Part shown: positions 1 to 64,000 of the stretch, piece after piece
Layout: each line of letters opens with the position of its first letter
How positions within the stretch are numbered: the first letter of the stretch is position 1
Origin: Eretmocerus hayati
Taxonomy: Eukaryota; Arthropoda; Insecta; Hymenoptera; Aphelinidae
Reading direction: 5' to 3'
Length of the DNA: 64,000 bases
NCBI GenBank assembly: GCA_029851415.1
Contig: CM056742.1
Span: forward strand, 101,848,976 to 101,912,975
The notes under the pieces: model-generated
Seen by the model: the letters and a program-made list of their open reading frames with translations, nothing else
Told to the model about the DNA's origin: nothing
Database searches by the model: none
Position numbers and translations under genes: made by a program

Positions 1-24
1 TCACAGAAGATCAAGAAACATAGT

Positions 25-136
25 ATGATACTCGGGCGCAATGGTTTTCGCTTTCGCGTGACTGACCCTCGCCTGCGGCTCGGGCCTGGAAAAGTCACTC
101 GAAGTGCGAAAACCATCGTTTGCGCCCTTGTATCAT
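25..136. mobile_element. Palindromic MITE, copy 1
   Basis: The ends ATGATAC and GTATCAT are inverted, and most of the ~110 bp folds back: GGGCGCAA near the left end faces TTGCGCCC near the right, and GGTTTTCGC faces GCGAAAACC. A GC-rich core (CCTCGCCTGCGGCTCGGG) lies in the middle. The same layout recurs at 1707-1799, and the core alone recurs at 838-855, so this is a small dispersed family. It has no coding capacity and the target duplication is not clear. Confidence 0.6.
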
Positions 137-931
137 AATATAATATTTCGATTTGGTATGAGCACAATTTCAGCAATTTCGCCATGAATCTCGAAATGCT
201 CACAAAATGAGCAAGAAACATCCCATTCAAGCTCACGAGGTCGCAGTTTCTTTGTATTCATACATTCGTTGAGGAAAAATTTTTGTAATAGCCTACACAT
301 AGTTTTTTTTTTGCTTTCTCTAAAGAGAAAGCTTTGTTTTCACCCCGACGAAAATTTGAACAAATTTTTCATTAAAATAAACATATTCTTCAACAAAATC
401 CCTCTTATCGAAAAAAGCCAACGACCATTCTCTTCCTCTCGCCAAAAGCTATCAATTGTAGGTAACTTTTTTCCTCCTAATGTCCTCCCAAATCTGCCAA
501 AGACTCATCTTTCCACCCCATTTTCCGTGTCTGTGTGTGTGTATGTTTCTTGTTTTATATCGGACACGCTTTCTCTTTTACTATTCGCCTTAGCAACTTT
601 TGGCTTTCTACAAGTTGTAGAGAATCCAATTCCTGAGAGCCCAGTGATTTGGCACCTTTCGGCTCCCAGTCAAATTTGATCCATGGGCTTTTTCAAGCAA
701 AAGTGCTCGAATTTCGACTTTTAATACATAAATATCTTTTTCGCAATTTTCCAATGTTTGGGTGCCTACAAAATCACGAAAAATAACTTTCGCGCCTCAC
801 CCATGAAGTTCCCCGCTTCCGAACGATTATTTCGACCCTCGCCTGCGGCTCGGGCCGAAAACGAATCGCTCAGAAGCAAGCTACAACCTCATGAACTCGG
901 TGCGAAATATACTATTTCTCACACACTCTCT
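137..931. other. Gene-free stretch
   Basis: No supported gene. An open frame at 269-679 has biased, low-complexity composition and no recognisable domain or start context. A fragment of the palindromic MITE core lies near 830-870. The rest is AT-rich, unassigned sequence. Confidence 0.5.
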
Positions 932-2118
932 CAACAAATTGAGTCACCTAAACTATGATTTTTTCTGCGAGATCTATCGATTAGTTAATATCAAAATTTC
1001 ATTCAATCTCTACAGATCTGAAATTTTCAAAAAAATCAAAATTTTCACCAAAATTTTGTTTTGAGCCTTTTAAAACCTACCGCATCCAAATTCTGTCTCA
1101 ACCAAGTAATAGATATCATCGAAAAAACCTAAGACTAGGTGGCTCAAATCCTTCTAAGAAGCTTCCTCCAAAAAGTAATTCAAAAAATAAAGGAAAATTT
1201 TTCTTTATATTCAATTTTTCCTCCTACCCTCCCTTATGACTCATTTATCTCAATCTTTATGACCTGAACTATGGTTTTTTCTACGAGATCTATCGATTGG
1301 TTAATACCGAAATTCCATTTAATCTCTACAGATCTCAAATTTTCAAAAAAATCAAAATTTTTACCAAAAATTCCTTTTTGAGCCTTTCTAAACCCACCGC
1401 ATCCAAATTCTGTCTCAACCAAGTAATAGATATCATCAAAAAAATCTAAGACTAGATGGCTCAAATCCTCTTAAAAAGCCTCCTCCAAAAAATAATTCAA
1501 AAAATAAGGGAAAAATTTTCTTTATATTCAATTTTTCCACCTACCTCCCCATTTATCTCAATCTCAATGACCTAAACTATGATTTTTCCTGCGAGATCTA
1601 TCGATTGGTTAATACCGAAATTTCATTTTCGATACACTGTGCGTTAAAGTGCACTTTGCGCACAGTTTGACGACTTTTACTCACAGTTTATCGAAAAGTA
1701 TAGTTAGATACACGGGCGTAAAACCTATTATTCGCATCCTCGTGATGATTCCGAAACCCATCACTCGAATGCGAATTAAATGTTTTACGCCCTTGTATCG
1801 AAATGTACTATTAATCTCTACAGATCTCAATTTTTCAAAAGAATCTAAATTTTTACGAAAAATTTCTTCTTGAGCCTTTTTAAACCCACCACATCCAAAT
1901 TCTGTCTTAACCAAGTAATAGATATCATCGAAAAAACCTAACACTAGATGGCTCAAATCCTTCTAAAAAGCTTCCTCCAAAAAATAATTCAAAAAATAAA
2001 GGAAAATTTTTCATATTCAATTTTTTCTTCCACCTTCCTTTATGACTCATTTATCTCAATCTTAATGACCTAAACTATGGTTTTTTTGCGAGATCTATCG
2101 ATTGGTTAATACCGAAAC
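932..2118. repeat. ~310-bp direct tandem repeat, four copies
   Basis: A block containing a CGAGATCTATCGATT-like segment, then an ATCTCTACAGATCT-like segment, then a run matching CAACCAAGTAATAGATATCATC, recurs at intervals of about 315, 308 and about 497 bp. The last interval is long because a MITE sits inside the third copy. The fourth copy is split by the LINE and resumes at 4641. Copies differ by scattered substitutions. No coding role is evident. Confidence 0.75.
1628..1811. mobile_element. MITE inserted in a tandem-repeat copy, containing palindromic MITE copy 2
   Basis: Comparison with the uninterrupted repeat copies defines the insertion: about 184 bp lie between CATT and TAATCTC. Short inverted ends TTTCGATACA and TGTATCGAAA are visible. 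Inside, 1707-1799 repeats the palindrome seen at 25-136 (GATACACGGGCG facing CGCCCTTGTATC). It may be one element or a nested pair. Confidence 0.6.
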
Positions 2119-2126
2119 TTCATTTA

Positions 2127-4632
2127 TTTTATTTATTTTATTTTATTTTATTTGGATCAACGGTCCCTCAGACCTTTAGTACATAATTATACAAATAACC
2201 AACATTGGTAAATAATAAAAATATTTTGAAACAAATCTTCCAATATCTTCCTGCAAAATCACCTTATAATAACTATAAAGATGGAATAATGTATTAGCAG
2301 GCAGATAGAGCTGGAATCTTTTTCAAATAAGTAATAGATTTCACAAAACATCAAAAATAATAATAATAGAAAATAATAATATTCATTCATATAAGAGAAG
2401 TTTCTCTCTCGCTAACTGTTTAAATTTTGAAACTGTGATACCACAATATTCAAACCATTGATAGTTTTCATTTGCAATTCTACACATTCGATTCAGAGAT
2501 GACTTTTGGGATGAGGAGTTTGTATTGAATAGTATCTCATTTCGCCTTAGTATTTTCCCAGGGATTCTAATCTCAATTCTTTCAAGAAGTTCAGGAGCAT
2601 CCACATAGTTGGACATTAGTTTAAAAAGAAAGAATGAGTCTTGGTAATTGAGGAATGACTCTATTGAGCAAATTGAGTGTTTTCTGGCTACATCCACATA
2701 ATCATGAGATCTCCAGTCCATTGGAGAGCCATCAAAGTGTGCTAGGAATCTTAAAAACTTGTGTTGAATGGACTCAATTTTTTTCATCATTTTTGCTGTG
2801 TGAGGTAGCCAGACTGATGAAGCATATGTCAAGGTAGATCTCACTAAAGTTAAGTACAATGTACAAATAGTTTCAGATTCAAGGAAGGCAGTAGATTTTC
2901 TTTTTAATATTGCTAATGTCCTGTTTGCTTTATTTATTATAGCACTGATGTGTGCTTCAAAATTGAGTCTAGAATCAAGAATAACCCCAAGGTCTCTTAC
3001 TACATTTACTCTATTGAGAGCAGTTCCACATAGATAGTAATCAAAGACTATAGGAGCTTCAGGGCTCTTATGAAAAGAGATGCTCGTACACTTTCCAATG
3101 TTAAATTTTAACATATTATCATCCATCCAAGACTGTAGTGCTTCCAAGTCGAGTTGTAGTAATTTAGCATCCTCCACATTATTTATCCTCCTAAATAGCT
3201 TCAAATCGTCAGCAAACAGCAAGGCTTTAGAGTATTTGATACATTTTAGTGCATCATTTATAAATACGTTGAAGAGGAGAGTCCCCAAGTGAGATCCCTG
3301 GGGAACTCCAGAGTGAACTTGAAATGAGTTTGAAGTGATACCATTTACTCTAACTGCTTGAACTCGGTCAGATAGATATGACCCAATCCACTCAAGGAGA
3401 GATCCAGTGATCCCCATGCTCTTTAGCTTTCTTATTAGGATTTCATGGCAGACAGAGTCAAAAGCTTTAGAAATATCAGTATAAATTGCATCAACTTGGA
3501 GTCCAGCTTCAAATGCTTCAAAAATATACTCTGTAAGGCATGTAAGATTTGTGGTAGTTGAGCGCTTTGGCATGAATCCATGTTGATGAATACTAATAAG
3601 TTTATGAACATGTATAGACAGTTTACTTTCAATCATACTATCTAATAGCTTGCCAAATAATGAGATTTTTGAAATTGGCCTATAGTTTTCGATTTGATGT
3701 GAATCCCCACCTTTAGGTATGGGAGACACCCAACTAAATTTCCATAATTTTGGAAAGCATCCAGATTTCAGAGACATGTTGAAAATAATACTTAAAGGAT
3801 CTGCAAGATTTAAAAAACAATTTTTTACAAACAATGAATGAATTCCATCTGGACCAAGGCCCAGCTTTTCACTTGCAAATTGTAACTCTCTCACAACATC
3901 ATCTCTGTTTATCTCAATATTGGAAATAGCAAACGAGTCAAAATTATCTTCATGAGAAGTGTTAGGTGGCTTATCATGTTTCTTGTAAAAAGTACTAAAG
4001 TATTCAGAAAAAAACTGTACACCTTGATCTGGATCTACTACTGTTTTACCTTGATAGCAAAGTTTCTCGGGAATAGTACTTTTATTTGTGGGATTTGCAA
4101 ATTGCCAAAAAGCATTACAATCTACTTTTATATCATCTTCAACCTGCTTTGTGTAGATTTTTCTGTCACGCCTAATCAAGTATTTGCATTTTGTTCTATG
4201 AAGTCTAAATTTCTGACGATCAATATCTTTACCAGTTCTTTTGGCTTTTTTGTGACTAATTTTCTTTGCTATAATTTCTGCTTTCAGTTCTTTGGAGAAC
4301 CACTTTGGATAAGTAGTTTGAAACTTTTTACTATAAGGAACATAGCATGCTATTAATTCAAAAAGAAAATTATAAAATTTGTCAACTGCTTCATCAACAT
4401 TCTTAACATTTTCAAAAAATATATCCCAGTCTACATTTTTTAGTTTACCATTAATTTCATCATAGTTAGCTAGTTTATAGTTGAAGACATAGTCTGAACT
4501 GGAAATAAATGAACTTTGACTAGCTGATAGAGTTGGGATAGTGATGGAGTAACCTACATGAAAAGAATCATGAAATACAAATGAGTCATCGCTCACCTGA
4601 AAATCTACATTTTCAATATTAGTAAAAACTAA
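2127..4632 (-). mobile_element. 5'-truncated Jockey/CR1-group LINE with 8-bp target duplication
   Basis: A non-LTR retrotransposon inserted on the minus strand. Its 3' end at 2127 carries a short AAATA-type tail, read as TTTTATTT repeats on the plus strand. The direct repeat TTCATTTA flanks it at 2119-2126 and 4633-4640 and fits target-primed integration. The 5' end is cut inside the endonuclease: only its last strand (LVFTNI...VGYSI) remains before the linker and reverse transcriptase. It split one copy of the ~310-bp tandem repeat, so it is younger than that array. Confidence 0.88.
2383..4596 (-). CDS. LINE ORF2 fragment: reverse transcriptase, endonuclease lost
   Basis: An open frame of 737 codons with no internal stop. 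Residues ~1-190 are the linker after the endonuclease. The reverse transcriptase fingers and palm follow, with ENYRPISK near residue 305, DISKAFDSV near 380, HSGVPQGSHLG near 425 and the catalytic FADD at 461-464. The thumb (DLGVILDSRLNFEAHI) and a C-terminal domain complete it. It would copy LINE RNA at a nicked target. The frame is open further upstream to 4632, so the nominal start is not a true initiator; the element is a truncated, recently inserted copy that cannot nick DNA by itself. Clade placement (Jockey/CR1 group) is by motif style only. Confidence 0.88.
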   Translation of the reverse strand: MSDDSFVFHDSFHVGYSITIPTLSASQSSFISSSDYVFNYKLANYDEINGKLKNVDWDIFFENVKNVDEAVDKFYNFLFELIACYVPYSKKFQTTYPKWFSKELKAEIIAKKISHKKAKRTGKDIDRQKFRLHRTKCKYLIRRDRKIYTKQVEDDIKVDCNAFWQFANPTNKSTIPEKLCYQGKTVVDPDQGVQFFSEYFSTFYKKHDKPPNTSHEDNFDSFAISNIEINRDDVVRELQFASEKLGLGPDGIHSLFVKNCFLNLADPLSIIFNMSLKSGCFPKLWKFSWVSPIPKGGDSHQIENYRPISKISLFGKLLDSMIESKLSIHVHKLISIHQHGFMPKRSTTTNLTCLTEYIFEAFEAGLQVDAIYTDISKAFDSVCHEILIRKLKSMGITGSLLEWIGSYLSDRVQAVRVNGITSNSFQVHSGVPQGSHLGTLLFNVFINDALKCIKYSKALLFADDLKLFRRINNVEDAKLLQLDLEALQSWMDDNMLKFNIGKCTSISFHKSPEAPIVFDYYLCGTALNRVNVVRDLGVILDSRLNFEAHISAIINKANRTLAILKRKSTAFLESETICTLYLTLVRSTLTYASSVWLPHTAKMMKKIESIQHKFLRFLAHFDGSPMDWRSHDYVDVARKHSICSIESFLNYQDSFFLFKLMSNYVDAPELLERIEIRIPGKILRRNEILFNTNSSSQKSSLNRMCRIANENYQWFEYCGITVSKFKQLAREKLLLYE

Positions 4633-4640
4633 TTCATTTA

Positions 4641-5268
4641 ATCTCTACAGATCTCAAATTTTCAAAAAAATCAGAATTTTCATACAATTTTAGGATCATG
4701 ATGGTCTGGTGATTCTAATTATCATCATATGACGCTTGGAGAAAGCTTCCTGCTAATCACTTTTAGCAGCGTATTTTTTTATTATTCTGAACCTACAAAC
4801 ACATTAGTCGAATATAAATACATATATTTTTCTTAAGAAGGCGTTCCACCATTTTCTACGGCGAGCCCAGGCCTCCTCGTTGTAAGTCAAATCTCGATTA
4901 TTGAAAATAGATTAGTTGAATATACAAGTATTATTCCTAAACAAGCGTTTCACCATTACACTTTACGAATCTATCTCAGAAGGTCCTTTTTCGTCGAAAT
5001 ATCTCAGAAGGTCCTTTTTCTCATCATCCAAATACGTTCATCTCGGGTGCTAGGGCGATTCCTTTTCCAAGCGAATTGGAGAAAATAAGTCCTTCGCGTC
5101 TCATATAACTTGCGAGCACATAGGGCGGTTATGTATTTCCGGCAGAGGCGTTAGCAGGTTCAATCAGTATGGGTTAAATTGATGAAGAATTCTTTTCAGC
5201 CATGCGAGCGAACTCATTATTTCCCTTTTTTCGGTGTGGTATACCTTGCAACTTTGCAATATTAGATG
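4641..5268. other. Gene-free stretch left of the satellite
   Basis: It begins with the resumed tail of the ~310-bp repeat. Two copies of ATCTCAGAAGGTCCTTTTT lie about 30 bp apart near 4974-5021. No gene was found. Confidence 0.5.
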
Positions 5269-5281
5269 AATATCATTCACT
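5269..5281 (+). repeat. 13-bp direct repeat, left border of the satellite array
   Basis: AATATCATTCACT abuts the first satellite base and is repeated in the same orientation at 15006-15018, directly after the last satellite base. This looks like a target-site duplication of the whole array. Confidence 0.75.
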
Positions 5282-5562
5282 GAAAATCATACCCTCGCTA
5301 TGTTCCAATATATGATGGGAGGAACGGCCGAATTGCGAGGCATTCCTTATCGGAGCTAGATTTCTTGACAGAGCTTCCGTCACTCTGATTGTCTGGGAGA
5401 CATGCATCCCCTATAGAGCCACAAAGCCATCGGGAAAATATCAAGAACCCAACTCCAATATCATTATTAGTCTCAAATGTAGAGCTGATGGTAGTTTCCA
5501 TCCTTGTCTCTACACCGTACTGAATCATTTAAACTGTAGAAAAGATGTGTGATATTAAGTGT

Positions 5563-5626
5563 GTGTTTCGCCCTGATCTCTCTCTTGGGCTCGTCAGTGA
5601 GACGAAGAGAGACCTGTCTCAGACAC
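5563..5626 (-). ncRNA. Hammerhead ribozyme, minus array unit 1
   Basis: The core matches the copy at 7508-7571 in reverse complement. Predicted cleavage lies between 5622 and 5621. Confidence 0.85.
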
Positions 5627-6075
5627 TATTGTAAATCAGGTGGATTGAAATCAGGTTGAAGAAGGGTTAACATTGAAATTTTGGTGAAACAACCGTAAAT
5701 TGAGGTTGCCATCTAGTGATGAAGACACGAAGCAGATGTTAAGCTTCGTGCGGTAAACGACTTTATACGGCCTCATGTCGTTTGGTGGAATAATGAAAAT
5801 CATACCCTCGCTATGTTCCAATATATGATGGGAGGAACGGCCGAATTGCGAGGCATTCCTTATCGGAGCTAGATTTCTTGACAGAGCTTCCGTCACTCTG
5901 ATTGTCTGGGAGACATGCATCCCCTATAGAGCCACAAAGCCATCGGGAAAATATCAAGAACCCAACTCCAATATCATTATTAGTCTCAAATGTAGAGCTG
6001 ATGGTAGTTTCCATCCTTGTCTCTACACCGTACTGAATCATTTAAACTGTAGAAAAGATGTGTGATATTAAGTGT

Positions 6076-6139
6076 GTGTTTCGCCCTGATCTCTCTCTTG
6101 GGCTCGTCAGTGAGACGAAGAGAGACCTGTCTCAGACAC
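6076..6139 (-). ncRNA. Hammerhead ribozyme, minus array unit 2
   Basis: Core intact. Predicted cleavage lies between 6135 and 6134. This unit differs from its neighbours outside the ribozyme (T for A near 6210). Confidence 0.85.
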
Positions 6140-6588
6140 TATTGTAAATCAGGTGGATTGAAATCAGGTTGAAGAAGGGTTAACATTGAAATTTTGGTGA
6201 AACAACCGTTAATTGAGGTTGCCATCTAGTGATGAAGACACGAAGCAGATGTTAAGCTTCGTGCGGTAAACGACTTTATACGGCCTCATGTCGTTTGGTG
6301 GAATAATGAAAATCATACCCTCGCTATGTTCCAATATATGATGGGAGGAACGGCCGAATTGCGAGGCATTCCTTATCGGAGCTAGATTTCTTGACAGAGC
6401 TTCCGTCACTCTGATTGTCTGGGAGACATGCATCCCCTATAGAGCCACAAAGCCATCGGGAAAATATCAAGAACCCAACTCCAATATCATTATTAGTCTC
6501 AAATGTAGAGCTGATGGTAGTTTCCATCCTTGTCTCTACACCGTACTGAATCATTTAAACTGTAGAAAAGATGTGTGATATTAAGTGT

Positions 6589-6652
6589 GTGTTTCGCCCT
6601 GATCTCTCTCTTGGGCTCGTCAGTGAGACGAAGAGAGACCTGTCTCAGACAC
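6589..6652 (-). ncRNA. Hammerhead ribozyme, minus array unit 3
   Basis: Core intact. Predicted cleavage lies between 6648 and 6647. Confidence 0.85.
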
Positions 6653-7101
6653 TATTGTAAATCAGGTGGATTGAAATCAGGTTGAAGAAGGGTTAACATT
6701 GAAATTTTGGTGAAACAACCGTAAATTGAGGTTGCCATCTAGTGATGAAGACACGAAGCAGATGTTAAGCTTCGTGCGGTAAACGACTTTATACGGCCTC
6801 ATGTCGTTTGGTGGAATAATGAAAATCATACCCTCGCTATGTTCCAATATATGATGGGAGGAACGGCCGAATTGCGAGGCATTCCTTATCGGAGCTAGAT
6901 TTCTTGACAGAGCTTCCGTCACTCTGATTGTCTGGGAGACATGCATCCCCTATAGAGCCACAAAGCCATCGGGAAAATATCAAGAACCCAACTCCAATAT
7001 TATTATTAGTCTCAAATGTAGAGCTGATGGTAGTTTCCATCCTTGTCTCTACACCGTACTGAATCATTTAAACTGTAGAAAAGATGTGTGATATTAAGTG
7101 T

Positions 7102-7165
7102 GTGTTTCGCCCTGATCTCTCTCTTGGGCTCGTCAGTGAGACGAAGAGAGACCTGTCTCAGACAC
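7102..7165 (-). ncRNA. Hammerhead ribozyme, minus array unit 4
   Basis: Core intact. Predicted cleavage lies between 7161 and 7160. It is the unit nearest the inversion axis on the left. Confidence 0.85.
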
Positions 7166-7324
7166 TATTGTAAATCAGGTGGATTGAAATCAGGTTGAAG
7201 AAGGGTTAACATTGAAATTTTGGTGAAACAACCGTAAATTGAGGTTGCCATCTAGTGATGAAGACACGAAGCAGATGTTAAGCTTCGTGCGGTAAACGAC
7301 TTTATACGGCCTCATGTCGTTTGG

Positions 7325-7348
7325 TGGAATAATGAATTCATTATTCTA
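7325..7348. other. Inversion axis of the satellite array
   Basis: Minus-strand units end and plus-strand units begin at GAATTC (7334-7339), within a perfect dyad AATAATGAATTCATTATT. A normal unit junction reads AATAATGAAAATC here, so a few bases were lost or changed when the two orientations were joined. Confidence 0.85.
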
Positions 7349-7507
7349 CCAAACGACATGAGGCCGTATAAAGTCGTTTACCGCACGAAGCTTAACATCT
7401 GCTTCGTGTCTTCATCACTAGATGGCAACCTCAATTTACGGTTGTTTCACCAAAATTTCAATGTTAACCCTTCTTCAACCTGATTTCAATCCACCTGATT
7501 TACAATA

Positions 7508-7571
7508 GTGTCTGAGACAGGTCTCTCTTCGTCTCACTGACGAGCCCAAGAGAGAGATCAGGGCGAAACAC
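7508..7571 (+). ncRNA. Type III hammerhead ribozyme, plus array unit 1 (reference copy)
   Basis: Self-cleaving RNA motif. Stem III is GUGU (7508-7511) with ACAC (7568-7571). C17 is 7512, so cleavage falls between 7512 and 7513. Stem I is UGAGAC (7513-7518) with GUCUCA (7531-7536). The conserved CUGACGA is 7537-7543. Stem II is GCCC (7544-7547) with GGGC (7561-7564), then GAAA (7565-7568). All canonical core bases, the G10.1-C11.1 pair and the A15.1-U16.1 pair are present. Loop I (UCUCUCUU, 7522-7529) and loop II (AAGAGAGA, 7548-7555) are complementary over 8 nt, fitting the loop-loop contact that natural hammerheads need. Stem III is open, which is type III topology. Activity is inferred, not shown. 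Confidence 0.88.
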
Positions 7572-8020
7572 ACACTTAATATCACACATCTTTTCTACAG
7601 TTTAAATGATTCAGTACGGTGTAGAGACAAGGATGGAAACTACCATCAGCTCTACATTTGAGACTAATAATGATATTGGAGTTGGGTTCTTGATATTTTC
7701 CCGATGGCTTTGTGGCTCTATAGGGGATGCATGTCTCCCAGACAATCAGAGTGACGGAAGCTCTGTCAAGAAATCTAGCTCCGATAAGGAATGCCTCGCA
7801 ATTCGGCCGTTCCTCCCATCATATATTGGAACATAGCGAGGGTATGATTTTCATTATTCCACCAAACGACATGAGGCCGTATAAAGTCGTTTACCGCACG
7901 AAGCTTAACATCTGCTTCGTGTCTTCATCACTAGATGGCAACCTCAATTTACGGTTGTTTCACCAAAATTTCAATGTTAACCCTTCTTCAACCTGATTTC
8001 AATCCACCTGATTTACAATA

Positions 8021-8084
8021 GTGTCTGAGACAGGTCTCTCTTCGTCTCACTGACGAGCCCAAGAGAGAGATCAGGGCGAAACAC
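8021..8084 (+). ncRNA. Hammerhead ribozyme, plus array unit 2
   Basis: Core intact. Predicted cleavage lies between 8025 and 8026. Confidence 0.85.
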
Positions 8085-8533
8085 ACACTTAATATCACAC
8101 ATCTTTTCTACAGTTTAAATGATTCAGTACGGTGTAGAGACAAGGATGGAAACTACCATCAGCTCTACATTTGAGACTAATAATGATATTGGAGTTGGGT
8201 TCTTGATATTTTCCCGATGGCTTTGTGGCTCTATAGGGGATGCATGTCTCCCAGACAATCAGAGTGACGGAAGCTCTGTCGAGAAATCTAGCTCCGATAA
8301 GGAATGCCTCGCAATTCGGCCGTTCCTCCCATCATATATTGGAACATAGCGAGGGTATGATTTTCATTATTCCACCAAACGACATGAGGCCGTATAAAGT
8401 CGTTTACCGCACGAAGCTTAACATCCGCTTCGTGTCTTCATCACTAGATGGCAACCTCAATTTACGGTTGTTTCACCAAAATTTCAATGTTAACCCTTCT
8501 TCAACCTGATTTCAATCCACCTGATTTACAATA

Positions 8534-8597
8534 GTGTCTGAGACAGGTCTCTCTTCGTCTCACTGACGAGCCCAAGAGAGAGATCAGGGCGAAACAC
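8534..8597 (+). ncRNA. Hammerhead ribozyme, plus array unit 3
   Basis: Core intact. Predicted cleavage lies between 8538 and 8539. Confidence 0.85.
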
Positions 8598-9046
8598 ACA
8601 CTTAATATCACACATCTTTTCTACAGTTTAAATGATTCAGTACGGTGTAGAGACAAGGATGGAAACTACCATCAGCTCTACATTTGAGACTAATAATGAT
8701 ATTGGAGTTGGGTTCTTGATATTTTCCCGATGGCTTTGTGGCTCTATAGGGGATGCATGTCTCCCAGACAATCAGAGTGACGGAAGCTCTGTCAAGAAAT
8801 CTAGCTCCGATAAGGAATGCCTCGCAATTCGGCCGTTCCTCCCATCATATATTGGAGCATAGTGATGGTATGATTTTCATTATTCCACCAAACGACATGA
8901 GGCCGTATAAAGTCGTTTACCGCACGAAGCTTAACATCTGCTTCATGTCTTCATCACTAGATGACAACCTCAATTTACGGTTGTTTCACCAAAATTTCAA
9001 TGTTAACCCTTCTTCAACCTGATTTCAATCCACCTGATTTACAATA

Positions 9047-9110
9047 GTGTCTGAGACAGGTCTCTCTTCGTCTCACTGACGAGCCCAAGAGAGAGATCAG
9101 GGCGAAACAC
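9047..9110 (+). ncRNA. Hammerhead ribozyme, plus array unit 4
   Basis: Core intact. Predicted cleavage lies between 9051 and 9052. Confidence 0.85.
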
Positions 9111-9559
9111 ACACTTAATATCACACATCTTTTCTACAGTTTAAATGATTCAGTACGGTGTAGAGACAAGGATGGAAACTACCATCAGCTCTACATTTGA
9201 GACTAATAATGATATTGGAGTTGGGTTCTTGATATTTTCCCGATGGCTTTGTGGCTCTATAGGGGATGCATGTCTCCCAGACAATCAGAGTGACGGAAGC
9301 TCTGTCAAGAAATCTAGCTCCGATAAGGAATGCCTCGCAATTCGGCCGTTCCTCCCATCATATATTGGAACATAGCGAGGGTATGATTTTCATTATTCCA
9401 CCAAACGACATGAGGCCGTATAAAGTCGTTTACCGCACGAAGCTTAACATCTGCTTCGTGTCTTCATCACTAGATGGCAACCTCAATTTACGGTTGTTTC
9501 ACCAAAATTTCAATGTTAACCCTTCTTCAACCTGATTTCAATCCACCTGATTTACAATA

Positions 9560-9623
9560 GTGTCTGAGACAGGTCTCTCTTCGTCTCACTGACGAGCCCA
9601 AGAGAGAGATCAGGGCGAAACAC
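9560..9623 (+). ncRNA. Hammerhead ribozyme, plus array unit 5
   Basis: Core intact. Predicted cleavage lies between 9564 and 9565. Confidence 0.85.
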
Positions 9624-10072
9624 ACACTTAATATCACACATCTTTTCTACAGTTTAAATGATTCAGTACGGTGTAGAGACAAGGATGGAAACTACCATCA
9701 GCTCTACATTTGAGACTAATAATGATATTGGAGTTGGGTTCTTGATATTTTCCCGATGGCTTTGTGGCTCTATAGGGGATGCATGTCTCCCAGACAATCA
9801 GAGTGACGGAAGCTCTGTCAAGAAATCTAGCTCCGATAAGGAATGCCTCGCAATTCGGCCGTTCCTCCCATCATATATTGGAGCATAGCGATGGTATGAT
9901 TTTCATTATTCCACCAAACGACATGAGGCCGTATAAAGTCGTTTACCGCACGAAGCTTAACATCTGCTTCATGTCTTCATCACTAGATGGCAACCTCAAT
10001 TTACGGTTGTTTCACCAAAATTTCAATGTTAACCCTTCTTCAACCTGATTTCAATCCACCTGATTTACAATA

Positions 10073-10136
10073 GTGTCTGAGACAGGTCTCTCTTCGTCTC
10101 ACTGACGAGCCCAAGAGAGAGATCAGGGCGAAACAC
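10073..10136 (+). ncRNA. Hammerhead ribozyme, plus array unit 6
   Basis: Core intact. Predicted cleavage lies between 10077 and 10078. Confidence 0.85.
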
Positions 10137-10585
10137 ACACTTAATATCACACATCTTTTCTACAGTTTAAATGATTCAGTACGGTGTAGAGACAAGGATG
10201 GAAACTACCATCAGCTCTACATTTGAGACTAATAATGATATTGGAGTTGGGTTCTTGATATTTTCCCGATGGCTTTGTGGCTCTATAGGGGATGCATGTC
10301 TCCCAGACAATCAGAGTGACGGAAGCTCTGTCAAGAAATCTAGCTCCGATAAGGAATGCCTCGCAATTCGGCCGTTCCTCCCATCATATATTGGAACATA
10401 GCGAGGGTATGATTTTCATTATTCCACCAAACGACATGAGGCCGTATAAAGTCGTTTACCGCACGAAGCTTAACATCTGCTTCGTGTCTTCATCACTAGA
10501 TGGGAACCTCAATTTACGGTTGTTTCACCAAAATTTCAATGTTAACCCTTCTTCAACCTGATTTCAATCCACCTGATTTACAATA

Positions 10586-10649
10586 GTGTCTGAGACAGGT
10601 CTCTCTTCGTCTCACTGACGAGCCCAAGAGAGAGATCAGGGCGAAACAC
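10586..10649 (+). ncRNA. Hammerhead ribozyme, plus array unit 7
   Basis: Core intact. Predicted cleavage lies between 10590 and 10591. Confidence 0.85.
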
Positions 10650-11098
10650 ACACTTAATATCACACATCTTTTCTACAGTTTAAATGATTCAGTATGGTGT
10701 AGAGACAAGGATGGAAACTACCATCAGCTCTACATTTGAGACTAATAATGATATTGGAGTTGGGTTCTTGATATTTTCCCGATGGCTTTGTGGCTCTATA
10801 GGGGATGCATGTCTCCCAGACAATCAGAGTGACGGAAGCTCTGTCAAGAAATCTAGCTCCGATAAGGAATGCCTCGCAATTCGGCCGTTCCTCCCATCAT
10901 ATATTGGAGCATAGCGATGGTATGATTTTCATTATTCCACCAAACGACATGAGGCCGTATAAAGTCGTTTATCGCACGAAGCTTAACATCTGCTTCGTGT
11001 CTTCATCACTAGATGGCAACCTCAATTTACGGTTGTTTCACCAAAATTTCAATGTTAACCCTTCTTCAACCTGATTTCAATCCACCTGATTTACAATA

Positions 11099-11162
11099 GT
11101 GTCTGAGACAGGTCTCTCTTCGTCTCACTGCCGAGCCCAAGAGAGAGATCAGGGCGAAACAC
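11099..11162 (+). ncRNA. Hammerhead ribozyme, plus array unit 8, core mutant
   Basis: The conserved core reads CUGCCGA: invariant A6 (11131) is C. This should abolish or greatly reduce cleavage between 11103 and 11104. All stems are intact. Confidence 0.85.
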
Positions 11163-11611
11163 ACACTTAATATCACACATCTTTTCTACAGTTTAAATGA
11201 TTCAGTACGGTGTAGAGACAAGGATGGAAACTACCATCAGCTCTACATTTGAGACTAATAATGATATTGGAGTTGGGTTCTTGATATTTTCCCGATGGCT
11301 TTGTGGCTCTATAGGGGATGCATGTCTCCCAGACAATCAGAGTGACGGAAGCTCTGTCAAGAAATCTAGCTCCGATAAGGAATGCCTCGCAATTCGGCCG
11401 TTCCTCCCATCATATATTGGAACATAGCGAGGGTATGATTTTCATTATTCCACCAAACGACATGAGGCCGTATAAAGTCGTTTACCGCACGAAGCTTAAC
11501 ATCTGCTTCGTGTCTTCATCACTAGATGGCAACCTCAATTTACGGTTGTTTCACCAAAATTTCAATGTTAACCCTTCTTCAACCTGATTTCAATCCACCT
11601 GATTTACAATA

Positions 11612-11675
11612 GTGTCTGAGACAGGTCTCTCTTCGTCTCACTGACGAGCCCAAGAGAGAGATCAGGGCGAAACAC
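11612..11675 (+). ncRNA. Hammerhead ribozyme, plus array unit 9
   Basis: Core intact. Predicted cleavage lies between 11616 and 11617. Confidence 0.85.
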
Positions 11676-12124
11676 ACACTTAATATCACACATCTTTTCT
11701 ACAGTTTAAATGATTCAGTACGGTGTAGAGACAAGGATGGAAACTACCATCAGCTCTACATTTGAGACTAATAATGATATTGGAGTTGGGTTCTTGATAT
11801 TTTCCCGATGGCTTTGTGGCTCTATAGGGGATGCATGTCTCCCAGACAATCAGAGTGACGGAAGCTCTGTCAAGAAATCTAGCTCCGATAAGGAATGCCT
11901 CGCAATTCGGCCGTTCCTCCCATCATATATTGGAGCATAGCGATGGTATGATTTTCATTATTCCACCAAACGACATGAGGCCGTATAAAGTCGTTTACCG
12001 CACGAAGCTTAACATCTGCTTCGTGTCTTCATCACTAGATGGCAACCTCAATTTACGGTTGTTTCACCAAAATTTCAATGTTAACCCTTCTTCAACCTGA
12101 TTTCAATCCACCTGATTTACAATA

Positions 12125-12188
12125 GTGTCTGAGACAGGTCTCTCTTCGTCTCACTGACGAGCCCAAGAGAGAGATCAGGGCGAAACAC
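12125..12188 (+). ncRNA. Hammerhead ribozyme, plus array unit 10
   Basis: Core intact. Predicted cleavage lies between 12129 and 12130. Confidence 0.85.
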
Positions 12189-12637
12189 ACACTTAATATC
12201 ACACATCTTTTCTACAGTTTAAATGATTCAGTACGGTGTAGAGACAAGGATGGAAACTACCATCAGCTCTACATTTGAGACTAATAATGATATTGGAGTT
12301 GGGTTCTTGATATTTTCCCGATGGCTTTGTGGCTCTATAGGGGATGCATGTCTCCCAGACAATCAGAGTGACGGAAGCTCTGTCAAGAAATCTAGCTCCG
12401 ATAAGGAATGCCTCGCAATTCGGCCGTTCCTCCCATCATATATTGGAACATAGCGAGGGTATGATTTTCATTATTCCACCAAACGACATGAGGCCGTATA
12501 AAGTCGTTTACCGCACGAAGCTTAACATCTGCTTCGTGTCTTCATCACTAGATGGCAACCTCAATTTACGGTTGTTTCACCAAAATTTCAATGTTAACCC
12601 TTCTTCAACCTGATTTCAATCCACCTGATTTACAATA

Positions 12638-12701
12638 GTGTCTGAGACAGGTCTCTCTTCGTCTCACTGACGAGCCCAAGAGAGAGATCAGGGCGAAACA
12701 C
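12638..12701 (+). ncRNA. Hammerhead ribozyme, plus array unit 11
   Basis: Core intact. Predicted cleavage lies between 12642 and 12643. The surrounding unit has several T-to-C and A-to-G changes (for example near 12724, 12818, 12977 and 13046) but none in the ribozyme. Confidence 0.85.
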
Positions 12702-13150
12702 ACACTTAATATCACACATCTTTCCTACAGTTTAAATGATTCAGTACGGTGTAGAGACAAGGATGGAAACTACCATCAGCTCTACATTTGAGACTAATAA
12801 TGATATTGGAGTTGGGTCCTTGATATTTTCCCGATGGCTTTGTGGCTCTATAGGGGATGCATGTCTCCCAGACAATCAGAGTGACGGAAGCTCTGTCAAG
12901 AAATCTAGCTCCGATAAGGAATGCCTCGCAATTCGGCCGTTCCTCCCATCATATATTGGAGCATAGCGATGGTATGGTTTTCATTATCCCACCAAACGAC
13001 ATGAGGCCGTATAAAGTCGTTTACCGCACGAAGCTTAACATCTGCTCCGTGTCTTCATCACTAGATGGCAACCTCAATTTACGGTTGTTTCACCAAAATT
13101 TCAATGTTAACCCTTCTTCAACCTGATTTCAATCCACCTGATTTACAATA

Positions 13151-13214
13151 GTGTCTGAGACAGGTCTCTCTTCGTCTCACTGACGAGCCCAAGAGAGAGA
13201 TCAGGGCGAAACAC
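13151..13214 (+). ncRNA. Hammerhead ribozyme, plus array unit 12
   Basis: Core intact. Predicted cleavage lies between 13155 and 13156. Confidence 0.85.
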
Positions 13215-13663
13215 ACACTTAATATCACACATCTTTTCTACAGTTTAAATGATTCAGTACGGTGTAGAGACAAGGATGGAAACTACCATCAGCTCTACAT
13301 TTGAGACTAATAATGATATTGGAGTTGGGTTCTTGATATTTTCCCGATGGCTTTGTGGCTCTATAGGGGATGCATGTCTCCCAGACAATCAGAGTGACGG
13401 AAGCTCTGTCAAGAAATCTAGCTCCGATAAGGAATGCCTCGCAATTCGGCCGTTCCTCCCATCATATATTGGAACATAGCGAGGGTATGATTTTCATTAT
13501 TCCACCAAACGACATGAGGCCGTATAAAGTCGTTTACCGCACGAAGCTTAACATCTGCTTCGTGTCTTCATCACTAGATGGCAACCTCAATTTACGGTTG
13601 TTTCACCAAAATTTCAATGTTAACCCTTCTTCAACCTGATTTCAATCCACCTGATTTACAATA

Positions 13664-13727
13664 GTGTCTGAGACAGGTCTCTCTTCGTCTCACTGACGAG
13701 CCCAAGAGAGAGATCAGGGCGAAACAC
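13664..13727 (+). ncRNA. Hammerhead ribozyme, plus array unit 13
   Basis: Core intact. Predicted cleavage lies between 13668 and 13669. Confidence 0.85.
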
Positions 13728-14176
13728 ACACTTAATATCACACATCTTTTCTACAGTTTAAATGATTCAGTACGGTGTAGAGACAAGGATGGAAACTACC
13801 ATCAGCTCTACATTTGAGACTAATAATGATATTGGAGTTGGGTTCTTGATATTTTCCCGATGGCTTTGTGGCTCTATAGGGGATGCATGTCTCCCAGACA
13901 ATCAGAGTGACGGAAGCTCTGTCAAGAAATCTAGCTCCGATAAGGAATGCCTCGCAATTCGGCCGTTCCTCCCATCATATATTGGAGCATAGCGATGGTA
14001 TGATTTTCATTATTCCACCAAACGACATGAGGCCGTATAAAGTCGTTTACCGCACGAAGCTTAACATCTGCTTCGTGTCTTCATCACTAGATGGCAACCT
14101 CAATTTACGGTTGTTTCACCAAAATTTCAATGTTAACCCTTCTTCAACCTGATTTCAATCCACCTGATTTACAATA

Positions 14177-14240
14177 GTGTCTGAGACAGGTCTCTCTTCG
14201 TCTCACTGCCGAGCCCAAGAGAGAGATCAGGGCGAAACAC
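14177..14240 (+). ncRNA. Hammerhead ribozyme, plus array unit 14, core mutant
   Basis: It carries the same A6-to-C change as unit 8, here at 14209, exactly six units (3,078 bp) downstream. The shared mutation marks a multi-unit duplication. Cleavage between 14181 and 14182 is predicted to fail. Confidence 0.85.
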
Positions 14241-14689
14241 ACACTTAATATCACACATCTTTTCTACAGTTTAAATGATTCAGTACGGTGTAGAGACAAG
14301 GATGGAAACTACCATCAGCTCTACATTTGAGACTAATAATGATATTGGAGTTGGGTTCTTGATATTTTCCCGATGGCTTTGTGGCTCTATAGGGGATGCA
14401 TGTCTCCCAGACAATCAGAGTGACGGAAGCTCTGTCAAGAAATCTAGCTCCGATAAGGAATGCCTCGCAATTCGGCCGTTCCTCCCATCATATATTGGAA
14501 CATAGCGAGGGTATGATTTTCATTATTCCACCAAACGACATGAGGCCGTATAAAGTCGTTTACCGCACGAAGCTTAACATCTGCTTCGTGTCTTCATCAC
14601 TAGATGGCAACCTCAATTTACGGTTGTTTCACCAAAATTTCAATGTTAACCCTTCTTCAACCTGATTTCAATCCACCTGATTTACAATA

Positions 14690-14753
14690 GTGTCTGAGAC
14701 AGGTCTCTCTTCGTCTCACTGACGAGCCCAAGAGAGAGATCAGGGCGAAACAC
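14690..14753 (+). ncRNA. Hammerhead ribozyme, plus array unit 15 (last)
   Basis: Core intact. Predicted cleavage lies between 14694 and 14695. The unit that follows is cut off at 15004. Confidence 0.85.
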
Positions 14754-15005
14754 ACACTTAATATCACACATCTTTTCTACAGTTTAAATGATTCAGTACG
14801 GTGTAGAGACAAGGATGGAAACTACCATCAGCTCTACATTTGAGACTAATAATGATATTGGAGTTGGGTTCTTGATATTTTCCCGATGGCTTTGTGGCTC
14901 TATAGGGGATGCATGTCTCCCAGACAATCAGAGTGACGGAAGCTCTGTCAAGAAATCTAGCTCCGATAAGGAATGCCTCGCAATTCGGCCGTTCCTCCCA
15001 TCATA

Positions 15006-15018
15006 AATATCATTCACT
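15006..15018 (+). repeat. 13-bp direct repeat, right border of the satellite array
   Basis: Second copy of AATATCATTCACT, immediately after the truncated last unit. Confidence 0.75.
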
Positions 15019-16516
15019 CTTGGGGAGGAGAATACACACCCACTCTCTCTCTCTCTCTCTCTCTCAGCATGAAATTCACATAAGGTTTTCTTCAACGCAA
15101 AGTGAAAGAGGCATGTAAATAACGAGCAGCTTGAAAAATCTAGGTGGCAAGCTAAAAACCCTCTTCTTCACGGAACTATTTCAGACCTATTGCACGGAAA
15201 AATAGGTAACTTGATTGTAGAAAATACCTTTGAAGGGCGTTGCTACGCATTCATCTCTTATTTTCAGATTAAATTTGGGTATTTTAATCCTTCTATGTTT
15301 ATTCTTAACCAGTTGGATATCCAAGACACCGTGAAAATGGTTTGACAAGTGGAAATTTTTGAAAAATTGTGTAATTCAAGGCATGATTCAATTCAAACAA
15401 ACCTTCACGGAATCAGTTTTTCATAAATTTTTTAGTTGACAGCTGTGAAAAATCACCCATGATATTTTGAAAATCTTACCTCAGAAAATGAGATTTCATG
15501 CACCTTTGTCACCCTCATTTTTCTATCGATCATATTTTTACTTTAGCCGACTATCATTGGGTGCATCATAGCAAAATGTTACGACTGACGCGGGCAAAGA
15601 TATTCATCCGTTGAATTCACATTCCTAGGAAGAAAACCATCTAATGTGAATCATCACTGGCGGAATCACTGGCGCACACAATATTAAATGTAAAATGAAT
15701 ACAAATAATGTCTCTGTGTGTCAATACGGTTAGGATGCTCCATATAGAGTAGATTATGCAATAAGCATGCTCCGCTATTGCCCCGATTCCGCTTGCACCG
15801 GTGCAACAGCTCATCCCAAAATACTATCTCAAATGACATGGCTCAGGAATATAAAAATACAAAGAACTGGTCAGTATGTACAAACTCATCCGCGAGTATG
15901 CCCTCCTTGTCATCTCTCGTCTACTTGTTAGAGTCAATTACTGCAGTACTTGAGACCGCCAAGTTTCCGCCTTACTTCGTATGATGAGGTGAGCATGCCT
16001 AATTTGTTCCCAGTGCCTAATTTGCCTCCACCCAAAACTCCAAAGCAAGCTGCAGATCTTGTCGCGCATTTTTCTCATTTTTTCATGTTACAATATAGAT
16101 GAGTAAGAATTTTGAGATGATCTATAAGGACCTCTCTGCATTCTTATGACGAAAATATCGTATTTGAAAATGTTGATTGATTTATTCTGGGACAGTGAAG
16201 ACGACGGCAAAAAAAGCCCTAACCAATTCCAATGTTCCTTGACTCACTTTCCATGTATGGGTGAAAAGTTTCAAACTGTTTCTGTAGCATTTCGCAATTT
16301 GTCTCCTGACTGATTATACAAGTTTGAAACTAAAAGAATTCGGCCTAATCCGCCCCCTTATTTTAATCTGAATTTGTTCTTTCTCCGGGACATCGGTCTA
16401 CGATACTCATTAGTTAGGAAGAGTTTAGGAAAATTTGCAAAATGAGCTATGTAACGTCTCATTTGCATGCCGAGAAGCCAAAAACATCTCGATTTTGTGA
16501 AAATAATATATTATGT
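15019..16516. other. Gene-free stretch with a CT microsatellite
   Basis: A (CT)n tract occupies about 15042-15065. The open frame at 15778-15984 has no recognisable domain. Nothing else could be assigned. Confidence 0.5.
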
Positions 16517-16728
16517 GTCTCGTGCCCAAAATCTTTGTTCTTCGCGAAAATTTTGCTGGACGTCGGCTTCGTTGGCGAAGCCGGAGTCTATAACAAGGTT
16601 TTCGTGAAGAACAAAGTTTTTGGCACGAGACGCATATGCCGCTTTATACGACGAGACGCGCAAACTGCGTTTTTCCATTCTCCCTCGCGCAAAGCGTTGA
16701 AAAACGCAGTTTGCGCGTCAAGTCGTAT
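16517..16728. repeat. Two adjacent long hairpins
   Basis: Hairpin 1 spans 16517-16631 (GTCTCGTGCC facing GGCACGAGAC, with further pairing around AAAATTTTG and TTCGTGAAGAAC). Hairpin 2 spans 16646-16728 (ATACGAC and GACGCGCAAACTGCG facing their complements). The open frames here on both strands follow from the symmetry. This is probably a compound MITE. Confidence 0.6.
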
Positions 16729-16856
16729 GAATTCTCTTGTGGAGCTCGGAGAGCTCATGAAACATATTTTCATACAAAAAGCAAGCTCAGCTCTGCCTGG
16801 TCAAATATGAAGCACCTTAGTTCATTTTGCAGGCCTTTGAACAAACTGTGAAATGC

Positions 16857-18846
16857 ATATGAGTCATTCCGGAGCATTTCGGCCAGAGGCGTCACCAGGG
16901 GGGTCTGGGGAAAATCCCAAAAATTTTTTTACCATCAATACTATGTTCAAAAGGTACTTTTTTTGGGATTTTTCCGAAGCCCTCCGAGGGCCCTAGAGCC
17001 CAGAAAAGGTCTATTTTAGGCCCTTTTTTGGCCTATTCCTGGAAAATCATAGCCCTGGCGAGGCTCAATCTTTTTTCACGTACTTGGGCGCATTTTCTTT
17101 GTTAAGACTAGCACTTTTGAAAAAAAAAAAAAAAAATAGTCTAGAATCAATCATGCAGCCTAGTAACTTCTAGGAGCTATTTGCTGAGAGCAGATTTTAG
17201 CGAATTTTGGGCCTCCTTCAAAGCGATCTAGCTTCTACTAGACATGTGATAATGGACTCCTGCAGGTAGGCATTTTGAAGGTCTTAAAAAAACCTACAAT
17301 TTGACTACCTGCAGAAGTCGATTATTGTACTTTTTATAGGAGCTATAGATACTTTCAATTAGAACAATAATCTGGGTGGGCCATTCAATTCTCGATTTTA
17401 TTCAGCCAATTTAAGATACTCTTTTTTGACTTTTTGCTTAAAATGCCAACACAGGCATGACTCGCTTATGCTTCCATTTGAGTTGTTGTGCGCCAATGTG
17501 GGTGGAATTACTTCACAAAGTACCCCCAATTATGTGTAAGAACTTCCGGAGGCGAGCCTCAAACCAGAAGCGAGCTGGAGATTCAATCCATCAGGTCCAA
17601 AATGAGCATTATTTCGTCTAAATTCGGGCAGGCGAGCGAGGGTTCGACTCCCCGTGTTTCTGCTCAATAACGAGACGAGTGGCTAGAATGGAGATTCAAA
17701 CATGTTTTTCCGACTCAAAATGACCATCTGAACACGATCCCGGGGTCAATTTAGCCCTAAATCATCGTCATTTTGCAGTAGAGGCGCAAAACCTGTTATT
17801 ACGGAGTTTAACGCCGTTTGAGGATCGAATGATATCCTACGCACGAATTGACCCCGGGATTGTGTTGAGATAGTCATTTCGAGTCGGAAAAACATGTTTG
17901 AATCCCCATTCTAGACACTCGTCTCGTTTGTCAACAGAAACATGGGAAATCGAACCCTCGGTCGCCTGCCCGAAATAAGACAAAATAATGCCCATTTTGG
18001 ACCTGATGGATTGAACCTTCAGCTCGTTTCTGGCTTGAGGCTCGCCTCCGGAAGTTCGTACTCATATTTGGGGGTACTTTGGGGAGTAATTCCACCCAGA
18101 TTGGTGCACATCAACTCAGATGGAAGCATATGCGAGCCATGCCTATGTCGGCATTTTAAAAAAAAAGTCAAAAAAGAGTAGTTCAAATTGGCTGAATAAA
18201 ATCGAGAATTGAATGGCCCACCCAGATTATTGTTCTAATTGATAGTATTGGTATCGAAAAACATATTCGCACAGGTTTGGGGTCGAAAGAAAAAAGAAGA
18301 TTTTTTTTTAATTGAGCCCAAAGTTTGGCGTTTTTACAAAACTGCTCAACTTGTATCGGCTATAGCTCCTATAGTACCATAATCGACTCCTGCAGGTGGT
18401 CAAATTGTAGGTTCTTTCAAGACCTTCAAAATGCCTACCTACAGAAGTCGATTATCACATGTCTAGTAGGAGCTAGATTGCTTTGAGGGAGGCCCAAAAA
18501 TCGCTAAAATCTGCTCTCAGCAAATAGCTCCTAGGAGTTACTAGGCTGCATGATTGATTCCGGACTATTCCATTTTCAAAATCGCTAGTCTTATCAAAGA
18601 AAATGCGCCCAAGTACGTGGAAAAAGATTGAGTCTAGCCGGAGCTATAATTTTCCAGGGATAGGCCAAAAAAGGGCCTAAAATAGATCTTCTGTGGGCTC
18701 TAGGGCCCGTGGGGGGCCTCGGAAAAATCCCAATAAAATTCTTTTGTACCTTTTAAACTTAGTATTGATGGAAAAAAATTTTTTGGGATTTTTCCCAGAC
18801 CCCCCTGGTGACGCCTCCGGCCGAAATGCTCCGAAATGACTCATAT
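16857..18846. mobile_element. 2-kb palindromic (foldback) element
   Basis: The left end TGAGTCATTCCGGAGC is inverted at the right end as GCTCCGAAATGACTCA. Arms of about 900 bp match almost throughout (for example GACCCCCCTGGTGACGCC at 18799 against GGCGTCACCAGGGGGGTC at 16887), leaving a loop of only ~100 bp near 17755-17850. TA dinucleotides flank both ends, so a TA target site is possible but unproven. Each arm holds a GGTTCGACTCCCC-like stretch resembling a tRNA B box. No transposase is encoded, so the element is non-autonomous. Confidence 0.8.
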
Positions 18847-18848
18847 AT

Positions 18849-19130
18849 ATGACTTGGAAAATATTGAGATGGGCCAGAATGGCGAGTGAAACAAGAACAG
18901 TAGGGGCCAATTCCGTACTTCTCATCTCATTTCGGCTTCTACCAACGTTTCAACTTAGACGTCTGGTGAACATTCCGCCTGAATTTCGGCACAGATTCTA
19001 TATTTTATACAAACTTCATGAGATAGTTCAACGAAAAAATAACAATTCACTTGCTTTCATTCGACCACATAATGCTGCAAAACTATTTGAGGACATCAAA
19101 AATGGCATTGCATCGGCAGATTCCTCATAA
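18849..19130 (+). CDS. Unrecognised 93-codon open frame
   Basis: A short frame between the palindrome and the hAT gene, with a basic, leucine-rich composition. It has no recognised domain. It could be an upstream exon or degraded 5' part of the hAT element, or chance. Confidence 0.2.
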   Translation: MTWKILRWARMASETRTVGANSVLLISFRLLPTFQLRRLVNIPPEFRHRFYILYKLHEIVQRKNNNSLAFIRPHNAAKLFEDIKNGIASADSS

Positions 19131-19338
19131 AAAAATATCATCTCCACTAAAACCTGGATAATGAAATCGACAGATACAGGTATGAATTTTCTCAATTGTA
19201 GGTCTCGTTGTATGATACTATCAATTAGCTGTGGATAATGTAGTGATCTCGAGGTGATGTGTCCAATATAGTCGTTACAAGGTAACGGGCTTCTACGTTA
19301 CGTAGGTTCCACTAGCTCTCGAATCTCATTGATCAGCT

Positions 19339-19920
19339 ATGCCGTATCGGGTAGCTTGGGAGAGAGACTTTCCATTTCGAGCTTGGATCCAACGAGATGT
19401 AGATCGAGTCTCTGCCTATTGTAAATATTGTAATCAAACCTTGACACTCCCCCGTCCCTCAAATTTGGTAAAACACGCCGCGACATCAAAACATAAAAAC
19501 AATGATCCAAATAATCAAGATAAACAGGTCAAAACATCTGACCATACTTATTGTCTTCATAATGTGAATGAGATCATTAACGAGAATCAAGAAACGGGCG
19601 TCGAGAGTAATACAAGCCCAATATTACATGCCTCAAGTGGAGAGAGCGTGGAAATTTCCGCTGCTGCTGAAGAACCGCGACCAGAACAGCCACCAGTAAA
19701 CAACGCTGATCTATCTCTGAACCAATGTGATCCGAGCCAAGAAAACATTCATAGTCATGAAGAAGACATTACAGTATCAAAATCAGCAGCAACGTCCACT
19801 GGGAGTACTCATAAGAGATGTTTCAGGCAGGAATGGACTGAAATGGAGGAATATGACTGTTTTGTGCCGGTGGGCAGAACTGAAGGAGGCCGTGCAATTG
19901 AAACGCTATGTATCATCTGA
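19339..19920 (+). CDS. N-terminal part of hAT-Ulp1 protein: BED-type zinc fingers, ending at an in-frame TGA
   Basis: 193 codons opening with a BED-type DNA-binding finger: W at residues 8 and 16, then C-x2-C at YCKYC (~30-34), followed by LVKH and TSKHK (~47-54). An acidic, Ser/Gln-rich linker follows. The segment ends in ...ETLCII and a TGA at 19918-19920. The next codon, GAC at 19921, is in the same frame and opens the rest of the protein (DKTF...FNRHL...IQH). The TGA sits exactly where the second zinc-binding Cys of a second finger should be, so a TGT/TGC-to-TGA nonsense change is the simplest reading. The two frames were almost certainly one 1,329-codon gene. Confidence 0.8.
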   Translation: MPYRVAWERDFPFRAWIQRDVDRVSAYCKYCNQTLTLPRPSNLVKHAATSKHKNNDPNNQDKQVKTSDHTYCLHNVNEIINENQETGVESNTSPILHASSGESVEISAAAEEPRPEQPPVNNADLSLNQCDPSQENIHSHEEDITVSKSAATSTGSTHKRCFRQEWTEMEEYDCFVPVGRTEGGRAIETLCII

Positions 19921-22900
19921 GACAAAACGTTTCCGGCGGATCCTAGTACCTTCAATCGACATTTGAAAACGATTCAGCACGGGAAGAAATCGGGCAAAAT
20001 TCCGGACACATTCGACGAAGAAGTAGCTGAGGCAAAAATTAGGCTAGCTGCGATATCTTGTGAGTGTAATACAGCTTTCCGATACTGTGACAAAGAAATG
20101 ACGTATTTGAAAGACATATTTCACGACTCAGAGTTGATGAAGAAGGTTAAAATTGATCGTAAAGAGATTGCTGGAATCATCAGTGAAGTGATAGCACCAG
20201 GTCAGAAAGAACGGTTGATCGAAATTCTCAAGAAAAATGGATTCCACGTTCTCATTGATGAATCCACTGATATAACAGAATTTGGGTCTATGTGTGTCGT
20301 GGTGCGTTACTTCGATTTTTCGCAAGGAAAAGTAGTGAGTTCTCTGTGGGATCTCATACCGGCTCGGCAAGGGGATGAAAATTGCAAGATAGACGCAAAG
20401 TATATCGCTGATGAGGTACTAGCAACCTTCACCGCCGCTGATATTCCTCTTGAGAATATCCTGAGCTTCACGTCTGACACTTGCGCTGTTATGATGGGTG
20501 AGCATAATTCAGTGGCCACGACTTTTAAGGACAGAATTCCGAGCATTGAAATAGTGAAATGTAGTTGCCATCAGGAACATCTTGTAGCAAAATGGGCTCT
20601 GAAAAAGATTCCAGAAGAAAGTATCCAGCTCGTATCGCTCATATACAACTACGTGAGGCATCAAAAAAGGTGTCACAAATGGAAAGTTTTGCAAGAAAAG
20701 CTTGGACTCGTGCCCATCACAATAAAAAGACACTACGATATCCGATTCTTATCCCTTTACAATTGCACGAGAGAACAGTTGAGCAGGTGGGATGCAATGA
20801 TTCTGTTCATGGAGGAAGAGTGCAAGCAGAATTTACAGGCGCAAAAGATCGTGACCACGAAAGGAAGAAAGACAAACCGAGCATACAGCAAAGAAAAAGA
20901 CCCTCGATATATTTTGGGCCTGCTGAAGGATCCCGTAATGAAAGCTTATAATCAATTTGTGGAGGCTAAACTGTCCAGATTGGTCAAATTCAACGCAGAG
21001 ATGCAAGGCGAGTACGTTAACGTCTCCGATCATCTTGAAAAAGCAGCACAGCTCTATTTAGAAATATTGTCTATGTACATGGACGAAGATTACATTAGGG
21101 AGACAGCATTAGAAAGTATCGATCCACAGAATAAGCAAAAGTTTAAAGATTTGGCTGACACATACGTGGGCACGCAAACAAAGACAACAATATCCGAAAA
21201 TAAAGAATTTTGGGATAACACTATGTACAAGACATTTCTAGAGACCTGTCGTGCTAGTCTTGTTGAAGCATGCGTACAAATGCGGAAGCGATTCACGTTC
21301 CGTGATCTGAGATTCGTTTTTCATCAAAATAACGCCTTCAATCCCAAATTCCATGAAAGATGCCCAAAGATTGATCATATTTTTGATGCATATAGACAAG
21401 TTAATGAAACGAAAAAGGACAATGCACGTGATATGCTCAATGATCAGTGGAGCAAACTCGCAGAATATCCTTTCCCAGAAGAAACCTTGGAAATACTGCA
21501 AACTTGTTCAAAGACCGAAGTATTCTGGTTTCAAATATACAATTTTCTGGATGAAACTGCCAACGGGTTCCCATTCAGAGAGCTTGCAAATTTTGCTCTC
21601 CAAATAATAGCTGTCCCTAATTCAAACGCCGACCCGGAAAGAGTTTGGAGCAAAAGAACATTGGTCAAGACAAAGTTGAGAAACAAGCTGTCCCACGCTA
21701 CCTTACGATCGATATTACTGAGCGCATCGCTAATAAAAGATTGTGGCGGTTTTTTGACATTCAAGCCCACAGAGAGCATGATTACACGGATGGCGTATCC
21801 CCTATTGAGTAAAAAGAAAAAATTCACAGCTACAAATCAAGTCGGGGATGGCACAGTCCTAAAGTATGGGCAGACAGAAATCACGGAGTCGACAATTGAA
21901 ATGTGCCGAGGTGAAGATGCGATATACAGGAAAAAGTATGCTGACGTGAATAATCACAAGACCTCTGAAGACGATTGGAAACTTGTAGCTAGATTACGAG
22001 AATTTGACAATTCTGGCAATGAAAGCAATCTGAGCAATGAAGCAGAAAGTGAGCTGGACCATTTTTCTCCGAGCCCGCCAAAAAGAAGGAGAGTATCTTA
22101 TGAAGAAGATTCCCACGATTTTGTTATGAACACTTCTAAGGCTTCGGTCAATGATCACGAAAGTGTGACGAACTTGATAGAGCATACCACGACTGAAGAT
22201 ATACGCCCACACGATGAGGTGATTATAATTGAAGACAGTGATTCCTGTGAAGACATCTACGAGCTCTACAGGGATGGTACTGTACGTGCCAATCGACGCG
22301 TCACTGAGTCCGTCATTCGTGAATCGTCAGGACCACGAATAAACAACAATTCTCAGTTACTAGTCCGCGGTAATCGACGGTTGTCTTTATTGCAGAACGG
22401 TTTGGTGGCAGATCACGCATACTACTTACGTTTAACAAACATAGAGGATTACTTAGTAGTTGCCAGGTATACCACTGTTATAAACCATCCAGTCAGAGAC
22501 TACAGACAAAAAACTTTAGAAAACCGAGTACTTCATGCTTGCGTTCCGAATAGACGTGTTACAGTCTATTTACCTCCATATTGTACTCTCCGCCTAGACG
22601 GTACTTCACGTGATAAATGGATCGACGGGTCAGTTATTGATGCTTTTGCTGCGATCGAAGAGCATGAGTGGGCCAATGCTGCTGTTGTACCTACAGAACA
22701 AGGTGCGAAATTGCTGACAAAAGGACACTCGCCGTTTAACCAAGATTGGGACGCAGACTGGGTCTTGTTCCATCTTAGTCGGGATTTCAAAGGCATAATA
22801 CTGATGCCATATCTTTTTGGAGACCACTGGACCCTCTTCTTAGTCGATGTTGATAACGCCATTGTCACTCATTTTGATTCTTTTATAAAAAAAGAAATAC

Positions 22901-23328
22901 AGATGACGTCCAGATCCAAAATGTGTTTTGATAACTTTTTGGCCTACTTAAACGACCCACGCAATAATAGCAAGAGCAATATTCGTGGCAAGGAGTATCA
23001 ATACCGTCCTTGGCCTTATGCAATACCCAAGCAAGTAGACTCATTCAATTGTGGCATCTTCGTAATGTACTTCATGTACTGCCTCGCACGCAGACTTCAA
23101 ATGAATCTCGGATTCGAGCCTATGCTCTACAGAACTTTGTTAGCAAAGTATTTACTACAGAAGGCAAGTGACACTCGAGACACGTGCTTGAGGTGCATTA
23201 GCCCGAGGCAAAATTTCATTAATGTACGAATCTACTGCACAATGTGTGATCGATGGATTCACAAAGACTGTCTCCGGCGCAACCAGGTTGTGAACGAACC
23301 ATTCACGTGTACAATGTGTGCCAATTGA
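19921..23328 (+). CDS. hAT transposase fused to Ulp1/C48 SUMO-type protease and PHD finger
   Basis: Numbering is from the TTG at 19963. A hAT RNase H-like core shows D99 (LIDESTD), D172 (SFTSD), a C-x-C-H cluster at 200-203 and E559 in the C-terminal dimerisation motif NSNADPERVW...KTKLRNKL, so the transposase acidic triad is present. A basic KRRRV (707-711) looks like a nuclear signal. VIII followed by EDSDS (753-761) looks like a SUMO-interacting motif. The protease domain has all four C48 positions: H955 (GDHW), D972 (HFDSF), Q1024 and C1030 (SFNCGIF). The tail is a C4HC3 PHD finger (C1075, C1078, C1092, C1095, H1100, C1103, C1116, C1119). Expected roles are cut-and-paste transposition plus SUMO deconjugation in the nucleus. 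Terminal repeats and the target duplication of the element were not identified. The frame after the TGA is open for 1,135 codons. Confidence 0.87.
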   Translation, partial: DKTFPADPSTFNRHLKTIQHGKKSGKIPDTFDEEVAEAKIRLAAISCECNTAFRYCDKEMTYLKDIFHDSELMKKVKIDRKEIAGIISEVIAPGQKERLIEILKKNGFHVLIDESTDITEFGSMCVVVRYFDFSQGKVVSSLWDLIPARQGDENCKIDAKYIADEVLATFTAADIPLENILSFTSDTCAVMMGEHNSVATTFKDRIPSIEIVKCSCHQEHLVAKWALKKIPEESIQLVSLIYNYVRHQKRCHKWKVLQEKLGLVPITIKRHYDIRFLSLYNCTREQLSRWDAMILFMEEECKQNLQAQKIVTTKGRKTNRAYSKEKDPRYILGLLKDPVMKAYNQFVEAKLSRLVKFNAEMQGEYVNVSDHLEKAAQLYLEILSMYMDEDYIRETALESIDPQNKQKFKDLADTYVGTQTKTTISENKEFWDNTMYKTFLETCRASLVEACVQMRKRFTFRDLRFVFHQNNAFNPKFHERCPKIDHIFDAYRQVNETKKDNARDMLNDQWSKLAEYPFPEETLEILQTCSKTEVFWFQIYNFLDETANGFPFRELANFALQIIAVPNSNADPERVWSKRTLVKTKLRNKLSHATLRSILLSASLIKDCGGFLTFKPTESMITRMAYPLLSKKKKFTATNQVGDGTVLKYGQTEITESTIEMCRGEDAIYRKKYADVNNHKTSEDDWKLVARLREFDNSGNESNLSNEAESELDHFSPSPPKRRRVSYEEDSHDFVMNTSKASVNDHESVTNLIEHTTTEDIRPHDEVIIIEDSDSCEDIYELYRDGTVRANRRVTESVIRESSGPRINNNSQLLVRGNRRLSLLQNGLVADHAYYLRLTNIEDYLVVARYTTVINHPVRDYRQKTLENRVLHACVPNRRVTVYLPPYCTLRLDGTSRDKWIDGSVIDAFAAIEEHEWANAAVVPTEQGAKLLTKGHSPFNQDWDADWVLFHLSRDFKGIILMPYLFGDHWTLFLVDVDNAIVTHFDSFIKKEIQMTSRSKMCFDNFLAYLNDPRNNSKSNIRGKEYQYRPWPYAIPKQVDSFNCGIFVMYFMYCLARRLQMNLGFEPMLYRTLLAKYLLQKASDTRDTCLRCISPRQNFINVRIYCTMCDRWIHKDCLRRNQVVNEPFTCTMCAN

Positions 23329-24812
23329 GCGTGAGAGGCTTACTGCATGAATCCACCTATTTGGGATAGACAGTGATTTATGAGCGGTAGTATTGAATCG
23401 CTATTTCGTGGACCAATTCCACAAGTGCATCTCGGAATAGTATGCGCCAGTAATGACTTAAATGGAATTTCGCATGAGTCTCTCGTTCTATTTACACTGA
23501 TGGAAAGGATAACCTTCAAAAAATGTCTAATTATATTAACTTGGCTGTCGCGAAGATGAAGATAATTATAAGCCTCAGATCTGAGCACCGCTTTTCATCT
23601 GTTAGTGGGAAAATTTTGAGCTGAGTAGGCTAGGCGTTCCTTACGCCACTTGCAACGACAGTTACTACAGCCAGCTAAAATGTAACCTGCGGACATTGGA
23701 GATTATAAGCTGTGCTCCTATGACAATTCATAGCTCATGCACCAAACTCCGTCCGCAACACTCCTTCGTTGTGTCGAGGTCGATGTTGTGTTTCTGCGTC
23801 TATCAGTACGTAACAAAAATTTTGGCGTCCATAAAGTGTGTATCTCGACGAAGGCTCTAACTCGAGCCACGCATTTCAATGATTATTCGTTGTTAGAGCT
23901 TGGTTCTGAAATCAACTTGATGGGGTAGCGTTCATTCTCGAGCTCTGATTTCTAGAATGTGAACACAAACTATTAGAATATCAAGAAACACTCGTTGCTT
24001 GATGATTTGCATTCATCACAGCAGGCTGACAATACATTACACGAATATTCATGATCATAAGTCGTCATTTAAGAACACCGAGAATACTTTATGCGCCACA
24101 TTCCATCTTGCGTGGAATGTTGTTCTCATCCATACCAATGTTGTGTTCCAATCAAATAGGTATGGATCGCCAGTGCTTCTCCGAAGCAGGGAATAATTTA
24201 TTAGGCTACGTTTTGAGCCACGCATTTCTATGATGAGAATTCGTTCTGCTTTTTTGCAAATCCGCACCACTTGAGTGGTATAACATGCCAATCTTGCGAT
24301 TGTGAACAACCAATACTGTATCTGATGACATTTTAGTTCCATAATTATAATGTCGATCCAATCAATCTATTGCCCGAACTTCTCACGAATATAAGTCATA
24401 CATCAGAGAAATAGGCGGCTCACGTGAGCCACGTGCCTCGAGTAGGTCACGTTGATAGTTTCGCTATTGAAAATGTACTTTCGCCAAAAGATAATGGAGT
24501 GGGATTCCGTGAAAATTGAAAATAAAATCCAATGCGATGACAGACTTTGGCCTCGTCACAAGGTATGAAACCGTTCATGTATCTAATTGAGTGCTTCATC
24601 AAGTACTTTATTCATATTATCTCGAGACTCACATGATTTTTTCTTTATCACATATCTTCATCAAGTCGGTGGACGATGATAAGTCTCTAAAATGCCAAAG
24701 AGATCTTTAAAGTCTACTGCAAGAGTAATAATAATCGCTCGCATTCTTTTCAAGCTATTCGATTATGTTTTGAGATTTCACCAAAAAAATAACATTCGTA
24801 TACTTGGGCGTA
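23329..24812. other. Gene-free stretch 3' of the hAT gene
   Basis: No supported gene. A diverged segment, GAGCCACGCATTTC followed by A or T and ATGAT, occurs near 23864 and again near 24212, suggesting an old local duplication. No hAT terminal repeat was recognised. Confidence 0.45.
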
Positions 24813-24816
24813 TTAA

Positions 24817-25222
24817 GAGTGCTCTCTACCTCTGGAAAAGCTATGGTGGCTCCTCTAGCGGTCAAATTGGTATATTGCCAATAACAATTTTCAAAAACGG
24901 AGAGGAAGGAAACCAATAGTACCGCTCCCTGCGGATTATTTATCTTCAAATAGTAAAAAAAGTTTCATCGAGATCGGTGCAAAATTGAGCTCAAAAATTT
25001 GCAGATACAATTCAGCGACACTGAACAAATCTATCTGCAAACTTTTCAGCTGAATTTTGCACCGATTTCGATGAAACTCCTTTTGAAATTTGAAGAAAAA
25101 TAATCCGCAGAGAGCGGTACTATTGGTTTCCTTCCTCTCCGTTTTTGAAAATTGTTATTGACAATATACCAATTTGACCGCTAGAGGCGCCACCATCGCT
25201 TTTTAAAAGGTAGAGAGCACTC
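24817..25222. mobile_element. Foldback MITE with TTAA target duplication
   Basis: Nearly the whole 406 bp is one inverted repeat, from GAGTGCTCTCTACC to GGTAGAGAGCACTC, with ~190-bp arms around a short loop near 25020. TTAA flanks it at 24813-24816 and 25223-25226. TTAA targeting is typical of piggyBac and Kolobok transposases, so it is probably moved by one of those. Confidence 0.75.
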
Positions 25223-25226
25223 TTAA

Positions 25227-28004
25227 GGTATCATTAGCGGTATGGTTAAGTCCGAGAGCAGATTGGACACTCGCTTGACTTGTGTCTACCCGTCTATAGG
25301 GGTGTAGTAATGCACACAGCATACGACAACCTGACCCCGGAACTGCCGGAAGTAGTCACATTTGCTTGGATCTTTCTTTACAGGCTCCTCTTCGTTGATC
25401 TGTTCGTTCATATGCATTCTTTGGGCACTCTCAAACCTAGATTTTCATTCTCATGGAACGAGTATGTCGATCATTCCCATAAAGCACCGTGCTATTGTGG
25501 CTTCTACGAAATAGCCCAGAGCTTTCCTCCTCGAGTCCTAGAGGCCTCGAAATTTCGTCTGTATTAGATTAGTGGCTCAAACAGAGCCACTAATCTACCA
25601 CTGTGTCGAATTCCGTAATTTTTTGATAGTTGATTCGAGTACCGATACTACTACTTTTAATGATTCTCAGGAGCAAATATATCTAACACTGCATTATGAT
25701 TCACTTTTAGTCGTATTGAGAATAACTTGAGATATGCCGACGTATACTCTGTGAGTTCATCAACACGAATGTTTACGTAAGCATTACAAGAAAATATAAG
25801 GCCGCATGAAAGTCAGAAACTTTCGTGACGTTTTCAACAGTAGCATTAACGTTTCGTGAATCCATACCTTATTCATCAGAGAGCAATCATTAGTTGTGCA
25901 TCGGTATGGACCGAACGAAGATTTTTCCAAATCGTTACGTGGAGGGCCATAAAAGTTGTGTTTTCATACGTATACGTGAAAATTTTTCCGGGCGCTGAAA
26001 ATTGACATCCTGCGTATGAGCTAGAGCCGTGAAGAATTCCATTCAAAAACTGAAAGGAACAATAACTAGTTTGACGTTATTGCCGAAAGTGAAAAAACAA
26101 CGCAAAGGAAATGAATGAGGTGTCGAGCACCATGCAGGCTATTTTTCCCGCGTGTTCGCATCCGCAGAATTCGAAAACGAGGTTCATTTAGGACTCAGGA
26201 GTCAAGGGTCCTGTAAATCATAAACACAGATTCTAGCGAAAGACGCCTTTTTCCGAAAAAAAACCAAAATCATTTTAAAATGGTGTGTTGCTGTGAAAAG
26301 CGTTCAAATGGGTGTGGACTCTCATTGCACTTTGATTTCCTACGTATTTTGGCCTCCTGAAAATGATCCCGGTGCACCCTCGAAAAATTCTGTGTGAAGG
26401 CATTCTTTGTGATCACGCGGCCACGTCATATGGGCGGAATTCGTGTAGTCGCAGCAAACATCGCTCTCCGGAACCTTATTTACTTCGACATTCGTGCTAT
26501 GGAGAAATCCGCGATATCGAGGACAATGTAGCACGTGTGTCCATAAAGCTCATACGATACCCAAAGTAAGTTCGTGTAATCGCGAATTTCGTGTTATCGT
26601 GGCTTCGGGCAATCGAGACTTTAATGTATGTAGCTCGGATGCCGTCGAGATTGAGGTTTGTTCGGGTTGAATCCGGGTTCATTCAATGAAATTGACGAAA
26701 TTTTCTTATTTTAACCTGCTTAAACGTTGATCTCGACAGCACGTGAGCTCGACACTACCACCAGGATCATTTCTGGGAGAACAGGATACCTAGAAAAATT
26801 TGGCTCGATAATAGTCTATTACAACGCTCTTCTCAACAACACACCAAGTTAAACGGATTTTGGCATTCTCCGGAAAAGCTTTGTTTTTTCGCTATGATCG
26901 GTTTTGCGATTAATGTACAAAGACTTTTGATTCCCGAAGCCTGAACGGCCCTCAATTTTGGCTTCCACGGCTGAAAATAGACAAGATGAAACAATTCGCA
27001 AGGTTATTATGATCACATAAATGTCCTGCGCCTTGTTTCTTTATGTAATTATTCAACACCCAGCAAAAAATTTCCGTATCTACGTGTAGAAACACGACTC
27101 TTCGATCCCAGACGTAGCGATTTGGAAAAATACTCATTTTCTCGGGCCATCCCATTATACATCCTCGAAAAGAAGACGATATACCGATGTAATCTAATAT
27201 CGAATACAACTCTTACTCTGCGAATCGGTTATTGATGTTGCATAAACAATACCATGCAATTTTTGAAGACTGATAATGGCAGGATCAGTGCAATAGTGAG
27301 AATCGAGATTCCTCTCCCTTTCAATCTTTTAGATATACAGTTGTCAATCCATTATTGTGTAAGTAGCGCTCTACTTGATTCGTGGATCGATTATAGAACT
27401 TGTTTATATTTTGAAAAAATTGGTGTTCTGTGGAATATGTTCGATTGAAAATGATTTCGTGCGTTGTTGAATGAATGTCTGATTTATAGAATTCATATGA
27501 ACAGTAATTCAAAGCTGAACTGGGCATTGATGATCATCACACTCCAATTTTTCCGTTATAAATTATCTCCATTTCGATTCACTCCTATCATCACAAAATT
27601 TCTATCCAAATGCTGCGCGTGCAAAAATCTGAAATAGATTCACTACACCTCCGACTCTGTTTCGCAAACTGCGAGAGAGTGTTCACGGAATATTCAATGT
27701 GCTACTGCACATCTTGAAGCTCCTTCATGAAGCGACATAAATGAAAGCAAGACAATGAACATTGATTTGTAGTTGAGCACTCGACTGTTTTAGAGAATAA
27801 TGTCGTTGCCGAGAGTTTGACAGAAATGCTACCGCGAGTCAACACATGTTGCAATCATATTGTTACGACTGTCTCTCTTTTTGGACAAATATACATTCCC
27901 TAATCGAATGAGGACGTTATATAGAATTGAGTAGGCAATCGAGCGTTGTCGAATGTCCATCAAATGAAATATGCACTAATATAGTTAATTTTTTTTGAAG
28001 GAGG
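25227..28004. other. Gene-free stretch
   Basis: No supported gene. A segment near 26338-26370 (TCCTACGTATTTTG ... CTGAAAATGATCCC) recurs near 48059-48092, so part of this is dispersed repeat. The open frame at 25280-25567 has no recognisable domain. Confidence 0.45.
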
Positions 28005-31000
28005 ATGTCGTCACAGAAGAATGATGTGTCTATGATGGTTCCCGGAAAGTGAGTATTTCGGTTTCAGTTTTATTTTGTTATTACAACAAAAATCGTTGGG
28101 AAATTAGTGGTAACGGATGAACAGAGGCTGACCATTTTGAACTCTTGCCCATCAGGGCGGGCCGAAGAGTGGAAGTGTTTGAGAATTGTTACGCCTGGGA
28201 TCATAATTTTTACCATTATACACGAAGGTGTATCAAAGATTTTTCTGATTTGAAAAAAAAAATTCAGAGTAAAATGTCATTTTCTTGTTATTTATACAAT
28301 CAAAGTTACAGTGTGCAGTATCTCCCCAGTAGTGTCAAGCACTGACCAAACAATGTTTTCGTATATTTCATTCACCGTAGAACCCGAAAACCAGCTTCGC
28401 TTGAGCCTTAAAAGTTATCGGTCTCTGCAAATTGCGAGATACCAAAGACACATCGAAGTCATCATCTATCAAGATGTCTCGTACTTTGTACGTAAAACGT
28501 GTATAATATACTAATGTACCATCAAGAAACATTATTTATGTGTCTGCTAACAATTATGGTCTCGGGGAGATGTAATCAACTCCTATAAGAAAACTACCAC
28601 GGGGCTCGAGGGAATGGAAAAAAATATCGGGTATCTAAAAATATCTCGTCTCCACCCTGGGTGCAAGAACACTGGCAACGATTAGGCTTGACGAGAAGTT
28701 CATAGAAACCTTAAAAGATTTTCAGACAAAAGAATGAATGCAATTCGATAACAGTAGGCTCTTTCGTTACTGACTCAGTTGTAAGGACAAAAACTATTCG
28801 TTCCGTGAAAATTGAAGTACATATAGATTCGTCGAAACTCACGGGTTAGCATACTGAATATGTCTGATAATCATCATAACGATTGTAATTATTATTCCAG
28901 TAAAACACCGATATTACCACCATCTAACAAGATGAGGTCTGTTGGCGCTACAAAAACTTGCAGCAATTATGAGCTGAAGACGAAAGTTCACAAGCTGCAA
29001 ACAGAAGTGGAGGCGCTGAAGATGCAAATTGAAGGGCGCAGATCGGTTGAGTACCAGGAAGCAGGTAAGGATGATACTCAAATTAAAATTTTGTACAGTT
29101 CAAGCTACTTGCGCTGTTCAAAGTAAGATGATATAGGAGGATGAACTATTTCTTTTGACATAATGACTGCGTAAGGCACAGCGATGAATCGTCGAACTTT
29201 TTTCTGAGTGATGGAGTTGTGATTGAAGATTTGTTATACAAGAAATAATTAACGAAAATTGTAAACGTTGGAGTCCACGAAGGCATCCAATCTTGAAGCA
29301 AGATCGTACAATTTTAATCCAGTGTAATTCCTTTCATTAACAAAATTTTCTCCCATGAGAGTGTATTTCTGATAAAAGTGTATCTCCGCTACACTTTCAT
29401 ATCACATATGATCCGTGGTTATTGGTGATTTATCGATAAACAGCAGGTAATATGCCTGAATTTGCAATCTGTGTAAGAGAAATGCATTTGTCTGTGCAAA
29501 CGATGACATTCGGATATCGTGAAGAATTATCCTTAGAAATTTATCGACGATGTAGATATAAATTCTGCAATTTCATGCTTATATATCACTGAACAACAAA
29601 ATTTTTTGTTCGAGGAGCCCACCTCACAATATGGTTTTCTTGTGTCTTTTTCGACGGAGGATGCGACCTCGACCTTAGTTTTGCGTCTACATGTTAGGAT
29701 TCCCTTTGAATCGCAAAGACTGATTTTCATCAAAACAGAGTTTTCAACGTTTTTTTTTCCTAATTTTGGAGATTCATTGATGTAGCAGTCTTACTAAACG
29801 TTGTTAAGCAACGAATCGAAATTTTTTGAAAATTTAGATACTGAACTCTAGGCTGGTCTAAGCGATGTATGGGAGTATATTGAGACATATCATGATCGAT
29901 CTGGGCCACAATAGACACTTTGGGGGTAGTTATGGTGATTAACAGAGGGTGCCTTATAGCTATAATAGACTGGATGTACACCACGGGGATCTTCTCTGAA
30001 CCGACAGGAACTGCCTAGGGGTGTAGAATAGGGGTAGTAAACGCGAAAGAAACGGTGAAGAATTTTTTAAAAATCGGCAAGTGGAAAAACCCAGAATTTT
30101 ATGACGGATTATCGTAGAGGGTGATGAGATGCATCACCATGAATTTTTGCAGCCCTCTAAAATTGCCGGAAGGGGTGGAAAATAGGGGTAGCAATCGCGA
30201 AAAACCATGAAGAAATTTTTGAAAATCGGCAAGTGAAAAAACCCAGAATTTTATGACGGGTCAAAAATTCGTGGTGATGCATCTTATCACCCTCTACGAT
30301 AATCCGTCGTCAAATTTTGGGTTTTTCCACTTGCCGATTTGAAAAAAATTCTTCACCGTTTCATCCTCGATTACTACCCCTATTTTCCACCCCTTCCGGC
30401 AATTATAGGAGGCTGCAAAAATTCATGGTGATGCATCCTATCCCCCTCTACGATAATCTGTCATCAAATTTTGGGTTTTTTCACTTGCCGATTTTCAAAA
30501 AATTTTTCACCGTTTTATTCTCGATCACTACCCCTATTCCCCACCCCTTCCGGCAATTTTAGAGGGCTGCGAAAATCATGGTGATGCATACTATCACCCT
30601 CTACGATAATCCGTCATAAAATTCTGGGTTTTTCCACTTGCCGATTTTCAAAAAATTCTTCACCGTTTTTCGCGATTACTACCCCTCTATTCCACCCCTC
30701 CCGTCAATTTTAGAGGGCTGCAAAAATTCATGGTGATGCATCTTATCGCCTTCTACGATAATCCGTCATCAAATTTTGGGTTTTTTCACTTGCCGATTTT
30801 AAAAAAATTCTTCACCGTTTTTTTCGCGTTTACTACCCCTATTCCACACCCCTAGGCAGTTCCTGTCGGTTCAGAGAAGATCCCCGTGGTGTACATCCAG
30901 TCTATTATTATCATAAGTGAGATCCTGGGTATATCATTGAATTGCTGATACAAGGCATCATGGAAACGATACATCATATGCACCTGCCACCCTAGCTATA

Positions 31001-34000
31001 AGACACCCTCTGTAAATCACCATAACTACCCTCAAAGTATCTATTGTGGCCCAGATCGATCATGATATGTCTTAATATACTCCCATACATCGCTTAGACC
31101 AGCCTAGAGTTCAGTTTCTAAAATTTCAAAAAATTTCGATTCGTTGCTTAACAACGTTTAGTAAGACCGCTACATATTCATTGCCCTGGTGGCACATCGT
31201 TGTAGTAGGCCAAAAGCGTATCGAAATAATGATTTGCTACGTATTCTTACCAGCTCAACACGATAGCAGTAGTTTCGAGAGAGCTAGGATTCGCTCAAAA
31301 GGCATTCCAAACTGATTTTTCAAGTTGGTATCGGCAAAATTCCCCTAATTTTGCAATTAATCTTGAAATACACTGCACGAGGCAACTATACACATTTCAT
31401 GCCGAGAAAGACATTTTAAGCACTTTCTGAGATAAGAGCGCGCCTGCTCGTAATTAGCGAGGCTTCGAGTTTCCCGAGTGAGTTGTTTCGAAAGCTATGA
31501 AAGTGATCCCCTCTGATCATGCCAAGATGGTATATCCAGTGCTGAATGTATGATTTATTTATTCATTAGATTGATTGAATTGCGGTCGAATGAGAAACAT
31601 TGAAGGGACGCGGGGCTGGGCTTTGGAGGAAAAGAAGTGAACATGATTGATCGCATGTCAATGATATATCGAATATTTTTTCGCAGCACCGAAGAATATA
31701 GATTTGTGGGGCCTCAAAAATCAAATGTAGGTAATTGAACGAGACCGTTTTATCAGTTTTCGAAGGCCGAGAGACCCGAAAGATCGAGATATCAGTAAAG
31801 TATCACTAAGGGTCTTGAGTTCACCTCAGAAGGGTACCTGAAGCTAGCGAACACTAACTTCCATATCGGGCCCAAATCAATTTCACTTTTTATTACTATT
31901 TTATTACTAATTTATTACCAAAGAAAAAAATTTATCGGTCATGGGCCCGGAATACGAGAGTTTTCGCTAGCGGAAGCTTACGCTAGCGAACACGTGGCCG
32001 GGGAAATATCGTACGGGAATGTGCAGTAGCTCATTTTTTATTACTTTTTTATTACTCTCAGAATATGTCCTCAAAATATGCGTGTGATATGATTCAGCTG
32101 AAATATGGTCGTTTTCGCTAGCGTAAGCTTACGCTAGCGAACACCATATACAGGCGTAGCTTCGAGGACACTCAGAACTACACAGGATTCTATTACTTGT
32201 TTATTACTCTCAAAAGGTATAGTCGAGATAGTCCCGAGACCAAGAGGAAACCGATATTTGGGCCTGAGGCTGGACGAGAGCTGGAGCGGGGCGAGATGAG
32301 AAATATATGATAGACTGAGCTACCTCTGTACAATAAGGTGCGAATGAAAAAAATTCCATCGCATACGGGAACCTGTCTCACAATGAGAAGGGTACACTGA
32401 GTCTTCATAGATAATAGGGAATCGATAACGAATCAGCAAACTCGATCATAGGGCCCAAAACAGGGGAGACCCTGCTTAAAGTTATTATAGTCGCAGTCGA
32501 GGAGTCACGGGGGGATGCAGAGAGTCCCAATGGACCCGAAACTCTACAGAACCCTAGATCGAATAGTCACGTACTATCTCTGATGCCCAGAGAATTTATT
32601 ACCAGTCAGCACCCTCGGCTATGAGGCCCGAAACAGGGATGGATCGAGCTTTGAGCAATTATCTGCACAGTTATGACGCCCATGTGGGTTGTAGGATATT
32701 CCAATGGACCCAAAACTCAACAGAAAATTAGATTAAGTGGTGATGTATTATTAATGATGCACAGAGAATTTATTACCAGTCAGCACCCTCGGCTATGGGG
32801 CCCAAAACAGGGCGAAAACGAGCTTCGAGCAGTTATCTGCCCAGTTATGACGCGACTGTCGGTTGTAGCATGTTCCAATGGACCCGAATCTCCACAGAAC
32901 CTTAGATCAAGTAGTTATGTACCATTGATAATGCCCAGAGAATTCATTACCAGTCAGCACCCTCGGCTATGGGCCCCAAAACAGGGCAAAATCGAGCTTT
33001 GGACAGTTATCCGCGCAGTTATGACGCCACTGTGGGTTGTAAGATGATCCAATGGACCCGAAACTCTACAGAATCCTAGACCAAGTAGTCACGTACTATC
33101 TCTGATGCCCAGAGAATTCATTACCACTCAGCACCCTCGGCTATGAGGCCCGAAACAGGGAAAAATCGAGCTTTGAGCAGTTATCTGCCCAGTCATGACG
33201 CCACTGTGGGATGTAGGATGTTCCAATGGACCCGAAACTCTACAGAACCTTAGATCAAGTGGTTATGTACCATTAATGATGCTCAGAGAATTCATAACCA
33301 GTCAGCATCCTCGGCTATGGGGCCCAAAACAGAGCAAAATCGAGCTCTGAGCAGTTATCTGCCCAGTTATGACGCCACTGTGGGTTGTAGGATGTTCCAA
33401 TGGACCCGAAACTCTACAGAACCTCAGATGAATTAGTCACATATCATCTGCAATGCCCAAAGAATCTTTCACCGGTCAGCACCCGGGTCCTCGGCTATGG
33501 TTCCGAGTCATCAGTTTGAACTAGCATTTATTTATGGCTCACGGAGTCTGGAGCGGACCTCGGCTGGAGTCGTCTCAGACTGGCTTACAGCTTCATGGTA
33601 CCTCACTCTAGATATTCGTCAACCGTCAATCATGTTTATCAGATCTATTCCTAGTCAGCACCCACGGTGATGGGGCCCCAGAATGAGCAAACTCATGCAC
33701 ATGTACCGAATCACGCAGTTGGAATGACCCCTAGAGCTGTATGCCACTGTCACGGATTCATAACTCCATGAAATCTTAGTTCGGGTACTGGTCCATTATC
33801 AGGAATGCCTATATAAGTAAACACTGGTCTGAACCTTCGGTCATAGGGCCCGAGAATCAGTGGAATTTCCGAGAGAGTTGTGAGTCGCGCAGCTCAGACG
33901 GGCCACCCGCTTAGATGACGCCGAGAGTTGTGGAGGGAAGGAATGGGCTCAAATATCCATAAGACAGTCAAGACATCTGTCAATCATCTGGGAGGCCCAA

Positions 34001-37000
34001 GGTCAATCGTCTGGGAGGCCCAAGGAATCCATGAACAGTGGACCGCTGGACGATGAAGTTCGAAGATCCTAGAGAATCAACTCCACTCGAGCTAAAAATT
34101 ACCTGGCGCGTACCACGACGTAAAAAAATAATTTTCTCGTTTATGATAGCATGGAAATCTGTCCCTGTTGCTATTCGTTTAGAAGTTACGTTCTTCGACA
34201 TCAAATGCTATTTATTTTAATTCCTATAATAAAGAATCAGTTGAACAAAAGATTTCATTGAACGTAACACTATCTATTTTGCAAGCATTCATAAGCGATA
34301 CGAATGATATTTCACTCATTCTCCGTTCTCGTGAGTGGGATTCACTAATCTAATTACAGCAATGGCGACTTTCAGGCTTCCTTCTTCCCTCTCTACCTTT
34401 GCCATTAATCTAAGGTTCTGTAGAGCTTCGGGTCCATTGGAACATCCTACAACCCACAGTCGCGTCATAACTGCGCAGATAACTGCTCAAAGCTTGATTC
34501 CGCCCTGTTTCGGGCCTCATAGCCGAGGGTGCTGAATGGTGATAAATTCTCTGGGCATCATCAATGGTACATAACCACTTGATCTAAGGTTCTGTAGAGT
34601 TTCGGGTCCATTGGAACATCCTACAACCCACAGTGGCGTCATTACTGCGCATATAACTGCCCAAAGCTCGATTTTGCCCTCTTTTGGGCACCATACTCGA
34701 GGGTGCTGACTGGTAATAAATTCTTTGGGCATCATCAATGGTACATAACCACTTGATCTAAGGTTCTGTAGAGATTCGGGTCCATTGGAACATGCTACAA
34801 CCCACAGTGGCGTCTTAACTGGGCAGATAACTGCTCGAAGCTCGATCTTGCCCTCTTTTGGGCCCCATAGCCGAGGGTGCTGACTGGTAATGAAATCTCT
34901 GGGCATCATCAATGGTACATAACCTTTGAATCTAAGGTTCTGTCGAGTTTCGGGTCCATTGGATCATCTTACAAACAACAGTGGCGTCATAACTGCGCGG
35001 ATAACTGCCCAAAGCTCGATTTCGTCCTCTTTTGGGCCCCATAGCCGAGGGTGCTGACTGGTGATAAATTCTCTGGGCATCATCAATGGTACATAACCAC
35101 TTGATCTGAGGTTCTGTAGAGATTCGGGTCCATTGGATCATCCTCCAACCCATACTGGCGTCATAACTGGGCAGATAACTGCTCAGAGCTCGTTTTCGCC
35201 CTGTTTTGGGCCCCATAGCCGAGGGTGCTGACTGGTAATGAATCCTCTGGGCATCAGAGATAGTACGTGGCTACTTGATCTAGGGTTCTGTAGAGTTTCG
35301 GGTCCATTGGATCATCTTACAAACAACAGTGGCGTCATAACTGCGCGGATAACTGCCCAAAGCTCGATTTCGCCCTCTTTTGGGCCCCATAGCCGAGGGT
35401 GCTGACTGGTAATAAATTCTCTGGGCATCATCAATGGTACATAACCACTTGATCTGAGGTTCTGTAGAGATTCGGGTCCATTGGATCATCCTCCAACCCA
35501 TACTGGCGTCATAACTGGGCAGATAACTGCTCAGAGCTCGTTTTCGCCCTCTTTTGGGCCCCATAGCCGAGGGTGCTGACTGGTAATTAATTCTCTGGGC
35601 ATCATCAATGGTACATAACGACTCAATCGAAGGTTCTGTCGAGTTTCGGGTCCATTGGAACATCCTACAACCCACAGTGGCGTCATAACTGGGCAGATAA
35701 CTGCTCAAAGCTCAATTTTTCCCTGTTTCGGGCCTCATAGCAGAGGGTGCTGACTGGTAATGAATTCTCTGAGCGTCAGAGATAGTACGTGGCTACTTGA
35801 TTTAGGGTTCTGTAGAGTTTCGGGTCCATTGGATCATCTTACAACCCACAGTTGCGTCATCACTGCGCGGATAACTGCCCAAAGCTCGATTTTGACCTCT
35901 TTTGGGCCCCATAGCCGAGGTTGCTGACTGGTTATAAATTCTCTGGGCATCATCGATGGTACATCACCACTCCATCTAAGGTTCTGTAGAGTTTCGGGTC
36001 CATTGGAACATCCTACAACCCACAGTGGCGTCATAACTGCGCAGATATTTGCTCAAAGCTCGATTTCGCCCTGTTTTGGGCCCCATATCCGAGGGTGCTG
36101 ACAGGTAATAAATCCTCTGGGCATCATTAATGGTACATAACCACTTGATCTAAGGTTCTGTCGAGTTTTGGGTCCATTGGATCATCCTCCAACCCATACT
36201 GGCGTCATAACTGGGCAGGTAACTACTCAAAGCTCGATTTTTTCCTGTTTCGGACCTCATAGCCGAGGGTGCTGACTGGTAATAAATTCTCTGGGCATCA
36301 GAGATAGTACGTGACTACTTAATCTAGGGTTTTGTAGAGTTTCGGGTCCATTGGGACTCTCTGCATCCCCCCGTGACGTCTCGACTGCGACTATAATAAC
36401 TTTAAGCAGGGTCTCCCCTGTTTTCGGCCCTATGATCGAGTTTGCTGATTCGTTATCGATTCCCTATTATCTCTGAAGACTCAGTGTACCCTGCTCATCG
36501 TCAGACAGGTTCCCGTATGCGATGGAATTTTGGAACGGAGTTCCTTTACGCTCGTCTGAGGAGTAAAATCGCGCGCGATCAGCTGACCGACACGGCCCCG
36601 TGGAACGAGAATTGATGCAACCCGCCATACGATGCAACGAGAAAGCGACACTTCTGCGATATAGGTATACTGCTTGCGCTAAGCAACCGCGAATTCGTTT
36701 GCTATGGTCTACCGTCTGAATGCATCCAGCCCTATTCAATTGTTGTTCATAGTATTGCTAGATATACTGATGAATGTGATACCTATGTCTTTCTCTGATG
36801 GGCAGAATTCAAAGTCTGAATGAATAAGATATACAATCTAAAAGGTTCGAAGTTTCATTGTGACATATTTAATCTAACGATCCAGTGAATCCCAAAATTC
36901 TTCTCTTCTTATTCAATCAGCCGAGCAATCAGCTCTGATACATTTTGTGAACCTTAATTAAGTAGTGAGGATTCAGATTCAAATTGAGATGCTTTTTATG

Positions 37001-40000
37001 TCCCCCGCCATAATCTTCTAAAGACTCCACCCAAAGCCACGGAGTAATTCGTCATTTTATTTACATAATAGTGCTTGAAACTCGAAAAAACTATGCTAAT
37101 TATCTCAATCACTCAGGGGCTTATTGGTGTGCATCTTTATCGGTATCGTTATCAAAAGACGATGAGCATTCAAAAGCTTGAACATCAGTTTTAAGTCCAT
37201 CAAAGTTTTAAACTTTATTGACATTTCTACACATCTCATCCAGGCGAATTTCAGAACTCCGTTCCTAACGCGTTTCTCAAACGCACACTAATTTTCATTC
37301 GCACATTATTGGACAGAGATAGCTCAGTCTATCATATATTTCTCATCTCGCCCCGCTCCAGCTCTCGTCCAGCCTCAGGCCCAAATATCGGTTTCCTCTC
37401 GGTCTCGGGACTATCTCGACTATACCTTTCGAGAGTAATAAAAAAGTAATAAAATCCTGTGTAGTTCTGAGTGTCCTCGAAGCTACGCCTGTATATGGTG
37501 TTCGCTAGCGTAAGCTTACGCTAGCGAAAACGACCATATTTCAGCTGAATCATATCACACGCATATTTTGAAGACATATTCTGAGAGTAATAAAAAAGTA
37601 ATAAAAAAATGAGCTATTGCACATTCCCGTACGATCTTTCCCCGGCCACGTGTTCGCTAGCGTAAGCTTCCGCTAGCGAAAACTCTCGTATTCCGGGCCC
37701 ATGGCCGGTAATAAATATTTTTCTTTGGTAATAAAATAGTAATAAAATAGTAATAAAAAGTGGAATTGGTTTGGGCCCGATTTGTGAGTTAGTGTTCGTT
37801 AGCTTCAGGTACCCACCTCAGAAAGTGCTAGAATACCTTTATAGGGTCAAATATACATCTCTATATTATCCATTGTGCTGTAGTTTCTTCCGAATGGTTT
37901 TGGCCCATCAATTCTAAGGCTATTGCAAATAGTTTCCTTTCAATGCATATTGAAAAAATGCGCCCTTGTAAGCTGAAAGTGATGTATGGTCCATTTTGGA
38001 AGAATTTTGAAGTTTAGCGGAGTATGAGGCAAATTTTGCTGATAGCAACTCGGGAAGTCAGCACGTCGATCCTTTTGAAAAAAATCATAGCTCTTCCAAA
38101 CTACTACTATCGTGTTCAGCTGGTGAATATACGAAGGAAATCACAACTCCGATACGATTTCACCCCACTGCAAGAATGCGTCACCAGCGAGGACACAAGA
38201 GCATGAAATATAGAAAGTAATCAAAAACGTTGAAATCGCTGTTTTTAAGAAAATCAGTTTTTGCGATTGAAAAAAACCCTAAACGTGTAGGTGCAAAGCT
38301 AAGGTCGAAATCGGTTTCCATTTTAGAAAATACACAAAAAAACCACGTTCTCCTGAGGTTGACATTCTAGAAAGAAACTTTTGTTGGCCAGTGTAATTAA
38401 AGAGGAACCTCTTGCGGAAAAATAATATTCATCGTAACCTAACATGATAGATACGATCACCTCAAGGTGATTGTTATGGAGAGAACAAGGAAAATTGCCT
38501 CCCGGTTCACAAACAAATTGAAAAAAAATCTGTTACAGCTACTGTAGTGGGGAGTGATGGAATTGAATGGAATTGAGTTTAATTTGAACAAAACAAGTGT
38601 GTGCTGGCGAGTATGAGCAGACGAAAAATCTAGCGAGGCGCTGTGCCTATATATACTTTGAATTGGAGTTTTTTAACCTCATACTTTTTTTCTACTTGGA
38701 TTATTAACCTCTTAACGTTGCTCATAGAGCTCTGCAATGCTTTAGCAAAGCCTTTCTAAAGCGATTCAGAGTTCTGTACAATTATTTTCTCAATCCGAGC
38801 ACTGGACGCGTTTTATTCAGCACCGCAAAATTCATGCCTTCGTTTTACATCTCAGTTCGATTTCTTCAGCCCCGTGCTTCGACTCGAGAAATATCGAAAC
38901 GTCTCTACTACACATGCGTTGGGTATGTAAGATGGTCGAGGAAGAGAGAGAGACGCAGAGAGAGAGAGATGAGAGAAACAGAAGAGGCCCAAATGATTCC
39001 TGGGGGAATCTGATGCACTGAAGAGGGAAGAAAGAAGAAAGAAGAGAGAAGAAACAAGAAAGAGAGGGAACAATGAAGAATGAAGATAGAAGATGCCGAC
39101 AAGTGGCCGAAGAGAGAAAATGGAGAAGAGGAACGCTCGCAATCGAGCGCGAGACATGCCGCTCATCCTGAAGTAATGCTCACGCGGTTCCGGGATGAGA
39201 TGGTAGATGCAGGTGGATCTCCTTCTTGATTGCCCGATGCCCTAGGTATCGGACATCGAGGGGAGAGGGATGTTACACGGCCGGGCCCACCTCTCGGTGG
39301 GCCCCACCCAAACCCGTGTCCCGCCTGGTATGGCCTGCGTGGGCTATGCGTAGTCCGCGTAAGCTGAACCAGTCCGGTGTCTGGGGACGGATCCGAGGGA
39401 TCCTGAGGCAGATTTTGCCCTCTAACCACCTTGAAAAAAAAAAAAAAAAAAAAAGAGAGAGATGAGACATATATAGAAGCACGTGCACAAGATCTTCCTG
39501 TCCGGTTGACGGCAGTCTATGCAATGAGGCTGTCTGCCGCATACCGGGCAACGCGGGCACCGACCAGCTGGTTTGTTATCGCGGATAAATGAATTTTCGA
39601 ATTATCTGAATTTCTCGATTCTATAATTATTGCATCAGATGTGGATACTCGAAACTAGCCACGACTAGAGGTGAAGTAAAGATCAAAGCGCCATGCGAGA
39701 AGGACAGGGAGGAGAGATTCGTCTGCTTTGTTGTGTTTTGTGTGTTCGTCGCGGCTCCGCAATATTGCTCTTGCATGTAGCTATGCATGGCTCTCCACAT
39801 TGAACTGAACAAAATATACACGGATAGTAGTGTATTTTATGGAAAAAATGACGGAGCCGTTTGTAAGAAATTCTTAAGTGCGGTGGGGACAAGTGCTTGG
39901 AAAATTTGTGGCTACCCTTGGATTTTTATAACCAAGGAGTGAGATCCCCCCCCCCCCCTCATTCACTTTTTTTCAAAAGTAAAACTAGGCGAGTATGAGG

Positions 40001-42903
40001 TTCAGAAAAGAACCATTCATCTCCAGTACATCAAAACTTCAAATTTTATACGACATGGTTTAAACTTTTGGGAAGAATGAGATCTAAAAAAACCATGTCG
40101 AGTATTTTTTGAGCCGATTCGTCACGATCAACATATCATCACTGGTAGAGACTAGAGCCACTTTCCTCCAATCAAATCTTTTTTTCAATTCATCCTAATG
40201 CTGGTGGTTTGACAATTTCTTACTAGCTAATTGTCGCTGAAATGACCCGAAGTTTAGGTGAGTAGAAGAGGTACAGGAGAATATCGAAATAGAGAAAATA
40301 TAACTGAGTTTAATTTGGTTTTCATGATGATTCACTAAAATCTCATATCATACTCAGTTATATTTTCCCTATTTCGATATTCCCCTGTACCTCTTCTACT
40401 CACCTAAACTTCGGGTCATTTCAGCGACAATTAGCTAGTAAGAAATTGTCAAACCACCAGAATTAGTATGAATTGAAAAAAAGATTTGATTGGAGGAAAG
40501 TGGCTCTAGTCTCTACCAGTGATGATATGTTGATCGTGACATATCGGCTCAAAAAATACTCGACATGGTTTTTTTAGATCTCATTCCTTCCAAGAGTTTA
40601 AACCATGTCGTATAAAATTTGAAGTTTTGATGTACTGGAGATGAATGGTTCTTTTCTGAACCTCATACTCGCCTAGTTTTACTTTTGGAAAAAAGTGAAT
40701 GAGGGGGGGGGGGATAAGATAATTCATGGAACTGAATTGTTGCCTACAGCTCATGGACACATGACCATGCCGCAATAACTAACAGTATCATACATTGCAA
40801 CATACATGCAAATATTTGTTTGGAATCATTCTGAGTAAATATACAGTAGAGATGCCGAGTTATACATTACATAAAAAAGTGCTTGACATACGTTTATAGT
40901 ACCAATTTTATTTCCTATCCCCGTTTTATCAATGAGTACATAAAGGTTTGTTTATATTTCCAGGACAACAGAATAGAGGAATGCAATATTCCGGAAAACA
41001 CAAAGAAGATAAGCGTAAGTTTGATGATAAGCAGGGAGATGGAAATGTCCGGTATTCGTATAGGAGTTTCTCGAACTCAAAAGAGAAAGAAAATGGAGGT
41101 GAGCTGATACATTATAAAATGTCTGTTCCGGGCAAGTATGAAAATCGACCACTCCCTCACAGCTTTGGTTTATAAGAAAGAGGAGTTCATAAAATTTATC
41201 TTGCGGGAGTGTACTAAGTAATGATAATGTTCAAACATCGGAAATATCCGTATACGGCGCGCAATTTAGGAAGAGAGTTTATAGCGCTTGCACCGAATGA
41301 CAGCTCTGACATGATTCTAAATCGTATGAACATATACCTACATGAAATTGTCATGAATATTGCTACTGACGAATGGATGGATCTATATACAATCTCTTAT
41401 AGAAGGCGTGTATATAATGTAACCGGGGAGTAGCAAAAAAATTGTAAATTTTATTCGTGACTCCAAATTTTTTGTAAACCCTCGTGGTTTTTGTAACTTT
41501 TACGCAAAGTATGGCATTTTAGTGTAACGCTAGACGTGTAATGATTAGTCATCCTCTGCTGTACAGTTTCGCGTACGCGAGGCTGGACCTCGCGCGCGCG
41601 AAAATGCCTGTCAGGCAGCGAGCTGATTCGCGTACGCGGAAACAGGGATCCCTCGCGCACGCGAGTCATGATTATACGTTCGCGTACGCGAGTCTCGGAT
41701 TGCTCGCGTGCGCGAGGGATCCCAGTTTCCGCGTATACGCGAATCAGCTCGCTGCCTGACAGACATTTTCGCGCGCGTGAGGTTCAGCCTCGCGTACGCG
41801 AAACTGTACAACAGAGGATGACTAATCATTTTACGTCTAGCGTTACACTAAAATGCAATACTTTGCGTAAGAGTTACAAAAACCACGAGGGTTTACAAAA
41901 AATTTGAAGTCACGAATAAAATTTAAAATTTTCTTGCTGCACCCCGGTTACATTATGTACACGCCTTCTGTAAGAGATTGTATACTGCGAAATTCATACT
42001 TCACGCGCATCAGTGCGCGGTAAATGGTGATACGAAAAATCATTCATCCATCACAAAAAATTTGAGAATTTTTCTGAATTCTTCAATTGTTAACTCTGCC
42101 GAGGCCTACGTCTGAAAGTATATCACTTGATTGAACGAACGAAATCTCCACGATTCGCAAGGGTCACAATAACCAGGCACCACAGAGAAACTTTCTTAAT
42201 CCGCTACCCCCGGCGGAATCATGGTTTTGTTATGACCATTACCTCCTTTGTACTTTTGATGCAAATTGATGATTTTAGTGGTATACTATACATATATAAC
42301 TTTCAGGGTACAAGAAAAATCGCCGAGCTGGGCGCTGGGTAAGGTCTCGGACCTTGGCTAACCAAGGATCCCAATACAACGCCCAGCAAAATGGCAAGTC
42401 TCAAGCTCACCAGGATAGACGAGCTCATGGTAGGCAGGATGACAGGAAAAATTTTGAGAATATTACGCAGCCAAAAACACGACCTTATGTTTCGAAAGAT
42501 CCCTGGAAAAATCACGTGAAAAGCACCAATCAGGATGTACGACCTCATGGTAGCAAGAATAGTTGGGAAAATTCTGGAAAAATTACTCGGCAATATACCC
42601 AGCAGTGGCCTAATGGGAACTCGCATCAGTCTGGCTTTAAGGAAAACTGAATACTTCATTCGGCAAAACTCGCAGGAGAGTGCTCATCCCTACAATAGAA
42701 ATAATTCTCATCAGAGTGCAGCGAACAACCGATCGCGGTATACTAGAGAAAATTCCCAACAAAATGGTCATTCAGGTGATGTCCACGAATTTGCTGATCT
42801 CCGTGATAAACTGGAGAGAAAAAATGCCCTTCAGATTTGCCATCGCAGAATGGTCAACTCGATTCTCAATTATGTAATAACAGACCTCCCGCAAGATCTA
42901 TTG
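28005..42903 (+). CDS. Split gene of unknown function: coiled coil plus N/Q/S/H-rich tail (4 exons)
   Basis: Exons 28005-28048, 28901-29064, 40964-41098 and 42307-42903 have GT-AG borders and matching phases (2, 1, 1) at every junction, which chance would seldom give. The start MSSQKNDV is followed by a coiled-coil helix (YELKTKVHKLQTEVEALKMQ) in exon 2. Exon 3 is basic, rich in Arg, Lys and Asp, and exon 4 is rich in Asn, Gln, Ser, His and Arg, as in RNA-granule proteins. Family not recognised. Exon 4 needs one frame change at the A-run 42643-42646: before it the frame ends at TGA 42648, after it composition and frame continue to the donor GTGAGT at 42904. This could be a pseudogene lesion or a homopolymer base error. 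Later exons were not found. Intron 3 is 11.9 kb and full of mobile elements. Confidence 0.5.
29780..31175. mobile_element. Foldback-like element A (8-bp target duplication)
   Basis: The terminal inverted repeat starts ATGTAGCAGTCTTACTAAAC and ends GTAAGACCGCTACAT. ATTCATTG flanks it directly at 29772-29779 and 31176-31183. The right terminal repeat is about 335 bp; the left lacks ~110 bp of it. The interior is built from ~150-bp subrepeats in opposite orientations, each holding GACGGATTATCGTAGAGG, GATGCATCACCATGA and TTGCCGGAAGGGGTGGAAA. It is the same family as 43933-47700. Long inverted repeats with tandem subrepeats and 8-9-bp duplications match Drosophila Foldback/MULE-type elements. No transposase is encoded. 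Confidence 0.88.
31963..31990. promoter_or_regulatory. 28-bp palindrome 1 in element C
   Basis: Half-site TTCGCTAGCG with an inverted copy. One mismatch (GAAGCTTA) breaks the centre. Possible transposase-binding site. Confidence 0.5.
32114..32141. promoter_or_regulatory. 28-bp palindrome 2 in element C
   Basis: Perfect dyad of half-site TTCGCTAGCGTAAG, centred on AAGCTT. Confidence 0.5.
32500..33480 (+). repeat. ~174-bp subrepeats, left arm of element C
   Basis: CCAATGGACCC recurs about every 174 bp from 32527 to 33396, with GTCAGCACCCTCGGCTATG and TTATGACGCCACTGTGGG in each unit. Copies degrade towards 34000. Confidence 0.85.
34395..36375 (-). repeat. ~174-bp subrepeats, right arm of element C
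   Basis: The same unit as the left array but inverted, with about 12 copies (GGGTCCATTGG every ~174 bp). Unequal copy number in the two arms is typical of Foldback elements. Long open frames here follow the repeat and are not genes. Confidence 0.88.
37501..37528. promoter_or_regulatory. 28-bp palindrome 3 in element C
   Basis: Perfect dyad, the counterpart of palindrome 2 in the other terminal repeat. Confidence 0.5.
37653..37680. promoter_or_regulatory. 28-bp palindrome 4 in element C
   Basis: Counterpart of palindrome 1, with a mismatched centre (TAAGCTTC). Confidence 0.5.
37824..39172. other. Gene-free stretch with a purine-rich tract
   Basis: A GA-rich low-complexity tract covers about 38938-39130 and creates open frames on the minus strand. 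No gene was supported. Confidence 0.45.
39173..39454 (+). mobile_element. Possible 3' end of a retroposon with poly(A) tail
   Basis: A GC-rich block (GGCCGGGCCCACCTCTCGGTGGGCC hairpin region near 39280-39305), unlike its AT-rich surroundings, ends in a 21-base A run at 39434-39454. This is typical of a SINE or a 5'-truncated LINE 3' end. No coding part or target duplication was identified. Just beyond, 39487-39570 reads on the minus strand as a Cys-rich run (CPRCPVCGRQPHCIDC) that could be a zinc-knuckle remnant. Confidence 0.4.
39946..40713. mobile_element. Poly-C-capped palindromic element
   Basis: Thirteen C at 39946-39958 face eleven G at 40703-40713. Between them two ~370-bp arms match almost perfectly (for example CTCATTCACTTTTTT against AAAAAAGTGAATGAG), with a short loop near 40315-40345. 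No target duplication is obvious. It lies in intron 3 of the split gene. Confidence 0.78.
41386..41984. mobile_element. CpG-rich palindromic element
   Basis: The inverted ends are TATACAATCTCTTA and TAAGAGATTGTATA, with arms of about 290 bp. The central half is packed with CGCGTACGCG-type dyads (TTCGCGTACGCGA, CGCGCACGCGAG), making it far richer in CpG than the rest of the window. Open frames on both strands are products of the symmetry. It lies in intron 3 of the upstream gene, just after exon 3. Confidence 0.75.
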
Positions 42904-42948
42904 GTGAGTAGGAATATTAATCTAGTTGAACATGAAATCCGGGAGTGA

Positions 42949-43932
42949 TAGGCTCATTTTACAAATTCAAATACTTCAACGCATGCTTATTCAATCAAAG
43001 ACAGCCACAATCGAAGCTCCTCAATGAGTATAATCATTGCTCTCTCAAAAATCGGAGTTCAAGTGACAGCTCATCTCTCGTTGAAGTTTTTTTTTAGAAT
43101 TTGGAGAAAATGATTTGAGGATTATGTTGAAAGAAGTGGTCTTAGCTCATCCCAATTTATCGTTGAGGTGTTTTGAGAATTTAAAGAGAATGATTTGAGG
43201 ATCAAGTTGGGATAAGTGGTCTTAGCTTATCTCATCGTAAAATCTCCATATCACGTAGAGAGAGGCATGACTACTACAAGAAAGAAAGAGGGTCCTGTCC
43301 GCCTCTCATTATTCCCGGATTTGAAAATGGGTTGACGGGATCTTACATCATAATTCATGTCATTTCCCTACCTTCATCGTAATATGTGAACCCTCATATT
43401 TTTGAAGGATGCAGTCTTACATCCTCTCAAATCTAATATCTTGCAGTTCCTTACTGTTTGGAAACATTGTTTGGCATAATGTGGAGTCAATTTTGACTCC
43501 ATTGGAGTCAAATACGTGCGACTCCAAGCTTCGAGTCGCATGAATCTGACTCCAAATGAGTCAAATTTGACTCACTTGGGGTGAAATTCAAGTGAAGCTC
43601 ACTCCAACGAGTTAAGCATGAAAGAGACATGTGTGAGTAACTGGGTTAAATATGAAAATGAAAAGTGCATTTATCGAAGAGAATTTGGACAAAAAATCGT
43701 ATTTTATGAACATTCTCAGCATATTTATACACCAAACCTATACAGCTCGCGTAGTTTGAAACCACTGAACGAACAAAAAATTGGAATCGATACTTTTTTG
43801 TGATATAGGTATGATTATCAGTAATGAATGAAGAAACCATAGCACTTCATAGATTAACCCATCACTTCACTTGAAATATTTATCGTAAATGAGCTAGGCT
43901 GATAACTGGAACGGGAACGGGGAAGAAAAACG
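42949..43932. other. Gene-free stretch with a GAGTC-rich dyad cluster
   Basis: Between 43482 and 43583, GAGTC and GACTC alternate in several dyads (for example GAGTCAAATTTGACTC), probably a small palindromic repeat. Nothing else could be assigned. Confidence 0.45.
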
Positions 43933-46900
43933 ATGTAGCGGTCTTGCTAAACGTTGTTAAGCAACGAATCGAAATTTTTTGAAATTTTAGAAACTGAACT
44001 CTAGGCTGGTCTAAGCGATGTATGGGAGTATATTAAGACATATCATGATCGATCTGGGCCACAATAGACACTTTGGGGGTAGTTATGGTGATTTACAGAG
44101 GGTGTCTTATAGCTAGGGTGGCAGGTGCATATGATGTATCGTTTCCATGTTGCCTTGTATCAGCAATTCAATGACATACCCAGGATCTCACTTATGATAA
44201 TGATAGACTGGATGTACACCACGGGGATCTTCTCTGAACCGACAGGAACTGCCTAGGGGTGGAAAATAGGGGTAGTAATCGCGAAAAACAGTAAAGAATT
44301 TTTTGAAAATCGGCAAGTGGAAAAACCCAGAATTTGATGACGGATTATCGTAGAGGGGGATAGGATGCATCACCATGATTTTCGCAGCCCTCTAAAATTG
44401 CCGGAAAGGGTGGAAAATAGGGGTAGTAATCGCGAATAAAACGGTGAAGAATTTTTTTAAAATCGGCAAGTGAAAAAACCCAAAATTTGATGACGGATTA
44501 TCATAGAGGGTGATAAGATGCATCATCATGGATTTTTGCAGCCCTCTAAAATTGCCGAAAGGGGTGGAAAATAGGGGTAGTGATCGAGAATAAAACGGTG
44601 AAGAATTTTTTGAAAATAGGCAAGTGAAAAAACCCAGGATTTTATGACGGATTATCGTAGAGGGGGATAGGATGCATCACCATGAATTTTTGCAGCCCTC
44701 CAAAATTGCCGGAAGGGGTGGAGAATAGGGGTAGTAATCGCGAAAAACGGTATAGAATTTTTTGAAAATCGGCAAGTGGAAAAACCCAGAATTTTATGAC
44801 GGATTATCGTAGAGGGGGATAGGATGCATCACCATGAATTTTTGCAGCCCTCCAAAATTGCCGGAAGGGGTGGAGAATAGGGGTAGTAATCGCGAAAAAC
44901 GGTATAGAATTTTTTGAAAATCGGCAAGTGGAAAAACCCAGAATTTTATGACGGATTATCGTAGAGGGGGATAGGATGCATCACCATGATTTCCGCAGCC
45001 CTGTAAAATTGCCGGGAGGGGTGGAGAATAGGGGTAGTGATCGAGAATAAAACGGTGAAGAATTTTTTGAAAATTGGCAAGTGAAAGAACCCAGAATTTC
45101 ATGACGGATTATCATAGAGGCGGATAGGATGCATCACCATGAATTTTTGCAGCCCTCTAAAATTGCCGGAAGGGGTGGAAAATAGGGGTAGTAATCGTGA
45201 AAAACGGTAAAGAATTTTTGAAAATCGGCAAGTGGAAAAACCCAGAATTTTATGACGGATTATCGTAGAGGGGGATAGGATGCATCACCATGATTTTCGC
45301 AGCCCTCCAAAATTGCCGGGAGGGGTGGAGAATAGGAGTAGCGATCGAGAATAAAACGGTGAAGAATTTTTTGAAAATCGGCAAGTGAAAGAACCCAGAA
45401 TTTTATGACGGATTATCGTAGAGGGTGATAAGATGCATCATCATGAATTTTTGCAGCCCTCTAAAATTGCCGAAAGGGGTGGAAAATAGGGGTAGTGATC
45501 GAGAATAAAACGGTGAAGAATTTTTTGAAAATAGGCAAGTGAAGAAACCCAGGATTTCATGACGGATTATCGTAGAGGGGGATAGGATGCATCACCATGA
45601 ATTTTTGCAGCCCTCTAAAATTGCCGGAAGGGGTGGAAAATAGGGGTAGTAATCGCGAAAAACGGTATAGAATTTTTTGAAGATCGGCAAGTGGAAAAAC
45701 CCAGAATTTTGTGACGGATTATCGTAGAGGGGGATGGGATGCATCACCATGATTTCCGCAGCCCTGTAAAATTGCCGGGAGGGGTGGAGAATAGGGGTAG
45801 TGATCGAGAATAAAACGGTGAAGAATTTTTTGAAAATTGGCAAGTGAAAGAACCCAGAAGTTTATGACGGATTATCATAGAGGCGGATAGGATGCATCAC
45901 CATGAATTACTGCAGCCCTCTAAAATTGCCGGAAGGGGTGGAAAATAGGGGTAGTAATCGTGAAAAACGGTGAAGAATTTTTGAAAATCGGCAAGTGGAA
46001 AAACCCAGAATTTTATGACGGATTATCGTAGAGGGGGATAGGATGCATCACCATGATTTTCGCAGCCCTCCAAAATTGCCGGGAGGGGTGGAGAATAGGG
46101 GTAGCGATCGAGAATAAAACGGTGAAGGATTTTTTGAAAATCGGCAAGTGAAAGAACCCAGAATTTTATGACGGATTATCGTAGAGGGGGATAGGATGCA
46201 TCACCATGAATTTGGGCAGCCTCCTATAATTGCCGGAAGGGGTGGAAAATAGGGGTAGTGATCGCGAAAAACGGTAGAGAATTTTCTAAAAATCGGCAAG
46301 TGAAAAAATCCAAAATTTGATGACGGATTATCGTAGAGGGTGAGAAGATGCATCACCATGAATCTTTTGCAGCCCTCTAGAATTGCCGGAAGGGTTGGAA
46401 AATAGGGGTAGTAATCGCGAAAAACGGTGAAGAATTTTCTGAAAATCGGCAAGTGAAAGAACCCAGAATTTTATGACGGATTTTCGTAGAGGGGGATAGG
46501 ATGCATCACCATGAACTTTCGCAGCCTTCTTCAATTGCCGGAAGGGGTGGAAAATAGGGGTAGTAATCGAGAATAAAACGGTGAAGAATTTTTTTAAGAT
46601 CGGCAAGTGGAAAAACCCAACATTTGATGACGGATTATCGTAGAGGATGATAAGATGCATCACTATGAATTTTTGACCCGTCATAAAATTCTGGGTTTCT
46701 TCAGTTGCCGATTTTCAAAAAATTCTTCACCTTTTTTCGCGATTACCACCCCTATTTTCCACCCCTTCCGGCAATTTCAGAGGGCTCCAAAAATTCGTGG
46801 TGATGCATCTCATCACTCTCTACGTCAATCCGTCATAAAATTCTGGGTTTTTTCACTTGCCGATTTTTAAAAAATTCTTTACCGTTTTTCGCGATTACTA

Positions 46901-47700
46901 CTCCTATTTTCCACCCCTCCCGGCAATTCTAGAGGGCTGCAAAAATTCATGGTGATGCATCTTATCACCCTTCACGATAATCCGTCATCAAATTTTGGGT
47001 TTTTCCACTTGCCGATTTTGAAAAAATTCTTCACCGTCTTATTCGCGATTACTACCCCTATTTTACACCCTTCCCGGCAATTTTAGAGGGCTGCGAAAAT
47101 TCATGGTGATGCATCCCATCCCCCTCTACGATAACCCGTCATAAAATTCTGGGTTTTTTCACTTGCCGATTTTCAAAAAATTCTTCACCGTTTTTCGCGA
47201 TTACTACCCCTATTTTCCACCCCTTCCGGCAATTTTAGAGGGCTGCAAAAATTCGTGGTGATGCATCTTATCACTCTCTACGATAATCCGTCATAAAACT
47301 CTGGGTTTTTCCACTTGCCGATTTTTAAAAGATTCTTTACCGTTTTTTTCGCCTCTACTACCCCTATTTCACACCCCTAGGCAGTTCCTGTCGGTTCAGA
47401 GAAGATCCCCGTGGTGTACATCCAGTCTGTTATTATCATAAGTGAGATCCTGGGTATATCATTGAATTGCTGATACAAGGCATCATGGAAACGATACATC
47501 ATACGCACCTGCCACCCTAGCTATAAGACACCCTCTGTAAATCACCATAACTACCCCCAAAGTGTCTATTGTGGCCCAGATCGATCATGATATGTCTCAA
47601 TATACTCCCATACATCGCTTAGACCAGCCTAGAGTTCAGTTTATAAATTTTCAAAAAATTTCGATTCGTTGCTTAACAACGTTTAGCAAGACCGCTACAT
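43933..47700. mobile_element. Foldback-like element B (9-bp target duplication)
   Basis: Same family as element A: ends ATGTAGCGGTCTTGCTAAAC and GCAAGACCGCTACAT. AGAAAAACG flanks it at 43924-43932 and 47701-47709. Terminal repeats are ~335 bp. The interior holds about 15 subrepeats of ~152 bp in one orientation (44240-46670) and about five inverted (46670-47370). Variants recur every ~763 bp (five units: GAGGCGGATAGG at 45118 and 45881; CTGTAAAATTGCC at 45001 and 45764), a higher-order period. No transposase is encoded. Confidence 0.88.
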
Positions 47701-47709
47701 AGAAAAACG

Positions 47710-50700
47710 CTGAAAAATCACCAATAAGTAAATGAATCACGAGCACGGCGGAATTCATGGAACGTAAACAGGTGTAAATATGGACCACTTTTGACCTTCC
47801 ACCATGATTTTCTTGGTCTTATTCATACCAAAACATAATGTATGGGTGGAGAAAATTTGAGTGTTGAGCTCAGCTACAAGATCCCGTTGTCAGATTTTGA
47901 TTTTGACTCCACGGTTTCCCGAAAGCTGCAAGCTGCAAAAAAACAGGGTGGACTGATTCACCCCGTCGACAGGGGTGAATGTGTCCTTCTTTGCCTCGCC
48001 TACGTCTGAAGCGCACGGCTCGTGAATTCAAGATTTTGAATGCATATCAAGATACGTTATCCTACGTATTTTGACACGCTGAAAATGATCCCAGTAGTTT
48101 CGGAAAGATACAATGCACCTTGTGGTCATACGAGCTAATTAGTCCACCTGGTATTTGGAAGAAAATCGAAATTTATAATACATTTTTAAAAAATCACAAG
48201 ACGGGCTAGAATAGATCAATTTAATGAATCTATTCAATCAATGAACTTCGAGATCGCATTTTCTTCGTTTCGTCACAAATTTTTAGGAAAAAAATTGTTC
48301 GTTAGCAGTTGAGGCAGCGGATTGATGTCGGAACTGTTTCTTCATAAAAACCTGTTTTTGCAATAATATTCGTTATGTTGAGATCACGAGACGAAACATT
48401 TTTCCTTGCACGGGGTACCTCACCATAGTTTCCCAACGCAAAATCATCGTCTAAACACGATCACGTTGTTTATTTCGCGTTAACGCGTCAAAATTCTCTG
48501 CTAGCAACAAAAAACCTGTTGTTGGGGACATTAATTTTCAAACTTCATTTAATAGCAAAGAAAGTACTCCAGAGTCCATTTTCGTAGAATTGAAGTTATT
48601 TATTTAGAAAATAGAGATTTCAAGCCTCAAAATGACTCCCGACAGGTTTCTGTAGGTGCTATAGAAGCGAAGATATGATGCTGACAGTCTTTTTGGCGAA
48701 AGCGGACACATTCCCCCCGGTGGATACATTCACTCCAGTTCACGGTACCTAACAATACCTTACGTACACTGCTGTTCATAAAACTGGATCAAGACGGTCA
48801 TCTCATCATTCATTGATGGATATCTAATTCAGGCCAATAAGCATAAAATTACGCCCAACAGCTTTTTGTGAATACCCGGAAAATGTATTGTCTTGATTTG
48901 AAAAACTGCGATTACACTCGGGGGGAAAACATCTTCAGGTCAAGATAAAATTAGACGCTTGAAACTTAGTCAATATCTCATATAATAATAGCACAAGCTA
49001 TTTCAAATCGTACCATGATTTGAAGAATGCAAAATTTCTTCGGATGCAAACATTTAGTTAATAAATTGTTTCAATTGTTGGTTCCAGGGCTGGTCCGGAG
49101 GGAGACGCTGATCTCAATGTACACCATACCAGCAGCAGTATAGTTTGTTCCTTTATCTAATATGTATTCAATCTCTTTAAGTGTTAGCGTTTAATTGAGA
49201 AAATTTTATTCCAAATTATACATAATGTTGACTCGAATTCATATTCTATAAATGTTCACGAATTGAGGATTTTATATGACAAATAAATTTATTTCTGTCT
49301 TCGTTAAATCCAAAAGTAAAATTTGGTCAACAAAATTTCTTCTGTGACTAGATAGGCTAACTGTCTGATATTTGTCAGGCAGTGGGACTGCGAAGAAGAT
49401 ATTTTTAAATCAAATCAATATCCAATCAATGTTATACTAGTATTACTATTTGGAAATAAAAGAGCTTTATAGCAGAAATTTTAATTGGCATAGAGTTTTC
49501 AAACTTGATCAGATATTGCTTGAAAATAAAATCGCTTTCAGAAAACCAGGTTCAAAAATATAATGCTTTGGAGAATATTTCGACCGACTTTTTAACTATA
49601 GTCAAATGATCAAGCTTCTTACTAAAGGCTCCTACATTCTTCTTGACAAAAGGAAATTGATAGCATCATCGACATCATCAACTATCAACTATAATTGGAT
49701 AAGTGAGATAGCGCGGTCGGAGGCGAGTCTAGGCTTTCGCCGCGTAAATTCTCTTTCAATACCATCACAGACAATGGTTTTTATCCCGGTTAGACCCCCT
49801 GAAACGATACTGGGGATCCTCGCTGACGTAGGGGTGCTTTTCGAGGGCCTCACGCGGTTTATTTCGCTCATGCAAGATCACACGCTACTTTTGCAGAAGT
49901 GGATGAGCTTAATCGTCGTTCGGAGGTCAAAAACGAGATTAAAAAACGAAGATTTTGAGCCGTTGTGAGCCAAAATCGGTTCATTTGGACCCAAGTTATC
50001 GCAATTCTGCGAAAAAACCGCCTGGGGGAATTTTTTGACGAATTCGTGGGGGCGAAATTGGACAATGCTAAATCCCATCTAAAATCGGTCGGCCGATTGC
50101 CTGCCCGTGTTTTTCGAGGACAATTGTGCGTATCGAGGCGCGTATGCGTTTGGGCAAATTTTTCGAAATGCGGGAGGTTGAGGGTGAGTTAGGTGATTGA
50201 AAATGGGTGAAAAAGTGAAGTTGCGATGTCCAATGACCGTTTTAGGAGTCAGTTTAGAGGTCAGAAGTCGCTTTTTACGGGTTCGAAGATAGTGCTCGAT
50301 TTAAGCATTTTCACTCTCGCATTCGGCGACATTGCCTTAAATTTTACACACTATCAGCGGGATCGTTGACTTAGAGCAAGTATGGGAACCTCCAATATGA
50401 AGAAAAACTAATGCAAGTCGACTCTCAGAAGTTACGAGTCGATTGCTGGTTGCTGAAGACGATAGTGCACCAATGAAGCGCCTATCTCAACAATGCTGAA
50501 GAATGACACAAATATGGCTCGCTTGGTCGGGCTATGGGAGGATGTAAAAGTCTCAGGCGGGTTCCCCTCTTGTTTCTGGGTTATTACCACGTGTTTTAGT
50601 GAGCGAATGCGACTCTAACAGGCGGAGAATATTGCCGTATACCTCAATTTTGGAAGGCTGTCCAAATTTGCCCCCAAAACTTGTCAAAAGTGCCTCCAAG

Positions 50701-52686
50701 CTCTGGGCGAATTCGGACAGATTTTTGTTTTTCAACTTCAATGAAAAGTATGAAAGAGGTGACCTAGGAGTCTGAAAATTTTTTTACAATCTATTCAATA
50801 GTTGAAATTCGAATACCCATAGCGCGCCTAGCCCCAAGTATCGCCAGATAGCCCCACTGCAAAATCCGTCCAATTTTGCCCCACTCTCCCCTATTATAGA
50901 AATTTCTAATATCACTCTGTCTCTATGGTGGTAACTCAGTCTTTATTTTCATTACACATACAGAACGAAAACAAACTAGAGATTATCCAGTAATTTTGAG
51001 AACTTTACATAGTAATCATGAAAAACAAAATTACCAGCCACGACAATGAACAAAAGTGCAATCAAGTTTATAGCTTTATATTTCATCGATCATTCTTGGG
51101 TATAGTTTGAATTTGTAGGATTTATTGTAAAGCCCAGTTTGTGTAACAATCACGAGTAAAACAATCAGAAACCACTCGTTGATCGAGTTGCGCTCTCATT
51201 CATATGAAATATATAGAAAAAATCTATGTACACTTCAAAATACTTGTGATTGATTTAAATTTTTTTTCAAAATCTACTGTTACATTAAAATTTCCGTAAA
51301 TCAATTAATACTCAAGAACGGCATCAGTAAAAGAGTTCAAAATTGCCTTACCTAGTTTTTTAATCAGCAAAATAACAACAAGGTTTGTTCCATGTATTTA
51401 CAATAGTAAATACATCCCGTTTCCGTTAGTGTAATATTCTTCATGAATCAGTTCGTTCCGCAGTTCCACGGGACAATAAGAAACTACTCATAAAATATGC
51501 TACCCTCAACATTGTGAGTTTGACTTACTCTGAGCTTCTTGTGAAGTTGTTCAGTCTGATTGATCCTGAAATATCCATTCCACGAGTAAAAATAGGATTC
51601 GCTTCAGGTCGTCTTGAAGTCACTTAGAAGCAGTAATAGCTCCCATTTTGAGATTCTACAGCTATTTAAGTGAGTCAAATTCTCATCCAATTGATGATGA
51701 ACATGAATTGAAAAGTTATCATACAGTTTATTACTAATGATGAGAATAAAACCATCAGATTGTCGGGTGTGTTTATGTGAAGAAAATTTTTAAAAATAAG
51801 GATACTTTCTTATGCGCTCATTGAATTTATTGATCCTCATTCACAATTAATACAACACTAAAAAGTATTATTACCCTCTTTTCAAAGAAAAGTGCAATCA
51901 GCGACAGCTGCGAGACAAAATTCAATTTAGACTTGATAACACGTTATAGAACTCAATGCTGCCTACGTATTATTGTACAGTTTTGATGTAATATGTAAGC
52001 ACGGTTCGAAAAAAGATCGTGAAAATCAGAGATACGCCATTACCAATCATCCACTCAAAAATAATTCAACTTCGAAAATGCCATGGTCTGGAACATGTAT
52101 CAATATATCGAATATATTCAGAATATAGTATTTCTATTCCTGCTACTTAGCAATTTCTCACAATCTACATTGCAACAAATGTTTTTATAATGATCAACTG
52201 AAATAAAACTTCAAAAACGATTTGATCTCTCTAAGTCAACTCACATGAGAATCAAAGAGTGTGCAATGATTAGGGAGATCTATTAAAGCTCATTTCATAA
52301 ATTCCAATACTGAACATTTTTGCATTCATCATTGATAAATATGATTCTCCAAGGTTCCTCAGACAACTGAATGTAGATATTATGCTTATCAACGAATAAA
52401 GCACCTTGAGCATATAACTCAATCATAAAGCTGAGCTCATAACTGTACATATTTAAACTATTCAATGAATTGATTTTGGTACTCTCATTCGACTCAATTG
52501 TTACATCGTCTAATTATCCTCCAATCCGTGACATTTGACGATACAAAATATATAATCGCGAAAAGCTAAGGTATGTTCATCACGGCATTAGAAATATTAA
52601 TCTTCAGCTGCACTTATTATGCAATCAGAGTATTATTTGTTCCGAGTACCAGGATAAAACTGGGATGATCATGGAGGGGTGAAATC
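47710..52686. other. Long gene-free stretch
   Basis: Almost 5 kb without a supportable exon. A short dispersed motif (TCCTACGTATTTTG ... ATGATCCC) sits near 48059. The open frame at 49606-49968 has no recognisable domain and no splice context that could be tied to a gene. Confidence 0.4.
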
Positions 52687-54463
52687 TCACCGGAAAGGAC
52701 TATCCTCTTTCTGTCCTGTTCCTGATAAATGCGAGCTCACTGTGATAATATGTTGTGGCTGTACGTGAATGCTGAACTGATCATAAAGATTTATACAGTC
52801 TTCATATTCTTGAACATATGAATAATCGTAAAGACTCTGCATTTGAGTAACAAAATTATTATTGCACGAGAGACAACGGTCGTGATCAGAGTAACGAGAG
52901 CCCACGGATCTCTGATCCATCAAAGCCTAACTTTATGACTCCAATACAAAAGATTATGTATCTCCTAAAATGAAGTAACTTGCGATAACTTATGATATAA
53001 AAGCAATGTTATGGTACAATTCATCTTTACTCTGTAGTAGAGTTGCAGTAAAGCTTCCGATCGAGGACTATCCATTGAGGAATGTGTAATTTCAAAATCG
53101 CAATTCTTGATCATCATTACACGCTCACAGGTAATAAATCTTGCCATGCTTCCTGAAGATTTTTATTAGAATCCGTACAGCGGCGATGGAGCTTGTCGTC
53201 AGGCGATATTGTTGACACCGGAAACTTGTCCTGTTGAAATTTTTTATGTAGGCATGACATTGAAATTCAAAGCATGATTTTTGAAGAGAAATTGAATAAG
53301 TAGAATCGTCCCGATTAACATCTCGGAATCGTCCTTATCTTGACACAATATTTCTGAGGAAACTCAAATCAGTCCTGGGCGACAAGTAGTTGTGACAGAT
53401 TTTAAAAACATTTTCATTTTCTAAGCTCAATGTACATTTGTTATTAAGATCAGTCGCACCTCCTCGACCTTCAAGACTGACTCAACTTCTATCATCAGAA
53501 ACAAGTAGGAGTGGAAATGACTCTATACAATACTCATTTATTTCACTATAACCCCGGTATTCAAGAGGCAAAATATATTGTTTCTTACCTCTGTTATACT
53601 GGCCCACATTGTCTCGAGAACCTCTCGAAAATCGCAGAGTTCTTCGTGATTTGTGAAATGTACGACCCAATCACCACTGCTACCATGGACTTCTCGACAA
53701 ACAAATTCCTACAAAAGCAAACAGCATGAGAAAATTGACCAATGCAGTTTCTGAAAAGTTTTAGGACATGAAAGATGTCTCAACTCACCAAGATACACCA
53801 TGACTGTTGCGATTCAGGCACTCGAAAAGCTGGAAGATCCTCAATAGTTGCGCAAGAAAGTGTTTGACCCCCCTGCCTACAGAGAAGTGCTTTTTTCATA
53901 GCAATTAAATGCTTCGACGTAAGAACAAGACTGCACGCTAGAGGTTCTCGTCTTTCCGCTTAATCAAAGAGGCCAGATGCGCTTTGAACAAAACTTTGTA
54001 GCCACTCCGATGCTACATATTCGTTAGGAGCGGCAAACTAAAAAAACACGAATGTAAAATTGATTCATCAAGGCATATCAAGGTATACACACAACTCGAA
54101 AATTTTGTAAGAGTTTTAAGAAGTGATCTTTACCTGGTAAGCTTTGTTGGGCTTTAGAAGTATTTCGAAAGTATGAGGTCGGTGAGAGTTGGGAATCCTG
54201 CGACAACCCTGGCAAAGACCACCTTTTAGTGGAATTGCACGTTTAGGTAATCGCTGATTATTGTCTGTGAACATATAGACGACTCCTCCTTTGAGTTTAA
54301 AATAACCAGCTTCCCAGGGACTAGTGGGTGCATTGGGATTGTTTGAATAAACGTGGGGTCGGAACATGAGATCTCCTCCTTTAGTTGGTCCGCACGGAGT
54401 GGTGGGTGGCGAGATGTGGTCATCTTCCAAATATATTAGGCTGTAATGCTCAATTTTCTCATC
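52687..54463 (-). pseudogene. C-terminal exons of a PH-domain protein (possibly PLEKHM2-like), degraded
   Basis: Exons read leftwards: 54463-54134, 54037-53789, 53708-53589, 53230-53031 and 52926-52687, all with GT-AG borders. The first two form a pleckstrin-homology fold: WEAGYFKLKGGVVYMF opens it, HRPHTFEILLKPNKAYQ follows, and the closing helix ASEWLQSFVQSAS carries the hallmark Trp. A conserved-looking tail follows (CSLVLTSKHLIAMKKALLC; EFVCREVHGSSGDWVVHF). PH domains bind phosphoinositides; the PLEKHM2-like tag is a weak guess. Two lesions are visible: an in-frame TAA in the second exon (GLFD-stop-AERREPL) and a one-base frame loss in the fourth (200 bp between phase-0 borders). Upstream exons are absent because ANAPC7 sequence abuts the first intron. 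Confidence 0.65.
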
Positions 54464-54532
54464 CTGCAGAGTGAAAAGTTCAATTGATGAGACCTTTATT
54501 TCAAAATTTATGTGTCATAATGGTATTATCTG

Positions 54533-54560
54533 GACTCATGACTTGATGACTCATGACTTG
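54533..54560. repeat. Filler duplication at the ANAPC7/PH-gene breakpoint
   Basis: GACTCATGACTTG occurs twice, 2 bp apart (54533-54545, 54548-54560), immediately after ANAPC7 similarity stops (~54567). This resembles templated filler at an end-joining junction. Confidence 0.6.
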
Positions 54561-54566
54561 TTGTTT

Positions 54567-56111
54567 CAATTGAAGAGCTTGACGAAAATGATGAAGAGCA
54601 TCTTGGAACTTTTTCTGTTCAATAAGAATATTCCCTCGCAGAATATAAGCTTCAACATAGTCTGGTGACATTCTGATGACTTGATTTGCTATTGTGTTTG
54701 CTCGATTCAGTTTGTGCAGCGAAAGTAGAGCATAGGCCATTGCTGTGTAAGTCTCTGATGAGCATTCATTTGAAGATGATATGAATGATATCAACTTTTC
54801 TAATTCTGCTACATGATGTGCCTGGTGCAAGTTAGCTGCATATATATCTAAACTGGGATTCAAAATAATTACTAGTCATGACTACATTTCTATATGCATT
54901 CAAATATTGTGAGATATTGAATTGAATTGATATTCTCTCACCCTTTGATGGAATCAGGTTCAATAAGCCTGGCTCGCCTAAGACACAGTAGTGAATTTTT
55001 GTAGTTGCCTGACAAATAATAACACTCTCCCATAGTAACAAGTAAATTGTGGTTGTCTCTCGAGCAGTTGACATTGTCAAGAGATCTGAGAGTGGTTACT
55101 GCTTGACTGTATTCCTTACAATTAATGTGAGCATGTGCTTTTATCCATGCATTCAACCAATCAAAATTCTGCAGGTTCCAGTTGCAACTCATTATTATTG
55201 AGTTGACTTCAATTCCTTTCACACCAAGAGACGATAGACCTTCTGCAGCTTCAAGCGTTAAAGGACATTCTCTCAAGACTTCTTTGTACGTTGCAATAGC
55301 AGAACGTTCCATTCCTTGCTCTTGAAACATTTTTGCTAAAGCCATGTTTATCTACAAAGATGTGAAAATGCAGTCACTTTCTGTTATTTCAATCTGGTAA
55401 TTAATGAATTCAAAGAAAAAGGAACACTTTGATACACTTGAGCTTAAAAAAGCAGAGTAGTTGGCATACTCATTTACAGTCTCGTTATATGATTATTCCA
55501 CTCAAAAATCCATATCAAACATACCTTTGGAGTTCTCTGTTTAGCTGGGACGCCTTGCAATACTTGCAAGGCCTCTTGTGGATTCTTCATTTAGACCAAA
55601 CACAAATAAATTTGGTACTTTATATCTACATCGTCAAGCTCTTTCTGTCCTTCTCGATTGGGTTTGATATTGTTTTTTGTCTTCAACAAACATTTTTGAA
55701 ATTGCAGGGACTTTTTATACAATGATTCAGCCCACTCATAGTTACCAAGGTGAAAATATGAGTCTGCACAATACACATAGACTAAAAACTTTGTGGATGA
55801 TTGTAAAAGATCATTGTTGTGCTCGCTAAGAGATAAGACTAAATTTGCCTGAGATAGTGAGGGGAATAATCAACACTGCATTACTAAACTGAAAAATAAT
55901 CATGTTGAATAGCTCTATTTACAAGATTCTTGAACTGTTTTCATTTAGAAGATTTTACGGCCACGACTCAGGGTATTATCAAACTATAGAGACAGAAATC
56001 CTAGAAAAAATTCATGGGGGCTGGAGCGAGCCATCTCAAATTCAAAATAGAATATCAACTTACTTGTTGACAAGAGAAAACAGAAGTTTTGAGGTTATTT
56101 TTCCAGTCCAT
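54567..56111 (-). pseudogene. ANAPC7: Truncated anaphase-promoting complex subunit 7 (TPR protein)
   Basis: Exons read leftwards: possible first exon 56111-56064 (16 codons), then 55848-55525, 55351-54942 and 54852 to ~54567. Phases agree (0, 0, 2). The product matches animal APC7, a TPR scaffold of the APC/C ubiquitin ligase: YCADSYFHLGNYEWAE, VPAKQRTPK, YKEVLRECPLTLEAAEGLSSLGVKGIEV, FDWLNAWIKAHAHI and IKGLDIYAANL align in order with the known protein. Two defects: an in-frame TAA in exon 2 (YLCLV-stop-MKNPQEAL) and loss of everything after the TPR ending FRQALQL, roughly the C-terminal 40% of the family. Introns are retained, so this is a broken genomic duplicate, not a retrocopy. An intact copy should exist elsewhere. 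Confidence 0.85.
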
Positions 56112-56416
56112 TAATTAGTGTTGCCAAAATCGGTGGAAGTAAGCAAGATCCGTGGCAGCCCAGTTGATGGAAGAATAACTTCCATTTTGAGGAGATTTTA
56201 GCTATTTTTTTATAATTCACTTGCACTCGAAATTTGACCCGATACGGTAATAGCTAGAGATTGAGAACCTCTGCTGACGAGCTCACGACAAAATTATCTG
56301 GTTTTGTCGTCTGCTCGCGCGAGATGAAAGATTCACGGGTTTGCGCTCTGACGTTGGCGAGTTTCAACGCGAAGCGCGATCTGAAGTTGTCATGTTTCAG
56401 TCGGCGCCCCACTCTG

Positions 56417-57505
56417 GCACCCGGTAGGTCGGGGTTCGATCCCGGATAATGCTATTTTTTTTTTTTTTTTTTTTTTTCAATGAACTCCCTAATTAATGAT
56501 ATGATTAATTACGAATAGTCGTACCTTTGACGCTACTTTATTTTTATTTCTCCCCAACGTCCATGGAAATTTATCTTGTATTCAAACGATCGTTATGTTC
56601 AATCAGAATTGAACATACGATCGTTTTTTCGAATATAGCAAGTGTTAACTTTTTTTCAAAAAGTCGTTCGGGCAAAGTTGGAAATTGCATTTTCTTTACT
56701 GAATTCGGAAATTGTTAAAATGAATATATTCAAACATCGTCATAAATTTTGTCTTTCAATCGGAAATTCAATGTCGAGGACCATTCTGTGCATGCGCTAT
56801 GATAGGAATTTTATTCTTTCTCCGACGGCTCACAAAGGAGTTTCCTTCCCACGGAACAATACTTTCAGAGCCTTGAGTCATCGTATTGATAAGTCGTTGA
56901 TCATACATAATGATTGAGAAACCAATTTTCTAGTTTTATGAATAATCCATCACCTATATCAGTTTATTGGTCCATATAGTTCACTTAGCTAATGAATAAT
57001 TGTCTCCGTTCAACTTAATCGAACACTCTGAATCATTATTTGTAATCACGTCCTACCAATTCCATCACTCAAGTCTCCGAAGAAAATTGTTTCGTGAAAA
57101 CGGAATTCATGTGTCAGCAATCGGGGAAAGAGTGAAATTTCTGTTACAGCGTACAGTACATACCTCGATATTGAATTTCCGATTGAAAGACAAAATTTGT
57201 GACGACAAATAAATATATTCACTTTGATAATTTCCGAATTCAGTAAAGAAAATAAAACTTCCAACTTTGCCAGAACGACTTTTTGAAAACAATGTAACAC
57301 TTGCTATCATTCTAAAAAACGATCGTATGTTCAATTCTGATTGAATATCAAGATAAATCCCCATCGACGTTGGGGAGGAATAAAAATAAAGTAGCGTCAA
57401 AGGTACGACTATTCGTAATTAATCATATAGTTGATTAGGGAGTTCATTGAAAAAAAAAAAAAAAAAATAGAATTAGCTGGGATCGAACCCCGACCTACCG
57501 GGTGC
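56417..57505. mobile_element. Inverted-repeat element with tRNA-like T-arm ends and T-runs
   Basis: Two ~470-bp arms face each other, starting GCACCCGGTAGGTCGGGG on the left and ending in its complement on the right. Each arm begins with GGTTCGATCCC, a good RNA polymerase III B box, then a run of 23 T (56455-56477) or 18 T on the minus strand (57450-57467), then matching sequence (CAATGAACTCCCTAAT ... TACCTTTGACGCTAC). The loop is near 56890-57055. No target duplication was found. It may be two SINE-type insertions in opposite orientation or one foldback element. Confidence 0.65.
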
Positions 57506-57545
57506 TAGTCCGATACTGTATCGTCTACACCAATCAACACTTACA
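57475..57545 (-). repeat. tRNA-derived SINE head (A- and B-box-like)
   Basis: On the minus strand TGGTGTAGACGATAC resembles an A box, and GGTTCGATCCC, about 30 nt later, matches a B box. The cloverleaf stems do not pair well, so this is a tRNA-derived SINE head rather than a functional tRNA gene. Confidence 0.4.
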
Positions 57546-58395
57546 GATCAATGAACAAAGGTTACATATAAAGTGCTGGCTCCTAGAGGGGCTTGAGATT
57601 TGATGTTTGAAATTGACTTCCCAATAACAAAAACATCCCTCGTTACAAAAAATTCATCAAATGGGAGAGGACCTGGGACGCTGAAATAATATACCGCGAA
57701 ACAAGAGTTAAATGTAATAAAAAAAGTCGGCGACGATGGCAGCTTCTGCTTGTGCATCACCAAGCTCTCACGCATTCGCCGCCATGGCGTGACCCGAGTG
57801 GTTGCCACCTGGTGTTTGGGTCACAGTACTAACTGGGCTGTGACCCAAGCTCTGGCTGAAAAAAATACACGGGACCTGTGCTTCTATTACGGTCTATATT
57901 CGTTGGCTTGGTGATGGGGGTAGGGGCGCGGGACGGCCGAGGGACGGCCCGCAATCTTGAAATCTTCTTCATCCCAACGGCTGCGGAGTGCATGCGCAAT
58001 AGACGCGTTTGCAGCTCCGAAATCGTCCGATATGTTTTTAATTAATTACAAATAAACAAATTACGCTTCACTCATTGTAAGAGTGGAGGAAATTGAAGTA
58101 GCCGTGGAGAAATTATTTGAGTCATCCCCGGAAGCTGGAGTCAATTTCTCCCGTGAGATATCGCGCTCCCAAGTTGGCTTTTGTTTGACAATTTTTTATT
58201 AATAAACAGAAGTGGAGGAAAAAAAACGAATAGCGGATTTGGGTGGGGAAAAGTAACATCTATCCACATGATTTTTTGCAGATTTTTCCTCAGTGCTTTC
58301 TGAACACAGCTTCCACCTGGTGCACGCAGTGACATGTTGCCGCGTCAAATTGGAGCGAAAGAGACAGTAGACGACTATACAAATCTCGATACAAA
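57546..58395. other. Gene-free stretch
   Basis: No supported gene or repeat. The open frame at 57548-57808 on the minus strand lacks splice or domain support. Confidence 0.4.
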
Positions 58396-58404
58396 CCACA
58401 ACCA

Positions 58405-60498
58405 GCTTAGCCGCATCTGGCTGGAAAAGATAGGAAAACTCGTAACTTCTCTAGCTCATGATACTCATTCAATTAAATACATTCGGAAAATAGCCCAGAC
58501 GAATTAAATACATCTTTCATTTTTCCAAAAAAGCAAAACAAATATCCCAGCTTGCACGGCATCCGCCGCGAGATTATTACCTCACCAGCTGCCTGTATTC
58601 AATGATCATATTTTCCTACACCCCTATACAAGACTGACCTCTTATTACTCACTCAATTGCGTGTGGTTAATTATAATTTTATCATTCTGTTGTTTTGAGA
58701 TAGCTCAGATCACGAGCCACTGATCTGTAGCCTTCTAACCGGAATTCCCTGGGACTGCCGCAGTCAACTAAGCTCTCCGACGCGGCGATTGGAATCACTG
58801 GCGTCGTCTGCTACTGTTTTGTTTCGATTGATACATCGCAATCGATCAGAAGTGCCTGCGATGAATCCTGAATTTTTTGGTTCCATTAGCCCCTTAGCGC
58901 CCTTTTGTATGTTTTGCCTGTTCCACCCCATATATGTAACCGGTACAAAATTACAAAGGACGTGCAGCTGTTGAGCACCCCGACAAGAATAGTAAAACAT
59001 AACTCTATCACATATGTCAAAGGTCTTATCAAAATAAGTGCAGATAATATTGAATCCGGAGGGCTGGTAATCTAATCAGATAATGCGTAAGGGTGCTCAG
59101 GAACTTTTTTACTCATCGGTGCAGAAGGTATCAAATTTGAAAGAATATCTAATTTAGAAACTCAAAGCTCAGTTTTTGTAATGTAGAGGACGATATCTCT
59201 AAGATTCATCTTCCATAAAATTTGTGCATGAGTGTTTATGTGTATTTCCTTGAATCATCAATCTCTAAATACAATTCAAAATCTGTTTTTGCTCCAACAT
59301 GAGAAGAAATCATTGTTCGCGACCATCAAACTCTCTGGTCTAGCTTTGAGAAGTTAACTAGCTAACCTTTTGATATTCATTTTTGATCAGCAAATGCACA
59401 GCTGTTTCATTAAAATTTCATTTGCACCATCAGTGAAGATATTTCCCATTCTTTGCCATTTTAGAAATCCGAATCAAGAAAGCTGGAAAGTACCACTGCT
59501 ACACTCAGTAAGTTGTTAGAGTTTCAACTAAGAATGTGGCCCTGTTCTGCAGATTTCATCATTCACAATGTTTCACCCTTTTAGGTGCTATTTACACATC
59601 TGAAAAAACTTCTAACGATGAGAATGGAGATGGATCTGAATGGGAACCTTTCAAAACTATTCTCCAAGCAATGAGACACGCAGGCAAGGAACCTTTTCCA
59701 GAAATTTTTCAAGATTCTATAGAAGAAAAAAAAAATCATATCGGTTACATGTATGGGGTGGGCCAGACAAAACATACAAAAGGGCGCTAAAGGGCTAATC
59801 GGACCAAAAAATGCAGGATGCATCGCAGGCACTTCTGATCGATTGCGTTTGCGATGCATCAATCGAAACCAAAACAGTAGCAGACGGCGCCAGGCTAGGT
59901 ATAGCCTCGACGTTGTACTTTAAGCGTTCTACTTTTAAGCGCTATTCTTTACCAATTACCACGCATGCACTTAGAGTTCATACACGGCAAGATGTTTATT
60001 CTCCAAGGTCACGTTTTTCCTTTTTTTTCCTGTTCCTCGTAATTATGACGATCATCGGAGATAATGTGAGATCACTTATTAGTAACCGTGTACTAATAGC
60101 TTACATTCCAATTACCGCGTCGAAGAGCTTAGTTGACAGCGGCAGTCCCAGAGAATTCCGGTGAGAGGACTACAGATCAGTGGCTTGTGATCTGAGCTAT
60201 CTCAAAACAACAAAATGATAAAATTATAATCAACAACACGCAATTAAGTGAGTAATAAGAGGTCAGTCTATTCGGTATAGGGGTGTAGAAGAATATGATC
60301 ATTGAATACAGGCAGCTGGTGAGGTATTGATCTCGCGGCGGATGCCGTGCAAGCTGGGATATTTTTTTTTGCTTTTTTGGGAAAATGAAACATGTATTTA
60401 ATTCGCCTGGGCTATTTTCCGAATTTATTTAATTGAATGAGTATCATGCTAGAGAAGTTACGAGTTTTCCTATCTTTTCCAGTTAGATGCGACTAAGC
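58405..60498. mobile_element. MULE/Foldback-like element D with captured exon-like interior (9-bp target duplication)
   Basis: CCACAACCA flanks it at 58396-58404 and 60499-60507. The terminal inverted repeats run from 58405 to ~58943 and from ~59742 to 60498. The right arm has ~215 bp of extra sequence near 59895-60110. Ends GCTTAGCCGCATCT and AGATGCGACTAAGC face each other. Unlike elements A-C it has no tandem subrepeats; its ~800-bp interior is unique and contains spliceable coding-like sequence (59465-59741). That is the plan of a Pack-MULE. Confidence 0.78.
59465..59741 (+). pseudogene. Captured gene fragment: two exons and an intron inside element D
   Basis: Exon 59465-59507 lies between CCATTTTAG and GTAAGT. 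A 77-bp intron follows, ending CCCTTTTAG, then an open exon from 59585. Joined in phase they read KSESRKLESTTATLS and AIYTSEKTSNDENG, followed by an amphipathic stretch (WEPFKTILQAMRHAGKEPF). Reading is lost where the inverted repeat begins (59742). The source gene is not recognised. It could instead be an element-encoded remnant. Confidence 0.45.
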
Positions 60499-60580
60499 CC
60501 ACAACCAAGCCACACACATACACAACACCCACGTTGAATAAGTTACTAGATCTGTAATTTTGCGTCAGGCAAATCTCATT

Positions 60581-60779
60581 TAGTGAGCCTGAAGTAGTGA
60601 GATGCAGATGCATCAAAAAGATCAAAAATCCGAGCGCGCTCATTGGTCGCGGCAGCCGAAAGGAAGGGCCCAGCGGAAAGCCGTATGCGTAGCACGTCGT
60701 CTTCTGTATTGATCTTTTTGGTTTCCAGCCAATGAGCGCGCGATTTCATCATCTGCATCTCACTACTTTAGGCTCACTA
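60581..60779. mobile_element. ~200-bp MITE
   Basis: The inverted ends are TAGTGAGCCTGAAGTAGTGA and TCACTACTTTAGGCTCACTA, with further pairing (ATGCAGATG/CATCTGCAT; GAGCGCGCTCATTGG/CCAATGAGCGCGC). A TA target duplication at the ends is possible. Confidence 0.7.
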
Positions 60780-60838
60780 ATTTCATTCAGGTGCTTATCA
60801 ACTCTTGTACAACCTGGACCCTGCCGAAAAAAATCAAC

Positions 60839-60884
60839 TGATATATCATATGTGATCGCATATGAGATCACATATGTGATATCA
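60839..60884. repeat. Perfect-type dyad of ATCACATATG motifs
   Basis: GATATATCATATGTGATC faces GATCACATATGTGATATC across a short centre (GCATATGA). It could extrude a cruciform or bind a dimeric protein. No function assigned. Confidence 0.45.
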
Positions 60885-61245
60885 GGCCAAATTCACAGGT
60901 GGAATATCAGGTGAAAAATCAGCTCATTCCTCAGCTGGTTATTCACTTTGCAACTCTGTACAGGAAAATGAATGTTGACAAAAAAAAACAAGATCACTCA
61001 TCTACAATGTCTTGATCATAAAACTAGATTGTCTTTTTGATAGTTTTCCCGTGATAAGTCGGGATGAGTTTTATCGGAGAATGGGTAGATTTGATTCTTA
61101 TAAGATTTTGAGATATCTTCAAAATGATGTCATCATATTCATCGAAAAACTGGATCCACCAAAGGTATTCAAAAGAAACTGAGAGAATGACGCAAGGAAT
61201 TTTTATGTTATTGAGATAGTTTTCTTTTATCTGAGAATCTCGCAG

Positions 61246-61493
61246 TGGCTGATTCTCGTTTTGGTAAAAACAAACACTATCAAGGAGATTTCCAAAACTC
61301 TTCTAAAAACGGTTCCACACATTTTCCGATGAACCCGTGCTTTCTGACTCATCACGAAAATCTAGCAAAAGGGCAAGAAACCCAGAACAAGGCGGAATTT
61401 TACATACCATTCATAATGGAAACATCGAAAAATTGAATTCATCTCACAATTCATCGGCGGATGATTTTGATTCTTTCCGAGACATAAACGCGA
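61246..61493 (+). CDS. Exon-like hydrophilic fragment with a one-base frame break
   Basis: After an acceptor (TCTCGCAG) the frame reads ADSRFGKNKHYQGDFQNSSKN. The neighbouring frame continues RFHTFSDEPVLSDSSRKSSKRARNPEQ ... DSFRDINAR after the A-run at 61309-61313. One missing A would join them. The combined composition (Ser, Asn, Arg, Asp) looks like disordered coding sequence. The possible donor (GTACCT at 61494) is poor. Not recognised; it may be a gene fragment or chance. Confidence 0.3.
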
Positions 61494-61934
61494 GGGTACC
61501 TAGCAGTTTATCTCACATGAGTTTTTCATATTGGTTCTCTCCCGATTTCCCCGATTTTCAACGCGCCGTGAGCAGAATTATTTTTTCAATCAGGTTGCAT
61601 CCTTAAGATGAACATATCGGAAGCATAACTTTGAAGCGTAGTCCACACAGACAAGTATCTAACCATATCAACCGTAATTTCATCATTATTATCAAATATC
61701 AGCACAGCCGAGGTCTAAGCTTGTGGAATGAAGAGATCGAGTCGAGGAACGTCACTCGCATTCGTATTAAGAAGAATATCACTCATGGAAAATAGAAATA
61801 ACAAAAAGCAGCATGAAATATGTAAAAAGCTTGTCAGATTCTGGACCAATCAAGATAATCCTCGGTATTCCAAGGGAAAAAATTCGTCAAATTGGAAGAA
61901 ATTTAAACGATCCAGTTATACTTGAAGCAGCCTC

Positions 61935-62042
61935 AACTGTCCAAGCTTTGAGATCTACTTCCTTACTCCGACTCATGTATAGGTTTGGGTACTATATCCC
62001 ACGGATCCAAGTGAAATCGTAGATCTCAAAGCTTGGACAGTT
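61935..62042. repeat. 24-bp inverted repeat with 60-bp loop
   Basis: AACTGTCCAAGCTTTGAG (extending to ATCTAC) is perfectly inverted 60 bp downstream. Probably a small MITE core. Confidence 0.6.
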
Positions 62043-62108
62043 TTTACTGCTTCTCGAGTGTATATTGAATCTCTCGAGACCCATTCTTTGTTAACAAGTT
62101 TGCTGCGG

Positions 62109-62130
62109 CGGGGCCCACTGGTGGGCCCCG
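62109..62130. repeat. GC-only hairpin
   Basis: CGGGGCCCAC and GTGGGCCCCG are separated by TG, a ten-pair GC-rich stem in AT-rich surroundings. Confidence 0.55.
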
Positions 62131-62362
62131 CGTGGCTTTCCCCCAGTGATGAGAGTTTCGGCCTTTTGGGGAATAACAATGAACATGGGAGAGATCATCG
62201 ATTTCAGCCTCCGCAGCGAACGTGTTAATTCAGTCGCTTCTATCCATCAGCTCATCAACAAGCAGTTGAACCGTTTCTGGTTTTTCTCACGTTAGTAAAT
62301 TTACAATTGATGACCCTTTGAAAATTATAAATTTTTGCACTAGAATTCCAAACATACAGAAT

Positions 62363-63135
62363 TTACATTAATGCCTTACGCTTCCATCTGCTAGAACTTC
62401 GGCTAGAACGCTTCTTCACGAAGGTATTGTCGCGCATCGACTGTAACATAGATTTCAACAGCTGAGGTCTTGTAGCAAGAAGAATTAAGAGAGAAGGGCA
62501 TCTGTTATTTTGGGGAATGACTTCATTGTAATCACTAAAATCACCTATCCAGCTTTGGTGCTCAAGTCGTTGACAAGCACTCACGGGATATCTACTAATA
62601 GAATGCTTCTGGCCCTCGTATTTATCATCAGCACAAAAGACTTTGAGCCCTGTTTCCCTTCGACCTGCAATGAGTGAGATCAAACAATACTGTGTAAATG
62701 GCACCAAGTACCTCATATCTGCGTCACGCCTCCCTAAACCTGCAATATCGTCGCATCAACGAGGTCTTGGGATTGGGTGAAGATCGATCGATATGCAGGT
62801 ATGTACAGGAACTCTCATCATCTTCGCGATTTCTGAAATACTTCAAACTCGACTGTCCTTGGTGAGGGACCCATAAACCAACCCATAAGCAAATTAGCTG
62901 GACGGAGTTGAGGAAATTCTCTCTACTACTTGGAAAAGCCTGCCATACGCGAGTTCACGAAATTTTTAAACCTCTCTAGCACTTACCCTTCCCAAAACGA
63001 TTCAAGGGTTATACTATGGATATTTTTCAAAGTGAGAAATGGGGGGAGGGGGCGGGGAAGGTTATTACCTGACTTTCCGTTGTCGAACGCAGCGCCGATA
63101 ATTATTTGAGAAGGAATCGATTGAATGGATGGCAT
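62363..63135 (-). CDS. Small two-exon gene of unknown family (122 aa)
   Basis: Exon 1 is 63135-63069, starting ATG (MPSIQSIPSQIIIGAAFDNGKS), with donor GTAATA. Exon 2 is 62664-62363, after an acceptor with a pyrimidine-rich tract (CTCACTCATTGCAG), in matching phase 1, ending in TGA. The product is about 122 residues, hydrophilic in the middle (RRETGLKVFCADDKYEGQKHS; CQRLEHQSWIGDFSDYNEV), with a leucine-rich helix (LLILLATRPQLLKSMLQSM) and a very basic Ser/Arg tail (KKRSSRSSSRWKRKA) that could be a nuclear signal. No signal peptide or known domain was seen. Intron length is 404 bp. There are no internal stops. Confidence 0.5.
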
Positions 63136-64000
63136 GATGTAGTATGCATGTTACTCCGTTTTTGGTGATAGAGGATGAAGTAAATAATATAATGTAACCA
63201 CATTTCAAACATAGATCTCATTTATTACCAAATTCACATCGTATTAATGATAACTCGCAGGATTACGAATAATTCTGACAAATTGAATAAGATTGTGCTC
63301 CAATCACTGATAAGATCCTAATCTAACTTATCTGGTTGCGTCTTTGCGCAGTTTACCAGAACCAATTTCATTACGAAAGTTCGCAGAGAAAATGACTTTC
63401 AAGAATTGTTCTCGTCGACTGTATTTATCCTAGAACCAGTACGAATGGAGGTAGGACAAGTACTCGTACTTGCTGAAAAATACTGCCAAACGCTGACGTT
63501 TTTGAGTTCGGATCATGAGACGTACCATTATTCATGAAAAGAGTAAGTAGAACATTGAGATGCCTTCGGAGTGGAGTGAGGAGTTTCGTTGGAGCTGGTG
63601 CAATTCTAATCGGAGAAATGTCGTTAAGAATTGGTTATAAGACGCTTTTTAGTGATTTTACATATCAATTCCTTAGATATTATGAAAAAGCTCGTATCAG
63701 TTAATTGTGGGGTTAACTTATTTGAAACAAGGTCACAACTTTTCAGATCCAAATAAATTGGGAATGTTCCAGAAGTGTCCCGGGATGCGTGTCCGAGGAT
63801 TAAGTCTTTGATGATAGTACTTTGGGGGCTCAACAAGAATCAAGCAAACTCCGCGCAACGTCTTGGGGTCAAAATTGACAGTGTAAAGGAGTTATGTATG
63901 ATCACCGAATAAACAAACTCATAGTGCATACTGCCATCTCTTCTACTCATTTCGAAATAAATCTCTCATTTTCAATAACTTCATGACATGGTTACATGCA
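63136..64000. other. Gene-free stretch to the window end
   Basis: Upstream of the two-exon gene. No promoter motif was certain, and the open frame at 63624-63836 has no domain or splice support. Confidence 0.4.

Follow-up and report, generated by a model that had tools for sequence, protein, structure and literature searches.

The nearest counterparts of the element described here are sequences that carry hammerhead ribozymes, among them metazoan and plant retrozymes, Penelope-like elements (PLEs) and certain animal repeats and RNAs. Metazoan non-LTR retrozymes are made of short tandem repeats that code for no protein, have a GC content below 50% and bear a single hammerhead per unit; they are dispersed and flanked by duplications of more than 4 bp; their hammerheads are of type I and their circles measure about 170–400 nt (PMC7229834). 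The same account names PLEs as a strong candidate for the mover of retrozymes on the basis of shared features and co-occurrence, without evidence from end points, and the word "inverted" does not appear in its main text (Cervera and de la Pena 2020). PLEs are described with inverted pLTRs, duplications of 8–10 bp and a 31-bp tail on one inverted pLTR (PMC3846280). For a Penelope enzyme a two-site, two-strand pattern was reported in vitro in 2024: reverse transcription begins at two neighbouring sites inside the RNA, both strands of the target undergo cleavage and extension, and the distance between the start sites corresponds to the 30–40 bp "tail" (PMC11167929).

The hammerheads of published Penelope elements are presented in PMC7761336 as minimal type I, and type III as a form found mainly in plants and viroids. 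Plant LTR retrozymes (PMC4918200, as described in PMC7761336) are non-coding, have type III hammerheads, LTRs and 4-bp duplications, and use circular RNA as intermediate. In animals, type III hammerheads with pseudoknots between loops I and II (Watson–Crick loop–loop pairing), an extended helix I and an extra hairpin are described from dipteran genomes and from termite and toad delta-like RNAs, no mobile-element context being given in PMC7936874. Among insect tandem repeats with a hammerhead is pDo500 of Dolichopoda cave crickets, a satellite DNA with double hammerhead capability for which PMC2837043 describes no inverted insertion anatomy.

The element analyzed in this work was found in Eretmocerus hayati (Hymenoptera, Aphelinidae), in a window that comprises the whole stretch of 64,000 nucleotides under analysis from contig CM056742.1. 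It shares with metazoan non-LTR retrozymes the small non-coding tandem units of GC content below 50%, the single hammerhead per unit, the dispersal and the duplications, and differs from them in hammerhead type (III) and size (513 nt). With PLEs it has in common head-to-head inverted arms, a target-site duplication, a tail of about 30 bp on one arm, tandem copies and a hammerhead upstream of the region where reverse transcription starts, whereas its unit lacks a reverse transcriptase or endonuclease frame, its hammerhead is not the minimal type I and its duplications mostly measure 12–16 bp. It resembles plant LTR retrozymes in being non-coding with a type III hammerhead; inverted arms and duplications of 8–16 bp take the place of LTRs and 4-bp duplications, and a circular RNA is only proposed. 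It is like the dipteran, termite and toad hammerheads in type and loop–loop pairing, with a plain stem I instead of an extended one. The pDo500 unit, as its name indicates, measures about 500 bp; pDo500 is unlike the present element in its satellite nature, its double hammerhead and its anatomy.

Hammerhead units and boundaries of the array

The array occupies positions 5282–15005 of the window and comprises 19 units of 513 bp, the last one of 485 nt; these limits, the number of units and the presence of 17 perfect cores had been anticipated correctly to the base, as seen in the unit alignment and the motif listing. The unit copies (from about 5281 to 15005) are 98.8–100% identical, 4 lying on the minus strand and 15 on the plus strand, and are arranged head to head. 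The minus arm of 4 units (5282–7334) has its outer end, here termed X, at unit position 1, and the plus arm of 14.95 units (7339–15005) has its outer end, Y, at unit position 485; the two meet at an identical unit position around a palindrome centre, AATT (7335–7338). A sequence search of the window located AATATCATTCACT at 5269–5281 and again at 15006–15018, a perfect 13-bp target-site duplication around the whole array. Since both edges carry AATATCATTCACT and no further plus-strand copy occurs in the window, 5282–15005 corresponds exactly to the insertion.

The hammerheads of the minus arm lie at 5563–5626, 6076–6139, 6589–6652 and 7102–7165. Those of plus units 1 to 7 lie at 7508–7571, 8021–8084, 8534–8597, 9047–9110, 9560–9623, 10073–10136 and 10586–10649, those of units 9 to 13 at 11612–11675, 12125–12188, 12638–12701, 13151–13214 and 13664–13727, and that of unit 15, the one of 485 nt, at 14690–14753. 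These 17 have the core CTGACGA and the type III arrangement (CUGANGA...GAAA...UH, with loops capping stems I and II and stem III open), unlike the type I hammerheads of metazoan non-LTR retrozymes. In the remaining two (plus unit 8, 11099–11162, and plus unit 14, 14177–14240; units beginning at 10930 and 14008) core A6 is replaced by C, giving CTGCCGA. The stems of 6, 4 and 4 bp (I, II and III, A15.1–U16.1 counted) and the 8 complementary bases in common between loops I and II were confirmed as originally noted; stem I is plain and bears a 12-nt loop. The cut predicted for the first plus unit, between 7512 and 7513, also agrees with the motif listing.

A strict type III descriptor gave 17 hits in the window, as compared with a single hit in 287.6 Mb of sequence simulated with the dinucleotide content of the window. 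In the Rfam comparison put forward in the original prediction there was no match at the gathering score; at an E-value threshold Hammerhead_3 (RF00008) was matched with 33.3 bits (E 6.6e-5) by all three hammerheads in the 1.6 kb tested (plus units 1 to 3). These matches span the full length of the model and yet score below its gathering value of 48.5 bits, which we attribute to the length of the two loops. With RF00008, two relatives from other places in the genome reached 40.5 and 37.4 bits, both below the cut-off (68 of 143314 candidates scored). In folding predictions a competing nested structure is more stable than the ribozyme fold when the loop–loop helix of the latter is left out. Judged from its sequence, the hammerhead of the 513-nt unit is of type III and putatively self-cleaving, which now places this hammerhead type in a probable insect mobile element.

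End points of the dispersed family

Besides the window, 40 further loci (L009–L048) were read, 41 in total, drawn from a search that ranked full units first, so that the sample is biased to full units. The ends of 31 elements were examined. L009, L010, L012, L016, L022, L023, L026, L037, L038 and L042 were excluded as one-armed, split or at the edge of a stretch (best duplication scores 4 to 6 in the eight scored, all but L009 and L010), as was the copy of one unit that comes first in L013 (score 5). Candidate duplications of 8–16 bp (median 13) flank 28 of the 31 elements, L035, L036 and L048 falling below the cut-off with scores of 5, 5 and 7. Scores of at least 8, 9 and 12 were obtained for 28, 25 and 21 elements, respectively; when the left flank of one element was paired with the right flank of another (372 control pairings) the corresponding numbers were 40, 7 and 0. 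Thus, 21 of the 31 elements outscore every control pairing, in keeping with the dispersal and target-site duplications of retrozymes.

Most elements consist of two arms, each of which, read inwards from its edge of the insertion, is the unit in antisense; the arms are joined head to head, the unit position of the join varies, and overlap or filler is present there. The anatomy of the array recurs at loci on four chromosomes. Outer ends fall in two ranges about 30 nt apart, X at unit positions 511–13 and Y at 481–491. Among the 21 elements scoring at least 12, 20 combine an X with a Y end, and the other (L045) has only one, truncated arm together with an X end; if ends were independent and of equal odds, the probability of 20 X/Y elements out of 20 would be about 10^-6 (hand calculation). 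All 28 elements with a candidate duplication include 26 X/Y, one X/X (L039) and no Y/Y. The Penelope-type layout, with head-to-head arms, a duplication and a tail of about 30 nt on one arm only, is found in 20 of 21 elements with strong duplications and in 26 of 28 with any. In the X/Y elements measured (24, the window and L028 being excluded) the X arm is at least 503 nt long in 24 of 24, and in the 9 whose Y arm reaches at least 480 nt the X arm always has at least 513 nt, a full-unit reach of limited weight because the locus search favoured full units.

The array is, then, one insertion of a dispersed non-coding retrozyme-type element and not an ordinary satellite. As in retrozymes, hammerhead-bearing non-coding units stand in direct tandem, and instead of the unbounded arrays at one or few places of a classical satellite the family is dispersed and bounded by duplications. 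The "ribozyme satellite family" first proposed holds as to the type III motif and a family, which is a mobile one; the term satellite had to be abandoned, the array being a single dispersed insertion and the 27 other elements with candidate duplications being insertions of 0.6–3.3 kb with flanking repeats of their own.

Possible route of copying and alternative origins

Taken together, the comparisons point to a non-autonomous type III hammerhead retrozyme that a Penelope-type machine probably integrates, with circular or multimeric RNA as its template. Transcripts of the array would self-cleave into 513-nt RNA that is then circularised or else stays in multimeric form; both target strands would be nicked 12–16 bp apart by a reverse transcriptase of the Penelope type that has a GIY-YIG endonuclease; copying would start internally at two adjacent RNA sites, one per target strand; and the enzyme would run along or around the RNA for at least one unit before the two cDNAs are joined into head-to-head arms. 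This mechanism rests on the head-to-head structure, the duplications and the X and Y ends, all absent from the original prediction, whose suggestion of copying from RNA is consistent with the duplications and strand structure. The ends of some twenty insertions with strong duplications show the two-site, two-strand pattern, so that the question of which enzyme moves animal retrozymes becomes directly testable.

Joins between units are mostly seamless, with small changes at a few of them (such as in L031 and L038), and X ends extend up to 13 nt beyond the unit join, which indicates a template that continues beyond X, as in a circle or multimer. Cleaved linear monomers are not evident as templates, since cDNA stops show no accumulation at unit position 175, where a single one was found (L033); this is a point against the route proposed. 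In the plus arm (about 15 units) G493/T502 occurs in alternate units from 8365 to 13495, and with two unit versions taking turns a dimeric template is suggested for this arm, although the pattern could instead derive from unequal crossing-over. Also in favour of the proposed reading, the nearest tree neighbour comes from the same locus in 35 of the 60 units having a same-locus partner, and median similarity is 0.961 between opposite arms of one locus versus 0.943 between units of different loci.

A stricter version, in which the two start sites are always used together, each for its own target strand, and lie on a single RNA circle produced by the ribozyme, with copying from X proceeding for about a full turn or more, is put forward tentatively, with doubt prevailing. 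In the Anolis study start sites were alike on top and bottom strands, ribozyme cleavage was not needed for insertion in vitro and unprocessed RNA was the main substrate (PMC11167929), results that weigh against the main reading as well and give no support for strand-specific starts or for circles. If obligate pairing were true, the family would preserve in the genome the traces of concerted two-strand target-primed copying of circular RNA and would be a missing link from retrozyme circles to Penelope integration.

Alternatively, the unit may be the degenerate pseudo-LTR of a PLE, the ribozyme being a property of the parent element. This is rather unlikely but has several points in its favour, as the anatomy matches Penelope pLTR insertions, the hammerhead precedes the reverse transcription start sites as in the Anolis element and an ATG frame of 67 codons runs from unit position 295 to just past Y. 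A coding role for this frame was rejected for lack of purifying constraint (weighted non-synonymous/synonymous ratio 1.4; shared variants 34 to 10), and the described Penelope hammerheads are minimal type I. The longest stop-to-stop frame in the unit circle has 90 codons; with no reverse transcriptase or GIY-YIG endonuclease frame, the element is classed not as a PLE but only as working like one. A search with crude motifs revealed no Penelope-like proteins in the 319,970 bases examined, window overlaps included; this result, the minimal type I of Penelope hammerheads and the shorter Penelope duplications (8–10 bp) also speak against insertion by a Penelope-type machine.

That a LINE-type reverse transcriptase moves the same retrozyme, with twin priming as described for human L1 giving rise to the head-to-head arms, is unlikely. 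A LINE-type reverse transcriptase frame (RVT_1) lies within the window, duplications of 12–16 bp are compatible with L1-like integration and the overlap at arm joins is compatible with twin priming. Against it, no poly(A) was seen at the element ends inspected, both arms overlap in unit coordinates, and the second start, which in twin priming falls at variable internal places, is here at 481–491 in 26 of 28 elements.

Self-priming, in which the cDNA or RNA end of the first arm folds back and primes the second as proposed for Adineta Penelope elements, is the explanation of head-to-head arms preferred, on antisense RNA, by the authors of PMC3846280. It could explain the centre of the window array, where the arms meet at one unit position around AATT, but as a general account it seems distinctly improbable: a snap-back predicts about equal unit positions, whereas in 29 of 34 head-to-head joins the two stops are more than 28 nt apart (hand count), and the second outer end would not sit regularly at Y.

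A classical satellite shaped by unequal crossing-over together with inversion, in which the ribozyme is a passenger, would fit the dimer periodicity of the plus arm and the occurrence of A68 and C202 (the latter being core A6) in non-adjacent plus-arm units, obtainable by recombination, but is very hard to credit given the matching anatomy on four chromosomes and, as an origin, is refuted by the exact 13-bp duplication flanking the whole array. Scarcely credible too is a DNA transposon of the foldback or MITE-like kind whose inverted arms hold tandem repeats: it would account for the inverted arms and duplications, and elements of this kind seem present at 43933–47700 of the window, but here the outer ends differ in sequence, lie 30 nt apart in the unit and shift by several bases, the duplications are not of one length and the unit position at which the arms invert is not constant.

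Sequence conservation and other repeats of the window

Compensatory pairing is nearly absent and gave no usable covariation, which, like the weak conservation of the hammerhead, counts against the proposed reading. Over the four helices, one two-sided compensatory change was found in 72–80 units, and pairings broken in individual units, relative to the shuffled mean, numbered 13 versus 12.8 for stem III, 10 versus 10.8 for stem I, 9 versus 10.8 for stem II and 17 versus 16.7 for the loop–loop helix. The hammerhead is weakly more conserved than the rest of the unit (37 of 513 windows of the unit are equally conserved). The core equals the consensus in 0.757 of units versus 0.647 at shifted places, 29% of the shifts being as high. 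Selection on the ribozyme received weak support from copy divergence, random sets of positions being equally conserved in 19% of cases for the core and 2% for the whole hammerhead.

Elsewhere in the window, inverted arrays of 154-bp and 174-bp repeats occur within 29900–48000. A search of that region for other ribozymes with Rfam at E up to 1 returned 12 matches, to microRNA, sRNA and snoRNA families, all below the gathering score. Among the best 120 of the 4324 relatives of the LINE protein encoded in the window, those with a named organism come from insects (Plutella, Euphydryas, Loxostege, and Nesidiocoris).

Boundaries and anatomy of the insertions

The array is a real and well-bounded mobile element, a retrozyme of variant form in the type of its hammerhead and in the anatomy of its insertion. 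In the window, the 513-bp unit is present in four minus-strand and 15 plus-strand copies (5282-15005; the last copy is 485 nt long), all of which are 98.8–100% identical to the first plus unit. The two arms meet at a GAATTC centre and are flanked by AATATCATTCACT (5269-5281 and 15006-15018), the array being an insertion bounded by these two copies.

The assembly (692 Mb) consists of 17 contigs, four of them of 123–205 Mb. A genome search with one unit retrieved at least 149 matches (40 of 546 first-look candidates were scored), which were grouped by hand into the window array plus 38 places elsewhere; with two further loci, 41 loci are considered here, and the copy number of the family is a lower bound. 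Most elements have a head-to-head layout, with minus units followed by plus units. A candidate target-site duplication, in some cases with one mismatch, flanks 28 of the 31 elements whose ends were examined (13 bp in ten elements, 14 bp in eight, 15 bp in four, 12 bp in four, 16 bp in one, and 8 bp in one). All but one of these 28 elements measure 0.6–3.3 kb, the window element reaching 9.7 kb. When flanks of different elements were paired as a control (n = 372), 40 pairings attained the cut-off, seven a score of 9 and none a score of 12, vs. 28, 25, and 21 of the 31 actual elements; since control pairings also reach the cut-off, the duplications of three loci (L033, L039, and L040; score 8) may be due to chance.

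The outer ends of the arms are of two kinds, X (unit position 511-13) and Y (unit position 481-491). One end of each kind occurs in 26 of the 28 elements with duplications and in 20 of the 21 with strong ones. The exceptions are L039, which has two X ends, and L045, which has one; elements with two Y ends were absent among the 28. L045 (2002-2667 of that locus) is one-armed and its arm truncated; it has an X end and a duplication of 13 bp but lacks a Y arm, a layout which may mean that copying from one strand alone occurs too. Internally, arms are joined at varied unit positions, either with an overlap of 1–16 nt, with none, or with a filler of 1–48 nt. At L028 (2005-5306) two successive palindromes have inner joins at identical unit positions (282/429), suggesting from sequence that a palindrome was duplicated within a single insertion.

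Units in opposite arms of one locus show a median identity of 0.961 (79 pairs) vs. 0.943 for units of different loci (5965 pairs). In a tree of 78 units, the nearest neighbor was a same-locus unit for 35 of the 60 units with such a partner and another unit for the remaining 25. Locus-specific changes are common to the units of both arms at L020, save one position in one unit; at L028 and L043 unit versions are mixed. Two near-identical copies in opposite orientation at L013 (2001-2494 and 6834-7721) have common sequence beyond the X end and are more likely to stem from duplication and inversion of the surrounding host DNA than from two separate insertions.

The type III hammerhead

The start of a hammerhead is found in all 19 window units; the CTGACGA motif is intact in 17 and carries an A6 to C change (unit position 202) in two, those at 10930 and 14008. 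A descriptor comprising the stems, the core and stem III matched 17 times in the window, whereas simulated sequence totalling 287.6 Mb gave one match. The cut predicted in the first plus unit falls between 7512 and 7513, the position originally proposed. The Rfam type III model gave a full-length match of 33.3 bits, short of its gathering score (48.5); two relatives elsewhere in the genome scored 40.5 and 37.4 bits, likewise below it.

The predicted stems I, II, and III have 6, 4, and 4 bp, and the complementarity claimed for loops I and II is borne out, with eight further pairs possible (predicted duplex energy -9.3 kcal/mol). Type III hammerheads with stems I and II differing by two pairs commonly have such a pseudoknot, according to the parts of Perreault (PMC3088659) drawn on here, and the 6-bp stem I, 4-bp stem II and predicted 8-bp loop-loop pseudoknot fit this pattern. 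The predicted folding energies speak against this: -21.3 kcal/mol for the most stable nested structure, compared with -13.9 kcal/mol for the ribozyme fold without the pseudoknot, so that the nested structure would be a strong rival for the unit RNA.

Among 70 fully covered dispersed units from 38 loci, the core is kept in 54, and the core together with the stems as defined in 43. Conservation of the hammerhead is just mildly higher than that of the remainder of the unit and covariation is almost nil, both of which would be expected if most changes postdate insertion. In the portions of the literature available, metazoan retrozymes carry type I hammerheads (PMC7229834), in contrast to the type III of this family; PMC7761336 assigns type III chiefly to plants, and atypical type III hammerheads are described from dipteran genomes and from delta-like RNAs of termite or toad (PMC7936874). 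Among the matches listed from the literature searched, which includes few subscription papers, none describes head-to-head retrozymes.

Likely insertion mechanism and a suggested Penelope link

Each arm of the family has the form of an antisense copy begun at an edge of the insertion, which makes it probable that the two strands of the target both acted as primers. X and Y are constant starting points within the unit, separated by about 30 nt. The template would extend past X, given that unit joins are mostly seamless and that X ends reach as far as 13 nt into the following unit. A circular or multimeric RNA copied from two internal starts would produce the observed arm pattern. In the sections consulted of Frangieh (PMC11167929), the protein of an Anolis Penelope-like element starts reverse transcription at two adjacent internal sites, the interval between which is the genomic "tail," with cutting and extension on both strands of the DNA. 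Adineta Penelope insertions have inverted pseudo-LTRs (pLTRs), one of which carries a tail of 31 bp, and duplications of 8–10 bp (PMC3846280, in part). The layout of the retrozyme family is closely similar to that of both, and its end points suggest a Penelope link, the valuable part of the finding; a Penelope-type enzyme as the mover is what we infer by analogy, a step from layout to enzyme. Against this reading, the same Anolis sections report start sites without difference between strands in vitro, insertion of ribozyme mutants no less efficient than that of the wild type, and unprocessed RNA as the main substrate. X maps to the loop of a predicted small hairpin (AUAAU-UUUC-AUUAU), which may matter as the Anolis start is also within a stem-loop (PMC11167929).

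In the window, G493 and T502 are carried together by every second plus unit from 8365 to 13495 and are absent from the minus arm and from the initial two plus units. This pattern could have arisen if a dimeric circle was copied round and round; dimer-wise unequal crossing-over would give it as well. The occurrence of C202 in two units far apart is a hint that some exchange took place later. A further point against the reading above is that the Adineta authors attribute head-to-head arms to self-priming on antisense RNA (PMC3846280, in part); this would suit the centre of the window element, where the arms meet at an identical unit position, but not most of the arm joins listed. The end of the X arm in L033 (2005-3454) coincides with unit position 175, where ribozyme cleavage is predicted to leave a 5′ end; this is one instance and may reflect chance.

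Other repeats and coding frames in the window

Two inverted elements (43933-47700 and 29780-31175) have long inverted arms that enclose tandem repeats of 154 bp, their outer parts being 92–97% alike both arm to arm and element to element; in appearance they resemble foldback DNA transposons. Rfam gave no ribozyme match in 29900-48000. Tandem repeats of 174 bp occupy inverted arms (32350-33484 and 35397-36531, 90%) within 31832-37814, with another inverted pair on the outside (31832-32350/37292-37814, 96%), and 39948-40713 is a 0.77-kb palindrome (95% alike). Two adjoining stop-to-stop frames of 195 and 1135 codons (19333-23328), of which the second encodes a Ulp1-type peptidase domain (PF02902), presumably belong to a DNA transposon. 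On the minus strand, 2383-4644 is a 753-codon frame for a LINE-type reverse transcriptase (PF00078) with 4324 homologues.
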